From the IMG/VR virus record IMGVR_UViG_3300033155_000819, positions 1-44,523 of that record: a DNA stretch of 44,523 nt. One strand, written 5' to 3'. Positions within the stretch are counted from its first letter, which is position 1; every line of letters begins with the position of its first letter. Shown one piece after another: positions 1-44,523 of this stretch. The position numbers and the translations under genes are program-made. The stretch comes from a virus. The notes beneath the pieces were generated by a model, which searched no databases, was not told the DNA's origin, and saw only the letters and a program-made list of their open reading frames with translations.

Positions 1-169
1 TACTCCACATCTCTCCCTTATACTTATAAAAATAACCGCGGGCCTTCTTCAGATCCTTTTGGGAATCACCACACAATGGGCAACTATAATTATATAAATT
101 ATTTGACTTCTTTTTGAAGTTCCTATATCTGTTGCCAATCATTGAGATGTATTTAATATCAAGATACAT
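1..169 (-). CDS. 61: DNA primase gp61-like, N-terminal part (runs off the left edge)
   Basis: The first 56 residues of a gp61-type primase, which makes the RNA primers for lagging-strand synthesis with the gp41 helicase. The visible part holds the first half of the N-terminal zinc-binding domain: CPLCGDS followed by a basic stretch and KARGYFYK, the typical CPxCGDSxxxxxKARG pattern of T4-like primases. The start is the ATG at 169, which overlaps the last codons of the upstream small gene by 11 bp; a second in-frame ATG at 139 is less likely because residues before it also fit the family. Catalytic domains lie outside the window. The position downstream of gene 41 agrees with T4 gene content. 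Confidence 0.85.
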   Translation of the reverse strand, partial: MYLDIKYISMIGNRYRNFKKKSNNLYNYSCPLCGDSQKDLKKARGYFYKYKGEMWS

Positions 170-341
170 CAAGTAAACTATCCAATCTTCTGTCCATAAA
201 ACGCCCTGAGGCGATGTCTATCTTCTTTCCACACTTACATTGTAGGAAGTATTTGTTTCTGGTATATATAGTATTACCACAATCACACTTGAAGGCGATT
301 TTAACAGATCCTGGCTCAAAGTGTATTTTAGATATTTTCAT
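159..341 (-). CDS. Small zinc-ribbon-like protein, unknown function
   Basis: A 60-residue basic protein with two CxC pairs (FKCDCGN near residue 19 and LQCKCGK near residue 35), which look like the two halves of a small zinc ribbon. It sits directly upstream of the primase and its 3' end overlaps the primase start, so the two are probably translated together. An AAGGG sequence lies about 10 bases before its ATG. It diverges from the plus-strand gene starting at 372, with only 30 bp between them. No family could be named; a nucleic-acid-binding role is a guess from the ribbon and charge. Confidence 0.6.
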   Translation of the reverse strand: MKISKIHFEPGSVKIAFKCDCGNTIYTRNKYFLQCKCGKKIDIASGRFMDRRLDSLLDVS

Positions 342-371
342 TTATTGCAACCCTTATTAGGATAAATATAT

Positions 372-749
372 ATGCAGTTTGACAAACTAAACGATAATAA
401 TTTTTTGCTATTTGCGACCAAGTCATATGAGAATCCTCAATATGCTGGTGTCGACGAATTTAATGAAGATATCAAGATTCTGTCTTATATCAAAAGGATA
501 CTCAGGAAATACACAAAGCATCGTGAGATCAAGGAGCGCCTTTTATTAAACCATATTATAACATTATCCAATCTCTTTGGCAATACCTCAACAGCCAGAA
601 TGGTGTTTTATTATTGCGATGAAGTGAATTATCCGCAGATCAAAACTGTTTTAGAATATTTGAACATTTTACCTGACACCCTACTGGAAGTAGATTTAGA
701 TGAAATTGATTATGACCACAATATAATAGAGATCCTAAGGAGAATTTAG
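372..749 (+). CDS. Conserved T4-like phage hypothetical protein (DUF7207-like)
   Basis: A 125-residue soluble protein, starting MQFDKLNDNNFLLFATKSYE. The pattern of an N-terminal 'LLFATKSYENPQ' segment, then a basic helix and 'RLLLNHIITLSNLFG', resembles a small conserved family found in marine T4-like phages; I recall it as DUF7207 and cannot check this. Its function is not known. It is one of only two plus-strand genes here and is followed at 2 bp by the next one. An AGGA ribosome site lies 9 bases before the ATG. The family members I remember sit near structural genes, which suggests a late virion-related role. Confidence 0.6.
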   Translation: MQFDKLNDNNFLLFATKSYENPQYAGVDEFNEDIKILSYIKRILRKYTKHREIKERLLLNHIITLSNLFGNTSTARMVFYYCDEVNYPQIKTVLEYLNILPDTLLEVDLDEIDYDHNIIEILRRI

Positions 750-751
750 AG

Positions 752-1306
752 ATGGCCTCAGCAGTAGATTTATTCGTAGCCCTGAAATTTGTCAAGCTAT
801 TGACCACAGATTGGGAAAAGTGGCCTGCCTTCAAACTTGGCTTAATAGACGAGAAAGGCAAAAAGCTTAAGAAAGCAAAATCAGATGAAGAAAGAAAGGC
901 TATGGGTATATTCCAAGTCCTTACTAAAAACATAAAAATCTTATTGAATAAAATCCCCTTCGGTAAAACAAAACTTGCATCATACGCTACAGGTTTATTC
1001 TTAATCAGAGAGCATTTAGGTGACGAACAATATGAAGTTTTGGAAACTTCTTTTATATTCTTTATAGATGAGGAATATGGAATTGATATTGAATATTTAC
1101 GAGAAGCAACTAATGATGAAGTTGACATTTTATTACCTGGTAAATATGAAATAATTAACGAGGGAATTTTCAACGGTGGTGTATTTGTAATAGCAGACAC
1201 CCTAAACCCTATTGCTAATGTTATGAGTGTCGCTATATTTGAATCAGTAGATGCGGTGACTAAAGAACGTCTTGTGTTTACTAAAGATGATATTAAAAGC
1301 TTTTAA
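752..1306 (+). CDS. Conserved phage hypothetical protein, possibly virion-related
   Basis: A 184-residue protein with no signal peptide or clear motif. The N-terminal third is rich in helix-forming residues (ALKFVKLLTTDWEKWPAFKLG, then a lysine-rich turn) and the C-terminal third is beta-like and acidic. It forms a two-gene plus-strand unit with the gene before it and has a good AAGGAG site 9 bases before its ATG. Its stop codon overlaps that of the convergent minus-strand gene by 4 bp, so no terminator lies between the converging units. A similar protein type occurs in other marine T4-like phages, but I cannot assign a function. Confidence 0.6.
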   Translation: MASAVDLFVALKFVKLLTTDWEKWPAFKLGLIDEKGKKLKKAKSDEERKAMGIFQVLTKNIKILLNKIPFGKTKLASYATGLFLIREHLGDEQYEVLETSFIFFIDEEYGIDIEYLREATNDEVDILLPGKYEIINEGIFNGGVFVIADTLNPIANVMSVAIFESVDAVTKERLVFTKDDIKSF

Positions 1307-2184
1307 TAAAACTTCCTAGCAAAAATAAACGCTTTAGACTTTTCATCACGGAACAAGAATGTTTTCTTTGGGTTCTTCTTAATATAAGCTTTAATATTCT
1401 CTGAAAACTTATCATCACCCAACCATTTTTTCCAGTGTGATCCTTTCTTCTTACCTTTAAAACAATTATCAAATACACCTTGTGGGCAATCAAAATAAGG
1501 GTGGCTGCGAAATGTTCCAGATGGTTTAAATGGCTCTGCTGGTATGTTTGCAGTTGTAGTCACTTCCATTTTCATTTTAATTTTTCTAACTACAGCTTCC
1601 TTTATAAATGTTCTTCCTAATTTGCGTCCGCCTAATTCTCTTGGCTCTGTGAATTTACCCTTAACGCCAGCTTTCTTCATGGCAGATTTTACAACTTTCT
1701 CAATTGCATCACCACCATCTTTAAACAAACCGCCGAAGGACATTACAACTTTACCGCCCTTTTCCTTAAATCCGAATGATGTAGATTTTGGTAGCTTCTT
1801 AACTACAGCAGCAAGTGCCGTTAACATATCAAGAACCCTATCATCATCTTTTAAATCGCCTGAGGTTACAACCGCAGTTATACCTAGTGCCTTTTGTAAT
1901 ACTTTTCTTGGTTCATCAATTAATGACTCTGAAAGATTTGCTGGGTGGTGTTTCTTTTCATCACCCTTCTTAGCTGCCTTTAAGTCCTTCGGTGGCTTTG
2001 CTTCTTTAGCTGGTAGCACTTCGCCGCTATTCAAATCCATCCAGTGAAATTTAGCAGTGCCTTCGCCTTGAGCATTGTAAGCAAAGTGAACATTCTTTAC
2101 ACCATATGATTTTATAAAGTATTTCTCAGCTTCCGCTCTACTATATTTCTTTTCAGCTTCTTTAATCACTTTAATTTTCCTCAT
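1303..2184 (-). CDS. Probable packaged internal head protein, unknown activity
   Basis: A 293-residue very basic protein. It begins MRKIKVIKEAEKK, where I7-K8-E9|A10 fits the cleavage rule of the T4 gp21 prohead protease (I/L-x-E|A/G); this is a slightly shortened version of the N-terminal tag carried by the next genes upstream. Residues 15-60 (YSRAEAEKYFIKSYGV) resemble a small charged helical domain, and the C-terminal part has a cluster of aromatic and Cys residues (HPYFDCPQGVFDNCFKG). No enzyme family recognised. It is the last gene of the 7441-1303 operon and overlaps the 68-residue gene before it by one base. Packaging is inferred from the tag and operon. Confidence 0.55.
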   Translation of the reverse strand: MRKIKVIKEAEKKYSRAEAEKYFIKSYGVKNVHFAYNAQGEGTAKFHWMDLNSGEVLPAKEAKPPKDLKAAKKGDEKKHHPANLSESLIDEPRKVLQKALGITAVVTSGDLKDDDRVLDMLTALAAVVKKLPKSTSFGFKEKGGKVVMSFGGLFKDGGDAIEKVVKSAMKKAGVKGKFTEPRELGGRKLGRTFIKEAVVRKIKMKMEVTTTANIPAEPFKPSGTFRSHPYFDCPQGVFDNCFKGKKKGSHWKKWLGDDKFSENIKAYIKKNPKKTFLFRDEKSKAFIFARKFY

Positions 2185-2390
2185 TATTTCTTCTCCAATT
2201 CCTTTTTGAAAAGACTTTTTAATTTGCTATCCTGTGCGGCTGATACTTGTACAATATAAGCATTACCATCTTCACCGCGTAAGAGTGCCACCATACCGTT
2301 TGACGTTTGTTTAACTTGAACTCGCTTCTCAAAGAACGGGCCCTTTGTCATTGATAATACAGCGTTTGTTAAATTTGCTGACCTTGCCAT
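2184..2390 (-). CDS. Small basic hypothetical protein in the cargo operon
   Basis: A 68-residue basic protein (MARSANLTNAVLSMTKGPFF...) with no tag of the MKSF type, unlike most of its neighbours. It is tightly linked: one-base TAATG-like overlaps at both ends. The middle (VQVKQTSNGMVALLRGEDGN) looks like a short beta-rich segment and the C-terminus is a lysine-rich helix. It may be a partner or immunity-type companion of one of the flanking cargo proteins; this is only a guess from gene order. Confidence 0.55.
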   Translation of the reverse strand: MARSANLTNAVLSMTKGPFFEKRVQVKQTSNGMVALLRGEDGNAYIVQVSAAQDSKLKSLFKKELEKK

Positions 2391-2974
2391 TATACTGCAT
2401 CCTTTAATAAGTTACGCATGGTCTTCCATTCACCATGTAATTCTTTTGGCATTACTTTTCTAAATACTGGTAAGTCGCCATTTCTAATAGCGTCTCTAAC
2501 TTTAGTAGCAGAGGTAACGCGCTCTGCTTCTTTCATTTTAACTCTGAATTTCTTTTCTTCTGGCAGGCTTTTGTTTATTGAATCAACTTGGCCTTTGTAC
2601 TTACCAAATCTATCAGGTCCTGCGACGATTGTAACTGGCTCAAAACCAATCCCACGGATAGCTGAAAGTATTTCTGGTATGAATCCTGTTCTTGAAACAA
2701 TGATTCTAAGGTTAGCACCAAGGGCTTTCTTTAAAAGTCTTTGTTGATACTGAGCATCAAAAGGATTTTTCTTTTTATCCTTTGATGATTGCTCACCTTT
2801 CACAAGAACAATAACTGGGTTCTTCATTTTCTTAATTGCTTTAATATGTCCATTGTGTATAGGTTGCATCCTACCAAGGAACACTTCTACAGGGTTACCT
2901 TGCAATGCAGGAATACCTGCAATGATTTCTTTCATTGATTTTGCTTCGTTTAATACTTCAATAAAAGATTTCAT
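2390..2974 (-). CDS. Capsid-targeted NadM-like adenylyltransferase (cytidylyltransferase fold)
   Basis: A 194-residue protein with two parts. Residues 1-10 (MKSFIEVLNE|A) match the T4 capsid-targeting peptide, with L8-N9-E10|A11 as a gp21 cleavage site. Residues 29-190 form a nucleotidyltransferase of the HxGH superfamily: GRMQPIHNGH (34-43) is the ATP-binding motif and SATKVR (155-160) the second conserved motif of NMN/pantetheine-phosphate adenylyltransferases. The best-known relatives transfer AMP from ATP to NMN, FMN or pantetheine phosphate; which substrate is used here cannot be read from sequence. A second, non-tagged NadM is encoded at 15332-16372. I infer that this copy is packaged in the head and injected. 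Confidence 0.75.
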   Translation of the reverse strand: MKSFIEVLNEAKSMKEIIAGIPALQGNPVEVFLGRMQPIHNGHIKAIKKMKNPVIVLVKGEQSSKDKKKNPFDAQYQQRLLKKALGANLRIIVSRTGFIPEILSAIRGIGFEPVTIVAGPDRFGKYKGQVDSINKSLPEEKKFRVKMKEAERVTSATKVRDAIRNGDLPVFRKVMPKELHGEWKTMRNLLKDAV

Positions 2975-2975
2975 T

Positions 2976-3491
2976 TTACCAGTTCCCCACTCTTATTTCA
3001 TCTTCAAATTCTTTCACAAGTGACAAAGCAACACTCTTGACATCTGCTTTACTGAAGATTCGATCTTTTTCATCTTCTCTGGCAAACTCTCTAGCAAAAT
3101 GTTTTACACCAAATAACACAACCGCAGTCATTGCCTTCAATGCTTTCTTCTGATCATACTTCCCTGCTTTTGTATTTTTGGAGATTTGCTTAACAAGGGG
3201 AACTAGCTTCTTTGTATAAACCAATTCATTATTTTGAATGAATAATTCTAACTCTTGTATTTCAGAAGTACCTTCCATCAACTCTTCTGTAAAGTTTTCA
3301 CCAAACATAACCTTAACAGCAGCCGCGACGAGCTTCTTATCCTTTGAATACTTACTTAGGATTTTAGTCATTTTCTTTTTATCGCCGTCGTCAATAGCAA
3401 CAATTAATGGGCTTGTGCCTTCCTTGCTGTAAACACCTGATAAAAAGTCTTGAACTTTTTTATCTGATATAGCTTCCTTAAATGTTTTCAT
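2976..3491 (-). CDS. Probable packaged internal head protein, helical, unknown function
   Basis: A 171-residue lysine-rich, mainly helical protein. It begins MKTFKEAISD, close to the tag shared by this operon, but position 10 is Asp rather than Glu, so the cleavage site (I8-S9-D10) is non-canonical. The segment from about 20 to 70 (SPLIVAIDDGDKKKMTKIL) resembles a short helical repeat. An AAGGA site precedes the ATG. No known domain recognised. The neighbours on both sides carry canonical tags, which supports the same fate. Confidence 0.6.
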   Translation of the reverse strand: MKTFKEAISDKKVQDFLSGVYSKEGTSPLIVAIDDGDKKKMTKILSKYSKDKKLVAAAVKVMFGENFTEELMEGTSEIQELELFIQNNELVYTKKLVPLVKQISKNTKAGKYDQKKALKAMTAVVLFGVKHFAREFAREDEKDRIFSKADVKSVALSLVKEFEDEIRVGNW

Positions 3492-3500
3492 ATTATTTCC

Positions 3501-4637
3501 TTAATTGTTAGCAATCCCAATCTTCCTAAGATTGGCTATAACTGCATTTACCTTTTCTTTATTAACTTTCGTCAAACCTGTATTAGGATTTGCTCGCTTC
3601 TTATCAGCTTGAAACAAAAACAACAGGGCTCTGAATACATCTTCAGCCCACCAGTTCCTTTTAACTATAGCAGTAACCTGCTTAGGAAGCAAGGTAAAAC
3701 TTATCCTTGAAAAACGTGTTTTATCAATGGCATCTTTATCAAACTTCTTGAAGCTCTTACTTGATAGCTTAACATACTCTGCGGTCAATTTCACTATAAA
3801 ATCAACATAATTTTTAGGCTTTTTGGCTATGGCCTTCTTCACTGCCTTATCAAAGTATTTATGTATAGATTCATTTACAGTATTTTGGTAGGTATCTGTA
3901 GCCATTTTGGCCTGCTTATCTTTGATACCTTGAGTGAATCCTGGGTCAACCACTTTAGCCATGACTTGATCCTTACCACCGAAGAAGAACACAAGCCCCT
4001 CAAATTGATCAGTCTCTAGGTACTTCACCTCATCTGGTAGCACGAACATTGAAAGTATAAAGCTAACAAACTTTTCGTAGCCATACTTTTTAAGCCTCTG
4101 ATCTTCAGGAGTATCTGAAAATTCAATAAGCTTTTTCTGTTGCTTTGCTGATAGCTTACCATCAAACAATACTGGGGGTGGGCTGACCTTAAGTATATCG
4201 GCGACTTTTTTGTTTAGTGGGTCATTCGGTTTAACCGTCTTCCCAGCTTTTTTGATATACGAAATGATAAGATCATTTTTTGGATGTCTTTTATATTGAA
4301 TCAGTGTAGGAAACTTTGCATTGAAAAATTCCATGTACACTTCAATATTGTCTGGCAACTTTGTAAGTGCCTTGACGCCGAGCCCCTCAATGTGGCTGAT
4401 AGGCTTTTCAAAAACATCCATACCCAAACGCTTTATTAAATCAATCTTCTTACCGCCTTCACGGCCAAGGTAGGATATTTCACCACCCTGCTTACTCAAT
4501 ACGAATGCTGCCTGATCAATTTTCAAATTGACGACAACATTTTTATTTAGAACTTTATTTAAAAACTCATTACCTTTCTTATTTAAAAGGTCACTTACAT
4601 GAGCCAGTTCTGTAATGTACTGAATAAAACTTTTCAT
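3501..4637 (-). CDS. Capsid-targeted RNA/DNA ligase-like protein
   Basis: A 378-residue protein with a capsid-targeting N-terminus (MKSFIQYITE|L; I8-T9-E10 at the cleavage point). Downstream motifs fit the covalent nucleotidyltransferase (polynucleotide ligase) fold in the correct order: K39-I-D41 in place of K-x-D-G (motif I), GREGG near 58-62, YMEFF at 101-105 (motif III, E103), FEGLV at 212-216 (motif IV, E213) and AKVVDP from 227 (motif V, K228). The C-terminal 140 residues are helical. The family joins nucleic-acid ends via a lysyl-AMP intermediate. Motif I lacks the usual Gly and motif V lacks K-x-K, so activity is uncertain. The assignment rests on motif reading alone. Confidence 0.55.
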   Translation of the reverse strand: MKSFIQYITELAHVSDLLNKKGNEFLNKVLNKNVVVNLKIDQAAFVLSKQGGEISYLGREGGKKIDLIKRLGMDVFEKPISHIEGLGVKALTKLPDNIEVYMEFFNAKFPTLIQYKRHPKNDLIISYIKKAGKTVKPNDPLNKKVADILKVSPPPVLFDGKLSAKQQKKLIEFSDTPEDQRLKKYGYEKFVSFILSMFVLPDEVKYLETDQFEGLVFFFGGKDQVMAKVVDPGFTQGIKDKQAKMATDTYQNTVNESIHKYFDKAVKKAIAKKPKNYVDFIVKLTAEYVKLSSKSFKKFDKDAIDKTRFSRISFTLLPKQVTAIVKRNWWAEDVFRALLFLFQADKKRANPNTGLTKVNKEKVNAVIANLRKIGIANN

Positions 4638-4645
4638 CTGTTTTA

Positions 4646-5281
4646 TTAAGCCACTTTCGCATTCTTGTCAAGCCACTTTAAAATAACTTTAAAATCTTTA
4701 TGACCTGTAGACTGTCCTGCAAACTCAGCTTCTTTACCCACCTTAAGATCATTAACATTTTTAAATGCTGAATAATAAAATTTATTTGTGGCCGTTGGCT
4801 TGTACGCTGCGAGGAATACTTTACCTACCTTAAATACAGTTTGGGTGGCATAGGTTTGATCCATCATAACATCGCCTTGTGTGTTTTTACCTTTAGCTTT
4901 GCCAACCATTGAAACAGCTTTTCCGTATTTAGAAATAAGTTCTTGTTGAACCTCTCTAAGTTTGTTCATGTCTACAGCTTCTAATACAAACTCTTCATTA
5001 TAGGTTTGATCAAACATTCCTTTGAATTTATTATCAGCATCCCATAAAGTCTCCATTGCAATTTCTCTAGGAGTTGTATCCATTTTAGCAATGAATTTAG
5101 TAAGCTTGCTTTCATCACCTTTGTATAGTAAATCACGAAGCTCTGCGTATTGTGGTTCGTCAATTTTACCATAACCCATTTTCTTATTATCTTTAATAAG
5201 ATCATCAATGGCGCGGCCGCCTTTCTTCGCTAGTTTATTTGAGATCTTTGCCTCACCTATAAATTGTTTATATGATTTCAT
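4646..5281 (-). CDS. Capsid-targeted internal head protein, unknown activity
   Basis: A 211-residue protein beginning MKSYKQFIGE|A, close to the T4 internal-protein tag as I remember it (MKTYQEFI-x-E|A). Cleavage after E10 (I8-G9-E10) is expected. The mature part is basic at its start and its C-terminal half has a compact alpha/beta look (VFLAAYKPTATNKFYYSAF, then GHKDFKVILKWLDKN). No family recognised. Its ATG overlaps the previous gene's TGA by 4 bp. Confidence 0.65.
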   Translation of the reverse strand: MKSYKQFIGEAKISNKLAKKGGRAIDDLIKDNKKMGYGKIDEPQYAELRDLLYKGDESKLTKFIAKMDTTPREIAMETLWDADNKFKGMFDQTYNEEFVLEAVDMNKLREVQQELISKYGKAVSMVGKAKGKNTQGDVMMDQTYATQTVFKVGKVFLAAYKPTATNKFYYSAFKNVNDLKVGKEAEFAGQSTGHKDFKVILKWLDKNAKVA

Positions 5282-6555
5282 GATAGTAATTGAACTCCTA
5301 TTTTATCTTTCAAACGGGTCTTGCCGTTCTTTGTTCTTAGTATAGCGGATGGTTTCTTACCTTCATAAGTTTTGAATTGTGGTACACCATCGGCCATTTT
5401 TAATAAGTTAATATAATAAACATTTCCGCCTGTTGCATCTATGAACAAGTCAGAGTAATCTAATTTTGGCTTTTTACCTTTTGAAAGACCAGTTAATAAT
5501 ACTTCCAATGCATATGCAACTTCGCCCCACTTAGGATTCTTTTTACCCTTCTTAAGTTTGTTGTCGTCAGCAAACCTATCGTAAATATCTTTGTCATACT
5601 TCCAAGACTTTTCATTGTTAGCAAGCCAATGATCTACCATCTTTTTGCTTACGCCTTTTATTCTCATATAGTTTGCAGCTATAACAGGACCCTTCACAAT
5701 ACTATTATCATTGAGGATCTTCATAACTTCAAACTCAGGTTCACCATTCCATTTCTTTTTAAGCCTTGGGTTTTCATTAATCAAACGAACAATGTCAACA
5801 GGCTTAACTGTATTTGTAGTTGATTTACCTGACTTAGCAGAGAAAGTGTATTCCTTCTTCTTGTTACGCATTGCAAAGTCCATCAATGGCTCATTGCCTC
5901 GTAGCGGGAAAAAGATCTCTGAGTTGTTACTTAATTTTAATTTTGAAAACAGTCCAAGTCCTGTGATAGCTAATGGGCCTATCAGTTCACCAAAGTTTTT
6001 CTTAATTTCATTCATTGGGAAGTTATCATAGTTGAACTCTTTGAACATATCCTTCAACTTTTTAGGGGCGCCTTTTGCATGATATTCAACAAGCAATAAC
6101 AAATATTCTTTTAATGATTCTGTAAGATCAGTTCTAGCATTAATACCAGAGTTAATGGCCTTAACGTATTCAGCTTTTTTGTACCATGTTTCTTTAATTC
6201 CTAAAGTTTGTGGTTTTAATTCAAACTTCTCAGATGAGTTTGCATATTGTAAACCTACTGAAGATGGCATGATGCCTTTTACTTTACTTCCATAACGAAT
6301 TAAGAAAACGTTTTGTTTCTTACCTTTCAATTCAAGGACAGTACCACTCTTACCAGGCTTACCAACTTCCTCAATACCATAACCCAAGTCAGTAAATTTA
6401 TCTATTGCAACTTGAATGTCTTGATAAAAGTCAGTAGACGCAAGTGTAAATACTTCATCTTTGGCGTCTTTGAAAACCACACCATCGCCAAGATGCTTTG
6501 CAGCCATTAAGCCTTCAGAGTTAGCTTCCTTCAAATAGTTTGTGAAGTTATGCAT
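5278..6555 (-). CDS. Capsid-targeted protein, possible nuclease
   Basis: A 425-residue protein. The chosen start, ATG at 6555, gives MHNFTNYLKE|A, a good packaging tag with L8-K9-E10 at the cleavage site, and overlaps the upstream stop by 8 bp; a longer in-frame start 33 bases upstream would bury the tag. The central region (FFPLRGNEPLMDFAMRN, then KKEYTFSAKSGKSTTNTVKP) has the D...x-S-x-K arrangement seen in some PD-(D/E)xK-type nucleases. This nuclease reading is an inference from a short pattern and could be wrong. The rest is alpha/beta with no recognised domain. Confidence 0.6.
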   Translation of the reverse strand: MHNFTNYLKEANSEGLMAAKHLGDGVVFKDAKDEVFTLASTDFYQDIQVAIDKFTDLGYGIEEVGKPGKSGTVLELKGKKQNVFLIRYGSKVKGIMPSSVGLQYANSSEKFELKPQTLGIKETWYKKAEYVKAINSGINARTDLTESLKEYLLLLVEYHAKGAPKKLKDMFKEFNYDNFPMNEIKKNFGELIGPLAITGLGLFSKLKLSNNSEIFFPLRGNEPLMDFAMRNKKKEYTFSAKSGKSTTNTVKPVDIVRLINENPRLKKKWNGEPEFEVMKILNDNSIVKGPVIAANYMRIKGVSKKMVDHWLANNEKSWKYDKDIYDRFADDNKLKKGKKNPKWGEVAYALEVLLTGLSKGKKPKLDYSDLFIDATGGNVYYINLLKMADGVPQFKTYEGKKPSAILRTKNGKTRLKDKIGVQLLS

Positions 6556-7441
6556 ACTTCTGAATTTCCTTTGGTGGGATAAAGCCAACGTTAATTAAAT
6601 CCTTAGCCGCCTTAGTTAATATCTTCTTCCTGGATTTCTTGTGTAGGAACTTGCCACTCATTACGGCGCTGTAAACAGTTTCAAACGACATGGCCGAGCT
6701 CTTGTCAAAGTCTTTGCCAAGTAAAGTCTTTGCAATAAAGTCTGGGTCTTTACCCTTTGCCATTAATTCAACATCAATGGTCTTGGAGTTCTTCAATATT
6801 CCTTTCTTACCAATTCGTGATTTGATGATTTTCTTGAATCCTGTGCGGATATCAAATACATATTTTGACCACTTGACAGGAACATCTTCACCTTCAAAGT
6901 CTCCACGCTCAAGGACTTTCTCGTCTACAAATGCTGCGATAGCGTTCATAAGAATATTTCTATATGCGCTTTTATATTTTGATTCGTAATGTAGTGGAGA
7001 CCAATATGCAAACTTAGCAAAATCCATGTCTTCAACAAACATTAAATCTAGCTGTACATTCTCTCCCTTCTGCTTGCCGTCAACATTAGCAATAGGAAAG
7101 GCCACCGCCATAACAGCGAGGCCTTTATTAATATGCACCTCAGGGAATAGAGGTGATAAAATTTTATTCATTGTGGCATAGATATCATCTATTGATTTCA
7201 ATTTATGCTTCTTGACAAGGACATTCAAATCCAAGGCGATGTCTATATCACCTGACGACTCTCCTGGAGCTTTTTTGCCAGTGCTTCCAATTGGCATCAT
7301 TGATTCCTTACCTAGCTTTAATTTCTTGGCAAGAACCTTATCTATATCTTTTAGGGTTTGGGCTACATTCTCTTGGTTAATTCTAGTCACATTCTTGACT
7401 GAATTACCCCCTTCCTTGAGGAACATTTTAAAACTTTTCAT
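6548..7441 (-). CDS. Capsid-targeted polymerase-beta-type nucleotidyltransferase
   Basis: A 297-residue protein. The start is the ATG at 7441, preceded by AAGGAT at 8 bases, giving MKSFKMFLKE|G (L8-K9-E10 cleavage site); an upstream in-frame start lacks the tag. Residues 51-70 hold the nucleotidyltransferase signature: G52-S53 followed by GDIDIAL with D65 and D67, and a third Asp at D132 (LDLMF) on the next strand. This pattern is that of minimal NTases and tRNA- or nucleotide-modifying enzymes. Substrate unknown. It is the first gene of the cargo operon, directly behind a late promoter. Confidence 0.8.
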   Translation of the reverse strand: MKSFKMFLKEGGNSVKNVTRINQENVAQTLKDIDKVLAKKLKLGKESMMPIGSTGKKAPGESSGDIDIALDLNVLVKKHKLKSIDDIYATMNKILSPLFPEVHINKGLAVMAVAFPIANVDGKQKGENVQLDLMFVEDMDFAKFAYWSPLHYESKYKSAYRNILMNAIAAFVDEKVLERGDFEGEDVPVKWSKYVFDIRTGFKKIIKSRIGKKGILKNSKTIDVELMAKGKDPDFIAKTLLGKDFDKSSAMSFETVYSAVMSGKFLHKKSRKKILTKAAKDLINVGFIPPKEIQKYA

Positions 7442-7475
7442 GGATCTTATCCTTGTTCTTGTATAGTCTATCATA

Positions 7476-7483
7476 TATTTATA
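7476..7483 (-). promoter_or_regulatory. T4-type late promoter (TATAAATA) for the cargo operon
   Basis: An exact TATAAATA on the minus strand, overlapping the last codons of gene 41. The expected start of transcription is about 6 bases downstream, leaving a leader of about 30 bases before the ATG at 7441. This is the sequence recognised by gp55-type late sigma factor with the sliding clamp, and both proteins are encoded in this window. Confidence 0.75.
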
Positions 7484-8858
7484 TTTTGAGAGTGGCAAAC
7501 CCTTTACTCTTTTCAGGTTCGTTAGGGCCTTTATTGCCACTTCCCACTAATCCATCTTGAGCAGAGTCCTCTAAATCATACAACCTCATCTTCGATTTGT
7601 CACAACCAACAATAAACTTCTTATAATAGTTCACATCGTTGTATCTATTCTTGAGTTGCTTGAACATAAGCTGGTTCATCTCAGCCATTTCGTCAGTCTG
7701 GATAATGGCTAGGAATAAATCAGCCGTTGCAGGTAGACCAAATGATTCTGCCACATTACCCAAATCTACATCGGTTGAGCCATAACCTTCTCTGTTGATC
7801 TGAGTAGCAGACCAAATTGGCACATTATATTCCTGCGCCAAGCCACGAACTTCTTCAGCTATTGACTTGACTAGGGTGTAACTATTTGTTGCCCCACCAG
7901 CTTTGACCCTTGACGATGCACAAATATTAAGGTAGTCCACCATGATTACATCTGGTGAGAACCTCTTCTTCATTTTCAATTCTTTCAGCAAATACCTAAA
8001 GTGTCCAACATGTGCAGATGACGTTGGGTATTCCTTTATGATCAATTTACCTGTTGTGGTATTTCTGATTGCTTCCACGCGCTTTTCGTATTGTGGTTTA
8101 GGTAAATCCTCTAACACGTTAAGACTAACATCAAGTAGGTTAGCATCAATACGTTCTGCTATTCTCTCTTCGGCCATTTCTAATGTAATGTATAAAACGT
8201 TTTTACCTTGCATCATATGATGGGCTGAGAAATGACACAATGCGCCAGACTTAAATGTACCTGGGCCACCCATTAAAATATTTAATGTTTTATTAGGCAC
8301 ACCACCTTTTGTGATCTTGTTCATGTACTCAAGATCAAATGGGATCCTATTTTCTTTCTTATTATAAAAATCCCAACGCTCACCTACGTCTTCAATATAA
8401 TCATGTCCAATGTGAGTGTCGAAGGATATAGATAATGCATCAGATAACAAGTCAGGAATTGCTCCCTCATCCTTATCAGACTCACCACCCATTATTGTAA
8501 TTGTTTCTGCAACTGCTAGATGAAGCGAACGCTTCTTGCAGAACTCTTCAGTATTATCAACCAACCATTCACGATCAACCTTCTCTTGGCTGTCTTGGTG
8601 GTAATCGTTTAATAATATGATGATACGATCTAACACATCCTGACTAACTTGAGTATCATGTTCTATCTCAATGATCAAAGCTTCTTTTGTTGGTCTGGTG
8701 TTATACTTATCTAAATACTTTACAATTGATTCGTAGATCACTCTACGGCCAGCGTCTTCAAAGTATTCACTCTTCAAAAAAGGTATAACGTGTCTTATAT
8801 AACCTTCATCATATATTAAATTTCTTAATATAATATCTACAATATCAGCTTGAATCAT
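7479..8858 (-). CDS. 41: Replicative DNA helicase gp41 (DnaB-like)
   Basis: A 459-residue hexameric 5'-3' helicase that moves on the lagging strand and works with primase gp61 (T4 gp41 is 475 residues). The helical N-terminal domain covers roughly residues 1-150. The RecA-fold motor follows, with Walker A GGPGTFKSG near residue 199, a Walker B strand VIMVDYLNI, and the ATQINREG arginine-region loop typical of DnaB-type helicases. Its start overlaps the end of the gp40-like gene by 14 bp, preserving the uvsX-40-41 order of T4. Confidence 0.95.
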   Translation of the reverse strand: MIQADIVDIILRNLIYDEGYIRHVIPFLKSEYFEDAGRRVIYESIVKYLDKYNTRPTKEALIIEIEHDTQVSQDVLDRIIILLNDYHQDSQEKVDREWLVDNTEEFCKKRSLHLAVAETITIMGGESDKDEGAIPDLLSDALSISFDTHIGHDYIEDVGERWDFYNKKENRIPFDLEYMNKITKGGVPNKTLNILMGGPGTFKSGALCHFSAHHMMQGKNVLYITLEMAEERIAERIDANLLDVSLNVLEDLPKPQYEKRVEAIRNTTTGKLIIKEYPTSSAHVGHFRYLLKELKMKKRFSPDVIMVDYLNICASSRVKAGGATNSYTLVKSIAEEVRGLAQEYNVPIWSATQINREGYGSTDVDLGNVAESFGLPATADLFLAIIQTDEMAEMNQLMFKQLKNRYNDVNYYKKFIVGCDKSKMRLYDLEDSAQDGLVGSGNKGPNEPEKSKGFATLKI

Positions 8859-9138
8859 TATGATCCTTTTTAGAAGTATTATCCATTAGTTGTTCTTCGG
8901 CCATTATTTTAACAAGTATATCACCTATGGTATGTTTAAATTGTTCTATTTTAGGATACTTGTCATGGTTAATCTCACCGCTTATTATAACATAATTGAA
9001 ATGCATAATACAGGAATCTTTTTTCTCTTCAAATGAAAGTTGCTTTACCTGGATAACAATTTCATTGTCAATGGAAATACCCCAGTGACTTTCGTCACCA
9101 GGGATTTCTACAAACTCATACTTAGGCAGATGCGACAT
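8845..9138 (-). CDS. 40: gp40-like head vertex assembly chaperone (by position and pattern)
   Basis: A 97-residue protein between uvsX and gene 41, the place of gene 40 in T4. The start is taken as the ATG at 9138, with GAGGAG 7 bases upstream; a TTG two codons earlier is less likely. The N-terminal pattern (LPKYEFVEIPG, then SHWGISI) recalls small proteins annotated as head vertex assembly chaperones in other T4-like phages. The function is inferred from synteny; the sequence by itself shows only a small beta-rich domain with an acidic C-terminus. Confidence 0.5.
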   Translation of the reverse strand: MSHLPKYEFVEIPGDESHWGISIDNEIVIQVKQLSFEEKKDSCIMHFNYVIISGEINHDKYPKIEQFKHTIGDILVKIMAEEQLMDNTSKKDHNDSS

Positions 9139-10192
9139 CTTCAATCTCCTCGTCGTCTACCTCAACACTACTACCATACATGAAATAACCGTTACAGAAT
9201 TCATCTATCTTCTTAAGATTTTCTTCAGTGAAAAACATCTCAGGATTTTTATACATGAATTTCTCATAACGTTTAGTTCCATCAGGCATCTGATATTGTG
9301 TAGCAAGCTTCTTCCAACAACCAGCCTTTTCACCAAACTCTACAAGACCATAGTATCTATCAAGTCCTGTTTGAAAGTTCAAACGGATTTTGATTTTAGT
9401 CTTCTCTTTTGTAAGGCGACCCTTCTGCAATGTTGAAGTAAGTATTGCACCTACAACATCTGTTCCTTCTTTGTCCTGTGCTTTTGATAGGAATATGATT
9501 GAACTAGCAGCATAAACAACACCACCACCGCCACCCATTTTCTTCTGAGCAAATAAACCCATTGTCTCATAGGTGTGATTAGTCAAACACATTGGAACAT
9601 TCAACAAACCCATCTTCAATGTAAGTGCGCGGAAAGTTCCTCTGACAAGTTGCGCTCTTGTCATATCACGAGTTTCCTTACCATCGGTAATGTCTGTTAT
9701 TTCTTTTGTGGTTGATAAGTTGCCAAGTGAATCAAGTACGACAAGCAATTTTGGTTTCTCAGGATTTGAATCTGCCTCGTAGTTATTAAGGATATTCATT
9801 AACTGATTTCTAAATTGTTGTACAGTTTCTACAGGTAGCATGATAACACGTTTAACATCAATGCCGCGTTCTTCCATCATCTTCTTAGTTACGGCGCTTT
9901 CAGATTCAAAGTATAATGAAATACCTGTCTCGTGCTTTTTCTGAAAACTTATAATCTCTTCAATTGCAAAGAATGTTTTACCTACACCAGACTCGCCTGC
10001 AATAGCTGTTACTTTGTTTGATGAAAAACCACCGTAGATAGAACCAGACAGTTGTGCATTTAGCAAGTAAGATCCTGAATCAATTGTTCCTGATTCGTCT
10101 CCCACAATGCCATCTGACACTACGGACGCATATTTATTATCTACAGATTTGATTAGACCCGTTACAAACGGATCGTGTTTACTCTTAGCCAT
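9122..10192 (-). CDS. uvsX: UvsX RecA-like recombinase
   Basis: A 356-residue strand-exchange protein for recombination-dependent replication and repair. Walker A is GESGVGKT (66-73); the Walker B strand is LLVVLDSLGNL; a glycine-rich loop (KMGGGGGVVYAAS) matches the RecA/UvsX core. The C-terminus is acidic, as in UvsX, where this tail modulates DNA binding. GGGAGGAG lies before the ATG. T4 UvsX is 391 residues. The downstream gp40-like gene overlaps its 3' end by 17 bp. Confidence 0.95.
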   Translation of the reverse strand: MAKSKHDPFVTGLIKSVDNKYASVVSDGIVGDESGTIDSGSYLLNAQLSGSIYGGFSSNKVTAIAGESGVGKTFFAIEEIISFQKKHETGISLYFESESAVTKKMMEERGIDVKRVIMLPVETVQQFRNQLMNILNNYEADSNPEKPKLLVVLDSLGNLSTTKEITDITDGKETRDMTRAQLVRGTFRALTLKMGLLNVPMCLTNHTYETMGLFAQKKMGGGGGVVYAASSIIFLSKAQDKEGTDVVGAILTSTLQKGRLTKEKTKIKIRLNFQTGLDRYYGLVEFGEKAGCWKKLATQYQMPDGTKRYEKFMYKNPEMFFTEENLKKIDEFCNGYFMYGSSVEVDDEEIEDVASA

Positions 10193-10231
10193 GTTTACTC
10201 CTCCCTTTTGGATTTTGGTATTTTATGACTT

Positions 10232-11026
10232 TTATATTGTAACAGACAAATTAGGATCAAAATGCCTGTTGATTTCATGACCGAAATATCCACGCGGGTT
10301 CACTATTACTCGCGTGTCTCCTATGTTATAATCGAAAGATTCATGAGTATGGCCGTGTATCCAAAGTTCTGGGGCACTGGCTGTAATCTCATCTTCAAGA
10401 TCAGTAACATATGAACTATTTAGTCCCGAAGCACGGAACTTAGGTGAAACAGACATATAACTTGGGCCCATGTGAGTTACCACACAAACCTTATATCCCT
10501 GGCTCTTGTGAAATTTAATGGCATCGAAAATATACTTGACACTCTTGTCGTGCATGATTGCAGTATCTTCAGGGTCAAGTTTCCTCAGCCAAGGTTCTGA
10601 ATCAGGTCCATGACGGATGATTCGATAATCATTCATAAATTGTTTTGCATCGGCCATATCACTTCTGCTACGGTTACAGAAGCTTGTCCATAATGTAGCA
10701 CCAATGAAAACAGTATCTTCAACTAGCAAGAAGTCATTTTCAAGAAGCCTGATGTTATCATACTGATACATAGCATCTTCAACTTTAACTCTACCATTCT
10801 TGATAGATGAGCCATAGTATTCGTGGTTTCCCATCACCATCACAACTTCTCTGAAACGTTGTGCCTGTTCAAAGACACCATCTAATGTAGCTCTTGTTTT
10901 ACCAAGGCCAACATCACCAGCAAGAACAAGTACAGTATCTGAGTCGTCCTCATGAACAGGAATTACAAAACTACCTGAAGGGTTGTCAAACTCTGTATGT
11001 ATATCACTTAAAATCCGAATCTTCAT
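10232..11026 (-). CDS. Calcineurin-like metallophosphoesterase
   Basis: A 264-residue metallophosphoesterase. All the metal-site motifs are visible in order: SDIHTEF (7-13), LAGDVGLG, MGNHEYYG, THMGPS and HGHTHES. Family members hydrolyse phosphomono- or diesters with two metal ions; the substrate is not predictable here. It is distinct from the gp47 nuclease at 41371-42438. Its ATG follows a GGGGAAG site and overlaps the end of the SLOG gene by 4 bp, so the two are co-translated. Confidence 0.85.
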   Translation of the reverse strand: MKIRILSDIHTEFDNPSGSFVIPVHEDDSDTVLVLAGDVGLGKTRATLDGVFEQAQRFREVVMVMGNHEYYGSSIKNGRVKVEDAMYQYDNIRLLENDFLLVEDTVFIGATLWTSFCNRSRSDMADAKQFMNDYRIIRHGPDSEPWLRKLDPEDTAIMHDKSVKYIFDAIKFHKSQGYKVCVVTHMGPSYMSVSPKFRASGLNSSYVTDLEDEITASAPELWIHGHTHESFDYNIGDTRVIVNPRGYFGHEINRHFDPNLSVTI

Positions 11027-11379
11027 TGTTCTTCCCCTATCTCATAATGTGTATAAACAAGTAAGCCTTGCTTCGTTGCATACTTGATCATACCGTGTGT
11101 TCCTGTGCTGATACCATCCCAAATGGCAACAAGTCCGTCGGCGTAATCACCCATCTCTGCATTTCTAATATGTCCTGCGGATCTACCAAACTTTTTCCAT
11201 AATGCAGGAAATGGTTTTATTGGTATATTAAATCTATCTGCATATATCTCGCCAAGTTGATCTACGCCACGGGCACCGCCACTGACAAGCTCTGTAATAT
11301 TAAAACCAGACATTCGTATTGCAGCTTGAACCAAATTATAATCTTTTATATGACGACCGCCAGCAACAATAACCTTCAC
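11023..11379 (-). CDS. SLOG-family (YspA/DUF2493-like) nucleotide-binding protein
   Basis: A 118-residue Rossmann-like protein. VIVAGGRHI at the N-terminus and VSGGARGVDQLG around residue 40 are the nucleotide-binding loops of the YspA-type SLOG family; AIWDGISTGTHGMI near the C-terminus is also typical. SLOG proteins bind NAD- or ADP-ribose-like nucleotides. The chosen start is GTG at 11379, sharing one base with the upstream TAG stop (TAGTG) and preceded by a GGGTGG site; TTG at 11406 and GTG at 11391 are possible but add residues the family lacks. Confidence 0.7.
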   Translation of the reverse strand: MKVIVAGGRHIKDYNLVQAAIRMSGFNITELVSGGARGVDQLGEIYADRFNIPIKPFPALWKKFGRSAGHIRNAEMGDYADGLVAIWDGISTGTHGMIKYATKQGLLVYTHYEIGEEQ

Positions 11380-11567
11380 TACATAGACCACCCTAGCGAA
11401 GACCAAAAACCACCAAAGGCTAATAGTACATTAAACAACCCAAAAATTACTAACCCTATGATAAATAGACCAACTTGATCATCGGTTTGTTGTGGTAGAA
11501 CAACCTTTGTAAAATAAAAAGAAAATCCAAGTGTCATAATTACTATCATTAAAATTTGAGGCCACAT
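11379..11567 (-). CDS. Small membrane protein with two transmembrane segments
   Basis: A 62-residue hydrophobic protein. Segments at about 4-20 (ILMIVIMTLGFSFYFT) and 34-52 (LFIIGLVIFGLFNVLLAF) would each span the membrane, joined by a short polar loop (QQTDDQ). No family recognised. It sits between an exported protein and the SLOG gene, with a CGGGAT sequence before its ATG. Small membrane proteins of this kind in T4-like phages often act on the host envelope, but nothing here shows that. Confidence 0.55.
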   Translation of the reverse strand: MWPQILMIVIMTLGFSFYFTKVVLPQQTDDQVGLFIIGLVIFGLFNVLLAFGGFWSSLGWSM

Positions 11568-11570
11568 AAT

Positions 11571-11936
11571 TTATATCCCGTTTAGTAAACAATCATTGTA
11601 TGTTAATATCCCATAACTATGAGGATCATCATCCCACATATAAGCACCAAGAATAACTCTTATGTAAACTTTCCTATCATCTTCATCCATACCATCTAAT
11701 ATTGCAATGGCATTTTCAGGCCAAACGTTAAGCCTTGCATTGATAACAGAATCAAAAGCTATCATTCCTAACCCATAACAAGTTTTAAACATCTGAACTT
11801 TTTGTTCTTCAGTGGGTTCTGCCTTGATAGGATTTGTGTATAATGTTGCAAGAACAAATATACAAATAATTATCCAGATAGGACATGTTCGTGAAAAGAA
11901 CTTTCCAATTTTAATCAGCAAAGGAAACTTGATCAT
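11571..11936 (-). CDS. Exported or membrane-anchored protein, unknown function
   Basis: A 121-residue protein with a basic N-terminus, a hydrophobic stretch (about 19-35, IWIIICIFVLATLYT) and a possible signal-peptidase site after PIKA, so a periplasmic domain of about 80 residues is likely. The mature part has two Cys (in KTCYGLG and NDCLLNG) that could form a disulfide. It overlaps the 3' end of the upstream small basic gene by 26 bp. No family recognised. Confidence 0.55.
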   Translation of the reverse strand: MIKFPLLIKIGKFFSRTCPIWIIICIFVLATLYTNPIKAEPTEEQKVQMFKTCYGLGMIAFDSVINARLNVWPENAIAILDGMDEDDRKVYIRVILGAYMWDDDPHSYGILTYNDCLLNGI

Positions 11937-12093
11937 GAGGGATGCCTCTGATTGTTGCTAGTTTTAGAACTTTGTTTTTTTCACGTCTACGGAACGTAGT
12001 TGAAGTTAGGGCTTTGTTTGTAAGAAATGTGATCTTACCCCATAGTGACTTCTTTGAACGATGCTTTGTTGCACCTACTCTTGCGCTTGCCAT
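11911..12093 (-). CDS. Small strongly basic protein, unknown function
   Basis: A 60-residue protein with 16 Lys/Arg residues (MASARVGATKHRSKKSLWGK...). A strong GAGGAG site 8 bases before the ATG supports it as real despite its overlap with the downstream gene. The charge suggests nucleic-acid or ribosome contact, but no family is recognised. Confidence 0.5.
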   Translation of the reverse strand: MASARVGATKHRSKKSLWGKITFLTNKALTSTTFRRREKNKVLKLATIRGIPHDQVSFAD

Positions 12094-12098
12094 TTTAT

Positions 12099-12296
12099 TT
12101 ACTCCTCAGGTTTATTTGGAAAAATCTCAACTTTTGTTATTGCATAGACAGGATACGTTTTATCACATACTTCTTTAAAAGTTTCTAAAAAAGCTTTCAT
12201 TGCATCTAAGTTTTTTGCTAAGGCCCTAGCATGTCCAGGGCCGTAACAAGTTTCAATGTCAACTCTAAACTCTATGTAATCTTTTGTATCTGGCAT
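12099..12296 (-). CDS. Small hypothetical protein
   Basis: A 65-residue protein (MPDTKDYIEFRVDIETCYGP...) that could form a small alpha/beta domain. A GAAGGT site lies before its ATG, and the ATG is 18 bp downstream of the tmRNA 3' end, so it may be co-transcribed with the tmRNA from the late promoter at 12679. No family recognised. Confidence 0.5.
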   Translation of the reverse strand: MPDTKDYIEFRVDIETCYGPGHARALAKNLDAMKAFLETFKEVCDKTYPVYAITKVEIFPNKPEE

Positions 12297-12311
12297 TGTC
12301 TACCTTCAATT

Positions 12312-12663
12312 TGGTGGAGCTGGCGGGAATCGAACCCGCGTCCTAAGTCTTTCCAACAAATGCTTCTACACGCTTTTTCATTTTTAAATTTCGGCAGTGG
12401 TATGTCTAAATGAACAAACCCATAACTCCCTACACCCTAAATAAAAGTATACCTCGGGTATGTATACAGTTTTGCCTAATTTAAGTGACTCCCCATTGTG
12501 ACAACCATTAAGGCATCATTGTCACGGGAAGGATCAAGCTGCTATAGCTTGTTCGTAGTTGCTATCGTTTGCAATTAACGTTTTTGATTCTATTTTACGA
12601 GGTGTATCATCCTCGGCGTGCTACATTTATCGTCTACCACTCAGTCGAAACCAGGGCAGCCCC
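12312..12663 (-). ncRNA. ssrA: Transfer-messenger RNA (tmRNA, one-piece)
   Basis: A 352-nt tmRNA for rescue of stalled ribosomes. The 5' end GGGGCUG pairs with CAGCUCC near the 3' end to form the tRNA-like acceptor stem (one G-U pair), the conserved GGUUUCGAC follows the 5' stem, the T-arm is GCGGG-UUCGAUU-CCCGC, and CCA is encoded. The tag reading frame lies at 12572-12534 and reads ANDSNYEQAIAA followed by UGA, with GCA as resume codon. The ANDxNY start resembles gamma-proteobacterial tags, while the AIAA end differs from the common ALAA. It is not permuted into two pieces as in alpha-proteobacteria. Preceded by a late promoter. Confidence 0.95.
12534..12572 (-). other. tmRNA tag peptide reading frame
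   Basis: Thirteen codons from GCA to TGA inside the tmRNA, giving the degradation tag ANDSNYEQAIAA. The hydrophobic-alanine end is what ClpXP-type proteases recognise in known tags; the last four residues AIAA are a variant of the usual end. Confidence 0.9.
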
Positions 12664-12677
12664 AATAAACTATTTAG

Positions 12678-13037
12678 CTATTTATAAACTCCCATTATAG
12701 CTTTGCTCATAATGATAAGAGCTTTTTTACCTTGAATATTGATCTCTTCACAGGCGTGGCGATAAAACAAAATTTCATCTCCAACTTCAAGTCCATTAGT
12801 ATCGCTTGCATTTAAAGCGAGAACTCTGCTTGTGATTGGCATATTCAAATCCTTACCGCTTTTATTCTGATCAATAACAATGTTACCAATCTTAACCTCA
12901 CGGTCAACATATTCAATTAGGACAAAGTCATTTACTGTATGAAGTGTTTTACCTACTGGCTTATCTTCAACAGAATCTGTACCTGCTTGAGTTACATCTA
13001 GAACTTCTTTCTTTGGTTTATTTTCTACTTCGGCCAT
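12678..13037 (-). CDS. GroES-like co-chaperonin (functional analogue of T4 gp31)
   Basis: A 119-residue protein with a 30-residue charged N-terminal extension, then a Cpn10-like domain: VNDFVLIEYV, a flexible segment around NIVIDQNKSGKDLN in the place of the GroES mobile loop, VLALNASD, VGDEILFYR and ALIIMSKAIMGV at the end. It would cap host GroEL to fold the major capsid protein, as gp31 does in T4. The extension is unusual. Co-chaperonin identity rests on the order of these segments, since such phage proteins diverge strongly. Confidence 0.75.
   Translation of the reverse strand: MAEVENKPKKEVLDVTQAGTDSVEDKPVGKTLHTVNDFVLIEYVDREVKIGNIVIDQNKSGKDLNMPITSRVLALNASDTNGLEVGDEILFYRHACEEINIQGKKALIIMSKAIMGVYK
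12679..12686 (-). promoter_or_regulatory. T4-type late promoter (TATAAATA) for the tmRNA
   Basis: An exact TATAAATA overlapping the last codons of the GroES-like gene. Transcription would begin near 12673, about 10 bases before the mature tmRNA 5' end at 12663. Its placement directly ahead of a non-coding gene supports late expression of the tmRNA. Confidence 0.7.
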
Positions 13038-13046
13038 GATTATTCC

Positions 13047-13352
13047 TTATTGTATTTTGTAAAAAATTCTATCAGCTTCGTAAATAATCCTTGTTGCTCC
13101 AAGGGCATATCTTCTTGCGCGATAATGTCTACCATTATGGTAGGCTACTTTTGCTTTTGCTAAAAGTTGTCTTGCTTGCTTGACAAGCTCTTCAACCTTA
13201 ACATTAGGTGATACTTGCAAATCTTCCCCAATAGTAGTCTCATCCAACAGACGTTCTGTGTGCGTAATGTGATCCATCACTGGGATATAGTCTTCAGCAT
13301 TAGCCAATCCAGCAACAATTAATAAAAGCCCACCAATTAATAAATTTCTCAT
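13047..13352 (-). CDS. Exported helical protein, unknown function
   Basis: About 101 residues. A clear signal peptide (MRNLLIGGLLLIVAGLANA, cleavage before EDY) precedes a soluble domain of about 80 residues, whose end is helical and rich in Arg/Tyr (VAYHNGRHYRARRYALGATR). The ATG at 13352 is preferred because AAGGA lies 9 bases upstream; an ATG two codons earlier is too close to that site. A strong sigma70-type promoter sits upstream, so it is probably an early gene. A periplasmic role is inferred. Confidence 0.6.
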   Translation of the reverse strand: MRNLLIGGLLLIVAGLANAEDYIPVMDHITHTERLLDETTIGEDLQVSPNVKVEELVKQARQLLAKAKVAYHNGRHYRARRYALGATRIIYEADRIFYKIQ

Positions 13353-13395
13353 TTCCATCTTTCCTTAGTTATTGATTAAATTTCCACAGTTGTAT

Positions 13396-13425
13396 ATTAT
13401 ATCATCCTTGAGCATGTAATGTCAA
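13396..13425 (-). promoter_or_regulatory. Sigma70-type promoter with extended -10
   Basis: TTGACA at 13425-13420 and TATAAT at 13401-13396 with an 18-bp spacer; TGA just before the -10 makes an extended -10 (TGATATAAT). It lies between nadV and the exported protein gene and points at the latter and the GroES-like gene. Confidence 0.75.
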
Positions 13426-13438
13426 GCGATTCTATAAA

Positions 13439-14896
13439 TTATTTTGAGATATTTTCTCTTACCTCAGCAAGTGTGGTTTCGTTGTATAAATCACCCTTAT
13501 AGTAGACCAACTTCATAACATCTTCAGTTTGATCGCTAAGTGGTGAAAGATCTAGTCTGGCTGTAAACATGCCTCCTGTCGCCATATCTCTAGCAAGTGT
13601 TAATACACCTTCTTTAGATTTCTTTCCGTGGTCAGTTACTGGGTCCTTTGCAATCCCAACCCAACCATCGTCTGTTAAAATTGCACATGCCTTTTGTGCA
13701 AACTTCAATGTGTCTCGATCAAGCTTTTGCAGTAGCGCACCACCTGAACCGAATATTACAGTGTCTGCAGCATAGCCCAATTTAGTAACAAGACTCAAAA
13801 GCTCTACAATTGTATTGTGGCATACTCCATCACCCTGTATCACACCTACTGTATTGATCTGCTTATAACCTTCTTCAGTTTCAGTAGTGCCAAACGCTTC
13901 TGCTTGCATCTCAAGTAGACGTGGTACAACTTCCATCATATCACCACTGTCTGGTCTGAATACAACCTTTGCTTTTGTATCAAGTATCTCTTGTTTCAAT
14001 ACAGTACAAAGCAACTTCGCCTCTCGGTAAACGTCGTAGCCGTCAATTACAATACTGATAATGGAACCTTCCACAGCGTTACTCAATTGCTTGCGGAGAT
14101 ATCTCACCGCATCATCTGAGCCACCACCAAACGAACATTGAATACTATGCTCTGTTGCGTAAACACTAAAGCCTGCCATTACTTCTTTATAGTAAAAGTT
14201 TGCCGCAAGTATTCCTTCAACTGTATCCGATCCCATGAAGTTTACAAGGTGAGCAGAGCCACCTATTTCAGCAGTCTCTCCGCTTGTTACACCACGGCCG
14301 CCGAAGTCATGTAACGCAAAAGGCAACAAGCCTTTATCCGCGCCAGTGAGATCATAAAACTTTTCAATCTCACCTTTGATACTGTAGTCCATTGTTGCAA
14401 TTGTTGTAGGATACCAAACTGCTCGCTGTATCATTGTTTCAAAGCCTGCGCTCATCCAATACAAATCTTTATCAAGTACAGTAACGGAATAAATTGGTTG
14501 TCTACCTTTCATAACTGTACCTTCTGGCACAGAGCGTATGATCAGTGGAAGCTTTCCGTCATAAACATTTACAACTTTCTCCCACGCTTTACGGGCAAAC
14601 AACTTGCGTCCAAAGTGGGCTTCACTAAATGCCTCTGCGGCATCTACATCTGCCATTGTGATTGTTTGTGTAAGGTATCTCTTTGTCAGCATCTGCATAC
14701 CAAACGGCACAATAGTTTCTGTTATATCTACCCTGGCTTCGCCGTATGAAGTCATACCTTTAATCCCATCAGGATATGCAAAAGGGTGACTAAATTTATA
14801 ACTGTCCATTCTACAAATCAAACTAATTCGTAGTTGGTCTTCTTGTGTGTATTGTATATCTTTTGAGTTTGGTTTAAATATTTCTTGTATGTTCAT
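13439..14896 (-). CDS. nadV: Nicotinamide phosphoribosyltransferase
   Basis: A 485-residue NAMPT/NadV enzyme that joins nicotinamide and PRPP to give NMN, the first step of NAD salvage. Recognisable blocks are MDSYKFSHPFAYPDG near the start (substrate region), LLPFALHDFGGRGV (~180), STEHSIQ-type ATEHSIQCSFGGG (~250), VFRPDSGDMMEVV and GVIQGDGV in the C-terminal barrel, all in NAMPT order and at normal length. With NadM at 15332-16372 it completes a two-step nicotinamide-to-NAD pathway, as known in some vibriophages and recently described as a counter to NAD-depleting host defence. An AGGGGATTCC leader and an AUAGA-loop hairpin precede the ATG. Confidence 0.93.
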   Translation of the reverse strand: MNIQEIFKPNSKDIQYTQEDQLRISLICRMDSYKFSHPFAYPDGIKGMTSYGEARVDITETIVPFGMQMLTKRYLTQTITMADVDAAEAFSEAHFGRKLFARKAWEKVVNVYDGKLPLIIRSVPEGTVMKGRQPIYSVTVLDKDLYWMSAGFETMIQRAVWYPTTIATMDYSIKGEIEKFYDLTGADKGLLPFALHDFGGRGVTSGETAEIGGSAHLVNFMGSDTVEGILAANFYYKEVMAGFSVYATEHSIQCSFGGGSDDAVRYLRKQLSNAVEGSIISIVIDGYDVYREAKLLCTVLKQEILDTKAKVVFRPDSGDMMEVVPRLLEMQAEAFGTTETEEGYKQINTVGVIQGDGVCHNTIVELLSLVTKLGYAADTVIFGSGGALLQKLDRDTLKFAQKACAILTDDGWVGIAKDPVTDHGKKSKEGVLTLARDMATGGMFTARLDLSPLSDQTEDVMKLVYYKGDLYNETTLAEVRENISK

Positions 14897-14925
14897 AATA
14901 GGAATCCCCTATAGTAGTTTATATT

Positions 14926-14946
14926 GAAGCGTGTCTATCACACTTC
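14926..14946 (-). promoter_or_regulatory. AUAGA-loop hairpin upstream of nadV
   Basis: An 8-bp stem (GAAGUGUG / CACGCUUC, one U-G pair) closed by the loop AUAGA. It spans the stop codon of the upstream gene and ends 30 bases before the nadV ATG, followed by AGGGGATTCC as ribosome site. A hairpin with the same loop but a different stem precedes nadM. Confidence 0.6.
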
Positions 14947-15321
14947 TTCTCGTTTGTCCACAAGTCCCTTGGCGGCAATTTCAACTAATGCGGCCAATGA
15001 TCCATGCGGGTTGTAAATTCTTAATCCTTGGTAAAGGAAAAACTCTCTTGTTTCATGTATCACTGCTCTTTCAATTGCAGCATATACCGTCGACACAACT
15101 TCACCGTCGACCATGTGGTAACTCAGCATCCATTTCCTACAACGCTGTTCTTCCATTTCACCTGTTACAGCATCTATACCTTGAAAAATGATTTGAATAT
15201 AAGGCCGATCTTCATCACCGTCCTCACCTAAAGCTAAACGGGTGTCATAACGTAATTGGATATCCCAATCTAAATATGAACAATCGTCTACCAGTTTTTG
15301 AAGTGTTTCTTTAGTTTGCAT
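14938..15321 (-). CDS. Hypothetical protein between the two NAD genes
   Basis: A 127-residue acidic protein with an AGGAGGTG ribosome site 4-5 bases before its ATG, which is an unusually strong site for this window. It looks alpha/beta (LDWDIQLRYDTRLALG, IQIIFQGID, then helices around TREFFLYQGLRI). No family recognised. Its location between nadM and nadV suggests co-expression with NAD salvage; its stop codon lies within the nadV leader hairpin. Confidence 0.6.
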   Translation of the reverse strand: MQTKETLQKLVDDCSYLDWDIQLRYDTRLALGEDGDEDRPYIQIIFQGIDAVTGEMEEQRCRKWMLSYHMVDGEVVSTVYAAIERAVIHETREFFLYQGLRIYNPHGSLAALVEIAAKGLVDKREEV

Positions 15322-15331
15322 ATCACACCTC

Positions 15332-16372
15332 CTACATCATTGATTTAATAATGTCATGGTGATCTTCAAAGAACCTGTGCTTTGACTTCAATACTTCTTG
15401 CAACGGAACCCACATTGCTTTCACTGCGTCGTCTCCGCCTTTCACCTTCGGTAATTCACCAGTTCCTAAATCAATTTTATATACATGAGTAATTGTTCTT
15501 CCGCGTAATGAACGGTCTGGTTTATCAAACACTCTTGTATCTACAATATTACCTCGAAGCACTGGCGCAGGAACTTTAAGTTTTGTTTCCTCTTTAAGTT
15601 CACGCAACATAGCAACCTCAATATATTCTTTAGGATTTACAAACCCACCAGGCATTGCCCACAATCCTTTTCCAGGTGATGCTCTACGTGTAACCAATAA
15701 CACATGTCCACTCTGTATCACAAGAGCATCTGCTGTAACGAACGTAGGTGTATATGGTGCTGTCTCCCAGCCCATTTTATATTCACGAATAAACCTATAT
15801 TCATCTACAAGAATATCAAACGCTGGTGTCTTGATAAACAAACCAAGGAATTCTTTAACAGCACCTGGAACGTTGTGTGATTGAAAAACTCTATCACAAA
15901 ACTTATTGAATAGGAAATCTCTTATTGAAGTAGAGTGCAGCCCGTCAATATTTCCCACTTCTTCAAAGTTCCATTTAGGAAACATGTCTAAGTAAAATGA
16001 CGATGCGTCTTTCATGTGGCCGAACAAACCAATACGGGCATCTTTTTTACCAGCAAAATTATCTACAATGTCATGAACGTTGGATGCCCACTCTTGGTTA
16101 TTGTATGCGGAATTTTCAATAGGAACAATTGAAACTCTATTAGCAACATCATCCACACCTGCATCATATAAAGAATACATGATCATCTCTGCACGTTCTT
16201 TAAACGTGAATGGGTTTTTAATTGTTCTTGGTTCATTTGCAGAACCAATTATGATTTTTAGTTTGTGGCTTTGTTCTAAAGCCATTAAGAATATTTTAAT
16301 GTGAGAATTATGAACAGGCTGAAACCTGCCTATAACAACTCCAATATCGTAGATTTTATCTTTATGTGTCAT
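15332..16372 (-). CDS. nadM: Bifunctional NMN adenylyltransferase / Nudix hydrolase
   Basis: A 346-residue two-domain enzyme. Residues 8-170 are the adenylyltransferase: GRFQPVHNSH (15-24) is the ATP motif and HSTSIRDFL (146-154) the second motif; it would convert NMN and ATP to NAD. Residues 210-346 are a Nudix domain with the box from G243 to L265 (E249, R257-E258, E261-E262), which in relatives hydrolyses ADP-ribose-like compounds. It pairs with NadV downstream. A late promoter (16425-16432) and an AUAGA-loop hairpin lie directly before it, and AAGGGGATTCC is the ribosome site. Confidence 0.92.
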   Translation of the reverse strand: MTHKDKIYDIGVVIGRFQPVHNSHIKIFLMALEQSHKLKIIIGSANEPRTIKNPFTFKERAEMIMYSLYDAGVDDVANRVSIVPIENSAYNNQEWASNVHDIVDNFAGKKDARIGLFGHMKDASSFYLDMFPKWNFEEVGNIDGLHSTSIRDFLFNKFCDRVFQSHNVPGAVKEFLGLFIKTPAFDILVDEYRFIREYKMGWETAPYTPTFVTADALVIQSGHVLLVTRRASPGKGLWAMPGGFVNPKEYIEVAMLRELKEETKLKVPAPVLRGNIVDTRVFDKPDRSLRGRTITHVYKIDLGTGELPKVKGGDDAVKAMWVPLQEVLKSKHRFFEDHHDIIKSMM

Positions 16373-16398
16373 AAGGAATCCCCTTAATGTTTGACTAG

Positions 16399-16417
16399 CT
16401 GAGAGTCTATCTCTCAG
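16399..16417 (-). promoter_or_regulatory. AUAGA-loop hairpin at the 5' end of the nadM late transcript
   Basis: A perfect 7-bp stem (CUGAGAG / CUCUCAG) with loop AUAGA. Given the TATAAATA at 16425-16432, transcription should begin within a base or two of this stem, so the nadM transcript would carry it at its very 5' end. AAGGGGATTCC follows before the ATG. The stem differs from the nadV copy while loop and closing G-C pair are kept. Confidence 0.6.
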
Positions 16418-16424
16418 TGTTGTA

Positions 16425-16432
16425 TATTTATA
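16425..16432 (-). promoter_or_regulatory. T4-type late promoter (TATAAATA) for nadM
   Basis: An exact TATAAATA on the minus strand overlapping the end of the HAD gene, with the nadM hairpin about 7 bases downstream. It would place nadM, the 14938-15321 gene and perhaps nadV under late control. Confidence 0.65.
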
Positions 16433-16922
16433 ACAAAATGTTTTTCAATTCTTCAATATGCTCTTGTTCAAGACCAGTAGCGTGTCGAGTATGAACAAAG
16501 TTATTTATCTTTTGATCTTCAGTCATATCAGAATCATCGTCAATTATGGCAAACTTCTCAACATCTGGGTTCTCTGACAACCAACCGTTTATCTCATGAC
16601 CTCGACAGTAGCTTGAATTATAACTCTCAGTCTTACCAATGATTGGAGCATTATCCCAGCCGCGTAACGCAAAAAGATCTTTCATCTCGGCAACTGAAAA
16701 CAACTTTCTCCATGTTGAAGAAATGACAAGTGTTATATCATTTGCTTCTACAAACTCCTTCAACAATAACAATGCCTCAGGATCTATCTCCATTGCATGT
16801 CTTGGTAAATTCTCATTACCATATTTATCGACGAATGAACCTTTCTCGCGCTCCATACGTCTCACGTTGTAATATTTAATTGAGTTTAAAACTCCATCCA
16901 TATCTAAAAATATTACTTTCAT
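16428..16922 (-). CDS. HAD-superfamily hydrolase
   Basis: A 164-residue HAD-like protein. Motif I is FLDMDGVLN at the N-terminus (nucleophile Asp), motif II is LVISSTWRK, and the C-terminal FAIIDDDSDM provides the metal-binding acids. There is no large cap domain. Relatives act on phosphoesters such as nucleotides or nucleic-acid 3' phosphates; substrate unknown. The start is taken as the ATG at 16922 with AGGTG upstream; an adjacent ATG at 16925 or GTG at 16931 is possible. The tRNA gene lies 20 bp upstream. Confidence 0.8.
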   Translation of the reverse strand: MKVIFLDMDGVLNSIKYYNVRRMEREKGSFVDKYGNENLPRHAMEIDPEALLLLKEFVEANDITLVISSTWRKLFSVAEMKDLFALRGWDNAPIIGKTESYNSSYCRGHEINGWLSENPDVEKFAIIDDDSDMTEDQKINNFVHTRHATGLEQEHIEELKNILL

Positions 16923-16942
16923 CATAATCACCTATATAAAAT

Positions 16943-17019
16943 TGGCACCCCGCACAGGATTCGAACCTGCATTGTAGACCTTAGAAGGATCTTGCCTTAT
17001 CCAGTTAGACCAACGGGGC
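16943..17019 (-). tRNA. tRNA-Arg (anticodon UCU)
   Basis: A 77-nt cloverleaf: acceptor GCCCCGU / GCGGGGU (a G-U pair at 1-72), D-arm GUCU...AGGC, anticodon stem AGAUC / GGUCU with loop CUUCUAA giving anticodon UCU, T-arm GCAGG-UUCGAAU-CCUGU, discriminator G and encoded CCA. It reads AGA/AGG, codons favoured in AT-rich phages and often rare in hosts; T4 also carries a tRNA-Arg(UCU). Confidence 0.93.
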
Positions 17020-17023
17020 ATTG

Positions 17024-17263
17024 TTAATCTTTATTCATCCAGCCAAATACGCCATTGCCTTTACGCATCCAGCCACCACGTTTACTTCTCTTTGAATCAT
17101 CCTCTTCACTGCGAGGATATCCAGGATGAAATTTTAATTTGTTTCCTAAGAAATGTTTATAGTACCATCTCTCACCGTAAAAACTTAACCATCTCATACG
17201 ACTCCAACCAAAATATTTGTTATCGTAATTTCTACGTGAAAACTTATCACACAATGTACACAT
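17024..17263 (-). CDS. Small basic aromatic-rich protein with a CxxC pair
   Basis: A 79-residue protein with CTLC at residues 2-5, many Trp, Tyr and Arg residues in the middle (GWSRMRWLSFYGERWYYKHFLG) and a basic C-terminus. Its ATG directly abuts the TAA of the preceding 55-codon gene, so it may be translated by re-initiation. It ends 4 bp before the tRNA. No family recognised. Confidence 0.5.
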   Translation of the reverse strand: MCTLCDKFSRRNYDNKYFGWSRMRWLSFYGERWYYKHFLGNKLKFHPGYPRSEEDDSKRSKRGGWMRKGNGVFGWMNKD

Positions 17264-17431
17264 TTAGGCAGCCTGATTCCTTCCATAGTGCCAGCCTCGT
17301 TGCCACTCAGAACGTTCTTGAGTGTTCATCCAACCAGGTGCTCTATTTGACTTATCAGTTTTTTTGAAAAAGTCTGCTACGCCTGTTGTGTAACACATCT
17401 TTGTAAATACTGGGTTATCATCTTCTCCCAT
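17264..17431 (-). CDS. Small hypothetical protein, RMF-like C-terminal motif
   Basis: A 55-residue protein starting MGEDDNPVFTKMCYTT, with a GAGG site 6 bases before the ATG. Its C-terminal SEWQRGWHYGRNQ resembles the 'SxWxxGW' end of ribosome modulation factor-type small proteins; this similarity is short and only suggestive. Good ribosome site and exact end-to-end packing with its neighbour support it as a true gene. Confidence 0.5.
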   Translation of the reverse strand: MGEDDNPVFTKMCYTTGVADFFKKTDKSNRAPGWMNTQERSEWQRGWHYGRNQAA

Positions 17432-17446
17432 TTCCTACCTCACTAT

Positions 17447-17803
17447 TTATGCCATTGAAGGGACAGGAAGTCCTTTCTTTGTATTTAATTTCACTGCTCT
17501 TTTAATACGCTTATATAAGAACTTGACACAATCCTTAGTAAGCATAGTCGTATAAACCATATAAGGGACAGGTACTGTCACCATAGGATCTTCAACTTCT
17601 GGCTGATTATCCTTCAACGTTTCAATAAATGCATCGTCAATCTTAAAAGCTGTACGCTGATCTTCAGTGATAGTTGATAGTGGAGTCGTCTCAAGGCGCA
17701 TCTTTTGCTTCACTGGGACTTGCTGATATACTGCCCACGGAGCATCTGAATCCATGCTTGCCTTTGCCAACTGTCTTAAGAATCTTGCTTTCTTTCCTCT
17801 CAT
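17447..17803 (-). CDS. Hypothetical protein
   Basis: A 118-residue protein with very basic ends (MRGKKARFLRQLAKAS and KRIKRAVKLNTKKG) and a neutral, proline- and threonine-rich middle (VEDPMVTVPVPYMVYTTML). AAGGTGA lies before the ATG. No domain recognised. Confidence 0.55.
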   Translation of the reverse strand: MRGKKARFLRQLAKASMDSDAPWAVYQQVPVKQKMRLETTPLSTITEDQRTAFKIDDAFIETLKDNQPEVEDPMVTVPVPYMVYTTMLTKDCVKFLYKRIKRAVKLNTKKGLPVPSMA

Positions 17804-17812
17804 ATTATCACC

Positions 17813-18049
17813 TTATTGTAGTAGTGCGAGTGTACCTGCAGCGGCCATCATGAAAACAATGATCGCAGCAAACAAATCTGTTTTGTTAGAATGTTGTATC
17901 AATATATATGCATGAGCCTTGACGGTTCCATTCATACGCTTCATAGCCAATTCTACCATTTTGAAAATGTTATACCCAATAACAAGAGTCATAACAGATG
18001 CTGTACCGACTGTGAAATATAATAAAACAAACTCTAAAAATTCTTTCAT
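17813..18049 (-). CDS. Small membrane protein with two transmembrane segments
   Basis: A 78-residue protein. Segments at about 4-31 (EFVLLYFTVGTASVMTLVIG) and 58-77 (LFAAIIVFMMAAAGTLALLQ) would span the membrane, separated by a basic linker. Its ATG overlaps the TGA of the HD hydrolase gene, so it is co-translated with that gene. Function unknown. Confidence 0.55.
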   Translation of the reverse strand: MKEFLEFVLLYFTVGTASVMTLVIGYNIFKMVELAMKRMNGTVKAHAYILIQHSNKTDLFAAIIVFMMAAAGTLALLQ

Positions 18050-18639
18050 AATTGATCCCTACCTTCAGTCAGTTTATAATAGAAGTTTAAAAATTGTTCT
18101 TCGGCTAATTTAGGATTTGCAGGATGAATCTCCATTTTGTAAAGATCCTCAACGTTTGTTTTGTCAGCCCAATTTGACATACAAGCAACCTCTGAACCTC
18201 GGAGATTTGTGTCAACTGTCTTTATCAACTTATGATAAGGATAGGTTAAATCAAAATGGTCAAAAATATGTTGTGATACTTTATGCTCTAACTCTTTGAA
18301 GTCAGGCAGCAAAGCTTTAACAGGGCTTGGCATGTCTGGCATATATGCCTCGGTTGCATCATGTAACAATGCCGCCAATGTAAGTTCTTTTAATTCATTA
18401 CCAAAAATTTCGTGAGTATGTGCTCCATAAAAATTAACAAGGTTTGCAACGATTACCGAATGTTGCGCCACTGAATAAAAATCATTTAAGTGGCCGCAGT
18501 ATCTATTCGTACCTGCAAGTGCATGAGCAATGTCCTCAATATCAACATCTAACTCTGCCACATGTTGTGGGTGAAAGTAATGACCTTTAAACGTAGTCAT
18601 ATAGGTGTCTACTTCTTTTAACCATTCAGGTGTTTTCAT
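18046..18639 (-). CDS. HD-domain phosphohydrolase (YfbR-like)
   Basis: A 197-residue HD hydrolase. The metal-binding set is visible: H in VAQHSVIVANL, the HD pair in LAALLHDATEAYMPD, then PSPVKALLPDFKELEHKV and a distal Asp (KTVDTNLRGSE). This arrangement is typical of YfbR-type 5'-nucleotidases and phage HD proteins that act on deoxynucleotides. The start is the ATG at 18639; a TTG four codons upstream is less likely. Likely part of nucleotide metabolism. Confidence 0.8.
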   Translation of the reverse strand: MKTPEWLKEVDTYMTTFKGHYFHPQHVAELDVDIEDIAHALAGTNRYCGHLNDFYSVAQHSVIVANLVNFYGAHTHEIFGNELKELTLAALLHDATEAYMPDMPSPVKALLPDFKELEHKVSQHIFDHFDLTYPYHKLIKTVDTNLRGSEVACMSNWADKTNVEDLYKMEIHPANPKLAEEQFLNFYYKLTEGRDQL

Positions 18640-18732
18640 AGTCTCATCCAAGATAATACATTATATAAAATAAATTGAGATTGCTCTATCACCATCAAAA
18701 ACAAACCAATCTCTACTGGGCAAATGTGCATA

Positions 18733-18930
18733 CTAAACCTCTAAATTCTTTTTACGTTCAAGTCCATCATCAAATCCACGAAACCACGCTTCGGAATCTG
18801 CTTTATCTCTTGCCACTGATCCAGGCCAGCGCACATCAGTACAACGATAAGGTCCACCTGGGCGATAATTTTCTTCCCATGTAACACCTGTATCAAAACC
18901 TTCTTGATAAAAATTTCGTTTCCCAGTCAT
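18733..18930 (-). CDS. Small hypothetical protein, RMF-like pattern
   Basis: A 65-residue polar protein with two 'aromatic-x-x-G-(F/x)-x-x-G' segments (FYQEGFDTGVTWEE and EAWFRGFDDGLE), like the repeated Trp/Gly pattern of RMF-type proteins and of the gene at 17264-17431. The similarity is short, so function is not assigned. It shares one base (TAATG) with the preceding gene's stop. Confidence 0.5.
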   Translation of the reverse strand: MTGKRNFYQEGFDTGVTWEENYRPGGPYRCTDVRWPGSVARDKADSEAWFRGFDDGLERKKNLEV

Positions 18931-19418
18931 TATGCTGCCTTTGCCAAATAGCCATAAGGTAAATTGTTACAAAATTCAAAATAGCCGTCACCTGAACCCA
19001 TGAACTCGTCATTGTCTTGCAACCAACGGACAGCAGTTTCACGATCGCTTGCACCTAACTCAATAGTTGACTTGATCTGTTTTTCAAAAGCTTTTACAGC
19101 AAGGGCCTGCTCGGCCATTTCTGCTTCGTAATTATCATTAGCAATTTCACACATGCGATCGTACTCAGCCTTCAGTTCGTCGAACGACATGTTGCTGGTA
19201 TCAGGACAAGCTCTACGAGTACCGTAAGCTTCCTTAGCCAGATCAGACATAACCACTTCAATCTCCCAACGTTTAAATTGGTCAACAGTGTAGACCTTAT
19301 AATCAGCCCACCATGCTGCATCTTCAGACAGCAAGCCAATATAGGTGCCTGGCTCATTCGCCATGCGATCCTTGGCATGTTGGTTTTCTGCTGCAATGTA
19401 TTTAATTAAATCTGACAT
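18930..19418 (-). CDS. Hypothetical early protein
   Basis: A 162-residue acidic, helical protein. ATG at 19418 is chosen because GAGGA lies 7 bases upstream; an in-frame ATG at 19445 lies in the promoter repeat without a ribosome site. Residues 60-120 (DELKAEYDRMCEIANDNYEAEM) may form a coiled coil. It stands directly behind a strong sigma70-type promoter shared with the CobS-like gene, so it should be expressed early. No family recognised. Confidence 0.55.
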   Translation of the reverse strand: MSDLIKYIAAENQHAKDRMANEPGTYIGLLSEDAAWWADYKVYTVDQFKRWEIEVVMSDLAKEAYGTRRACPDTSNMSFDELKAEYDRMCEIANDNYEAEMAEQALAVKAFEKQIKSTIELGASDRETAVRWLQDNDEFMGSGDGYFEFCNNLPYGYLAKAA

Positions 19419-19436
19419 AATATAATCCTCATTCAC

Positions 19437-19486
19437 TTTTTTCATTGTATACCGTAATTATAGCAAACTGGGAGCCTATTGCAAGG
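19437..19486 (-). repeat. 50-bp exact repeat carrying a promoter (copy 1)
   Basis: Identical over 50 bases to 36552-36601 in the same orientation. It covers the -35, -10, the palindrome GTATAC and an ATG followed by a run of A. Outside the 50 bases the two loci differ completely. Confidence 0.9.
19457..19484 (-). promoter_or_regulatory. Sigma70-type promoter, TAYGGTAT family
   Basis: TTGCAA at 19484-19479 and TATAAT at 19462-19457 with a 16-bp spacer, followed by TACGGTATAC. Identical to the promoter at 36572-36599 and related to those at 24097 and 39229. It drives the gene starting at 19418. Confidence 0.75.
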
Positions 19487-19533
19487 ATTATCTGCATAGA
19501 ATGTTTTTATGACCATATAAAGGCTAATACCCA

Positions 19534-22080
19534 TTAAAAGAACGCGGCTAATGTGGCCTTCTTTTCCCAATCCCAATCCACAGCATTTAGCACACCTTCA
19601 AGCGGCCCAAGGAATCCTTTTTCAAACATCAAATCATAATTGACAAACTTCTCCAAGTCTAATTCCTTCGGCAAATAGTTAGGGAATGAGATCACTGTAT
19701 CGCCTAACGTATTAGGAGTTTTCAGTTGTATCACCTTTACCTTTTCACCAGGTTGAATCAATGGCGTACCTGATTTATCTAATCCTTTCTCTTTGACCTT
19801 GTGGTTGTAATTCAAAACACCTTTAATATGATTGGGCGTTCCTTTCCTATATACAGTTTTACGATCAAAGTATTTAGGTAAGTTGTTAGCAGAACTTGGT
19901 CGTGCAATTTGATCAGGTGAAAGTTGATTCCACTCAGACTTAAATTCAGCCACAAACGCTTGGAGCTTTTCTTCATCTTCCATTAGGATAATGTCATAAG
20001 CTTCGGCCAACTTCTTCCTACATATTTCAGGAGTTGAGGATTTCTTAGCTTCAAGGCCCATGAATTTTAATTTTGCTTTAGGGAACCTTACACCTTCACT
20101 ATCCCATATCTTTAACATGTAACGTTTCTTTTTAGTCCACACGGCGCGCTCTGCAATTACTTCACGACCCATGAACATTTTATTCTCGTATCCGTTTACA
20201 TATTCAGCGAGCTCTTCATACTTACCCTGAATGAAAGGTTGTATTTTCTCTTTGGCTACAGTATCAAGGAAGTCTACAATTTTGGCTTTATCAGACTTAT
20301 CCTTAAATACTTTATCAACTAGACCGCCGAAGGTTATGTAGTTTGAATCAGTATCAATCGCAACCACATAGTCTGTGCCTTCAGTTTTCAAAAGTTCATT
20401 TAGATATTCATTCAATGCGTCTGCTATCCAACGGATTGATAACTGTCCTGACAAGGTAACAGCTTCTGCTATACGCAAGTCAAAGAACCTAAAGTACGGA
20501 TTACCAATAGCACCATAAGCCGAGTTAAGTAAAATCTTCTGAGCCATTTGTAAATTGTTGAACTTCGCAATTAAGTTTGTAAGCTCTGCTTTCCTAATTG
20601 GGTCATCACTATCCACAAGCTCTTGTTCATACGCAAGCATCTTCTTCTTGTTGGCTTTACGTTCTATATATAATGTTTCCATCATAACTGATAGGAAAGA
20701 CTTTTCATCATTCCTAAAGAACTGTCGGTTAGCTGACATTGAGACATTATGAGTTTTCAATTCTGATAAATCATATTCCTTTTTAATCAAACCATCTATT
20801 GTAATGTTATCAGATATCCCTGGAAGGTCACCATCTAAAATTGTTTCAGGTCCAAGGTTATATTGCATGATCAAGTGAGGATATAGACTGTTCAAATCGA
20901 ATGACATAATCCAATCATGAAAACCTACAATAGGATCCTTAACATACGCACCTTCAAATGCTCTATCCTTTTTGTGGTGGCGAGATGGTGGTACAATGAT
21001 ATCTCTTTCCTTCAAGTAATCATAGATGATTGTATCCCATGTCTTTACTGGTGAAAAAGTATCGTTGTAATTGATCTTGGCGTAATAGGCTACAGTGAAT
21101 ACCAAGTCTAAAAGCTTCATCTTCATATCAAGGCGTTTTACAAGATGAACGTCCTTGATATTATAGTCGATATACTTCTGGAAATTTGTAACGTACATTT
21201 GGTGAAGCGAACCTTCTTCTTCATACGAAAGTTTTGTATCACCTAATTCAACATAACCAATATGTCCCAATGTATAAGAGTCTTGTGCTTTATATGTGTA
21301 CTTCTTATAAAGGTTCAAGTAATCAAGTGCTGATATACCTACAATCTCGTATGTTTGAAATTCCTGACCATACATGCCACGAACAGTTCTTTCCTTCACA
21401 ATACCCCAAGGAGATAAACGTTTCATTGCCTTAGTACCAAGAACCTTTTCAATTCTATTAACAAGGTATGGGATATCAAATCCTTCAATGTTCCAACCTG
21501 TCATAACGTGAAAAGAACATTCCTGCCAACGTTGCAAGAATGATACTAACAAATCTCGTTCACTGGCACAGGCTGTATAAATTATCGTAACATCATCTAT
21601 GAAGTCAAGTTCTGATTTCTCTGGTGTCCAATCACCAAGGCCCCATACATAATACTTGTCTGCAATATTATCATAGACACATATTGCAGTGATAGACTTT
21701 GCAGCATCCTCAGGCTTAGGAAAACCATCTGCTGAGAATACTTCTATATCAATGTTGGCAACACGGATCTTAGTTAAGTCATAGTCCATGTTCTTGTAGT
21801 TGTCTGAAATATACTGGACAACATAATTTGTATTGCCGTAGATATCAAAACCTTCTACACCTTTATACTGTTCAATAAAATCCCTACATTCAGACATTGT
21901 GCCAGGTTGCATCATGGCAAGTGACTCACCATGCAAGCCTTTATAATTGTCCTCGTTGTTTGAAGGAATAAACAAAGTAGGATTATATTTTACCCTGTAT
22001 TCCTCTACGCCTGTTTCAGAGTCAAACTCCCTAACAAGTATACTATTCCCAATTCGGGATATGTTTAAATATTGTTTCAT
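19534..22080 (-). CDS. 43: DNA polymerase gp43 (family B)
   Basis: An 848-residue replicative polymerase with proofreading exonuclease (T4 gp43 is 898). Exo I is NIDIEVFS (~111), Exo II GWNIEGFDIPYLV (~196), and Exo III YNIKDVHLV. Polymerase motif A is DLNSLYPHLIMQYN (~396), motif B KILLNSAYGAIGN and motif C AIDTDSNYI. The C-terminus (ALNAVDWDWEKKATLAAFF) ends in the hydrophobic clamp-binding peptide typical of family members that work with gp45. The upstream GIY-YIG-like gene overlaps its start by 4 bp. Confidence 0.97.
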   Translation of the reverse strand: MKQYLNISRIGNSILVREFDSETGVEEYRVKYNPTLFIPSNNEDNYKGLHGESLAMMQPGTMSECRDFIEQYKGVEGFDIYGNTNYVVQYISDNYKNMDYDLTKIRVANIDIEVFSADGFPKPEDAAKSITAICVYDNIADKYYVWGLGDWTPEKSELDFIDDVTIIYTACASERDLLVSFLQRWQECSFHVMTGWNIEGFDIPYLVNRIEKVLGTKAMKRLSPWGIVKERTVRGMYGQEFQTYEIVGISALDYLNLYKKYTYKAQDSYTLGHIGYVELGDTKLSYEEEGSLHQMYVTNFQKYIDYNIKDVHLVKRLDMKMKLLDLVFTVAYYAKINYNDTFSPVKTWDTIIYDYLKERDIIVPPSRHHKKDRAFEGAYVKDPIVGFHDWIMSFDLNSLYPHLIMQYNLGPETILDGDLPGISDNITIDGLIKKEYDLSELKTHNVSMSANRQFFRNDEKSFLSVMMETLYIERKANKKKMLAYEQELVDSDDPIRKAELTNLIAKFNNLQMAQKILLNSAYGAIGNPYFRFFDLRIAEAVTLSGQLSIRWIADALNEYLNELLKTEGTDYVVAIDTDSNYITFGGLVDKVFKDKSDKAKIVDFLDTVAKEKIQPFIQGKYEELAEYVNGYENKMFMGREVIAERAVWTKKKRYMLKIWDSEGVRFPKAKLKFMGLEAKKSSTPEICRKKLAEAYDIILMEDEEKLQAFVAEFKSEWNQLSPDQIARPSSANNLPKYFDRKTVYRKGTPNHIKGVLNYNHKVKEKGLDKSGTPLIQPGEKVKVIQLKTPNTLGDTVISFPNYLPKELDLEKFVNYDLMFEKGFLGPLEGVLNAVDWDWEKKATLAAFF

Positions 22081-22751
22081 GCCGCCTCTAACCCACAGTT
22101 ATGTTCTAAAAGTTCAATGATTTCTTTATACGCATTTGTTCTTGTTACTGAAGATTTAAAACATTCAGTATAACCGCCAAACTTTCTATTAGGTATATAC
22201 TTACTACTTTTTAAATCTCTTAAACATTCTGTCTCCATCAACCAACATTCGTATAATGGCATTTCTACACTTGCTATTATATCATAATTATAATAATTAC
22301 TCAATGAGGAAAATCTCTTTTTGATAGTTCCTTGAGTTATTCCAACTTTGACAAAAATTTCTCTTCCTGCTTTACTTGTAAACCTAATAATATAAAATAT
22401 TGCAGGAACATCCATCATATGTGGATGTTGTTCAAAATATTTTTTGTCATATAAACCACCTTGGCCTTGGCATATGGTACATCCTATAGGCATCTCTACA
22501 TGATGATCTAATCTTTGCTTCACTGTACCATGAATACTACATCCATATTCTAAATAAACTCTACGCTTCCCATCTTGAGTTTGATCTTTTTCTTTATACA
22601 TATTTGTGTATTCTAGGTTAGGGCATATGTATGGTAGTGCAAATTGATACGCCCAGCCTATAGTATATTTACTAGGCAATCGAATACCTTTATTTAATAA
22701 AGTTTCTTCATGCTGAAAAATCCAAGGTGGGGTTCCTGATTTTAATCTCAT
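22077..22751 (-). CDS. GIY-YIG-like nuclease domain protein
   Basis: A 224-residue protein. The N-terminal half has Cys/His clusters (CPNLEY, CSIHG, CTIC) that may bind zinc. From about residue 120, FYIIRFTSKAG, then VKVGITQGTIKKRFSS, METECL and GGYTECF follow the order of GIY-YIG core motifs in divergent phage members (GIY-like strand, YIG-like strand with Arg, Glu, final TEcF). It may be a homing-type or DNA-binding nuclease. It overlaps gene 43 by 4 bp (ATGA), so it is translationally coupled to the polymerase. Confidence 0.5.
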   Translation of the reverse strand: MRLKSGTPPWIFQHEETLLNKGIRLPSKYTIGWAYQFALPYICPNLEYTNMYKEKDQTQDGKRRVYLEYGCSIHGTVKQRLDHHVEMPIGCTICQGQGGLYDKKYFEQHPHMMDVPAIFYIIRFTSKAGREIFVKVGITQGTIKKRFSSLSNYYNYDIIASVEMPLYECWLMETECLRDLKSSKYIPNRKFGGYTECFKSSVTRTNAYKEIIELLEHNCGLEAA

Positions 22752-23023
22752 AACAATGCTCTTACAAGTCCCAACGTGTTAATGGAAGCGAACGTACAAT
22801 TTAAAATCACCAGCCAAACAGCATTCCTAAGGAAGCCACTATAGGCCATCATAATTGCGGAGATCAAAAAACAAATATACGCAAACACGAAATTCGCAGT
22901 TTGCGTATCCCAGGCAATCTCTAGTGCTGCCATTATACTTAATGGCACGGCAAACGATTCAATAACAAAAGGAACCCTTGAAAAGGCTAACTCATTTGTA
23001 ATATAATTTTTAACTCTTTGCAT
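22748..23023 (-). CDS. Membrane protein, about three transmembrane segments
   Basis: A 91-residue hydrophobic protein with likely spans near 24-40 (FAVPLSIMAALEIAW), 43-62 (ANFVFAYICFLISAIMMAYS) and 67-85 (AVWLVILNCTFASINTLGL). Overlaps both neighbours by 1-4 bases. Unknown function. Confidence 0.55.
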   Translation of the reverse strand: MQRVKNYITNELAFSRVPFVIESFAVPLSIMAALEIAWDTQTANFVFAYICFLISAIMMAYSGFLRNAVWLVILNCTFASINTLGLVRALL

Positions 23024-23322
23024 TATCTATCTACTCTCTTAAAATCATGATGTTCGATACAATCTTCAATAGTATCAAAAATTGTTTCTCTACCTTTCAG
23101 TTTTAATTCAATTCCCATTCTGTTGGCAAGTTGTACAAAATCATTTTCGTCACCTTTTAGAAGCATATGTCCTGCACACTGCAAGTCTGTTTTCTTGTGA
23201 CAAACAAAAGTTGATGCTTTTAGGATCTCAATCATACGATCCCTACCTAACCAACCAGGCAGCGCATCTTTTTTGAACGGACAATCCTTGCAAGGCTTCT
23301 TAACATTTGGTAAACTTACCAT
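23023..23322 (-). CDS. DUF6283-like Cys-rich protein
   Basis: A 99-residue protein with PCKDCPFKKDALPGWLG near the N-terminus and FVCHKKTDLQCAGHML in the middle. This Cys pattern (CxxCPF...CH...CAGH) is that of a small phage and bacterial family I recall as DUF6283, probably a metal-binding protein of unknown role. It overlaps both adjacent genes slightly. Confidence 0.7.
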   Translation of the reverse strand: MVSLPNVKKPCKDCPFKKDALPGWLGRDRMIEILKASTFVCHKKTDLQCAGHMLLKGDENDFVQLANRMGIELKLKGRETIFDTIEDCIEHHDFKRVDR

Positions 23323-23639
23323 GTCTGTTTCTCCTTCACCATCTCAAGTTCAATCCATTCCTCAATATCATCCTCATATTTTAACAGATTGATAGGCCGA
23401 TAGCAAGGGCAAGTTGAATCAAAAGGGAAAAGAACTGAAAATTCATATTTCAATGCTGATTGTCCACTTTGATCCCAAGGACGAACGCTGTACATAATTC
23501 CCATATTAATTTCATCAGAATCCACCCTTTGTATTTGTCTTGGTGTGATTGTTTGTGGTATCCTGTGGATATAAGCGCAGCCAATAAATCCAGGTTGGTC
23601 ACACTTTCTAGCCTCCACACAATACGCACAAATCTCCAT
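23316..23639 (-). CDS. Cys-rich hypothetical protein
   Basis: A 107-residue protein with CAYCVEARKC near the start, CAYIH, and CPCYRP near residue 80, suggesting a metal site. Acidic C-terminus. It overlaps the start of the next gene by 7 bp. No family recognised. Confidence 0.55.
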   Translation of the reverse strand: MEICAYCVEARKCDQPGFIGCAYIHRIPQTITPRQIQRVDSDEINMGIMYSVRPWDQSGQSALKYEFSVLFPFDSTCPCYRPINLLKYEDDIEEWIELEMVKEKQTW

Positions 23640-23640
23640 A

Positions 23641-24090
23641 TTAAAAGTTGCCTGCAGCTACCTGATAAACCAGCAAGCCACGATCTCTCCACATATCCAC
23701 AACTGCCTGACGGTCTTCAAATATACCCACAACCCGTAAGGCATCTTCTTCAGACAGCATTTCACTTTTGACCATGATGTCTGCTCTCTGATCCTTGTCA
23801 GGTCTCATATGAAGTGAATGGTAGGGAAGGTCATTCCAAAACAACCACTGTTCTGTATAGGCTCTGAACTGTTCTGAGCGTCCTGTGCAGACTCTAATTT
23901 CGTGCTTGCCAGTAGACCAGAACATTCTCATAATGGCGCAGGTGGCTTCTAACGTGGTGTCATTCACCATTTCGTCATTGAAAGCTGCCCAGTTACGATC
24001 AGCACGATCCTCATGTTCTACGTGGTGGACCCTATGCTGTACATTAGCCAAAGTCCCATCTACGTCAAATATAACAATATTTTTTCTCAT
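23641..24090 (-). CDS. HAD-type phosphatase (polynucleotide 3'-phosphatase-like)
   Basis: A 149-residue HAD protein: FDVDGTLANVQHRVHHV at the start (motif I), RVCTGRSEQFRAYTEQWL in the middle (motif II) and VVGIFEDRQAVVDMWRD near the end (motif III). The same layout occurs in the phosphatase half of T4 polynucleotide kinase and in related stand-alone phage enzymes. The start is ATG 24090; the longer TTG start lies within the promoter. No ribosome site is visible, and the promoter predicts a transcript beginning at or near this ATG, so the mRNA may be leaderless. Confidence 0.75.
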   Translation of the reverse strand: MRKNIVIFDVDGTLANVQHRVHHVEHEDRADRNWAAFNDEMVNDTTLEATCAIMRMFWSTGKHEIRVCTGRSEQFRAYTEQWLFWNDLPYHSLHMRPDKDQRADIMVKSEMLSEEDALRVVGIFEDRQAVVDMWRDRGLLVYQVAAGNF

Positions 24091-24096
24091 ACCATA

Positions 24097-24124
24097 AGTA
24101 TAGTTCAATAAGGCCTAATGTCAA
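24097..24124 (-). promoter_or_regulatory. Sigma70-type promoter, TAYGGTAT family
   Basis: TTGACA at 24124-24119 and TATACT at 24102-24097 with a 16-bp spacer, followed by TATGGTAT. Same spacer and downstream block as the promoters at 19457, 36572 and 39229. It drives the HAD gene at 24090. Confidence 0.75.
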
Positions 24125-24128
24125 GGTA

Positions 24129-24698
24129 CTAGAGCATTTTATTTGCAAGTAATTTTGCGAGCCCTATATCCACATTTTCATAAAGGAATTCTAAACTGTC
24201 ATTATTTTCAATGACAAAATCATCAGGTTCAATCTTGACCCCATCCTCTGACGAGTGTGCTGATACTTCTTGGATACCATTGCGCCAAACGTGAACCAAC
24301 AAACCACCGTTATCTCTAATCCAAGTTGCTTCATTTTCAAAGCGTACATCCGTTAAAACCATTCCACGTTCGCCGTCATTTTGTTCTCTTGCATTTTCAA
24401 GTGCTCGTGTTCCACGCTTCACCCAAATATCTTTATCAAATAAATCACGACCACCTTCAGTTCCTAACATTTGAGCCATTTGCCTCGGCGAGTATCCCCA
24501 AAAAGGAATTACTTCTTCTTTAAACTCGTCGTTATAAAAATGATCAATAGGAACTCCAAACATTTCTGCACAAGCTCTTTTCAACGGATCTGCAAATCCG
24601 TATCTTGTAAAATTGTGTTGCTTGATTAAGTAATCGCCTGCGGTATCTTTTCCGCAACGAGCCTTACCAGTGAATCCTATTAAGTGGAAGTCTTGCAT
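24129..24698 (-). CDS. Deoxynucleoside monophosphate kinase (T4 gp1-like)
   Basis: A 189-residue kinase that phosphorylates dNMPs for phage DNA synthesis. P-loop GFTGKARCGKDTAG (8-21), FADPLKRACAEMFG and YSPRQMAQMLGTEGGR are typical of dNMP kinases, followed by a Walker B-like MVLTDVRFENEA. T4 gp1 is 241 residues, so this is a compact form. It fits beside polymerase and nucleotide-metabolism genes. Confidence 0.88.
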   Translation of the reverse strand: MQDFHLIGFTGKARCGKDTAGDYLIKQHNFTRYGFADPLKRACAEMFGVPIDHFYNDEFKEEVIPFWGYSPRQMAQMLGTEGGRDLFDKDIWVKRGTRALENAREQNDGERGMVLTDVRFENEATWIRDNGGLLVHVWRNGIQEVSAHSSEDGVKIEPDDFVIENNDSLEFLYENVDIGLAKLLANKML

Positions 24699-24702
24699 TG
24701 TT

Positions 24703-25197
24703 CTACCATCCTGTTATTTGATTAAGTTTATTTTTTAGATTGAACAACCATCCTGCGAACTCATGAACCTTTTTATGAAGTCCTGCATTAAAGAACCTTC
24801 TCCAGAAGTATCCTCTAATGATTGAAAGTGCTGGGAAGATTGCAGTTATTAAAATGTTATCTATTGGCGATGCTTCAAATCCGTAAAAAGGATTTATAAC
24901 ATATGTCAATAAGAACACTGAGATGATTAAGCCGCTGCCCATGTTGGCGCATTGTTCTAGGAACGACTGTAATTTTGTTTGGTGAGGGAATAGGTCATTG
25001 AAATACCTGCGCCACAAATAAGAGCGGATGATTGATATAACAGTGAAGAACATTGTTATGTTAAAGTTATCCGCTGGTGTTACATCATATTCCCATATAG
25101 GAAGGACTATCCATTGCCACGCCGCCCAAGCGATCATAAACCCCGTTACAATATTAACACCAGTCTCTAGCCAGGATTCTAATTTACTTTGTTTCAT
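24703..25197 (-). CDS. Membrane protein with a tandem DUF7220-like repeat
   Basis: A 164-residue integral membrane protein made of two similar halves. Each has 'K-x-S-x-L/x-E', a hydrophobic span, a 'DN' pair and 'FTVISIIRSYLWRRYFN' or its copy 'FPALSIIRGYFWRRFFN'. Single-copy relatives in phages are about 70-80 residues, so this looks like an internal duplication with four transmembrane segments. ATG 25197 is chosen over a TTG four codons earlier; no strong ribosome site is visible, so coupling to the overlapping upstream gene is likely. Confidence 0.65.
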   Translation of the reverse strand: MKQSKLESWLETGVNIVTGFMIAWAAWQWIVLPIWEYDVTPADNFNITMFFTVISIIRSYLWRRYFNDLFPHQTKLQSFLEQCANMGSGLIISVFLLTYVINPFYGFEASPIDNILITAIFPALSIIRGYFWRRFFNAGLHKKVHEFAGWLFNLKNKLNQITGW

Positions 25198-25486
25198 TAA
25201 GATACACAATTGACATAAGAAGTAAGTTTTGAATGTTATTATCTTTAACAGTTGCTAGATCCTCTTTATTAAGGATGATAGCTCTTTGAGTCATATGAAC
25301 AGTCGTGTTTCTAAGGTTTTGATTTGTTTCCCATCTATATTGAGGGCCGCGTGTTACTCCTAATGAACCGTTTACATTTAGCTTTTTAACAACGGCGATA
25401 TTGTTCCAAATAGAACTTGACTGTCTACCAGGGTAGGATATAATATCTCCTACTCTTATTTCTCTTTTGAATTGATCTAATGCCAT
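25184..25486 (-). CDS. Hypothetical protein
   Basis: A 100-residue basic, beta-rich protein (FKREIRVGDIISYPGRQ..., then VVKKLNVNGSLGV). The opening resembles small SH3-like barrels with a 'VGDxIxYPxR' turn found in phage hypotheticals. Function unknown. Lies 2 bp after queC and overlaps the membrane gene by 14 bp. Confidence 0.55.
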   Translation of the reverse strand: MALDQFKREIRVGDIISYPGRQSSSIWNNIAVVKKLNVNGSLGVTRGPQYRWETNQNLRNTTVHMTQRAIILNKEDLATVKDNNIQNLLLMSIVYLNETK

Positions 25487-25488
25487 GA

Positions 25489-26322
25489 TTAACTCCCACT
25501 GTCGATTATTAAATTATCATAGGCTTTAAATATTCCTTCAAAGCCTGCTCTCTTTAAAGCATTATGAGTTTCGATCAATCTTTTATATGAATAACGAGGT
25601 TCTTCAATTCCTGCGTTTGCTACACGTCTCATATCCATACACACCCATTGGGCGTATTCATTATCTCTATATGGGTGTGTGACATAATCTTCTTCGTCAA
25701 TTCCATTGTTAGTCATTGCAATCCAACGTTTGAAACATGTAGAACATTGCCCGCAATTGTGGTGTTCTTCATGGTAACAAGTAGAGGTAGACACCAACTC
25801 TTGCACTGTGATACCTAAATCATTCAATGCAATACGAACAATATCCGATTTAGTAAAGTCCTTGAATGGTGTTTCCACAACAGTTTCAAAACGCTTGCTC
25901 TTAAATATATACGAGAATATTGAAGAACACATATGCATAAACTCTGGGTGTTTATCTCTAACTGCCGTTGGGTTCATTTCAGTTTCTAAGCTTGCCAGCC
26001 AAATAACATCACCCACAACTCCACCATAAAATAACATTAACAAGTTCCTACCATAAATCTCTTGTTGTTCTAATGTTGGTACATTATCAAGATCTTCTGT
26101 GGCAAGGTCAGCATTAATGATTTTTAAATTTTTAATATTACCGAACAGCTTATCAATAGCAGCATCTTCTTTGTCTTGATAAGGGCTACCATATCGAACA
26201 TATACAGGAATAACTTCTGTATATTCTTCATCGGCAAAAGCAGTTAAAGCATATTCATATGCAATGAAACTATCTAAGCCACCTGAAACCATTACAGCAA
26301 CTTTCTTTCTTTTAGGTATCAC
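25489..26322 (-). CDS. queC: 7-cyano-7-deazaguanine (preQ0) synthase
   Basis: A 277-residue QueC: converts 7-carboxy-7-deazaguanine to preQ0 using ATP and ammonia. The ATP pyrophosphatase loop SGGLDS is at residues 13-18; TSTCYHEEHHNCGQCSTC near 180-197 holds the zinc-binding Cys set of QueC. It is longer than the typical bacterial enzyme (about 230). The start is taken as GTG at 26322, which overlaps the upstream TGA (GTGA) with AGGAG 7 bases before; ATG at 26328 lies only one base from that site. Last step of the preQ0 pathway encoded here. Confidence 0.9.
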   Translation of the reverse strand: MIPKRKKVAVMVSGGLDSFIAYEYALTAFADEEYTEVIPVYVRYGSPYQDKEDAAIDKLFGNIKNLKIINADLATEDLDNVPTLEQQEIYGRNLLMLFYGGVVGDVIWLASLETEMNPTAVRDKHPEFMHMCSSIFSYIFKSKRFETVVETPFKDFTKSDIVRIALNDLGITVQELVSTSTCYHEEHHNCGQCSTCFKRWIAMTNNGIDEEDYVTHPYRDNEYAQWVCMDMRRVANAGIEEPRYSYKRLIETHNALKRAGFEGIFKAYDNLIIDSGS

Positions 26323-26885
26323 GGACATTCTCCTACGGCCCATATCTCTGGGTAGTTCGCATCCAATGTATTAACAGTTATAATTTTTGGGATAAGGCCT
26401 GCCTTCCTCATATTATCTTCAATACTGAATCTACTAAACAATGAAATATGACCAATCTCTTTATCGAAAGGATTATGTCCATTGTCATACTCGCCATTAG
26501 GAACGGCAATAATAACTCGACCATGTGAAGGATTAAGGAATTCCTTCTTAATAATATTCAAAGTATATACAGGATCTTTTAAATGTTCCATCACATGTGA
26601 AAGGTATACGGTGCTGTACTTACGTTCTGGTGTATTGCCAAAATTGTTTAGGTCAATTTTCTGAATTGATTCGTGTGTTGGGAAGTAATCATACAAATCT
26701 ATTGACTTGAATTTATTATGCATACGGGAAAGTTCGTCTGCGATGAAACCATTACCACAACCTAAGTCTGCAATAGGACCGCAAGTTTTATATAGGTTTA
26801 TAAACTTAACAAATTCAAATACTCTATCCTTTACTTCTTTTGGATAAGGTTCGTGGTTAATTTGTTCCCATATTTCATTTCCCAT
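26319..26885 (-). CDS. SAM-dependent methyltransferase
   Basis: A 188-residue class I methyltransferase. Motif I is IADLGCGNGFIADELS, the acidic residue after the second strand is KSIDLYD, and YSTVYLSHVMEHLKDP is the motif IV region typical of Methyltransf_11/23 types; VIIAVPNGEYDNGHNP follows. The start is the ATG at 26885 within the overlap with the preceding gene (GGGAG 8 bases upstream). It sits between the HAD-PRTase and queC, so it may act on the deazaguanine product or an intermediate; that is inferred from position only. Confidence 0.8.
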   Translation of the reverse strand: MGNEIWEQINHEPYPKEVKDRVFEFVKFINLYKTCGPIADLGCGNGFIADELSRMHNKFKSIDLYDYFPTHESIQKIDLNNFGNTPERKYSTVYLSHVMEHLKDPVYTLNIIKKEFLNPSHGRVIIAVPNGEYDNGHNPFDKEIGHISLFSRFSIEDNMRKAGLIPKIITVNTLDANYPEIWAVGECP

Positions 26886-27858
26886 ATTGGTCGCTCCCAT
26901 CTCTATGTAAGCCACGATCCCCAATCACAACTTTCTCGCTGTCTTCATAAGGGAACACAACCCAGTTTTTAGAAGTATAGCCAAAGTATTTAAACTCGTC
27001 CTTCGGCTCATATGAATCGTCAATTAGGATTGGACAAAATTCCCAATCAATAATATGCTTGACGCCTTCGTACTCTACACCTTCGGCAGTCATTTCGTTT
27101 GTTATTGACTCATTGAACATTCTGAAAAAGTCTTTTATTTCAGCATATGTTCTGCCTTGAGCAACCAAATCCTCCACAAGTAAAAGCCTTGTGTCTTCGG
27201 TAATATCGTTGTTAAGTGCAAGCTGATAAGGTTTTGGCAGGAACATACCTACATCAAGGTTTAATTCCTTTGCAAAAATATGTGCCGCTGTAAGCCCACC
27301 TCTTGTTACTGCTACAATCTCAGTAAAAGGTTTTTCTTCTTCGCGTTTAATCTTATCAGTGATTGAACAGCAAATATTCTTTAAATCTTTATATTCTAGA
27401 AATTCTACTTCATTGTTTATTGCGTTTACTACCAATGTCTCAAAATGTAATATTGAACAAGTATTTCTAACATTATCTTGCAAATACTTAACCTGTTCTA
27501 TATCACTTTCAATATAAACATCAATAAGTGTATCTTCATTTAAAACTTCTGCTTTATACTTTGCGGCACCTAACGTATGTTTGGCTATATCAAAGTTCTC
27601 AATCCACGGGCGATCATGATAAATATCTATTGGTAAATTATCGCTCAAGTTTTGGTGTATCCAAAACAAAGTTTCTGTTTCATCAAGCTTAGGTCTACCT
27701 GTTATAATAGCATAACGTTTATTAGGAACAAATAATCTAAGCATGTTCCTAATCCTGAAATTCAGAACAGTAGTTAAATCACAAGCCGCATCTTTATCCG
27801 TTCCAACATGATTGTCGGATAATAACACGCCGTCTAAATCAAAGGCCATATGTGCCAT
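26875..27858 (-). CDS. HAD hydrolase fused to a phosphoribosyltransferase
   Basis: A 327-residue fusion. Residues 1-150 are HAD-like: AFDLDGVLLSDN with the nucleophile Asp, and AIITGRPKLDETE. Residues 175-327 are a type I phosphoribosyltransferase: VAVTRGGLTAAHIFAKEL, then the PRPP motif LLLVEDLVAQGRTY, closest in style to xanthine-guanine PRTases. Such an enzyme would turn a free purine base and PRPP into a nucleotide. It overlaps dpdA by one base (TAATG). In this operon it could recycle guanine released by base exchange. Confidence 0.8.
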   Translation of the reverse strand: MAHMAFDLDGVLLSDNHVGTDKDAACDLTTVLNFRIRNMLRLFVPNKRYAIITGRPKLDETETLFWIHQNLSDNLPIDIYHDRPWIENFDIAKHTLGAAKYKAEVLNEDTLIDVYIESDIEQVKYLQDNVRNTCSILHFETLVVNAINNEVEFLEYKDLKNICCSITDKIKREEEKPFTEIVAVTRGGLTAAHIFAKELNLDVGMFLPKPYQLALNNDITEDTRLLLVEDLVAQGRTYAEIKDFFRMFNESITNEMTAEGVEYEGVKHIIDWEFCPILIDDSYEPKDEFKYFGYTSKNWVVFPYEDSEKVVIGDRGLHRDGSDQYGK

Positions 27859-29111
27859 TACACTCTATCCTCATCTAACATTGTTTCTTTTTCTACATAA
27901 TCAGGCATGAATTGATTTAAAGTTGGTGGTGGAGTTTCAACATTTCTATCTTCAAATTTCATATTCATAATCCTTGCACCTGACTTAGGATTAGCAAATG
28001 CTTCTTTGATTGCACAAATGTTTCTCCACATCTTAGCGGGTAATGCAGTTTGTAAAAACGGGTCTACGTTATAAACATTACCTTCTTTATCTGTTGCTGG
28101 TTGTACGCTGCCGAAGTGTAACAAGTTCTCAATTGATCTTTTATATGAAAGCATCTGGTAGAGATTATGCATTGCGCCTAACATGTAAAAAGTCATAGAG
28201 TTCTCAAAAAATTCATGTACGTCTGTAACTGGTGAACACAAAGGACATTCACAGGGGATCTTTGTACCTTTAGGAACGTGTGACCAATCATACCTATTTG
28301 AAAGTCTGATATTAACCATGCCGTCGAACTTCTTATAAAGGAACCAGTTACCAAAAGCAAATGACCTTTGGAAGTAAGAACTATCATATGTTAATTGTGT
28401 TTTGAATCCAAGCTTCTGTAATTCATCTTGAATAACCGCAAAGTAAACCATTGAGGCGCATGATGATACACCAAAGATATGATGAATCTTTGAGTTTTCC
28501 ATTAAGCCTTTATTTATTAATTCAAGTATGACTCCAACGATGTTTGACATATGACCTCGGTGACCACCGTGTGCCCAACCATCTAAAGGAATTTGAGCCA
28601 TTTTATCGATCCATGTACTCAGTTCTTTTGTATTTCTACCTTGTACAACATTCAATATTAATTTCTTATCATCGCCTGGACGTTCTGTTGCGTAGTATTC
28701 AGCAGACTTAAATGACAAGTCCAAGTGTTTATCATAATCACAATTAGGAATTAATGGTCTATCAAGTATTGGGAAAACGTTTCCGTTGTTATTAGACCAT
28801 TTATATGCAAGCTGATCATTCCAATCTTTCTCTTTGATTGCTCCTGAGGCGAGTGAGTAACCACCTGAGTCAATAAAAATAAATTGTTTGTCGTCGATAC
28901 CAAGATGCTCTCGGATGTTTTCAGTTTTCTTAAACAAGTGGGAAGCTGATATTAAAACAAACGGATGATGAAAATATGCATCACTGTCTTGGTTGAAAAA
29001 CCTGAAAGACTTTGTGATATTGTCTGAATGGTTTAGAAAATCTTCATCTGAGTTTGCAGCTAGGTAGCCTGTAGTTGCCGTTGATATAGCTGGTAAGAAT
29101 TGCGCCTTCAT
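27858..29111 (-). CDS. dpdA: DpdA-like 7-deazaguanine DNA transglycosylase (TGT family)
   Basis: A 417-residue protein of the tRNA-guanine transglycosylase superfamily. FIFIDSGGYSLASG around residue 81 holds the catalytic Asp (D81), LNVVQGRN and GWAHGGHRGHMS form the barrel binding loops, and IPCECPLCSP near 287 is the zinc site. The length and its link to QueC/D/E and FolE indicate a phage DpdA, which replaces guanine in DNA with a 7-deazaguanine, giving resistance to restriction. Single-stranded tRNA substrate is the alternative, but phage context favours DNA. Its ATG overlaps the folE stop (ATGA). Confidence 0.85.
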   Translation of the reverse strand: MKAQFLPAISTATTGYLAANSDEDFLNHSDNITKSFRFFNQDSDAYFHHPFVLISASHLFKKTENIREHLGIDDKQFIFIDSGGYSLASGAIKEKDWNDQLAYKWSNNNGNVFPILDRPLIPNCDYDKHLDLSFKSAEYYATERPGDDKKLILNVVQGRNTKELSTWIDKMAQIPLDGWAHGGHRGHMSNIVGVILELINKGLMENSKIHHIFGVSSCASMVYFAVIQDELQKLGFKTQLTYDSSYFQRSFAFGNWFLYKKFDGMVNIRLSNRYDWSHVPKGTKIPCECPLCSPVTDVHEFFENSMTFYMLGAMHNLYQMLSYKRSIENLLHFGSVQPATDKEGNVYNVDPFLQTALPAKMWRNICAIKEAFANPKSGARIMNMKFEDRNVETPPPTLNQFMPDYVEKETMLDEDRV

Positions 29112-29743
29112 GAATTAAACCCTTTCATTCCTGATAATAATGATAAAAATTCCTGTTTCATATGTACGTTCTTCAAAAACGTTCCTCGCATTACTGAGGT
29201 TGTCATATCACTCTCATGTTCTTTAAAGCCACGATGAGTTAGACACATATGTTCTGCTTTAACAATAACAGCTATTCCTTGTGCTTGTGTTTGCTCTTCA
29301 ATAAGGTCGGCTATTTGTACCGTCATTTCTTCTTGAATTTGAGGACGGGATGCAATCCAATCAACAAGCCTATTAAATTTACTCAAGCCAATAACTTTTT
29401 TACCTGGGTAAATACCAATCCAACATTTACCTATAATGTTTTGAAAGTGGTGGGCGCATGTTGACCTGATTGTTATAGGTCCCGTCAAGTAAATTTGATC
29501 ATAATTTCCTGCGTTAGGGAAAGCTGTAACCTTGGGCATTGCTTCATAACGACCTTTAAACGTTTCATGAAGAAACATTTTTGCGACGCGCTTTGCAGTG
29601 TCTTTGGTATTGTGATCGTTTTCAGTATCTATACAAAGTGCTTCTAATAGTTGTTGGACGGCAGCTTCTGTATTTTGTTCTATTTGAACCATATCCCCAC
29701 TTGACACAACTTTATTTTTATTACTAACCCATTTATCTATCAT
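29108..29743 (-). CDS. folE: GTP cyclohydrolase I
   Basis: A 211-residue FolE: converts GTP to dihydroneopterin triphosphate, the first step to preQ0. STCAHHFQNIIGKCWIGI (zinc Cys and the HH pair) and AEHMCLTHRGFKEHES (second zinc Cys and catalytic region) are conserved. It is about the usual length. It heads the dpdA block with a 55-bp leader holding an extended -10 promoter. Confidence 0.92.
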   Translation of the reverse strand: MIDKWVSNKNKVVSSGDMVQIEQNTEAAVQQLLEALCIDTENDHNTKDTAKRVAKMFLHETFKGRYEAMPKVTAFPNAGNYDQIYLTGPITIRSTCAHHFQNIIGKCWIGIYPGKKVIGLSKFNRLVDWIASRPQIQEEMTVQIADLIEEQTQAQGIAVIVKAEHMCLTHRGFKEHESDMTTSVMRGTFLKNVHMKQEFLSLLSGMKGFNS

Positions 29744-29766
29744 TCAACACTCCCATTGTTCTACAT

Positions 29767-29775
29767 ATTATAGCA
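29767..29775 (-). promoter_or_regulatory. Possible extended -10 promoter for folE
   Basis: TGCTATAAT on the minus strand (TGnTATAAT), 24 bases before the folE ATG. No convincing -35 is seen at 16-18 bp, so it would depend on the extended -10. Confidence 0.45.
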
Positions 29776-29798
29776 CATTATTATAATAATTGATACTT

Positions 29799-30473
29799 CT
29801 ATTTTCTTGTTGAAACTTTACTCCAATCACCATCAAAAATCTCATGAGCAAATCCCACATCAACCGCTTCTTGAGCGGTCAAGTAGACTTCTTCTTTATC
29901 ATTCATTTGTTTTGATACCCAATTTCTGATCCACTTCACAGATTTATCTCTATATTTTCCATGCTCAGAGTTTTTCAAAATATCTACATAAACATCTACC
30001 ATCTCTTTAGACGTTCTCTCCAACTCTTTCATTTCTACTCTGGCTTGTTTGACTGTTCCATTTATTGCGAAAGTTCCTTCATGAAACATAAAAGTAGAGT
30101 GTGGCATCATTACTCGTTTATCACAAGCAAGGAAAACCAATGAAGTCATAGAACGAGCGTGAGTGTAATTTAATCCTGTGATATAATTTGGACACGTTTT
30201 AATTATATCATACATTGCCATTCCTTCTTCCCACATTCCTCCACAGGATTTAAGATGAATTAATATATTCTCATTCCCGGTTTTTCCCATAATCAAATTC
30301 ATATTTTTAATAAACCTAGCTGACATTAAATACTCTACACCAGGTTCAGTTTGTTCTTCATTCACATATCTTTCATCACCGTAGACGTGTATTTCGTTTC
30401 CGTCCATGTCCAATCCATATTCATGAACAAAATAAATATGATCATCTATTCTAAATCTCTTATCTAACGGCAT
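29799..30473 (-). CDS. ClpP-like serine protease
   Basis: A 224-residue ClpP-fold protein. The nucleophile Ser is in THARSMTSLVFLACDKRVM (S108), the His in STFMFHEG (H131), and the oxyanion strand is HLKSCGGMWEEGMAMYD. The start is the ATG at 30473, with GGGGA 7 bases upstream; a longer start lies inside queE. Many T4-like phages from marine hosts encode such ClpP-like proteins. It sits between queE and folE, but no link to deazaguanine chemistry is known. Target unknown. Confidence 0.8.
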   Translation of the reverse strand: MPLDKRFRIDDHIYFVHEYGLDMDGNEIHVYGDERYVNEEQTEPGVEYLMSARFIKNMNLIMGKTGNENILIHLKSCGGMWEEGMAMYDIIKTCPNYITGLNYTHARSMTSLVFLACDKRVMMPHSTFMFHEGTFAINGTVKQARVEMKELERTSKEMVDVYVDILKNSEHGKYRDKSVKWIRNWVSKQMNDKEEVYLTAQEAVDVGFAHEIFDGDWSKVSTRK

Positions 30474-30474
30474 A

Positions 30475-31350
30475 CTAAGTTCCCCATTTATTCCCAAATA
30501 TATTTACATGCAGTCTTGGTGAATAACGTAGACCACATTCAAGCGCAAGTTCTGCAACAGAGGTTTCTGTTAATGATAAACCTTCTTGTGTTGCTCCCTC
30601 TGGCATTATATAGACAATGTTGGTATGAATACCCACATCTTCATAATCACCTAATGCATGTATAATCTCTTTTATATTATCTCTTTCTCTTACAACAAAT
30701 TTAAAATAAATTATATCGTTTTGTTTCATTGATTGTTGTATTGAAAGCACTGCCCTAGGATTTATAGCTGCTCCATATTTCTCACCTGATATTGAAAGCT
30801 TAGGTGATATTGACCACGTTACTCTCAAACCTTGTTGCCTATAAAGCCACGTTCTAAATTCGTCAGTTAATTGTTGTGTTCCATTTGTTTCAAATGTAAT
30901 ATCTCGTAAGTATCTAAACTCTGGCTGTTCTAACAATTCAATAAATTTCTTTTGATTACCTTTTAATAGTGGCTCTCCACCTGTAACTACAAGATGTATA
31001 AAATGCCCTGTTTCTCTAACGGTCCATTCATCTTGCATTGGAGTTAATGCTGCAATCTTCTTAGCAAGGTCAGCCATAGTGTCCATTGGAGCCAAGTGTG
31101 CATACTTCTTTGCCCACGAAGCAGATGAATCACAACCAACATTAAACACAGGTAATTCGTTAATATTATTTATCGTTGTAATATCGAACTTGTTATGCGG
31201 CATATCTTCTTCAGGTAAGTAAGGTTTAGTTTGACCAAAACCTTTACACTCAAAGTTACACGCGAAAGTTCGTAAGAACACGGAAGGGACACCTATATGG
31301 TATCCCTCGCCCTGCATACTGTAAAATATTTCAGAGTATTTTAATTTCAA
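30475..31350 (-). CDS. queE: 7-carboxy-7-deazaguanine synthase (radical SAM)
   Basis: A 291-residue QueE. SEIFYSMQGEG at the start, FLRTFACNFECKGFGQ with two cluster Cys (C31, C35) and VGCDSSASW (C73) later; VTGGEPLLK and FETNGTQQL are the substrate and SAM motifs. The third cluster Cys is separated from the others by a 37-residue insertion, which I recall from other phage QueE proteins. The start is a TTG at 31350, overlapping the queD stop as TTGA with GGAG upstream; the longer start would add 21 residues from within queD. Confidence 0.88.
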   Translation of the reverse strand: MKLKYSEIFYSMQGEGYHIGVPSVFLRTFACNFECKGFGQTKPYLPEEDMPHNKFDITTINNINELPVFNVGCDSSASWAKKYAHLAPMDTMADLAKKIAALTPMQDEWTVRETGHFIHLVVTGGEPLLKGNQKKFIELLEQPEFRYLRDITFETNGTQQLTDEFRTWLYRQQGLRVTWSISPKLSISGEKYGAAINPRAVLSIQQSMKQNDIIYFKFVVRERDNIKEIIHALGDYEDVGIHTNIVYIMPEGATQEGLSLTETSVAELALECGLRYSPRLHVNIFGNKWGT

Positions 31351-31928
31351 AATATACCATCTCCAGGTTTGTGTGTAGTATAAGTGGCTTTCGATTTTGG
31401 CGTCTCTTGCCACATTAAACTCTCAACTCTTACTCCTGGGTAAAACGATACCATCTTATGCATTACAATATGATATAACCATTCTGCAAGATTCTCTGAG
31501 GTTGGTGTGAAGTCAACTATGAAAAAGCTCTCAAACAATTCTGCCATTATTGAATTTGCATTAGGTAATGGTAAAATCTTCCAGCCTACAAGATTGTTAT
31601 CTAGATATACTCTATCTAAAGCATCATCGAGGATATCTTTTTCAAGACCTATGATGTTGTAAAATAATGGATCATTTCTATCAACGATAAACTTATGATC
31701 TAAATTATCATCAAGGAAGTTTTTAACCCAACCAAGATGTTTGAAATCTGTTACCATACCTTTTGTTAATAGGTTGGCCTCAAGTGCAACTCTAATTAAT
31801 CCTTCATGCCCATGGAGGTGTTTACATTTACAGCTTGAATCACCATCTTGACAAAATTCTTCTTTGAGTTCTTGAGTCCATACACGATGACCATAACATA
31901 ATGAAAAGTCTTTTGAAATTTTATACAT
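31347..31928 (-). CDS. queD: 6-carboxytetrahydropterin synthase
   Basis: A 193-residue QueD: turns dihydroneopterin triphosphate into 6-carboxytetrahydropterin, step two to preQ0. FSLCYGHRVW and CKHLHGHEG carry the zinc His residues (H of GHR and the HLHGH pair), MVTDFKHLGWVKN and LDHKFIVD follow, then PTSENLAEWLYHIV. An insertion with CQDGDSSCKCK is seen before the HGH motif. GGGGA precedes the ATG. It is the first gene of the queD-queE-clpP-folE-dpdA-PRT-MTase-queC block. Confidence 0.93.
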   Translation of the reverse strand: MYKISKDFSLCYGHRVWTQELKEEFCQDGDSSCKCKHLHGHEGLIRVALEANLLTKGMVTDFKHLGWVKNFLDDNLDHKFIVDRNDPLFYNIIGLEKDILDDALDRVYLDNNLVGWKILPLPNANSIMAELFESFFIVDFTPTSENLAEWLYHIVMHKMVSFYPGVRVESLMWQETPKSKATYTTHKPGDGIF

Positions 31929-31942
31929 TATATAATCCCCAC

Positions 31943-32161
31943 TTAAACTAATGTGTCTTTACGGACTTCAATCAAAGCACCATTGGAACCTTTGATTGAA
32001 AATGTTTTACCTACTTTCACATCTTGACGGATAGCCGCTGTATCAACCAGCACATCGCCTAGGTTGCCCAAGTCTTTTACCTTTGTCACAACGCTTCTCA
32101 AGCTGCCGCAAGGAGCATTATATACACCATCTTTAAACACTACATAAATATTCGCGTTCAT
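31943..32161 (-). CDS. Small hypothetical protein
   Basis: A 72-residue beta-rich protein (MNANIYVVFKDGVYNAPCGS..., ending SNGALIEVRKDTLV) with a strong GAGGTGA site. It follows an extended -10 promoter, so it may lead the queuosine operon transcript. No family recognised. Confidence 0.55.
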   Translation of the reverse strand: MNANIYVVFKDGVYNAPCGSLRSVVTKVKDLGNLGDVLVDTAAIRQDVKVGKTFSIKGSNGALIEVRKDTLV

Positions 32162-32180
32162 TGTTCACCTCACCTGTTGT

Positions 32181-32189
32181 ATTATATCA
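32181..32189 (-). promoter_or_regulatory. Possible extended -10 promoter upstream of the queuosine block
   Basis: TGATATAAT on the minus strand, the same extended -10 as in the promoters at 13396 and 43100. No clear -35. It lies 20 bases before the ATG at 32161, between mazG and the small gene. Confidence 0.5.
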
Positions 32190-32193
32190 CAAA

Positions 32194-32721
32194 TTAGTCT
32201 TCAGTTCTAGGGTGAGCGCAATATCCATCGGAGGTTTTTTGATCATTTTCTTCTAAAAGTGCGCGCTCTTTATTCAAGTCCCTATTCAATGCATCTTCTT
32301 CTGTAAAAGCATTAGGGAAACGAAGTTGCAGTTTATCAATATTCATTTTCAAAATCTCGTATGGATCCCAACTATAAAATCTACAAATCAATATCCAGTA
32401 CCATGCGATGTCGCCAAGTTCTTCTTGCATGTTCACCTTATCAAGTGGTGCGCCATAAATAAAGTTCTTCTTAATGGCGTCCATCAACTCACCCGCTTCT
32501 GTTACCATACCCATAGAGCCATGTAAAACTTCCATTTGCTCTTGTGATAATTGAACACCGCCTGGGAATGTTTTATTTGTGCGGCCAGCTAATTGCATAT
32601 AATCAAACAAATTCATTTCAGGAGATTTTACTTTGAAGTTATCTGGGTGTAACTCGGGTGTCTCTTCAACAGGAATTTGATTTTCTGCTGTGAACTCTTC
32701 CTGGTCTTTATTTATCGACAT
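32194..32721 (-). CDS. MazG-like nucleotide pyrophosphohydrolase
   Basis: A 175-residue MazG-fold protein. The metal-binding ExxE...ExxD arrangement is GMVTEAGELMDAIK and NMQEELGDIAWYW. Members hydrolyse (d)NTPs or alarmone-type nucleotides; in phages they may adjust the nucleotide pool or ppGpp. N-terminal 45 residues are a charged extension. It lies directly after regA. Confidence 0.85.
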   Translation of the reverse strand: MSINKDQEEFTAENQIPVEETPELHPDNFKVKSPEMNLFDYMQLAGRTNKTFPGGVQLSQEQMEVLHGSMGMVTEAGELMDAIKKNFIYGAPLDKVNMQEELGDIAWYWILICRFYSWDPYEILKMNIDKLQLRFPNAFTEEDALNRDLNKERALLEENDQKTSDGYCAHPRTED

Positions 32722-32722
32722 A

Positions 32723-33097
32723 TTAATTTGATCCTATATTATATTTTTGTTTAAGGTTCCAATCATCACGTTCGCTATGCTTGATGATTTTAATTCTGTT
32801 TACATCCTCGAAGCCGTCGGCAACTTGAGCAACATCTACAACGTCACACAAACCCCACTCTACCAGTAGCTTCAAAATAGTATTCCTACGGCGTGCGTCT
32901 CCCTTTGTGAATGAAGTGTTCTTACCGTCAAGCGCGAACAACTCTTTGAAATGCACAATATAATATTTACCTTTCTTGTGTAAAATATTACATGACTGAT
33001 ATAGGATATTCTCTTTGAATGAAGGGATGCCTATACGAGTAAGTGTTTCTTTGATTTTAAGGAAGTCATCTTCATGGCCGAAAGTAATCTCAACCAT
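32723..33097 (-). CDS. regA: RegA translational repressor
   Basis: A 124-residue RegA (T4: 122), which binds mRNA start regions and represses translation of early genes, including its own. MVEITFGHEDDFLKIKETLTR, NILYQSCNILHKKGKYYIVHFKEL and the C-terminal DDWNLKQKYNIGSN match family blocks over its length. The ATG at 33097, with GGGGAG 8 bases upstream, gives the family's normal start; ATG at 33151 overlapping gene 62 (ATGA) with its own AGGTGG site would add 18 acidic residues and cannot be excluded. Confidence 0.93.
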   Translation of the reverse strand: MVEITFGHEDDFLKIKETLTRIGIPSFKENILYQSCNILHKKGKYYIVHFKELFALDGKNTSFTKGDARRRNTILKLLVEWGLCDVVDVAQVADGFEDVNRIKIIKHSERDDWNLKQKYNIGSN

Positions 33098-33147
33098 GTT
33101 CTCAACTCCCCAATTGCCAGTATCAATAATGTCGTTTGCGTCGTCAA

Positions 33148-33600
33148 TCATTTTTTGCCACCTTTATTCATCTTCAATTTAATATTTTTTATTGTTTCAT
33201 TATCAATTAATTCTATAACTTGTTCTGCTCTAGAATAACTATAGTTAAAGTATTCAGCAATCATCTGAATCTCTTTTGACTTAGATCCCTTAAACCATTT
33301 ACTAAAGCGTTTCCGTTTCCTTACACTATTTAGGTGAAAGTCATTTTGCATCTGCTTGGGTAATGACGAATTAAGGTTCATCATATTCGCATGCATGATT
33401 GTATCTATAAAATAACTTAAACCTCGGTTGACCATGAATGAATCATAAGCTTTTTGAACGATCTCTAAAGGCTCTTCACCATCACGGAACATATCACTCT
33501 TGCCTGTGTTGATCTCATTAAGGCAAGCAAAAAAGTTTAACTTCTTCTCCTTTACTATAGGCTCTTCAACCTTTTCAGGGATTGGTTTCAGTTCAAACAT
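33148..33600 (-). CDS. 62: Clamp loader small subunit gp62
   Basis: A 150-residue gp62: with gp44 it loads the gp45 clamp on DNA. The central NRGLSYFIDTIMHANMMN and LPKQMQNDFHLNSVRKRKRF blocks are characteristic. The N-terminus is a short charged region and the C-terminus basic. The start is taken as ATG 33600, overlapping the last codons of gene 44; a GTG at 33606 is possible. Confidence 0.9.
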   Translation of the reverse strand: MFELKPIPEKVEEPIVKEKKLNFFACLNEINTGKSDMFRDGEEPLEIVQKAYDSFMVNRGLSYFIDTIMHANMMNLNSSLPKQMQNDFHLNSVRKRKRFSKWFKGSKSKEIQMIAEYFNYSYSRAEQVIELIDNETIKNIKLKMNKGGKK

Positions 33601-34543
33601 ATTCACATTCTACCATTAACTCAGTTAGACATGCAACCAAATTGATTTCTTGGTCTGCTACGAATGCTGATTTGTACTGATAGTCTGCCAAAATCAAAAC
33701 AGCTTTAGGAATACTTTGCTTGTCTAAATATTCATACATCGTATCATAAATACGTCTAAATATTTCTGTTGGTGAAATGTCAACACTTGAGCCCACCCAT
33801 TTACGCATCTCAGTGAAGTCTTTATTCTTAAGATGCTTGACAAGATCATTAATTTCAAAGTCGCCGATTGATGCAAGGATGCCGCTATCAATTTCCCCAC
33901 CTATACCGTAACGCTGTATTTCATTAAGTACCCTACGGAAGTCAGGGAAAAACTTTTTAATTAATTCAGCTATAACTTTCTTGTCGTATTTGATTTCCTC
34001 AACTTCAAGAATGCCTTCAATGCGTTTCATAAACTGACCCATTAGAGGAGGCATGTCTTTCTTACTGATATTAAAATCAATATTGGCAAGACGTGAATCT
34101 CTAAGTGGTGCGATTATTTTATTTTTATAGTTGCAGGTGAATATAAACCTACAGTTGCTTGAAAACTCTTCAATGAATCCGCGAAGTGCGGGTTGAATAT
34201 GATGGTTAAGATGATCTGCTTCGTCGAGTATGATAACCTTATAGGCACCTTTGTTCATTAACGAAACAGTGCTGGCAAACTTTGAAATGTCATTTCTTAG
34301 TTTATCCATGTTCGCGTTTAATGATGCATTGATAATCATCCAATCATAACCTAGCTCGTTACATAAAGCCTTGGCTACAGTGGTTTTACCTATGCCAGGT
34401 CCACCTGATAATAACAAGTTAGGAAACTCTTTATTATCTACAAACTTTGTAAATACATCCTTTAAACTTTTTGGTAGGATGCACTCTTCAATTGTTTGTG
34501 GGCGGTACTTCTCAACAAAAATACTCTCACGTTCGTTGCTCAT
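33593..34543 (-). CDS. 44: Clamp loader large subunit gp44 (AAA+ ATPase)
   Basis: A 316-residue AAA+ protein (T4 gp44: 319). Walker A is GGPGIGKTTVAK near residue 48, Walker B VIILDEADHLN, sensor I FIFTCNYKN, and the RFC-type SRLANIDFN follows. It acts as the gp44/62 complex opening gp45. It overlaps gene 62 and lies 6 bp after gene 45, the T4 order. Confidence 0.97.
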   Translation of the reverse strand: MSNERESIFVEKYRPQTIEECILPKSLKDVFTKFVDNKEFPNLLLSGGPGIGKTTVAKALCNELGYDWMIINASLNANMDKLRNDISKFASTVSLMNKGAYKVIILDEADHLNHHIQPALRGFIEEFSSNCRFIFTCNYKNKIIAPLRDSRLANIDFNISKKDMPPLMGQFMKRIEGILEVEEIKYDKKVIAELIKKFFPDFRRVLNEIQRYGIGGEIDSGILASIGDFEINDLVKHLKNKDFTEMRKWVGSSVDISPTEIFRRIYDTMYEYLDKQSIPKAVLILADYQYKSAFVADQEINLVACLTELMVECEYV

Positions 34544-34549
34544 AATGAT

Positions 34550-35239
34550 TTACCCAAAAGTTGAAGATGATTCGATTGCTACCCAATATTCCATGCCTTG
34601 AACAAGGCCAACAAAGTGACTCAGCATCTTTGTTGAAATTTCAACCTTGTAACCGTCCTCTACAAACTTGAAGTTATCAATTTTGAAATCCACATTGAAT
34701 GAAGTACCTTCAGCACATTCACCTACAACAAGGTCAAACGTGTTTGAAGTTGGGTTCTTTTTATCATGAATAGCCAACACAATCTCTGTGCCTTCTGCCT
34801 TGATAGTAACATCCTCAAGTCCCATTACAGTTGAAGCCTTAACAATTTGTGCCAAGTTAGCTTCTGACAATACAAATTCAACATCTACTGACGGCATCTT
34901 CAAGCCATCTTCAGGTGCTTTCTTCATAATCTCTACTGGGGCATACATGTATTTACATGAAGTGCGGCCATTCTTTTCTTTGATTGCCATAAATGAATCT
35001 GAATCAAAGCCTAGTTGTGGCTCGTTGAATAGTGACAAAGTATTTAGGAATTCGTTTAAATCGTAAATGGCAATGTCTTGCGGGAATGATTCGTCGACAG
35101 TAGCCTTAGCGATAATGTTCTCGGCGCCTGATAAAGTTGTGATAACCTTTTTTCCACCATCTGTCTTACGAATAAATAAGCTTTGGTTGATTGTTGCAAA
35201 GTTCTTTAAAACTCCCATTGTATTCTCAGTAATATGCAT
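34550..35239 (-). CDS. 45: Sliding clamp gp45
   Basis: A 229-residue trimeric clamp (T4: 228) that holds gp43 on DNA and also activates late promoters with gp55. VLKNFATINQSLFI near the N-terminus is the family signature, and the two-domain alternation of strands and helices continues to GMEYWVAIESSSTFG. GAGGAATAG precedes the ATG. A terminator-like hairpin lies upstream. Confidence 0.95.
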   Translation of the reverse strand: MHITENTMGVLKNFATINQSLFIRKTDGGKKVITTLSGAENIIAKATVDESFPQDIAIYDLNEFLNTLSLFNEPQLGFDSDSFMAIKEKNGRTSCKYMYAPVEIMKKAPEDGLKMPSVDVEFVLSEANLAQIVKASTVMGLEDVTIKAEGTEIVLAIHDKKNPTSNTFDLVVGECAEGTSFNVDFKIDNFKFVEDGYKVEISTKMLSHFVGLVQGMEYWVAIESSSTFG

Positions 35240-35260
35240 TTCTATTCCTCATTTAATTAT

Positions 35261-35300
35261 AATATTTAAAAATCGGTTGGCTGAAATATCTCAACCAACC
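35261..35300 (-). terminator. Rho-independent terminator between the CobS-like gene and gene 45
   Basis: On the minus strand, a 10-bp stem (GGTTGGTTGA / TCAGCCAACC, one G-U pair) with a 6-base loop, then GATTTTTAAA. It would end transcripts of the CobS-like operon before gene 45. A TATAAT sequence just after it may act as a -10 for gene 45. Confidence 0.65.
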
Positions 35301-35310
35301 AAAACCAATC

Positions 35311-36513
35311 TTAAAGCGTGAAATCTTCTGATGGTACATTTAGTACCGTTGAATCAGCCTCAATTTCATCTTCCATGCCAGCATCTATCTTGCTGTACAA
35401 ATCCGTGAATGACAATACAGTGTCTTCATCAAATCTGGCAACGGCACCGTCAATTGCTTTTTTGATACTTCCAAAAATTGCATAACCCTTGACAGTGTGA
35501 ACCAAACGGCGTGTTGAAATAATCTCGTCAACCGCACCTTGGTCAAATGTCTGACGGATGATTGAACCCCACTTGACGAGGTTTTCAATAAAGTCACCAA
35601 CCTTCTCAGGATCATGTTTGCTGTTAGGCAAAGTATCAATCACCTTGCTTAGGATTTTACGTTCAACCGCTTGTGAAGGATAATCCTGTTCAAGGGTTGA
35701 TGAAAATCTATCAAGGAAAGCCTCGTTCAAAACGTTGGTAGCCATGAAGGCTCCATCTGAACCTTTACCTTTTGTGTTACCAGTTGCAAAAATCTGAAAG
35801 CCTGGTTGAGGAGTTATAAACTCATTTGTCTTTTTGATAAAGTAACCTTTACCTTCAAGCACACTCTGCAAGCACATGATCTTAGCTGGGTCACCCAAGT
35901 CAATTTCATCTAGTACCAATACAGCACCACGCAACATTGCCTCGGATACTGGACCGTAACTGAATACAGTATCACCTTCTATCAAACGGAAACCACCCAT
36001 CAAATCATCTTCATCCGTTTCAGTGGTAAAGTTGACACGGAAAAATTCGCGTTTTGTTTTTGAGCAAGCCTGCTCAAGTCCCATTGTCTTACCATTACCT
36101 GATAAGCCTGTAATGTAAGTAGGGAAAAAGATACCTGACTTGATAATCTTCACTGCTTCTGCGTGAATACCCCAAGGCACATATGTAATATCTTTTGGTG
36201 GGACATAATTCTGTCCCGCGCTTGAAACTGCTTCTACACCACGTCTTGGTGAAAGCGCAACCGCCTCAGCAAGTGGTGTCTTAACGGGAGCAGTTTGAAT
36301 AGGACCTACAAACTCCACAACGTTTGAAGTATCTACATTGTAAATGCCTCGGCCTACTTTACTTTCCCAAATAGCTTCTGGGACAGCGACCAGTTCTTTA
36401 CTTGCAATATCAAGTAATTCTGTTCGCTTCAATTCTGACTGATTAGGGTAATGCTTCTTAACTAAAATTAGGAAGTCTGAAACGCTAATCTTTTCATATT
36501 TTGATCTAGCCAT
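35311..36513 (-). CDS. cobS: MoxR/CobS-like AAA+ ATPase
   Basis: A 400-residue AAA+ ATPase. Walker A is TGLSGNGKTMGLE near residue 136, Walker B AVLVLDEIDLGDP near 198, sensor I FQIFATGNTKGKG, and LNEAFLDRFSSTLEQDYPS follows, typical of CobS/MoxR-type motors that work with a vWA partner. Known in cyanophages as 'cobS'. The N-terminal 100 residues differ from bacterial CobS. The vWA partner is the next gene upstream. In this phage a role in protein remodelling is likelier than cobalamin synthesis, as no other cobalamin gene is seen. Confidence 0.85.
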   Translation of the reverse strand: MARSKYEKISVSDFLILVKKHYPNQSELKRTELLDIASKELVAVPEAIWESKVGRGIYNVDTSNVVEFVGPIQTAPVKTPLAEAVALSPRRGVEAVSSAGQNYVPPKDITYVPWGIHAEAVKIIKSGIFFPTYITGLSGNGKTMGLEQACSKTKREFFRVNFTTETDEDDLMGGFRLIEGDTVFSYGPVSEAMLRGAVLVLDEIDLGDPAKIMCLQSVLEGKGYFIKKTNEFITPQPGFQIFATGNTKGKGSDGAFMATNVLNEAFLDRFSSTLEQDYPSQAVERKILSKVIDTLPNSKHDPEKVGDFIENLVKWGSIIRQTFDQGAVDEIISTRRLVHTVKGYAIFGSIKKAIDGAVARFDEDTVLSFTDLYSKIDAGMEDEIEADSTVLNVPSEDFTL

Positions 36514-36551
36514 AATGTATATCTATCCTCAAGTAAAAATCAAATAATTCG

Positions 36552-36601
36552 TTTTTTCATTGTATACCGTAATTATAGCAAACTGGGAGCCTATTGCAAG
36601 G
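36552..36601 (-). repeat. 50-bp exact repeat carrying a promoter (copy 2)
   Basis: Identical to 19437-19486 in the same orientation. Contains the sigma70-type promoter at 36572-36599 and an ATG-AAA-AAA start that here opens a short MKKRII frame ending in TGA. Confidence 0.9.
36572..36599 (-). promoter_or_regulatory. Sigma70-type promoter, TAYGGTAT family
   Basis: TTGCAA at 36599-36594 and TATAAT at 36577-36572 with a 16-bp spacer, followed by TACGGTATAC. It drives the CobS-like gene with a leader of about 50 bases. Confidence 0.75.
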
Positions 36602-36665
36602 CCTTTGCTAAAATAAATAGAAAATTAATTTTTGTATGGGTATTATCTCTTCTCATATGCTGGTA

Positions 36666-36794
36666 TCAAGTATCCTTTAACGTGGCTGAGGATTGATCTC
36701 CTGTAGCCTCAGCCACGGTTCTACTGTTAATCAACGACTTATAAACACCTAGTATGCTGGTAAGCGGTCCTATGTGAAAGTGGCTGAGAATCAT
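36666..36794 (-). CDS. Possible 42-residue peptide across the control region (doubtful)
   Basis: An open frame starting MILSHFHIGPLTSILGVYKS, opening 12 bases after the stop of the 36807-39191 gene, with AGGT 3-4 bases before its ATG. It runs through the stem-loop at 36681-36717 and ends in TGA. The ribosome site is poor and the composition ordinary, so it may be chance; it could act as a leader peptide controlling the hairpins. Confidence 0.25.
   Translation of the reverse strand: MILSHFHIGPLTSILGVYKSLINSRTVAEATGDQSSATLKDT
36681..36717 (-). promoter_or_regulatory. Long stem-loop with an alternative pairing partner
   Basis: A perfect 11-bp stem (CGTGGCTGAGG / CCTCAGCCACG) with a 15-base loop containing AGGAG. 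A second copy of CTCAGCCAC at 36788-36780, upstream on the same strand, could pair with the same stem strand instead. The two CTCAGCCAC copies are each followed by TACCAGCATA, forming a direct repeat 96 bp apart. The rest of 36514-36806 holds the promoter repeat and no other clear feature. Confidence 0.65.
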
Positions 36795-36806
36795 TCTACC
36801 TAAGCC

Positions 36807-39191
36807 TTATGCCAGTAATTCCATCATCTTATTGAATATGAATCGGTTGGCGCCCATTGCCTTGGCTTTCTTATTAAACTCACGCTTTGCATTCGTGGCG
36901 TCCACGTGTTTAGGCATCTCAGCTTTGGTCTCGGACATTATATTTGTATTAATGATGAAACCTTGATCCACACCATATCTATTCTCGGCTACCAAATAAC
37001 CTTCCTTGGTGAAAGCCTTTTGGGCTGGGGTGAACTCCAAACCAAATTCTTCAAATACTCTTTTCCGTGTGTACTTAGGGACACGGGGATTCTGCAAGCG
37101 TATTGTCATAACCGATGAACCTGTTCGATCCTTCAATGACTGATAAAGCACATCTTCAAAGGATACATTATTGTCTGAATCTAGGACATGCATTGTAGCC
37201 TGTTTAGTTACATCATCTACGATATTGAAATAAGCATTTGCACCGTAACTTTTATACATGCCTGCATTTCTGCGATTTATAATTTCACCTTCAGCTTTAA
37301 ACATCTGGCCTCCATGACCACAACCGTCAGTCATAAAAATCGTATTGCAAATTTCCACGTTATGCGCTTTCTTGAAATCCATGACAATTGACGAAGTAAG
37401 TAAAATAGCCTGGGCAAGTGGTGTACCTGACATATTGAACAACTTCTTAGGAAAGTCACGAGCATAATATGAGTTATCAAGCTGACAAGCAAAGTTCCAT
37501 AACATGGCCGACATAAAACTAAACTCTTTCTTGTTCATTGAAGCGGAAAGCAATTGGTTCATATGAACGTTAGTAGCCGTGAAAGTAAATTCTTCAAACG
37601 GTTTAACATTCAAACCTTTCAAGTCTTTGCCTTGTGTGAAGCTATAAACTTCTAATGGTATGTTTGCCTTACGACAAAACGTGGCAAGCGTCAACAATTG
37701 GCGCATGGTAGGCAACATAATTTCTTTCATGCTTCCTGAAAAGTCTACTACAATAACAAAACCGTGATTTTTACCTTTCTTAATTACATTACCACGCTTG
37801 AATATATCTTCTACTGTTTTATAGGCGTGCATCTTGTTGGTATCAAGTACACCGCTCTTACAAGTTCTTGTGCGCTCATAAAGTGAAGCAGACTTCTTTT
37901 GATCAAAAATCTTCATCAGATGTTTAACTAAAGGTTTAGTGGTATTTGAAAGATTTTTGTATTCATCTTTAATACGATCGACAACATCCTGACGGCCATC
38001 ATAAAACTCTAAACATTCTGCAATACCTTCCTTATATGTGACAACATTCTCTGGGACATTTTTAATGTGGTCAATATGAAATTCTTCATATGTATTGTTT
38101 TGGTTATTTTCAACAGCATCTTTCTCAAACTTTTCGTCAAACTCATTTTGAGTATCTGACTCTAACTCTTCTTCAAGTTCTTCGTCAGTCAATTCTTCAT
38201 TGTCATTATCACCTGCGCCTTCACCACCAGCATCACCATCTGAGTCTACAGTATCACCTTCCTCTGCATCATATTCATCTGAATCGTCGTCGCCTTCAAC
38301 TTCCTCGTCGGCGTCACCAGTTATATCCGTATCACCATCAACTTCGTCGGCGTCGTCTTCATCAGAGTCTTCGGCGTTTTCATCATTCTCCTTACAGCCT
38401 TCATCCCACTCATTATCTTCGTCTTCGTCTTCATCAGACTCTACTTCATCACCAGTACCTGGGACATCTTCTTCTTCTGCTTCACCATCTTCGGTGTCAG
38501 CGTCTTCATCTGGTATTGATTGTTCTGCGTCTTCATCTTCTTCAACCTCAACTTCCTGTGGCTCTAACTCCTCGTACTCTGACATTTCTGGTAAAGCGTT
38601 CTCATCTTCCTCTGGCATTTCTGGCATAGGCTCTTTGTTCATTTTCACAAACTCTTTTATAAGTTGTGAAACCTCAACCACGTCTGAGTAGGTTTTAGTT
38701 TTGGCAACAAGATCAACAAGGACTTGTTCTTCCTTGTTAAACTGAATAGCACTAAGGGGGCCTACTTTGAAATAAACATTGATACGATCAATAAACTTCA
38801 TTTGATCTACTGGCGTATGACCAAAAAATCCACCAGCAAATAATTTGCTATAAAATGAAGCAAACATTTTGACACAACCTGGGAATTTGATTTTAACCAG
38901 CTTTTCAATGCGGGCGTCTTCTACGATGTTAAGTAAACTCTTGCTGATTTTCTTAACAGTGATAGCCTCAAGCAACTCATCCATTGGAGTATATAAAGCA
39001 TGACCTATCTCATGTGACACGAAGCCGTCATATATAACGCCATTCATATCTTTAAAAATTGGCAAGGTTAATTCCCGCGTCTTGACATTGAAGCTTGCGG
39101 TTTTTGCTTTTGGGTTATGGGTAACGTGAACATCCTCGGCAGCCATTAATTTGGCTAGGATGCTTTTTGAATTGATATTGACCTTTGACAT
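36807..39191 (-). CDS. Metallopeptidase/vWA protein, CobT-like partner of the AAA+ ATPase
   Basis: A 794-residue protein in three parts. Residues 1-190 contain SHEIGHALYTPM with the zinc motif H60-E-x-x-H64. Residues 197-345 are extremely acidic low complexity (Glu/Asp/Gly/Thr runs), as in the CobT linker. The C-terminal part has a von Willebrand A domain with VVDFSGSMKE (MIDAS, about 481) and FMTDGCGHGG. With the CobS-like ATPase it forms a MoxR-vWA pair; such pairs remodel or insert metal into protein complexes. It has its own promoter (39229-39256) and AGGA ribosome site. Confidence 0.85.
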   Translation of the reverse strand: MSKVNINSKSILAKLMAAEDVHVTHNPKAKTASFNVKTRELTLPIFKDMNGVIYDGFVSHEIGHALYTPMDELLEAITVKKISKSLLNIVEDARIEKLVKIKFPGCVKMFASFYSKLFAGGFFGHTPVDQMKFIDRINVYFKVGPLSAIQFNKEEQVLVDLVAKTKTYSDVVEVSQLIKEFVKMNKEPMPEMPEEDENALPEMSEYEELEPQEVEVEEDEDAEQSIPDEDADTEDGEAEEEDVPGTGDEVESDEDEDEDNEWDEGCKENDENAEDSDEDDADEVDGDTDITGDADEEVEGDDDSDEYDAEEGDTVDSDGDAGGEGAGDNDNEELTDEELEEELESDTQNEFDEKFEKDAVENNQNNTYEEFHIDHIKNVPENVVTYKEGIAECLEFYDGRQDVVDRIKDEYKNLSNTTKPLVKHLMKIFDQKKSASLYERTRTCKSGVLDTNKMHAYKTVEDIFKRGNVIKKGKNHGFVIVVDFSGSMKEIMLPTMRQLLTLATFCRKANIPLEVYSFTQGKDLKGLNVKPFEEFTFTATNVHMNQLLSASMNKKEFSFMSAMLWNFACQLDNSYYARDFPKKLFNMSGTPLAQAILLTSSIVMDFKKAHNVEICNTIFMTDGCGHGGQMFKAEGEIINRRNAGMYKSYGANAYFNIVDDVTKQATMHVLDSDNNVSFEDVLYQSLKDRTGSSVMTIRLQNPRVPKYTRKRVFEEFGLEFTPAQKAFTKEGYLVAENRYGVDQGFIINTNIMSETKAEMPKHVDATNAKREFNKKAKAMGANRFIFNKMMELLA

Positions 39192-39228
39192 TATATAGTT
39201 CCTAATCGCTTTTTAATTGTATACCGTA

Positions 39229-39256
39229 AGTATGGCACATGAGGATGAGATATCAA
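39229..39256 (-). promoter_or_regulatory. Sigma70-type promoter, TAYGGTAT family
   Basis: TTGATA at 39256-39251 and CATACT at 39234-39229 with a 16-bp spacer, followed by TACGGTATACAAT. Third member sharing the long downstream block with the 50-bp repeats, although its spacer sequence differs. It drives the vWA gene. Confidence 0.65.
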
Positions 39257-39317
39257 GGTGAAAGAGCAGAAAAAGGAAAAAGAATTTCCTTTGTCTTTAT
39301 AATCAATAACTTAGCCC

Positions 39318-39665
39318 TTATTCGTCAGGTCTATAATCAGTTCTCTTTTCAAACCCTTCAGATATAAGAAGTTCTGTTAGGTCCTGACCGTCCTCTAAAG
39401 TGACAAAGGCGATCCACCTACCATACTTGCCAGTTTTGGCGGTTTTGATTATTACTTCCTTACCATCCACAAGGTCGATCACTCTTTGCTTTGCAGCTTG
39501 ACCATGATCTCGTTCTGCTTCGGTTTTTGGTCTCCAGGTCTCTGGTGTATCAATACCACCAAGACGGAAAGTCTCAGTTGCATATATCCTAAAACCAAGA
39601 TCAACGGTAGCTTTGAAAGTATCACCGTCGACAACCCTTGTTACTTGTGCTTTATATTCAAACAT
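39318..39665 (-). CDS. Thermonuclease (staphylococcal nuclease-like)
   Basis: A 115-residue SNase-fold protein: VVDGDTFKATVDLGF (Ca-binding Asp), RLGGIDTPET (catalytic Arg, Asp) and KTGKYGRWIAFV (second Arg) are in place. No signal peptide is present, so it acts in the cytoplasm. It may degrade host DNA or RNA. TAATG overlap with gene 46 links it to the recombination nuclease operon. Confidence 0.85.
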   Translation of the reverse strand: MFEYKAQVTRVVDGDTFKATVDLGFRIYATETFRLGGIDTPETWRPKTEAERDHGQAAKQRVIDLVDGKEVIIKTAKTGKYGRWIAFVTLEDGQDLTELLISEGFEKRTDYRPDE

Positions 39666-41374
39666 TATTTCATCTCCGTAAAATTACCAACTTTCTCAAA
39701 GCTGATAACATTTCTAAACTTGTCTGCCATAATATCACCCTTGTGGGAGATAATAAAAACATTTTGATTTTTGGCAGACTCATTTATTATTTTCATGAAA
39801 ACCTCGAAACCAGAATCATCTAATGATGAATCACCTATCTCGTCAAAAATAAGTAGGTTGGTTGCCGCACTATTTCTTAACCTGGTTAATTCTCTCCAAG
39901 TGAATAGTAGGCACAAATCAATTCGCATTTTTTCACCTTCACTAAACGAAAAGTATGTATGTTTATCTCGCTTTCTGTCAGAGATAGATTCGTTAAAACT
40001 TTCGTCAAAGGTAAAATCAATTCCAAATTCCATAATATCGAAATATTTTCTTATAAGCTTATTTATGATAGGAATATAACTCTTTATGATACGAGTTTTG
40101 ATGCCACCATCTTTTAACATTTCAACTATCGTAGAGTAATAAAAACTCTGCGATGTTAGTTTATCACGCTTACCACTATATTTATCAATATCATCTTTTA
40201 TAACACCTATCTCAGATTCATCAAAACTATTATTATCTGAATTAAGCAGGTCTTTGTTATCATCAATCAATTTTTTGATATAAGCATCTATAGAAGTTAT
40301 CTCACTATTGTTTGTTATGATGTCTTTTTCTACTAAGGATATCTTTGATAATGTTTCATTGATATGATCTATCCTAACACTTAATTTATCTAATTCAGTT
40401 TTTGCAGCAACCAAACCTTTCTCAGCATTTTCAATTTTACCCTTTATATCACATAGATGATTATTTTTAAAATCATTATCTATATCTTGTTTACATTTAG
40501 GGCAAGACTCATTATTCATGAAGAAGTCTGCTTCCTGTATAAACTTACCTTTATTTCTTTTTATTTGGCTATTAAAGTTTTTTATTTTATTCTTATTGTT
40601 AATGACAGTATCGCTATCTGCAATATCCATCCTAAAGCTTCTAACACTTACTTCGTTTTCATCATTCTTTTGTTGAAAGTCATCCATCTTATCATTCAGG
40701 AATTTAATCTCAGTGTTGTTAGCATCTATCCTTTCAATAGATTTATTCTTCATACTCTCAAAATGTTCTTTCTTCAATTCAAGACTATTGTTTAATATAC
40801 GCAACTCAGATTGGACGCCCTTATAATCATCACCTATAACATTAAGTTTAGTCTTGGTAAGGAAGTTCATAATTGAGAACACTTGAATATCAAGTAGGTC
40901 CTCAATCACTGTACGTCTATCGGCCGCTGACAGTCTCATGAATGGGACATATGAAGTAGAACCCAATACCACAATCTGTCTAAATGTTTTTTCATTCATC
41001 TTCAAGATGTTGTTCTCAAGGAAACGTTGGTAATCCTTTAAAGATGACTCTTGAAGTTTCAAGTTCCCATTAATCCAAATCTCAAACTTCGCAGGCGTAA
41101 TGCCACGGACAATCTTATATTTCATTGAGCCAATAGAAAACCTCAGTTCTACAACTGCCTTCTTCTGGTTGATTGAATTAACAAGTTGACCTAAGTTTAT
41201 CTTCCTAAACGCTTTGCCATATAAAGCAAACGTTAGGGCGTCTATCAACTGACTTTTACCTGCACCATTTTTACCTATGATAAGGGTCTTGTCATTTTGA
41301 TTTAGCTTGATCTTGATAAACTTATTTCCTGTGGATAGGAAATTCTTGTACTGTACACTCTCAAATATTATCAT
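39665..41374 (-). CDS. 46: Recombination endonuclease subunit gp46 (Rad50-like)
   Basis: A 569-residue SMC-like ATPase that works with gp47 on DNA ends and host DNA breakdown (T4 gp46: 560). Walker A IGKNGAGKSQLIDAL near 33-47, coiled-coil arms around the zinc hook NESCPKCKQD (~290), the signature FSEGEKMRIDL and Walker B LLIFDEIGDSSLD. It overlaps gene 47 by 4 bp (ATGA). Confidence 0.96.
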   Translation of the reverse strand: MIIFESVQYKNFLSTGNKFIKIKLNQNDKTLIIGKNGAGKSQLIDALTFALYGKAFRKINLGQLVNSINQKKAVVELRFSIGSMKYKIVRGITPAKFEIWINGNLKLQESSLKDYQRFLENNILKMNEKTFRQIVVLGSTSYVPFMRLSAADRRTVIEDLLDIQVFSIMNFLTKTKLNVIGDDYKGVQSELRILNNSLELKKEHFESMKNKSIERIDANNTEIKFLNDKMDDFQQKNDENEVSVRSFRMDIADSDTVINNKNKIKNFNSQIKRNKGKFIQEADFFMNNESCPKCKQDIDNDFKNNHLCDIKGKIENAEKGLVAAKTELDKLSVRIDHINETLSKISLVEKDIITNNSEITSIDAYIKKLIDDNKDLLNSDNNSFDESEIGVIKDDIDKYSGKRDKLTSQSFYYSTIVEMLKDGGIKTRIIKSYIPIINKLIRKYFDIMEFGIDFTFDESFNESISDRKRDKHTYFSFSEGEKMRIDLCLLFTWRELTRLRNSAATNLLIFDEIGDSSLDDSGFEVFMKIINESAKNQNVFIISHKGDIMADKFRNVISFEKVGNFTEMK

Positions 41375-42438
41375 TTTTCTTGAGCCTGCTCTAATGCTTC
41401 ATTGTAAATTTCTTTAACGTACTTCTTCATCTGGTCTCGGTCCATTCTATTATCATCTTCTAGATTGTCTATACTATTAAACAATATTGATAATGTATCC
41501 TCAGTCTCAATGCTGTCAATAGCATCTTCAGAATAATCAAGTGAAACATCTACAATATTCATATTGATAATGTCTACATTATAAAGTCTTTCAATGAAGT
41601 TCTCAAAACCACGGTTATTCGTTTTATTAACAATAATAACTTTTACAATAGAACCTTTATATTTTTTAACATCATGTTCTTTATAATTTTCAGTTTTATC
41701 ATCATAAAATATTTTATGATGCATCTTGGCAGGATTTTTAATAAACTCTACCATACCATTATCAGTATCTAAAATGTGGAACCCACGGATATCATCATAG
41801 TCACTCCACGTTAATTCATAAGGAGTTCCTACATATGTTACATTTTTATTTGAGGATCTTGTGTGAAAGTGTCCTGAATAAACATAGTCGTAAGGCTTAA
41901 AGGTATTCAAGCCAAGACCACCACCTGCTTTCATACCCTTGTGCATTTCAAAACCTTTGATTTCAAAATGACCCATACAGGTAGTTGAGGTTGAGTTCTT
42001 TATAAACTTCATTGATTCCTCATAGGTCTCTTTATTGATCCAAGGTATTATATCAATCAGCAACCCATCAAAATCTATTGTAATGTTTTTATCTACAATT
42101 GTAATATTATAATCATCGTGAAGATTACCAAACAACTCTGTTAATGAGTTTACTCTGTTTGTGTTCCTATAATATACATCATGGTTTCCTAACAAGACAT
42201 GAAGATTTAAATCACCAACAAACTTGTTAATGAATTTTTCCTTCATATCAGACAGCGTAACGTAGTTTATAAATTTACGCCTGTCCATAAGATCACCTAA
42301 CTGTATGACCTCAGTTATATTATTTTCTTTTAAGTACGGGAAAAATACTTCATCATAGAATTTGAAAAAGTATTTATGAAAAGCCTGGCTGTCTCCCCTA
42401 GCCCCGAAGTGGGTATCCCCAAGTAAAGCTATTTTCAT
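41371..42438 (-). CDS. 47: Recombination endonuclease subunit gp47 (Mre11/SbcD-like)
   Basis: A 355-residue Mre11-type nuclease. Phosphoesterase motifs: LGDTHFGARGD (6-16), QLGDLMDRRKF, LLGNHDVYYRN, MGHFEIKG and YSGHFHTRSS. With gp46 it processes DNA ends for recombination-dependent replication. It directly follows gene 55 without a gap. Confidence 0.96.
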   Translation of the reverse strand: MKIALLGDTHFGARGDSQAFHKYFFKFYDEVFFPYLKENNITEVIQLGDLMDRRKFINYVTLSDMKEKFINKFVGDLNLHVLLGNHDVYYRNTNRVNSLTELFGNLHDDYNITIVDKNITIDFDGLLIDIIPWINKETYEESMKFIKNSTSTTCMGHFEIKGFEMHKGMKAGGGLGLNTFKPYDYVYSGHFHTRSSNKNVTYVGTPYELTWSDYDDIRGFHILDTDNGMVEFIKNPAKMHHKIFYDDKTENYKEHDVKKYKGSIVKVIIVNKTNNRGFENFIERLYNVDIINMNIVDVSLDYSEDAIDSIETEDTLSILFNSIDNLEDDNRMDRDQMKKYVKEIYNEALEQAQEK

Positions 42439-42999
42439 TTAATTTTCCTGCTCTGCTTTCTTTTCTTTGGCTTTATTCTGTTTGTCTATTTTCTTTTGTT
42501 CTTCAGCTTCAAGGTCAACATCATAAAAAGTCCTCAGGAACTTCGTATAATCATTACCGAAGTTACCACCTAGATCATGTGATTGAACATCTTGCACTTC
42601 TTGGAGATTTTGGAGGATATCCAGGTTCTGAACATACTTGGCTTTAATATGAAACTGTTTCTTCTCTTTCATTATCCTGCGTACAAACGCCCAGTAAGAT
42701 ATTTGTGTGAAGTAAGCAAAAGGATTTTTTGATTTCTCAGGATCAAAGTTGTGGATGTACATTATGCAGTTTTCAATAGCATCTCCTATCATCTCCTCCT
42801 TGAAGGGATAATTAATGAACCTCGGCATGAAGGATAGCTTGTTTGAGATTTTTAGAATTTTCTCTGCTATTGGGGTTGGTATTTGTGGTTTTGGTTCATC
42901 TGCATCTTCAGCATCTTTTAGAAGTTTTTTGAAGACTACCATCTCTTCGTAAAATTCTACGTTGTTGACATAGTGTTCTTTCTTTTTTGCTTTAGCCAT
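42439..42999 (-). CDS. 55: Late transcription sigma factor gp55
   Basis: A 186-residue minimal sigma factor (T4: 185) that directs host RNA polymerase to TATAAATA late promoters together with gp45. The region-2-like core is NYPFKEEMIGDAIENCIMYI and KSKNPFAYFTQISYWAFVRR. The lysine-rich C-terminus fits its clamp-contacting tail, though the exact hydrophobic end is not obvious. The start is ATG 42999 with AGGAAAC upstream; the longer frame is not supported. Three exact late promoters occur in this window. Confidence 0.95.
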   Translation of the reverse strand: MAKAKKKEHYVNNVEFYEEMVVFKKLLKDAEDADEPKPQIPTPIAEKILKISNKLSFMPRFINYPFKEEMIGDAIENCIMYIHNFDPEKSKNPFAYFTQISYWAFVRRIMKEKKQFHIKAKYVQNLDILQNLQEVQDVQSHDLGGNFGNDYTKFLRTFYDVDLEAEEQKKIDKQNKAKEKKAEQEN

Positions 43000-43035
43000 G
43001 AAGGTTTCCTGATTGATTGTTATTCTTAGTCTGTT

Positions 43036-43064
43036 ATTATAGCATAATATGGATGATAACACAA
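43036..43064 (-). promoter_or_regulatory. Sigma70-type promoter with extended -10 for gene 55
   Basis: TTGTGT at 43064-43059 and TATAAT at 43041-43036, spacer 17 bp, with TGC before the -10. It lies 37 bases before the gene 55 ATG. Confidence 0.65.
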
Positions 43065-43099
43065 ACCACAACTCTTTTCATCTATTTGTTCTTTTGGTA

Positions 43100-43128
43100 T
43101 TGACAGTAAGAAATATTCGTGATATAAT
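43100..43128 (+). promoter_or_regulatory. Consensus sigma70 promoter on the plus strand
   Basis: TTGACA, 17-bp spacer, TATAAT with an extended TGA before the -10. This is the best consensus promoter in the window, yet no plus-strand gene follows for over a kilobase; it leads into the three-hairpin element at 43177-43232. Confidence 0.8.
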
Positions 43129-43134
43129 AAAAAG

Positions 43135-43239
43135 CTTCAATACCTTGAAAGGAATATATTGAAAAAATATTGTTTTGGCCGAAGGCCATTGCTACGGAGT
43201 AGCAATTAGATTGTATCTACTTCGTAGTAGATATTTTTG
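43135..43239 (+). ncRNA. Predicted small structured RNA or leader-peptide transcript
   Basis: From the expected start near 43135, the transcript contains three tandem hairpins: GGCC-GAA-GGCC (43177-43187), AUUGCUAC-GGA-GUAGCAAU (43188-43206) and AUCUACU-UCGU-AGUAGAU (43215-43232), the last followed by AUUUUUG as a terminator. A 16-residue frame (43159-43209, TTG start, AAGGA 5 bases upstream) reads MKKYCFGRRPLLRSSN. It is not clear whether the RNA or the peptide is the product. The remaining 43240-43360 shows nothing recognisable. Confidence 0.6.
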
Positions 43240-43360
43240 AGTAATTAAGGAAAGTTCAGTAGGATTCATATTTATCATCTTTTTCTTTATAACATCATCC
43301 AGCCTGAGTCGATATCTATAAAACCTACTAAACCATAAAAATATATATACGTCCAGAATA

Positions 43361-43804
43361 TTAATCTTTTTTCACCCTTCCTAAGTAAAGCACATTACCT
43401 TTCTTCTTGATTGGTTTATCTTCTTCTACCTTTTTATCTAAATCTATATCACTGGCATCCATCTCTAATCCTGTATGGGTGACATATAGTTCATGATAGT
43501 CGTCGTTCATCTCACCAAAAAATTCTATATGTTTCATCTCAAGTGGTAAGACTTCTTGCTTTGTGGCAAATAGTGGATTCATGAAATACATCATAGGTTC
43601 TTCAAAGTCAGGATCTATTTCATAATCTACCTCAATAGGGTCATATATCATAAGGAACCTATCACCATCAATCTTCTGGATATTAACCTTCCCTAAATAT
43701 TGCGTTTTGTTTGTCAGCTTGATAAAGCAATAATCTCGCCTCTCAAAATTTACAATATCATCAACATCCATATCTTTACCTGAACCATCATCTTTGTCAC
43801 TCAT
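43361..43804 (-). CDS. Hypothetical protein between uvsW and gene 55
   Basis: A 147-residue acidic protein. The middle (RRDYCFIKLTNKTQYLGKVNIQ, then RFLMIYDPIEVDYEID) is a beta-barrel-like stretch and the C-terminus is charged. A small conserved gene occurs near uvsW in other marine T4-like phages, but I cannot name a family. Ribosome site GGAG lies before the ATG. Confidence 0.6.
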   Translation of the reverse strand: MSDKDDGSGKDMDVDDIVNFERRDYCFIKLTNKTQYLGKVNIQKIDGDRFLMIYDPIEVDYEIDPDFEEPMMYFMNPLFATKQEVLPLEMKHIEFFGEMNDDYHELYVTHTGLEMDASDIDLDKKVEEDKPIKKKGNVLYLGRVKKD

Positions 43805-43813
43805 ATTAATCTC

Positions 43814-44470
43814 CTATAGCTTCACATTATGGATTTCGTATTTAAACTTCTCAGCGGTGTACAGTTTCATTCTTTCTAAAAAGTGTTTCAGTGCATAGTT
43901 CTTGTGGCGTTTCCATGATAAGTCATCTACAATATCCCACAGCACTACCTTGAATTTTGAAGCTGATACTCTCAGTCCACGGCCTATTGATTGTAACACC
44001 CTGAACTCAGATTTAGAAGGTGCTCCAAATATTATATTGTGAATGTTCTTAATACTAATGCCTGTAGAGAATACTCCGTATGATGCCACAATGACACAAT
44101 TTTTTTCCTTCTCTACTATTAATCTGATATATTCCCTGTCATCTTTAGATGTGCCACCATTAACAAAGTAGACAGTACGACCACTACCTTTCAGCTTCTC
44201 TGTAATCTTGTCCCGGAGATACTCACCATGAGCGTTCCGTGAGAACAATATCAGTGTGTTCGCTGATAGTGATTTGGTTAGGTTGATAATAAAATTATTT
44301 CTTTTCTTATGCTCTAGAATATATTTTAATTCATCTTGGTATGTGGCTTTCCTTTTAACTTCCTCACCGTCGATGATCTTTACAACCTGTGTTAGTGCTT
44401 TCTTCTCTTCATCAGGATATATTAGGTTGATTGCCTTGATTGTCAAGTCAGCAACTTCTTTCCTATCCAT
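43814..44470 (-). CDS. uvsW: UvsW helicase, C-terminal portion (in-frame stop upstream)
   Basis: A 218-residue segment covering the second RecA lobe of UvsW, the RNA-DNA and branch-migrating helicase. VIVASYGVFSTGISIKN is motif V, LQSIGRGLRV motif VI, followed by VVLWDIVDDLSW and the C-terminal LKHFLERMKLYTAEKF, all matching T4 UvsW to its end. ATG 44470 has no ribosome site and lies inside the conserved region; the frame continues upstream but meets TAA at 44492-44494. The gene is either interrupted, split or affected by a sequence error. Confidence 0.85.
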   Translation of the reverse strand: MDRKEVADLTIKAINLIYPDEEKKALTQVVKIIDGEEVKRKATYQDELKYILEHKKRNNFIINLTKSLSANTLILFSRNAHGEYLRDKITEKLKGSGRTVYFVNGGTSKDDREYIRLIVEKEKNCVIVASYGVFSTGISIKNIHNIIFGAPSKSEFRVLQSIGRGLRVSASKFKVVLWDIVDDLSWKRHKNYALKHFLERMKLYTAEKFKYEIHNVKL

Positions 44471-44494
44471 TAATAGTTTTGTTGAGATGTATTA

Positions 44495-44523
44495 CTTTGA
44501 TCTACCAAAGAGACCTTCAAACA
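44495..44523 (-). pseudogene. uvsW: Upstream part of the uvsW frame, beyond the in-frame TAA
   Basis: The last 9 codons before the TAA read FEGLFGRSK, which fits the GLFG segment found at the same distance before the TxxLMxxG-type region in T4 UvsW. After the stop the same frame resumes YISTKLLMDRKE. The match on both sides in one frame shows that the TAA splits a once-continuous protein. The gene runs off the right edge. Confidence 0.6.

Follow-up and report, generated by a model that had tools for sequence, protein, structure and literature searches.

Six adjacent genes in a viral DNA fragment of 44,523 nucleotides (IMG/VR record IMGVR_UViG_3300033155_000819, positions 1 to 44,523; hereafter the window) encode proteins that begin with ten residues of one type and continue into unrelated sequences. 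Does this shared N-terminus direct the proteins into the phage head, and what would they carry there? In T4, the internal proteins IPI, IPII and IPIII bear gp21-processed capsid-targeting sequences, and all three (Ip1–3) inhibit type IV restriction enzymes after being injected into the host cell, where they are active (PMC12373910). Here, we report a computational analysis of the six genes, which we name G2–G7, together with their relatives in other phages.

Six tagged N-termini downstream of gene 41

Each of G2–G7 (2390–7441, minus strand; Table 1) opens with a ten-residue tag of the pattern M..[FY]...[IL].[ED]. All six tags have F or Y at position 4 and one of Y, F, V and A at position 7; five of the six end in [IL]-x-E at residue 10, G3 having D10. 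Of the 54 open reading frames (ORFs) in the window, 6 start with the pattern, all contiguous, against a background of 7/5205 internal Met sites in other loci (0.13%). We also scored the N-termini with a tag profile trained solely on tags of DUF6267 proteins from other phages, a family of which we found no member in the window. The empirical p values were 1e-4 to 2e-4 for G2, G4, G5, G6 and G7 and 3e-4 for G3; one further window ORF exceeded the threshold (22748–23023, MQRVKNYITN), without an aromatic residue at position 4. Behind the tags the mature parts are mutually unrelated: all-against-all blastp gave no significant match, and the best cross-match between tagged proteins (E 0.01) was an alignment that includes the tag. 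The tagged proteins are rich in Lys (15.2% versus 7.7% elsewhere, p = 6e-8), and their mature forms are basic (pI 9.2–10.3). Both the tags and this composition are directly observed. An annotation error was considered for the MHNF-type tag of G6 and ruled out; the first nucleotides of the gene coincide with the last ones of G7, and only one tag has a higher score.

The sequence-only reading of the window had described these N-termini, their unrelated remainders and five tags finishing exactly in I/L-x-E at position 10, all of which held for G2–G7. Its count of about seven tagged proteins failed: there are six, because the profile does not separate G1 (MRKIKVIKE) from background (p = 0.63), which rules it out as a seventh, and because an untagged 68-aa ORF separates G2 from G1. 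G1 is very basic (pI 9.85, Lys 18%), and owing to this composition we retain it as a possible, doubtful operon neighbour.

Table 1. Features of the tagged locus in the window.
Feature	Position	Strand	Description	Basis or remark
gp41-type gene	7479..8858	-	DNA primase-helicase	directly upstream of tagged genes
Late promoter box	7476..7483	-	T4-type, TATAAATA	perfect match, 42 nt before G7 start codon
G7 tag	7412..7441	-	MKSFKMFLKE	pattern + profile score
G7	6551..7441	-	297 aa, very likely Pol-beta-type nucleotidyltransferase (GSTGKK...SGDIDI...VQLDLMF)	
G6 tag	6526..6555	-	MHNFTNYLKE	pattern + profile score
G6	5281..6555	-	425 aa, possible PD-(D/E)XK-like protein	motif level only
G5 tag	5252..5281	-	MKSYKQFIGE	pattern + profile score
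G5	4646..5281	-	211 aa, orphan, pI 9.3	
G4 tag	4608..4637	-	MKSFIQYITE	pattern + profile score
G4	3501..4637	-	378 aa, likely RNA-ligase-2-like (K39-I-D-Q, EGLVF, AKVVDP)	
G3 tag	3462..3491	-	MKTFKEAISD	pattern + profile score
G3	2976..3491	-	171 aa, orphan, Lys-rich (16%)	
G2 tag	2945..2974	-	MKSFIEVLNE	pattern + profile score
G2	2390..2974	-	194 aa, very likely HxGH (HNGH) nucleotidylyltransferase, PF01467	
68-aa ORF	2184..2390	-	basic, untagged	same operon, between G2 and G1, doubtful member
G1	1303..2184	-	293 aa, N-terminus MRKIKVIKE	without recognisable tag

Through its gp41-type neighbour, the locus can be matched to the corresponding site in T4-like cyanophages. The window holds no excess of the late promoter box TATAAATA (3 copies versus 5.6 expected), so that its placement, not its abundance, counts as evidence. 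Among relatives it precedes 21/119 tagged genes compared with 87/1771 other genes (p = 1.4e-6), and the antisense control gave 2/119 tagged genes; the alternative late motif [CT]TAAATA was not enriched before tagged genes in the relatives. The earlier proposal of a late operon is supported by the box 42 nt before G7, which is observed, and by this enrichment; transcription itself is inferred. The genes for gp21, gp22 and gp23 are absent from the 44.5-kb fragment, the head protease gene falling outside it; of 14 long contigs with relatives, 7 encode the gp21 protease (PF03420). As a side observation, the window also encodes QueC, QueD, QueE, FolE and a TGT-like protein, a set compatible with 7-deazaguanine DNA, as well as a NAMPT-type enzyme and NadM.

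The tag as a probable capsid signal

The DUF6267-trained profile, when applied to 57 kb of T4 (87 ORFs), recovered exactly IPI, IPII and IPIII. Their tag (MKTYQEFIAE followed by A; MKSYKQFIGE of G5 is the closest to it in the window) has the length and pattern of those of G2–G7, with [IL]-x-E at positions 8–10, and the T4 proteins resemble G2–G7 further in being late gene products with unrelated basic mature parts, diverse behind a constant tag. There are distinguishable differences. The T4 proteins are small (8–20 kDa), non-enzymatic restriction inhibitors encoded at two loci, whereas the window holds six genes in one operon next to gp41, with products of up to about 48 kDa that include RNA-ligase-like, Pol-beta nucleotidyltransferase and HxGH proteins. 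T4 Alt and other ADP-ribosyltransferases are head-carried enzymes that are clipped by gp21 and injected; Alt belongs to another enzyme class than the window cargo, and its N-terminus (MELITELFDE) is not of the tag type and was not recovered by the profile.

In 124 kb of cyanophage S-SM1, the same profile recovered one gene, SSM1_190 (T4-GC190), which encodes a cytidylyltransferase related to G2 and carrying the tag MKKFSAFLNE (followed by A). It shares with G2 the HxGH motif and the place downstream of gp41; it is longer than G2, and it is the sole tagged gene recognised in the stretch scanned. T4-GC190 was detected by mass spectrometry in purified S-SM1 virions, but its processed N-terminus was not reported, and the text of that study never ties its packaging to a tag (PMC3037559). 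Its presence in the virion is no proof of injection, and contamination or external association, which that text does not exclude, remains possible.

A processing site can be seen among the relatives of G7. At 30/30 distinct sites P1 is E and P3 is L, I, V or M, and the P3–P1 site directly precedes a conserved mature start, [GS]GxA[IV]; three untagged relatives begin with M followed by this same motif. DUF6267 (PF19782) is tagged in environmental T4-likes and untagged, beginning at the domain, in cyanophages; it is the commonest tagged family among the relatives (45/103 with the strict pattern). In the sampled relatives, the tag stands on at least 20 unrelated families, mostly hypothetical. Some matches to the strict pattern (MPAYKLGIID, MSIFDLGIKD and MVVFKKLLKD) resemble the chance matches expected (about 9).

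The earlier identification of the tag as capsid-targeting is supported by the T4 and S-SM1 scans, the G7 processing site and the tagged virion relative. We consider head targeting of G2–G7 very likely and strongly supported, while there are no virion data for this phage. The further claim of co-packaging and injection with the DNA rests, as does cleavage in this phage, on inference only. For G3, T4 IPIII mutants offer an analogy: D10 permits targeting and blocks cleavage (PMC9026906), and G3 is thus likely to be targeted yet unclipped. In the literature searched (mostly open-access, without bioRxiv), we found no report of a comparable tag in marine T4-like phages and no published description of DUF6267.

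Predicted enzymes among the tagged proteins

The AlphaFold2 model of G7 (pLDDT 93.5) has a single disordered segment (pLDDT < 50), residues 1–10; a Foldseek search with it returned DNA polymerase beta (E 3.7e-5). Residues G52, S53, D65, D67 and D132 are invariant in the alignment of relatives, and GS...(D/E)xD plus the third Asp are present. No Pfam match was obtained among 35 members, with the RlaP model in that library unconfirmed, and a PDB sequence search gave nothing significant; fold comparison alone succeeded. From motifs and predicted fold, G7 is very likely a Pol-beta-fold nucleotidyltransferase, its activity being inferred. Similarly, residues 1–11 are the sole segment of the G4 model (AlphaFold2) with pLDDT < 50. 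Its top Foldseek matches are T4 RNA ligase 2 (E 9.9e-7) and other RNA ligases, at low TM-scores (0.3–0.4), and 21 of 31 relatives in its alignment match PF09414. G4 keeps the ligase residues K39, D41, E213 and K228. An Rnl2-like fold is likely as a model-based prediction; ligase activity is uncertain because Q stands for G in the motif KxDG. G2 matches PF01467 at 31.5 bits (cut-off 21) with HNGH present, so that an HxGH nucleotidylyltransferase is very likely, neither activity nor substrate being established. The proposal that some of the cargo consists of enzymes with nucleotides or nucleic acids as substrates is supported for these three proteins.

For G6, the conserved motif PLxDF...SxK makes a PD-(D/E)XK protein possible on motif grounds only, with no family match. 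Relatives of G6 occur in cyanophages S-WAM1 and S-SZBM1 and in marine virus AG-345-F15. Single-sequence scans of viral contigs with G4, G6 and G7 gave no matches; alignments were needed.

Relatives of G7, G4 and G2 occur together in 60 large-phage loci, where G4–G2 fusions are also observed. In large phages with the fusion, the fusion is untagged although G7 is tagged; the module is therefore not always fully tagged. The DUF6267 gene is adjacent in relatives and has ligase-like motifs (KWDGAPA ... EGF ... K), from which alone a ligase fold is inferred as possible; in the window, the Rnl2-like G4 takes its place in the module. Membership of G4 itself in DUF6267 was ruled out (hhalign probability 0.2%), the two being separate, and PDB sequence searches with G4 and DUF6267 gave nothing significant. 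Jumbo-phage RNA repair systems share the pairing of a ligase (ATP-grasp RNA ligase) with a Pol-beta nucleotidyltransferase (RlaP), but the relevant sections of PMC7824862 say nothing of a capsid tag, of packaging into the head or of an HxGH partner, and G7 matches no Pfam family. The folds, as predictions, and the module are observed. T4 capsid-targeting sequences were already known; what appears new is that the cargo includes enzymes, how widely it is spread, and that three of the enzymes form a module.

Proposed explanation and its rivals

The likely explanation is that G2–G7 are late-made, tag-recruited head cargo of a T4-like phage that includes enzymes of nucleic-acid (probably RNA) repair, with packaging, cleavage, injection and repair all inferred. 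The genes would be transcribed late from the TATAAATA promoter located within the very end of gene 41, and the prohead core would recruit each protein through its tag (with an aromatic residue at 4 and a hydrophobic one at 7 or 8). A gp21-type prohead protease would then clip five of the six tags after [IL]-x-E, probably leaving G3 (D10) unclipped. The basic mature proteins would remain associated with the DNA inside the head and most likely accompany it into the next host, where G4, G7 and G2 may act as a pre-loaded repair kit; the ligase-like, Pol-beta and HxGH set is found as a recurring module in other phages. Injection is inferred from T4, and RNA repair is likewise an inference. A bolder reading, which we hold to be less likely than not, is that a capsid-export code is common to T4-like phages and to much larger ones, in which a tag ending in [LIVM]-x-E and cleaved after E stands before a complete enzyme and delivers an RNA repair kit (ligase, Pol-beta nucleotidyltransferase and HxGH nucleotidylyltransferase) into the host with the genome.

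The strongest rival, which we consider somewhat improbable, holds that the injected cargo serves a counter-defence other than RNA repair, such as NAD+ or nucleotide metabolism, removal of nucleotide signals or type IV inhibition. G2 could be an NMN adenylyltransferase, and the window encodes NadM as well as a NAMPT-type enzyme. In T4, each of the three internal proteins blocks type IV restriction, and such a target is plausible here because the QueC, QueD, QueE, FolE and TGT-like genes fit 7-deazaguanine DNA. However, a conserved ligase, Pol-beta nucleotidyltransferase and HxGH protein resemble published RNA repair systems (PMC7824862) more than an inhibitor, and the window already has NadM at another position. 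It remains possible that G3 and G5 are inhibitors.

The second rival, which we find unlikely, is that the cargo is clipped in the core and acts only in head assembly or packaging, for example as scaffold filler or DNA-condensing basic protein, and is not delivered as active enzymes. The Lys-rich mature proteins, the head-assembly defects of T4 IPIII mutants (PMC9026906) and the altered ligase motif I of G4 speak for it. Nevertheless, mere filler would need no conserved active sites, and the nucleotidyltransferase signature of G7 varies little or not at all, G4 retains K39 and D41 together with its EG and AK motifs, and G2 keeps HNGH; in addition, T4 internal proteins are injected and act inside the cell (PMC12373910). 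That the shared N-terminus is some other sorting or interaction motif, e.g. for replisome or membrane binding, as its position after gp41 and the adjoining replication genes in relatives might suggest, is very unlikely given a motif identical in type to the experimentally mapped T4 tag, a profile that finds only internal proteins in the scanned T4 stretches and a virion protein in S-SM1, a conserved protease-like P3–P1 site and late boxes before tagged genes.

With tag-recruited head cargo as the preferred reading, the T4 capsid-targeting sequence becomes a predictive rule, by which about ten residues indicate probable head-loaded proteins, and such tags could act as packaging signals in phages besides T4. 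With this rule, what phage heads contain and which proteins are delivered at infection can be tested across metagenomes. A ligase and nucleotidyltransferases among the cargo suggest that repair of host-inflicted damage starts with injected enzymes; if the bolder reading were true, defences that cleave tRNA or mRNA would be countered before any phage gene is expressed.

Tag recognition and predicted processing

The window, a 44.5-kb virus record, has a T4-like gene content, with nearly all genes on the minus strand; it includes the gp41 helicase, and further replication genes were recognised among the ORF translations. Downstream of gp41 the order is G7, G6, G5, G4, G3, G2, a 68-aa ORF and G1. 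The tag pattern M..[FY]...[IL].[ED] opens six of the 54 window ORFs, all six adjacent. Elsewhere, of 5205 Met sites internal to ORFs in other loci, 7 fit it. A position-specific tag profile was trained on 40 tags of a single family, DUF6267 (PF19782), from phages other than that of the window, where DUF6267 was not found. Among window N-termini it placed those of G4, G6, G7, G5 and G2 highest; an unrelated ORF (MQRVKNYITN) and G3 also cleared its threshold. Among the 87 ORFs in 57 kb of T4, the profile picked out only ipII, ipIII and ipI; in 124 kb of cyanophage S-SM1 it returned a single gene, SSM1_190. The sequence-only reading had proposed a set of about seven co-packaged proteins: its start codons and N-termini held on re-check, and its seventh member, G1, failed, the G1 N-terminus not passing the profile.

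SSM1_190, located downstream of gp41, encodes a cytidylyltransferase related to G2 and begins with MKKFSAFLNE followed by AERS. Its record labels it T4-GC190, a protein that Sullivan et al. (2010; PMC3037559) report from purified virions of S-SM1. This is independent evidence for a protein with this tag in a virion.

In G7 relatives from further loci, the mature part opens with a conserved motif, [GS]GxA[IV]. Where an N-terminal extension is present, Glu immediately precedes this start (34/34 distinct cases), and three relatives without the extension begin with Met plus the motif. Over 30 distinct sites, counting back from the predicted cleavage site, P1 is E in all 30, P3 is L/I/V/M in all 30 and P6 is F/Y in 22; given the relatedness of the sequences, these do not count as 30 independent events. 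In the window, the G7 tag MKSFKMFLKE stops exactly at GGNSVKN. Only residues 1–10 of the AlphaFold2 model of G7 (mean pLDDT 93.5) and residues 1–11 of that of G4 (80.3) fall below pLDDT 50. In T4 IPIII, targeting depends on residues 4 and 7 and processing on residues 8 and 10, and an Asp at position 10 prevents processing yet leaves targeting intact (PMC9026906); G3 carries the same Asp. We consider it very likely that all six proteins are targeted to the head, and likely that five of them are cleaved.

Spread of the tag and its probable cargo

In the fetched loci the tag is carried by at least 20 unrelated families. Outside DUF6267 the profile gave 113 matches in 43 families, compared with about 5 expected by chance at the same threshold, and on some contigs (e.g. 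L006, L145) most genes of a stretch are tagged. DUF6267 proteins of environmental T4-like phages mostly have the tag first and then the domain (MKTFKKYISE, then AKLTHLEHLED); the relative in cyanophage S-WAM1 starts M-SKNTHLEHLED, with no tag ahead. DUF6267 (L006, L052–L131), of unknown function, is the commonest tagged protein, with more than 590 relatives in IMG/VR; by its KWDGAPA, EGF and K motifs it resembles an ATP-dependent ligase family. On contig L166, eight ORFs within 12.8 kb open with near-identical tags (type MIKLNTYIIE/MKSIIEYIYE), a variant without the aromatic residue at position 4. By sequence likeness, tagged proteins of three further loci (see table) read as more enzyme cargo, namely an ADP-ribosyltransferase (LYHQTSDKNLTNIRKQGI) and HAD phosphatases (LDMDETIVDWM).

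Within the window, G2 is an HxGH nucleotidylyltransferase (PF01467), and G7 has the signature and fold of a Pol-beta nucleotidyltransferase. G4 has an RNA-ligase fold, nearest to T4 RNA ligase 2; TM-scores are low (0.3–0.4), so this call rests on the E-value and a uniform hit list. G4 retains the catalytic Lys and Asp as well as the EG and K motifs, with KIDQ in place of KxDG, and 21 of the 31 members of its family match the Pfam RNA ligase family. G6 shows a PD-(D/E)XK-like motif, at motif level only, and the remaining two, G3 and G5, are orphans. The trio of G7, G4 and G2 co-occurs in 60 loci, G4–G2 fusions are frequent, and contig L147 carries a tagged G7, a tagged HxGH protein and a third tagged protein whose KIDG motif is ligase-like. 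The fusion was first seen in LR756500 (L046), where motif I Lys of the ligase domain is Asn; directly upstream lies a second ligase with canonical KLDG and the tag MKFLKSYEEFLNE before N. In huge phages the tag is longer but similar in style.

The tag mechanism is already known from T4. In the literature searched, we found no description of enzymatic, module-like cargo behind the tag, nor any account of how it has spread among marine T4-like phages and larger ones.

Expression, composition and genomic setting

The T4 late promoter box TATAAATA has three copies in the window, one 42 nt ahead of the G7 start codon. Counting the window among the fetched loci, 21/119 tagged genes have the box within 100 nt, versus 87/1771 others (Fisher p 1.4e-6); the opposite-strand control near tagged genes gave 2/119. 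In their predicted mature form, all six tagged proteins are basic (pI 9.2–10.3), and Lys makes up 15.2% of their residues, compared with 7.7% for the remaining proteins of the window (p 6e-8), a composition expected for T4-type internal proteins.

Coordinates of the features discussed
Record	Positions	Strand	Feature
Window	372-1306	+	DUF7207 gene and neighbour, convergent with the tagged operon; in cyanophages too, DUF7207-like genes are downstream of the cassette (SSM1_196)
Window	1303-2184	-	G1
Window	2390-7441	-	G2-G7
Window	12312-12663	-	Complete tmRNA gene (Rfam 179 bits; tag peptide ANDSNYEQAIAA)
Window	12679-12686		TATAAATA, tmRNA gene's own late box
Window	13439-16372	-	NAD+ salvage pair: NAMPT-type phosphoribosyltransferase, bifunctional NMN adenylyltransferase/Nudix enzyme
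Window	16425-16432		TATAAATA, second gene of the pair
Window	22748-23023		Unrelated ORF passing the profile
Window	25489-31928	-	Genes like QueC, TGT, QueE, QueD, plus FolE
Window	29799-30497	-	Clp-protease-like gene (PF00574, E 7e-19) amid nucleotide-modification genes
L046	14992-16953		Fusion of G4-like ligase and G2-like HxGH domains
L091	9224-9736		Tagged protein
L056	7552-8139		Tagged protein
L058	9054-9632		Tagged protein

By analogy with T4, the tagged proteins are likely to be injected into the host. Jumbo phages are known to have RNA ligases together with Pol-beta nucleotidyltransferases, a pairing interpreted as RNA repair (PMC7824862); repair of RNA at infection by the tagged cargo is plausible, though less likely than not. 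The QueC/TGT/FolE/QueE/QueD set probably reflects 7-deazaguanine DNA modification, as inferred from gene content, and with such DNA, if present, the injection of anti-restriction proteins could be of use, as it is in T4.
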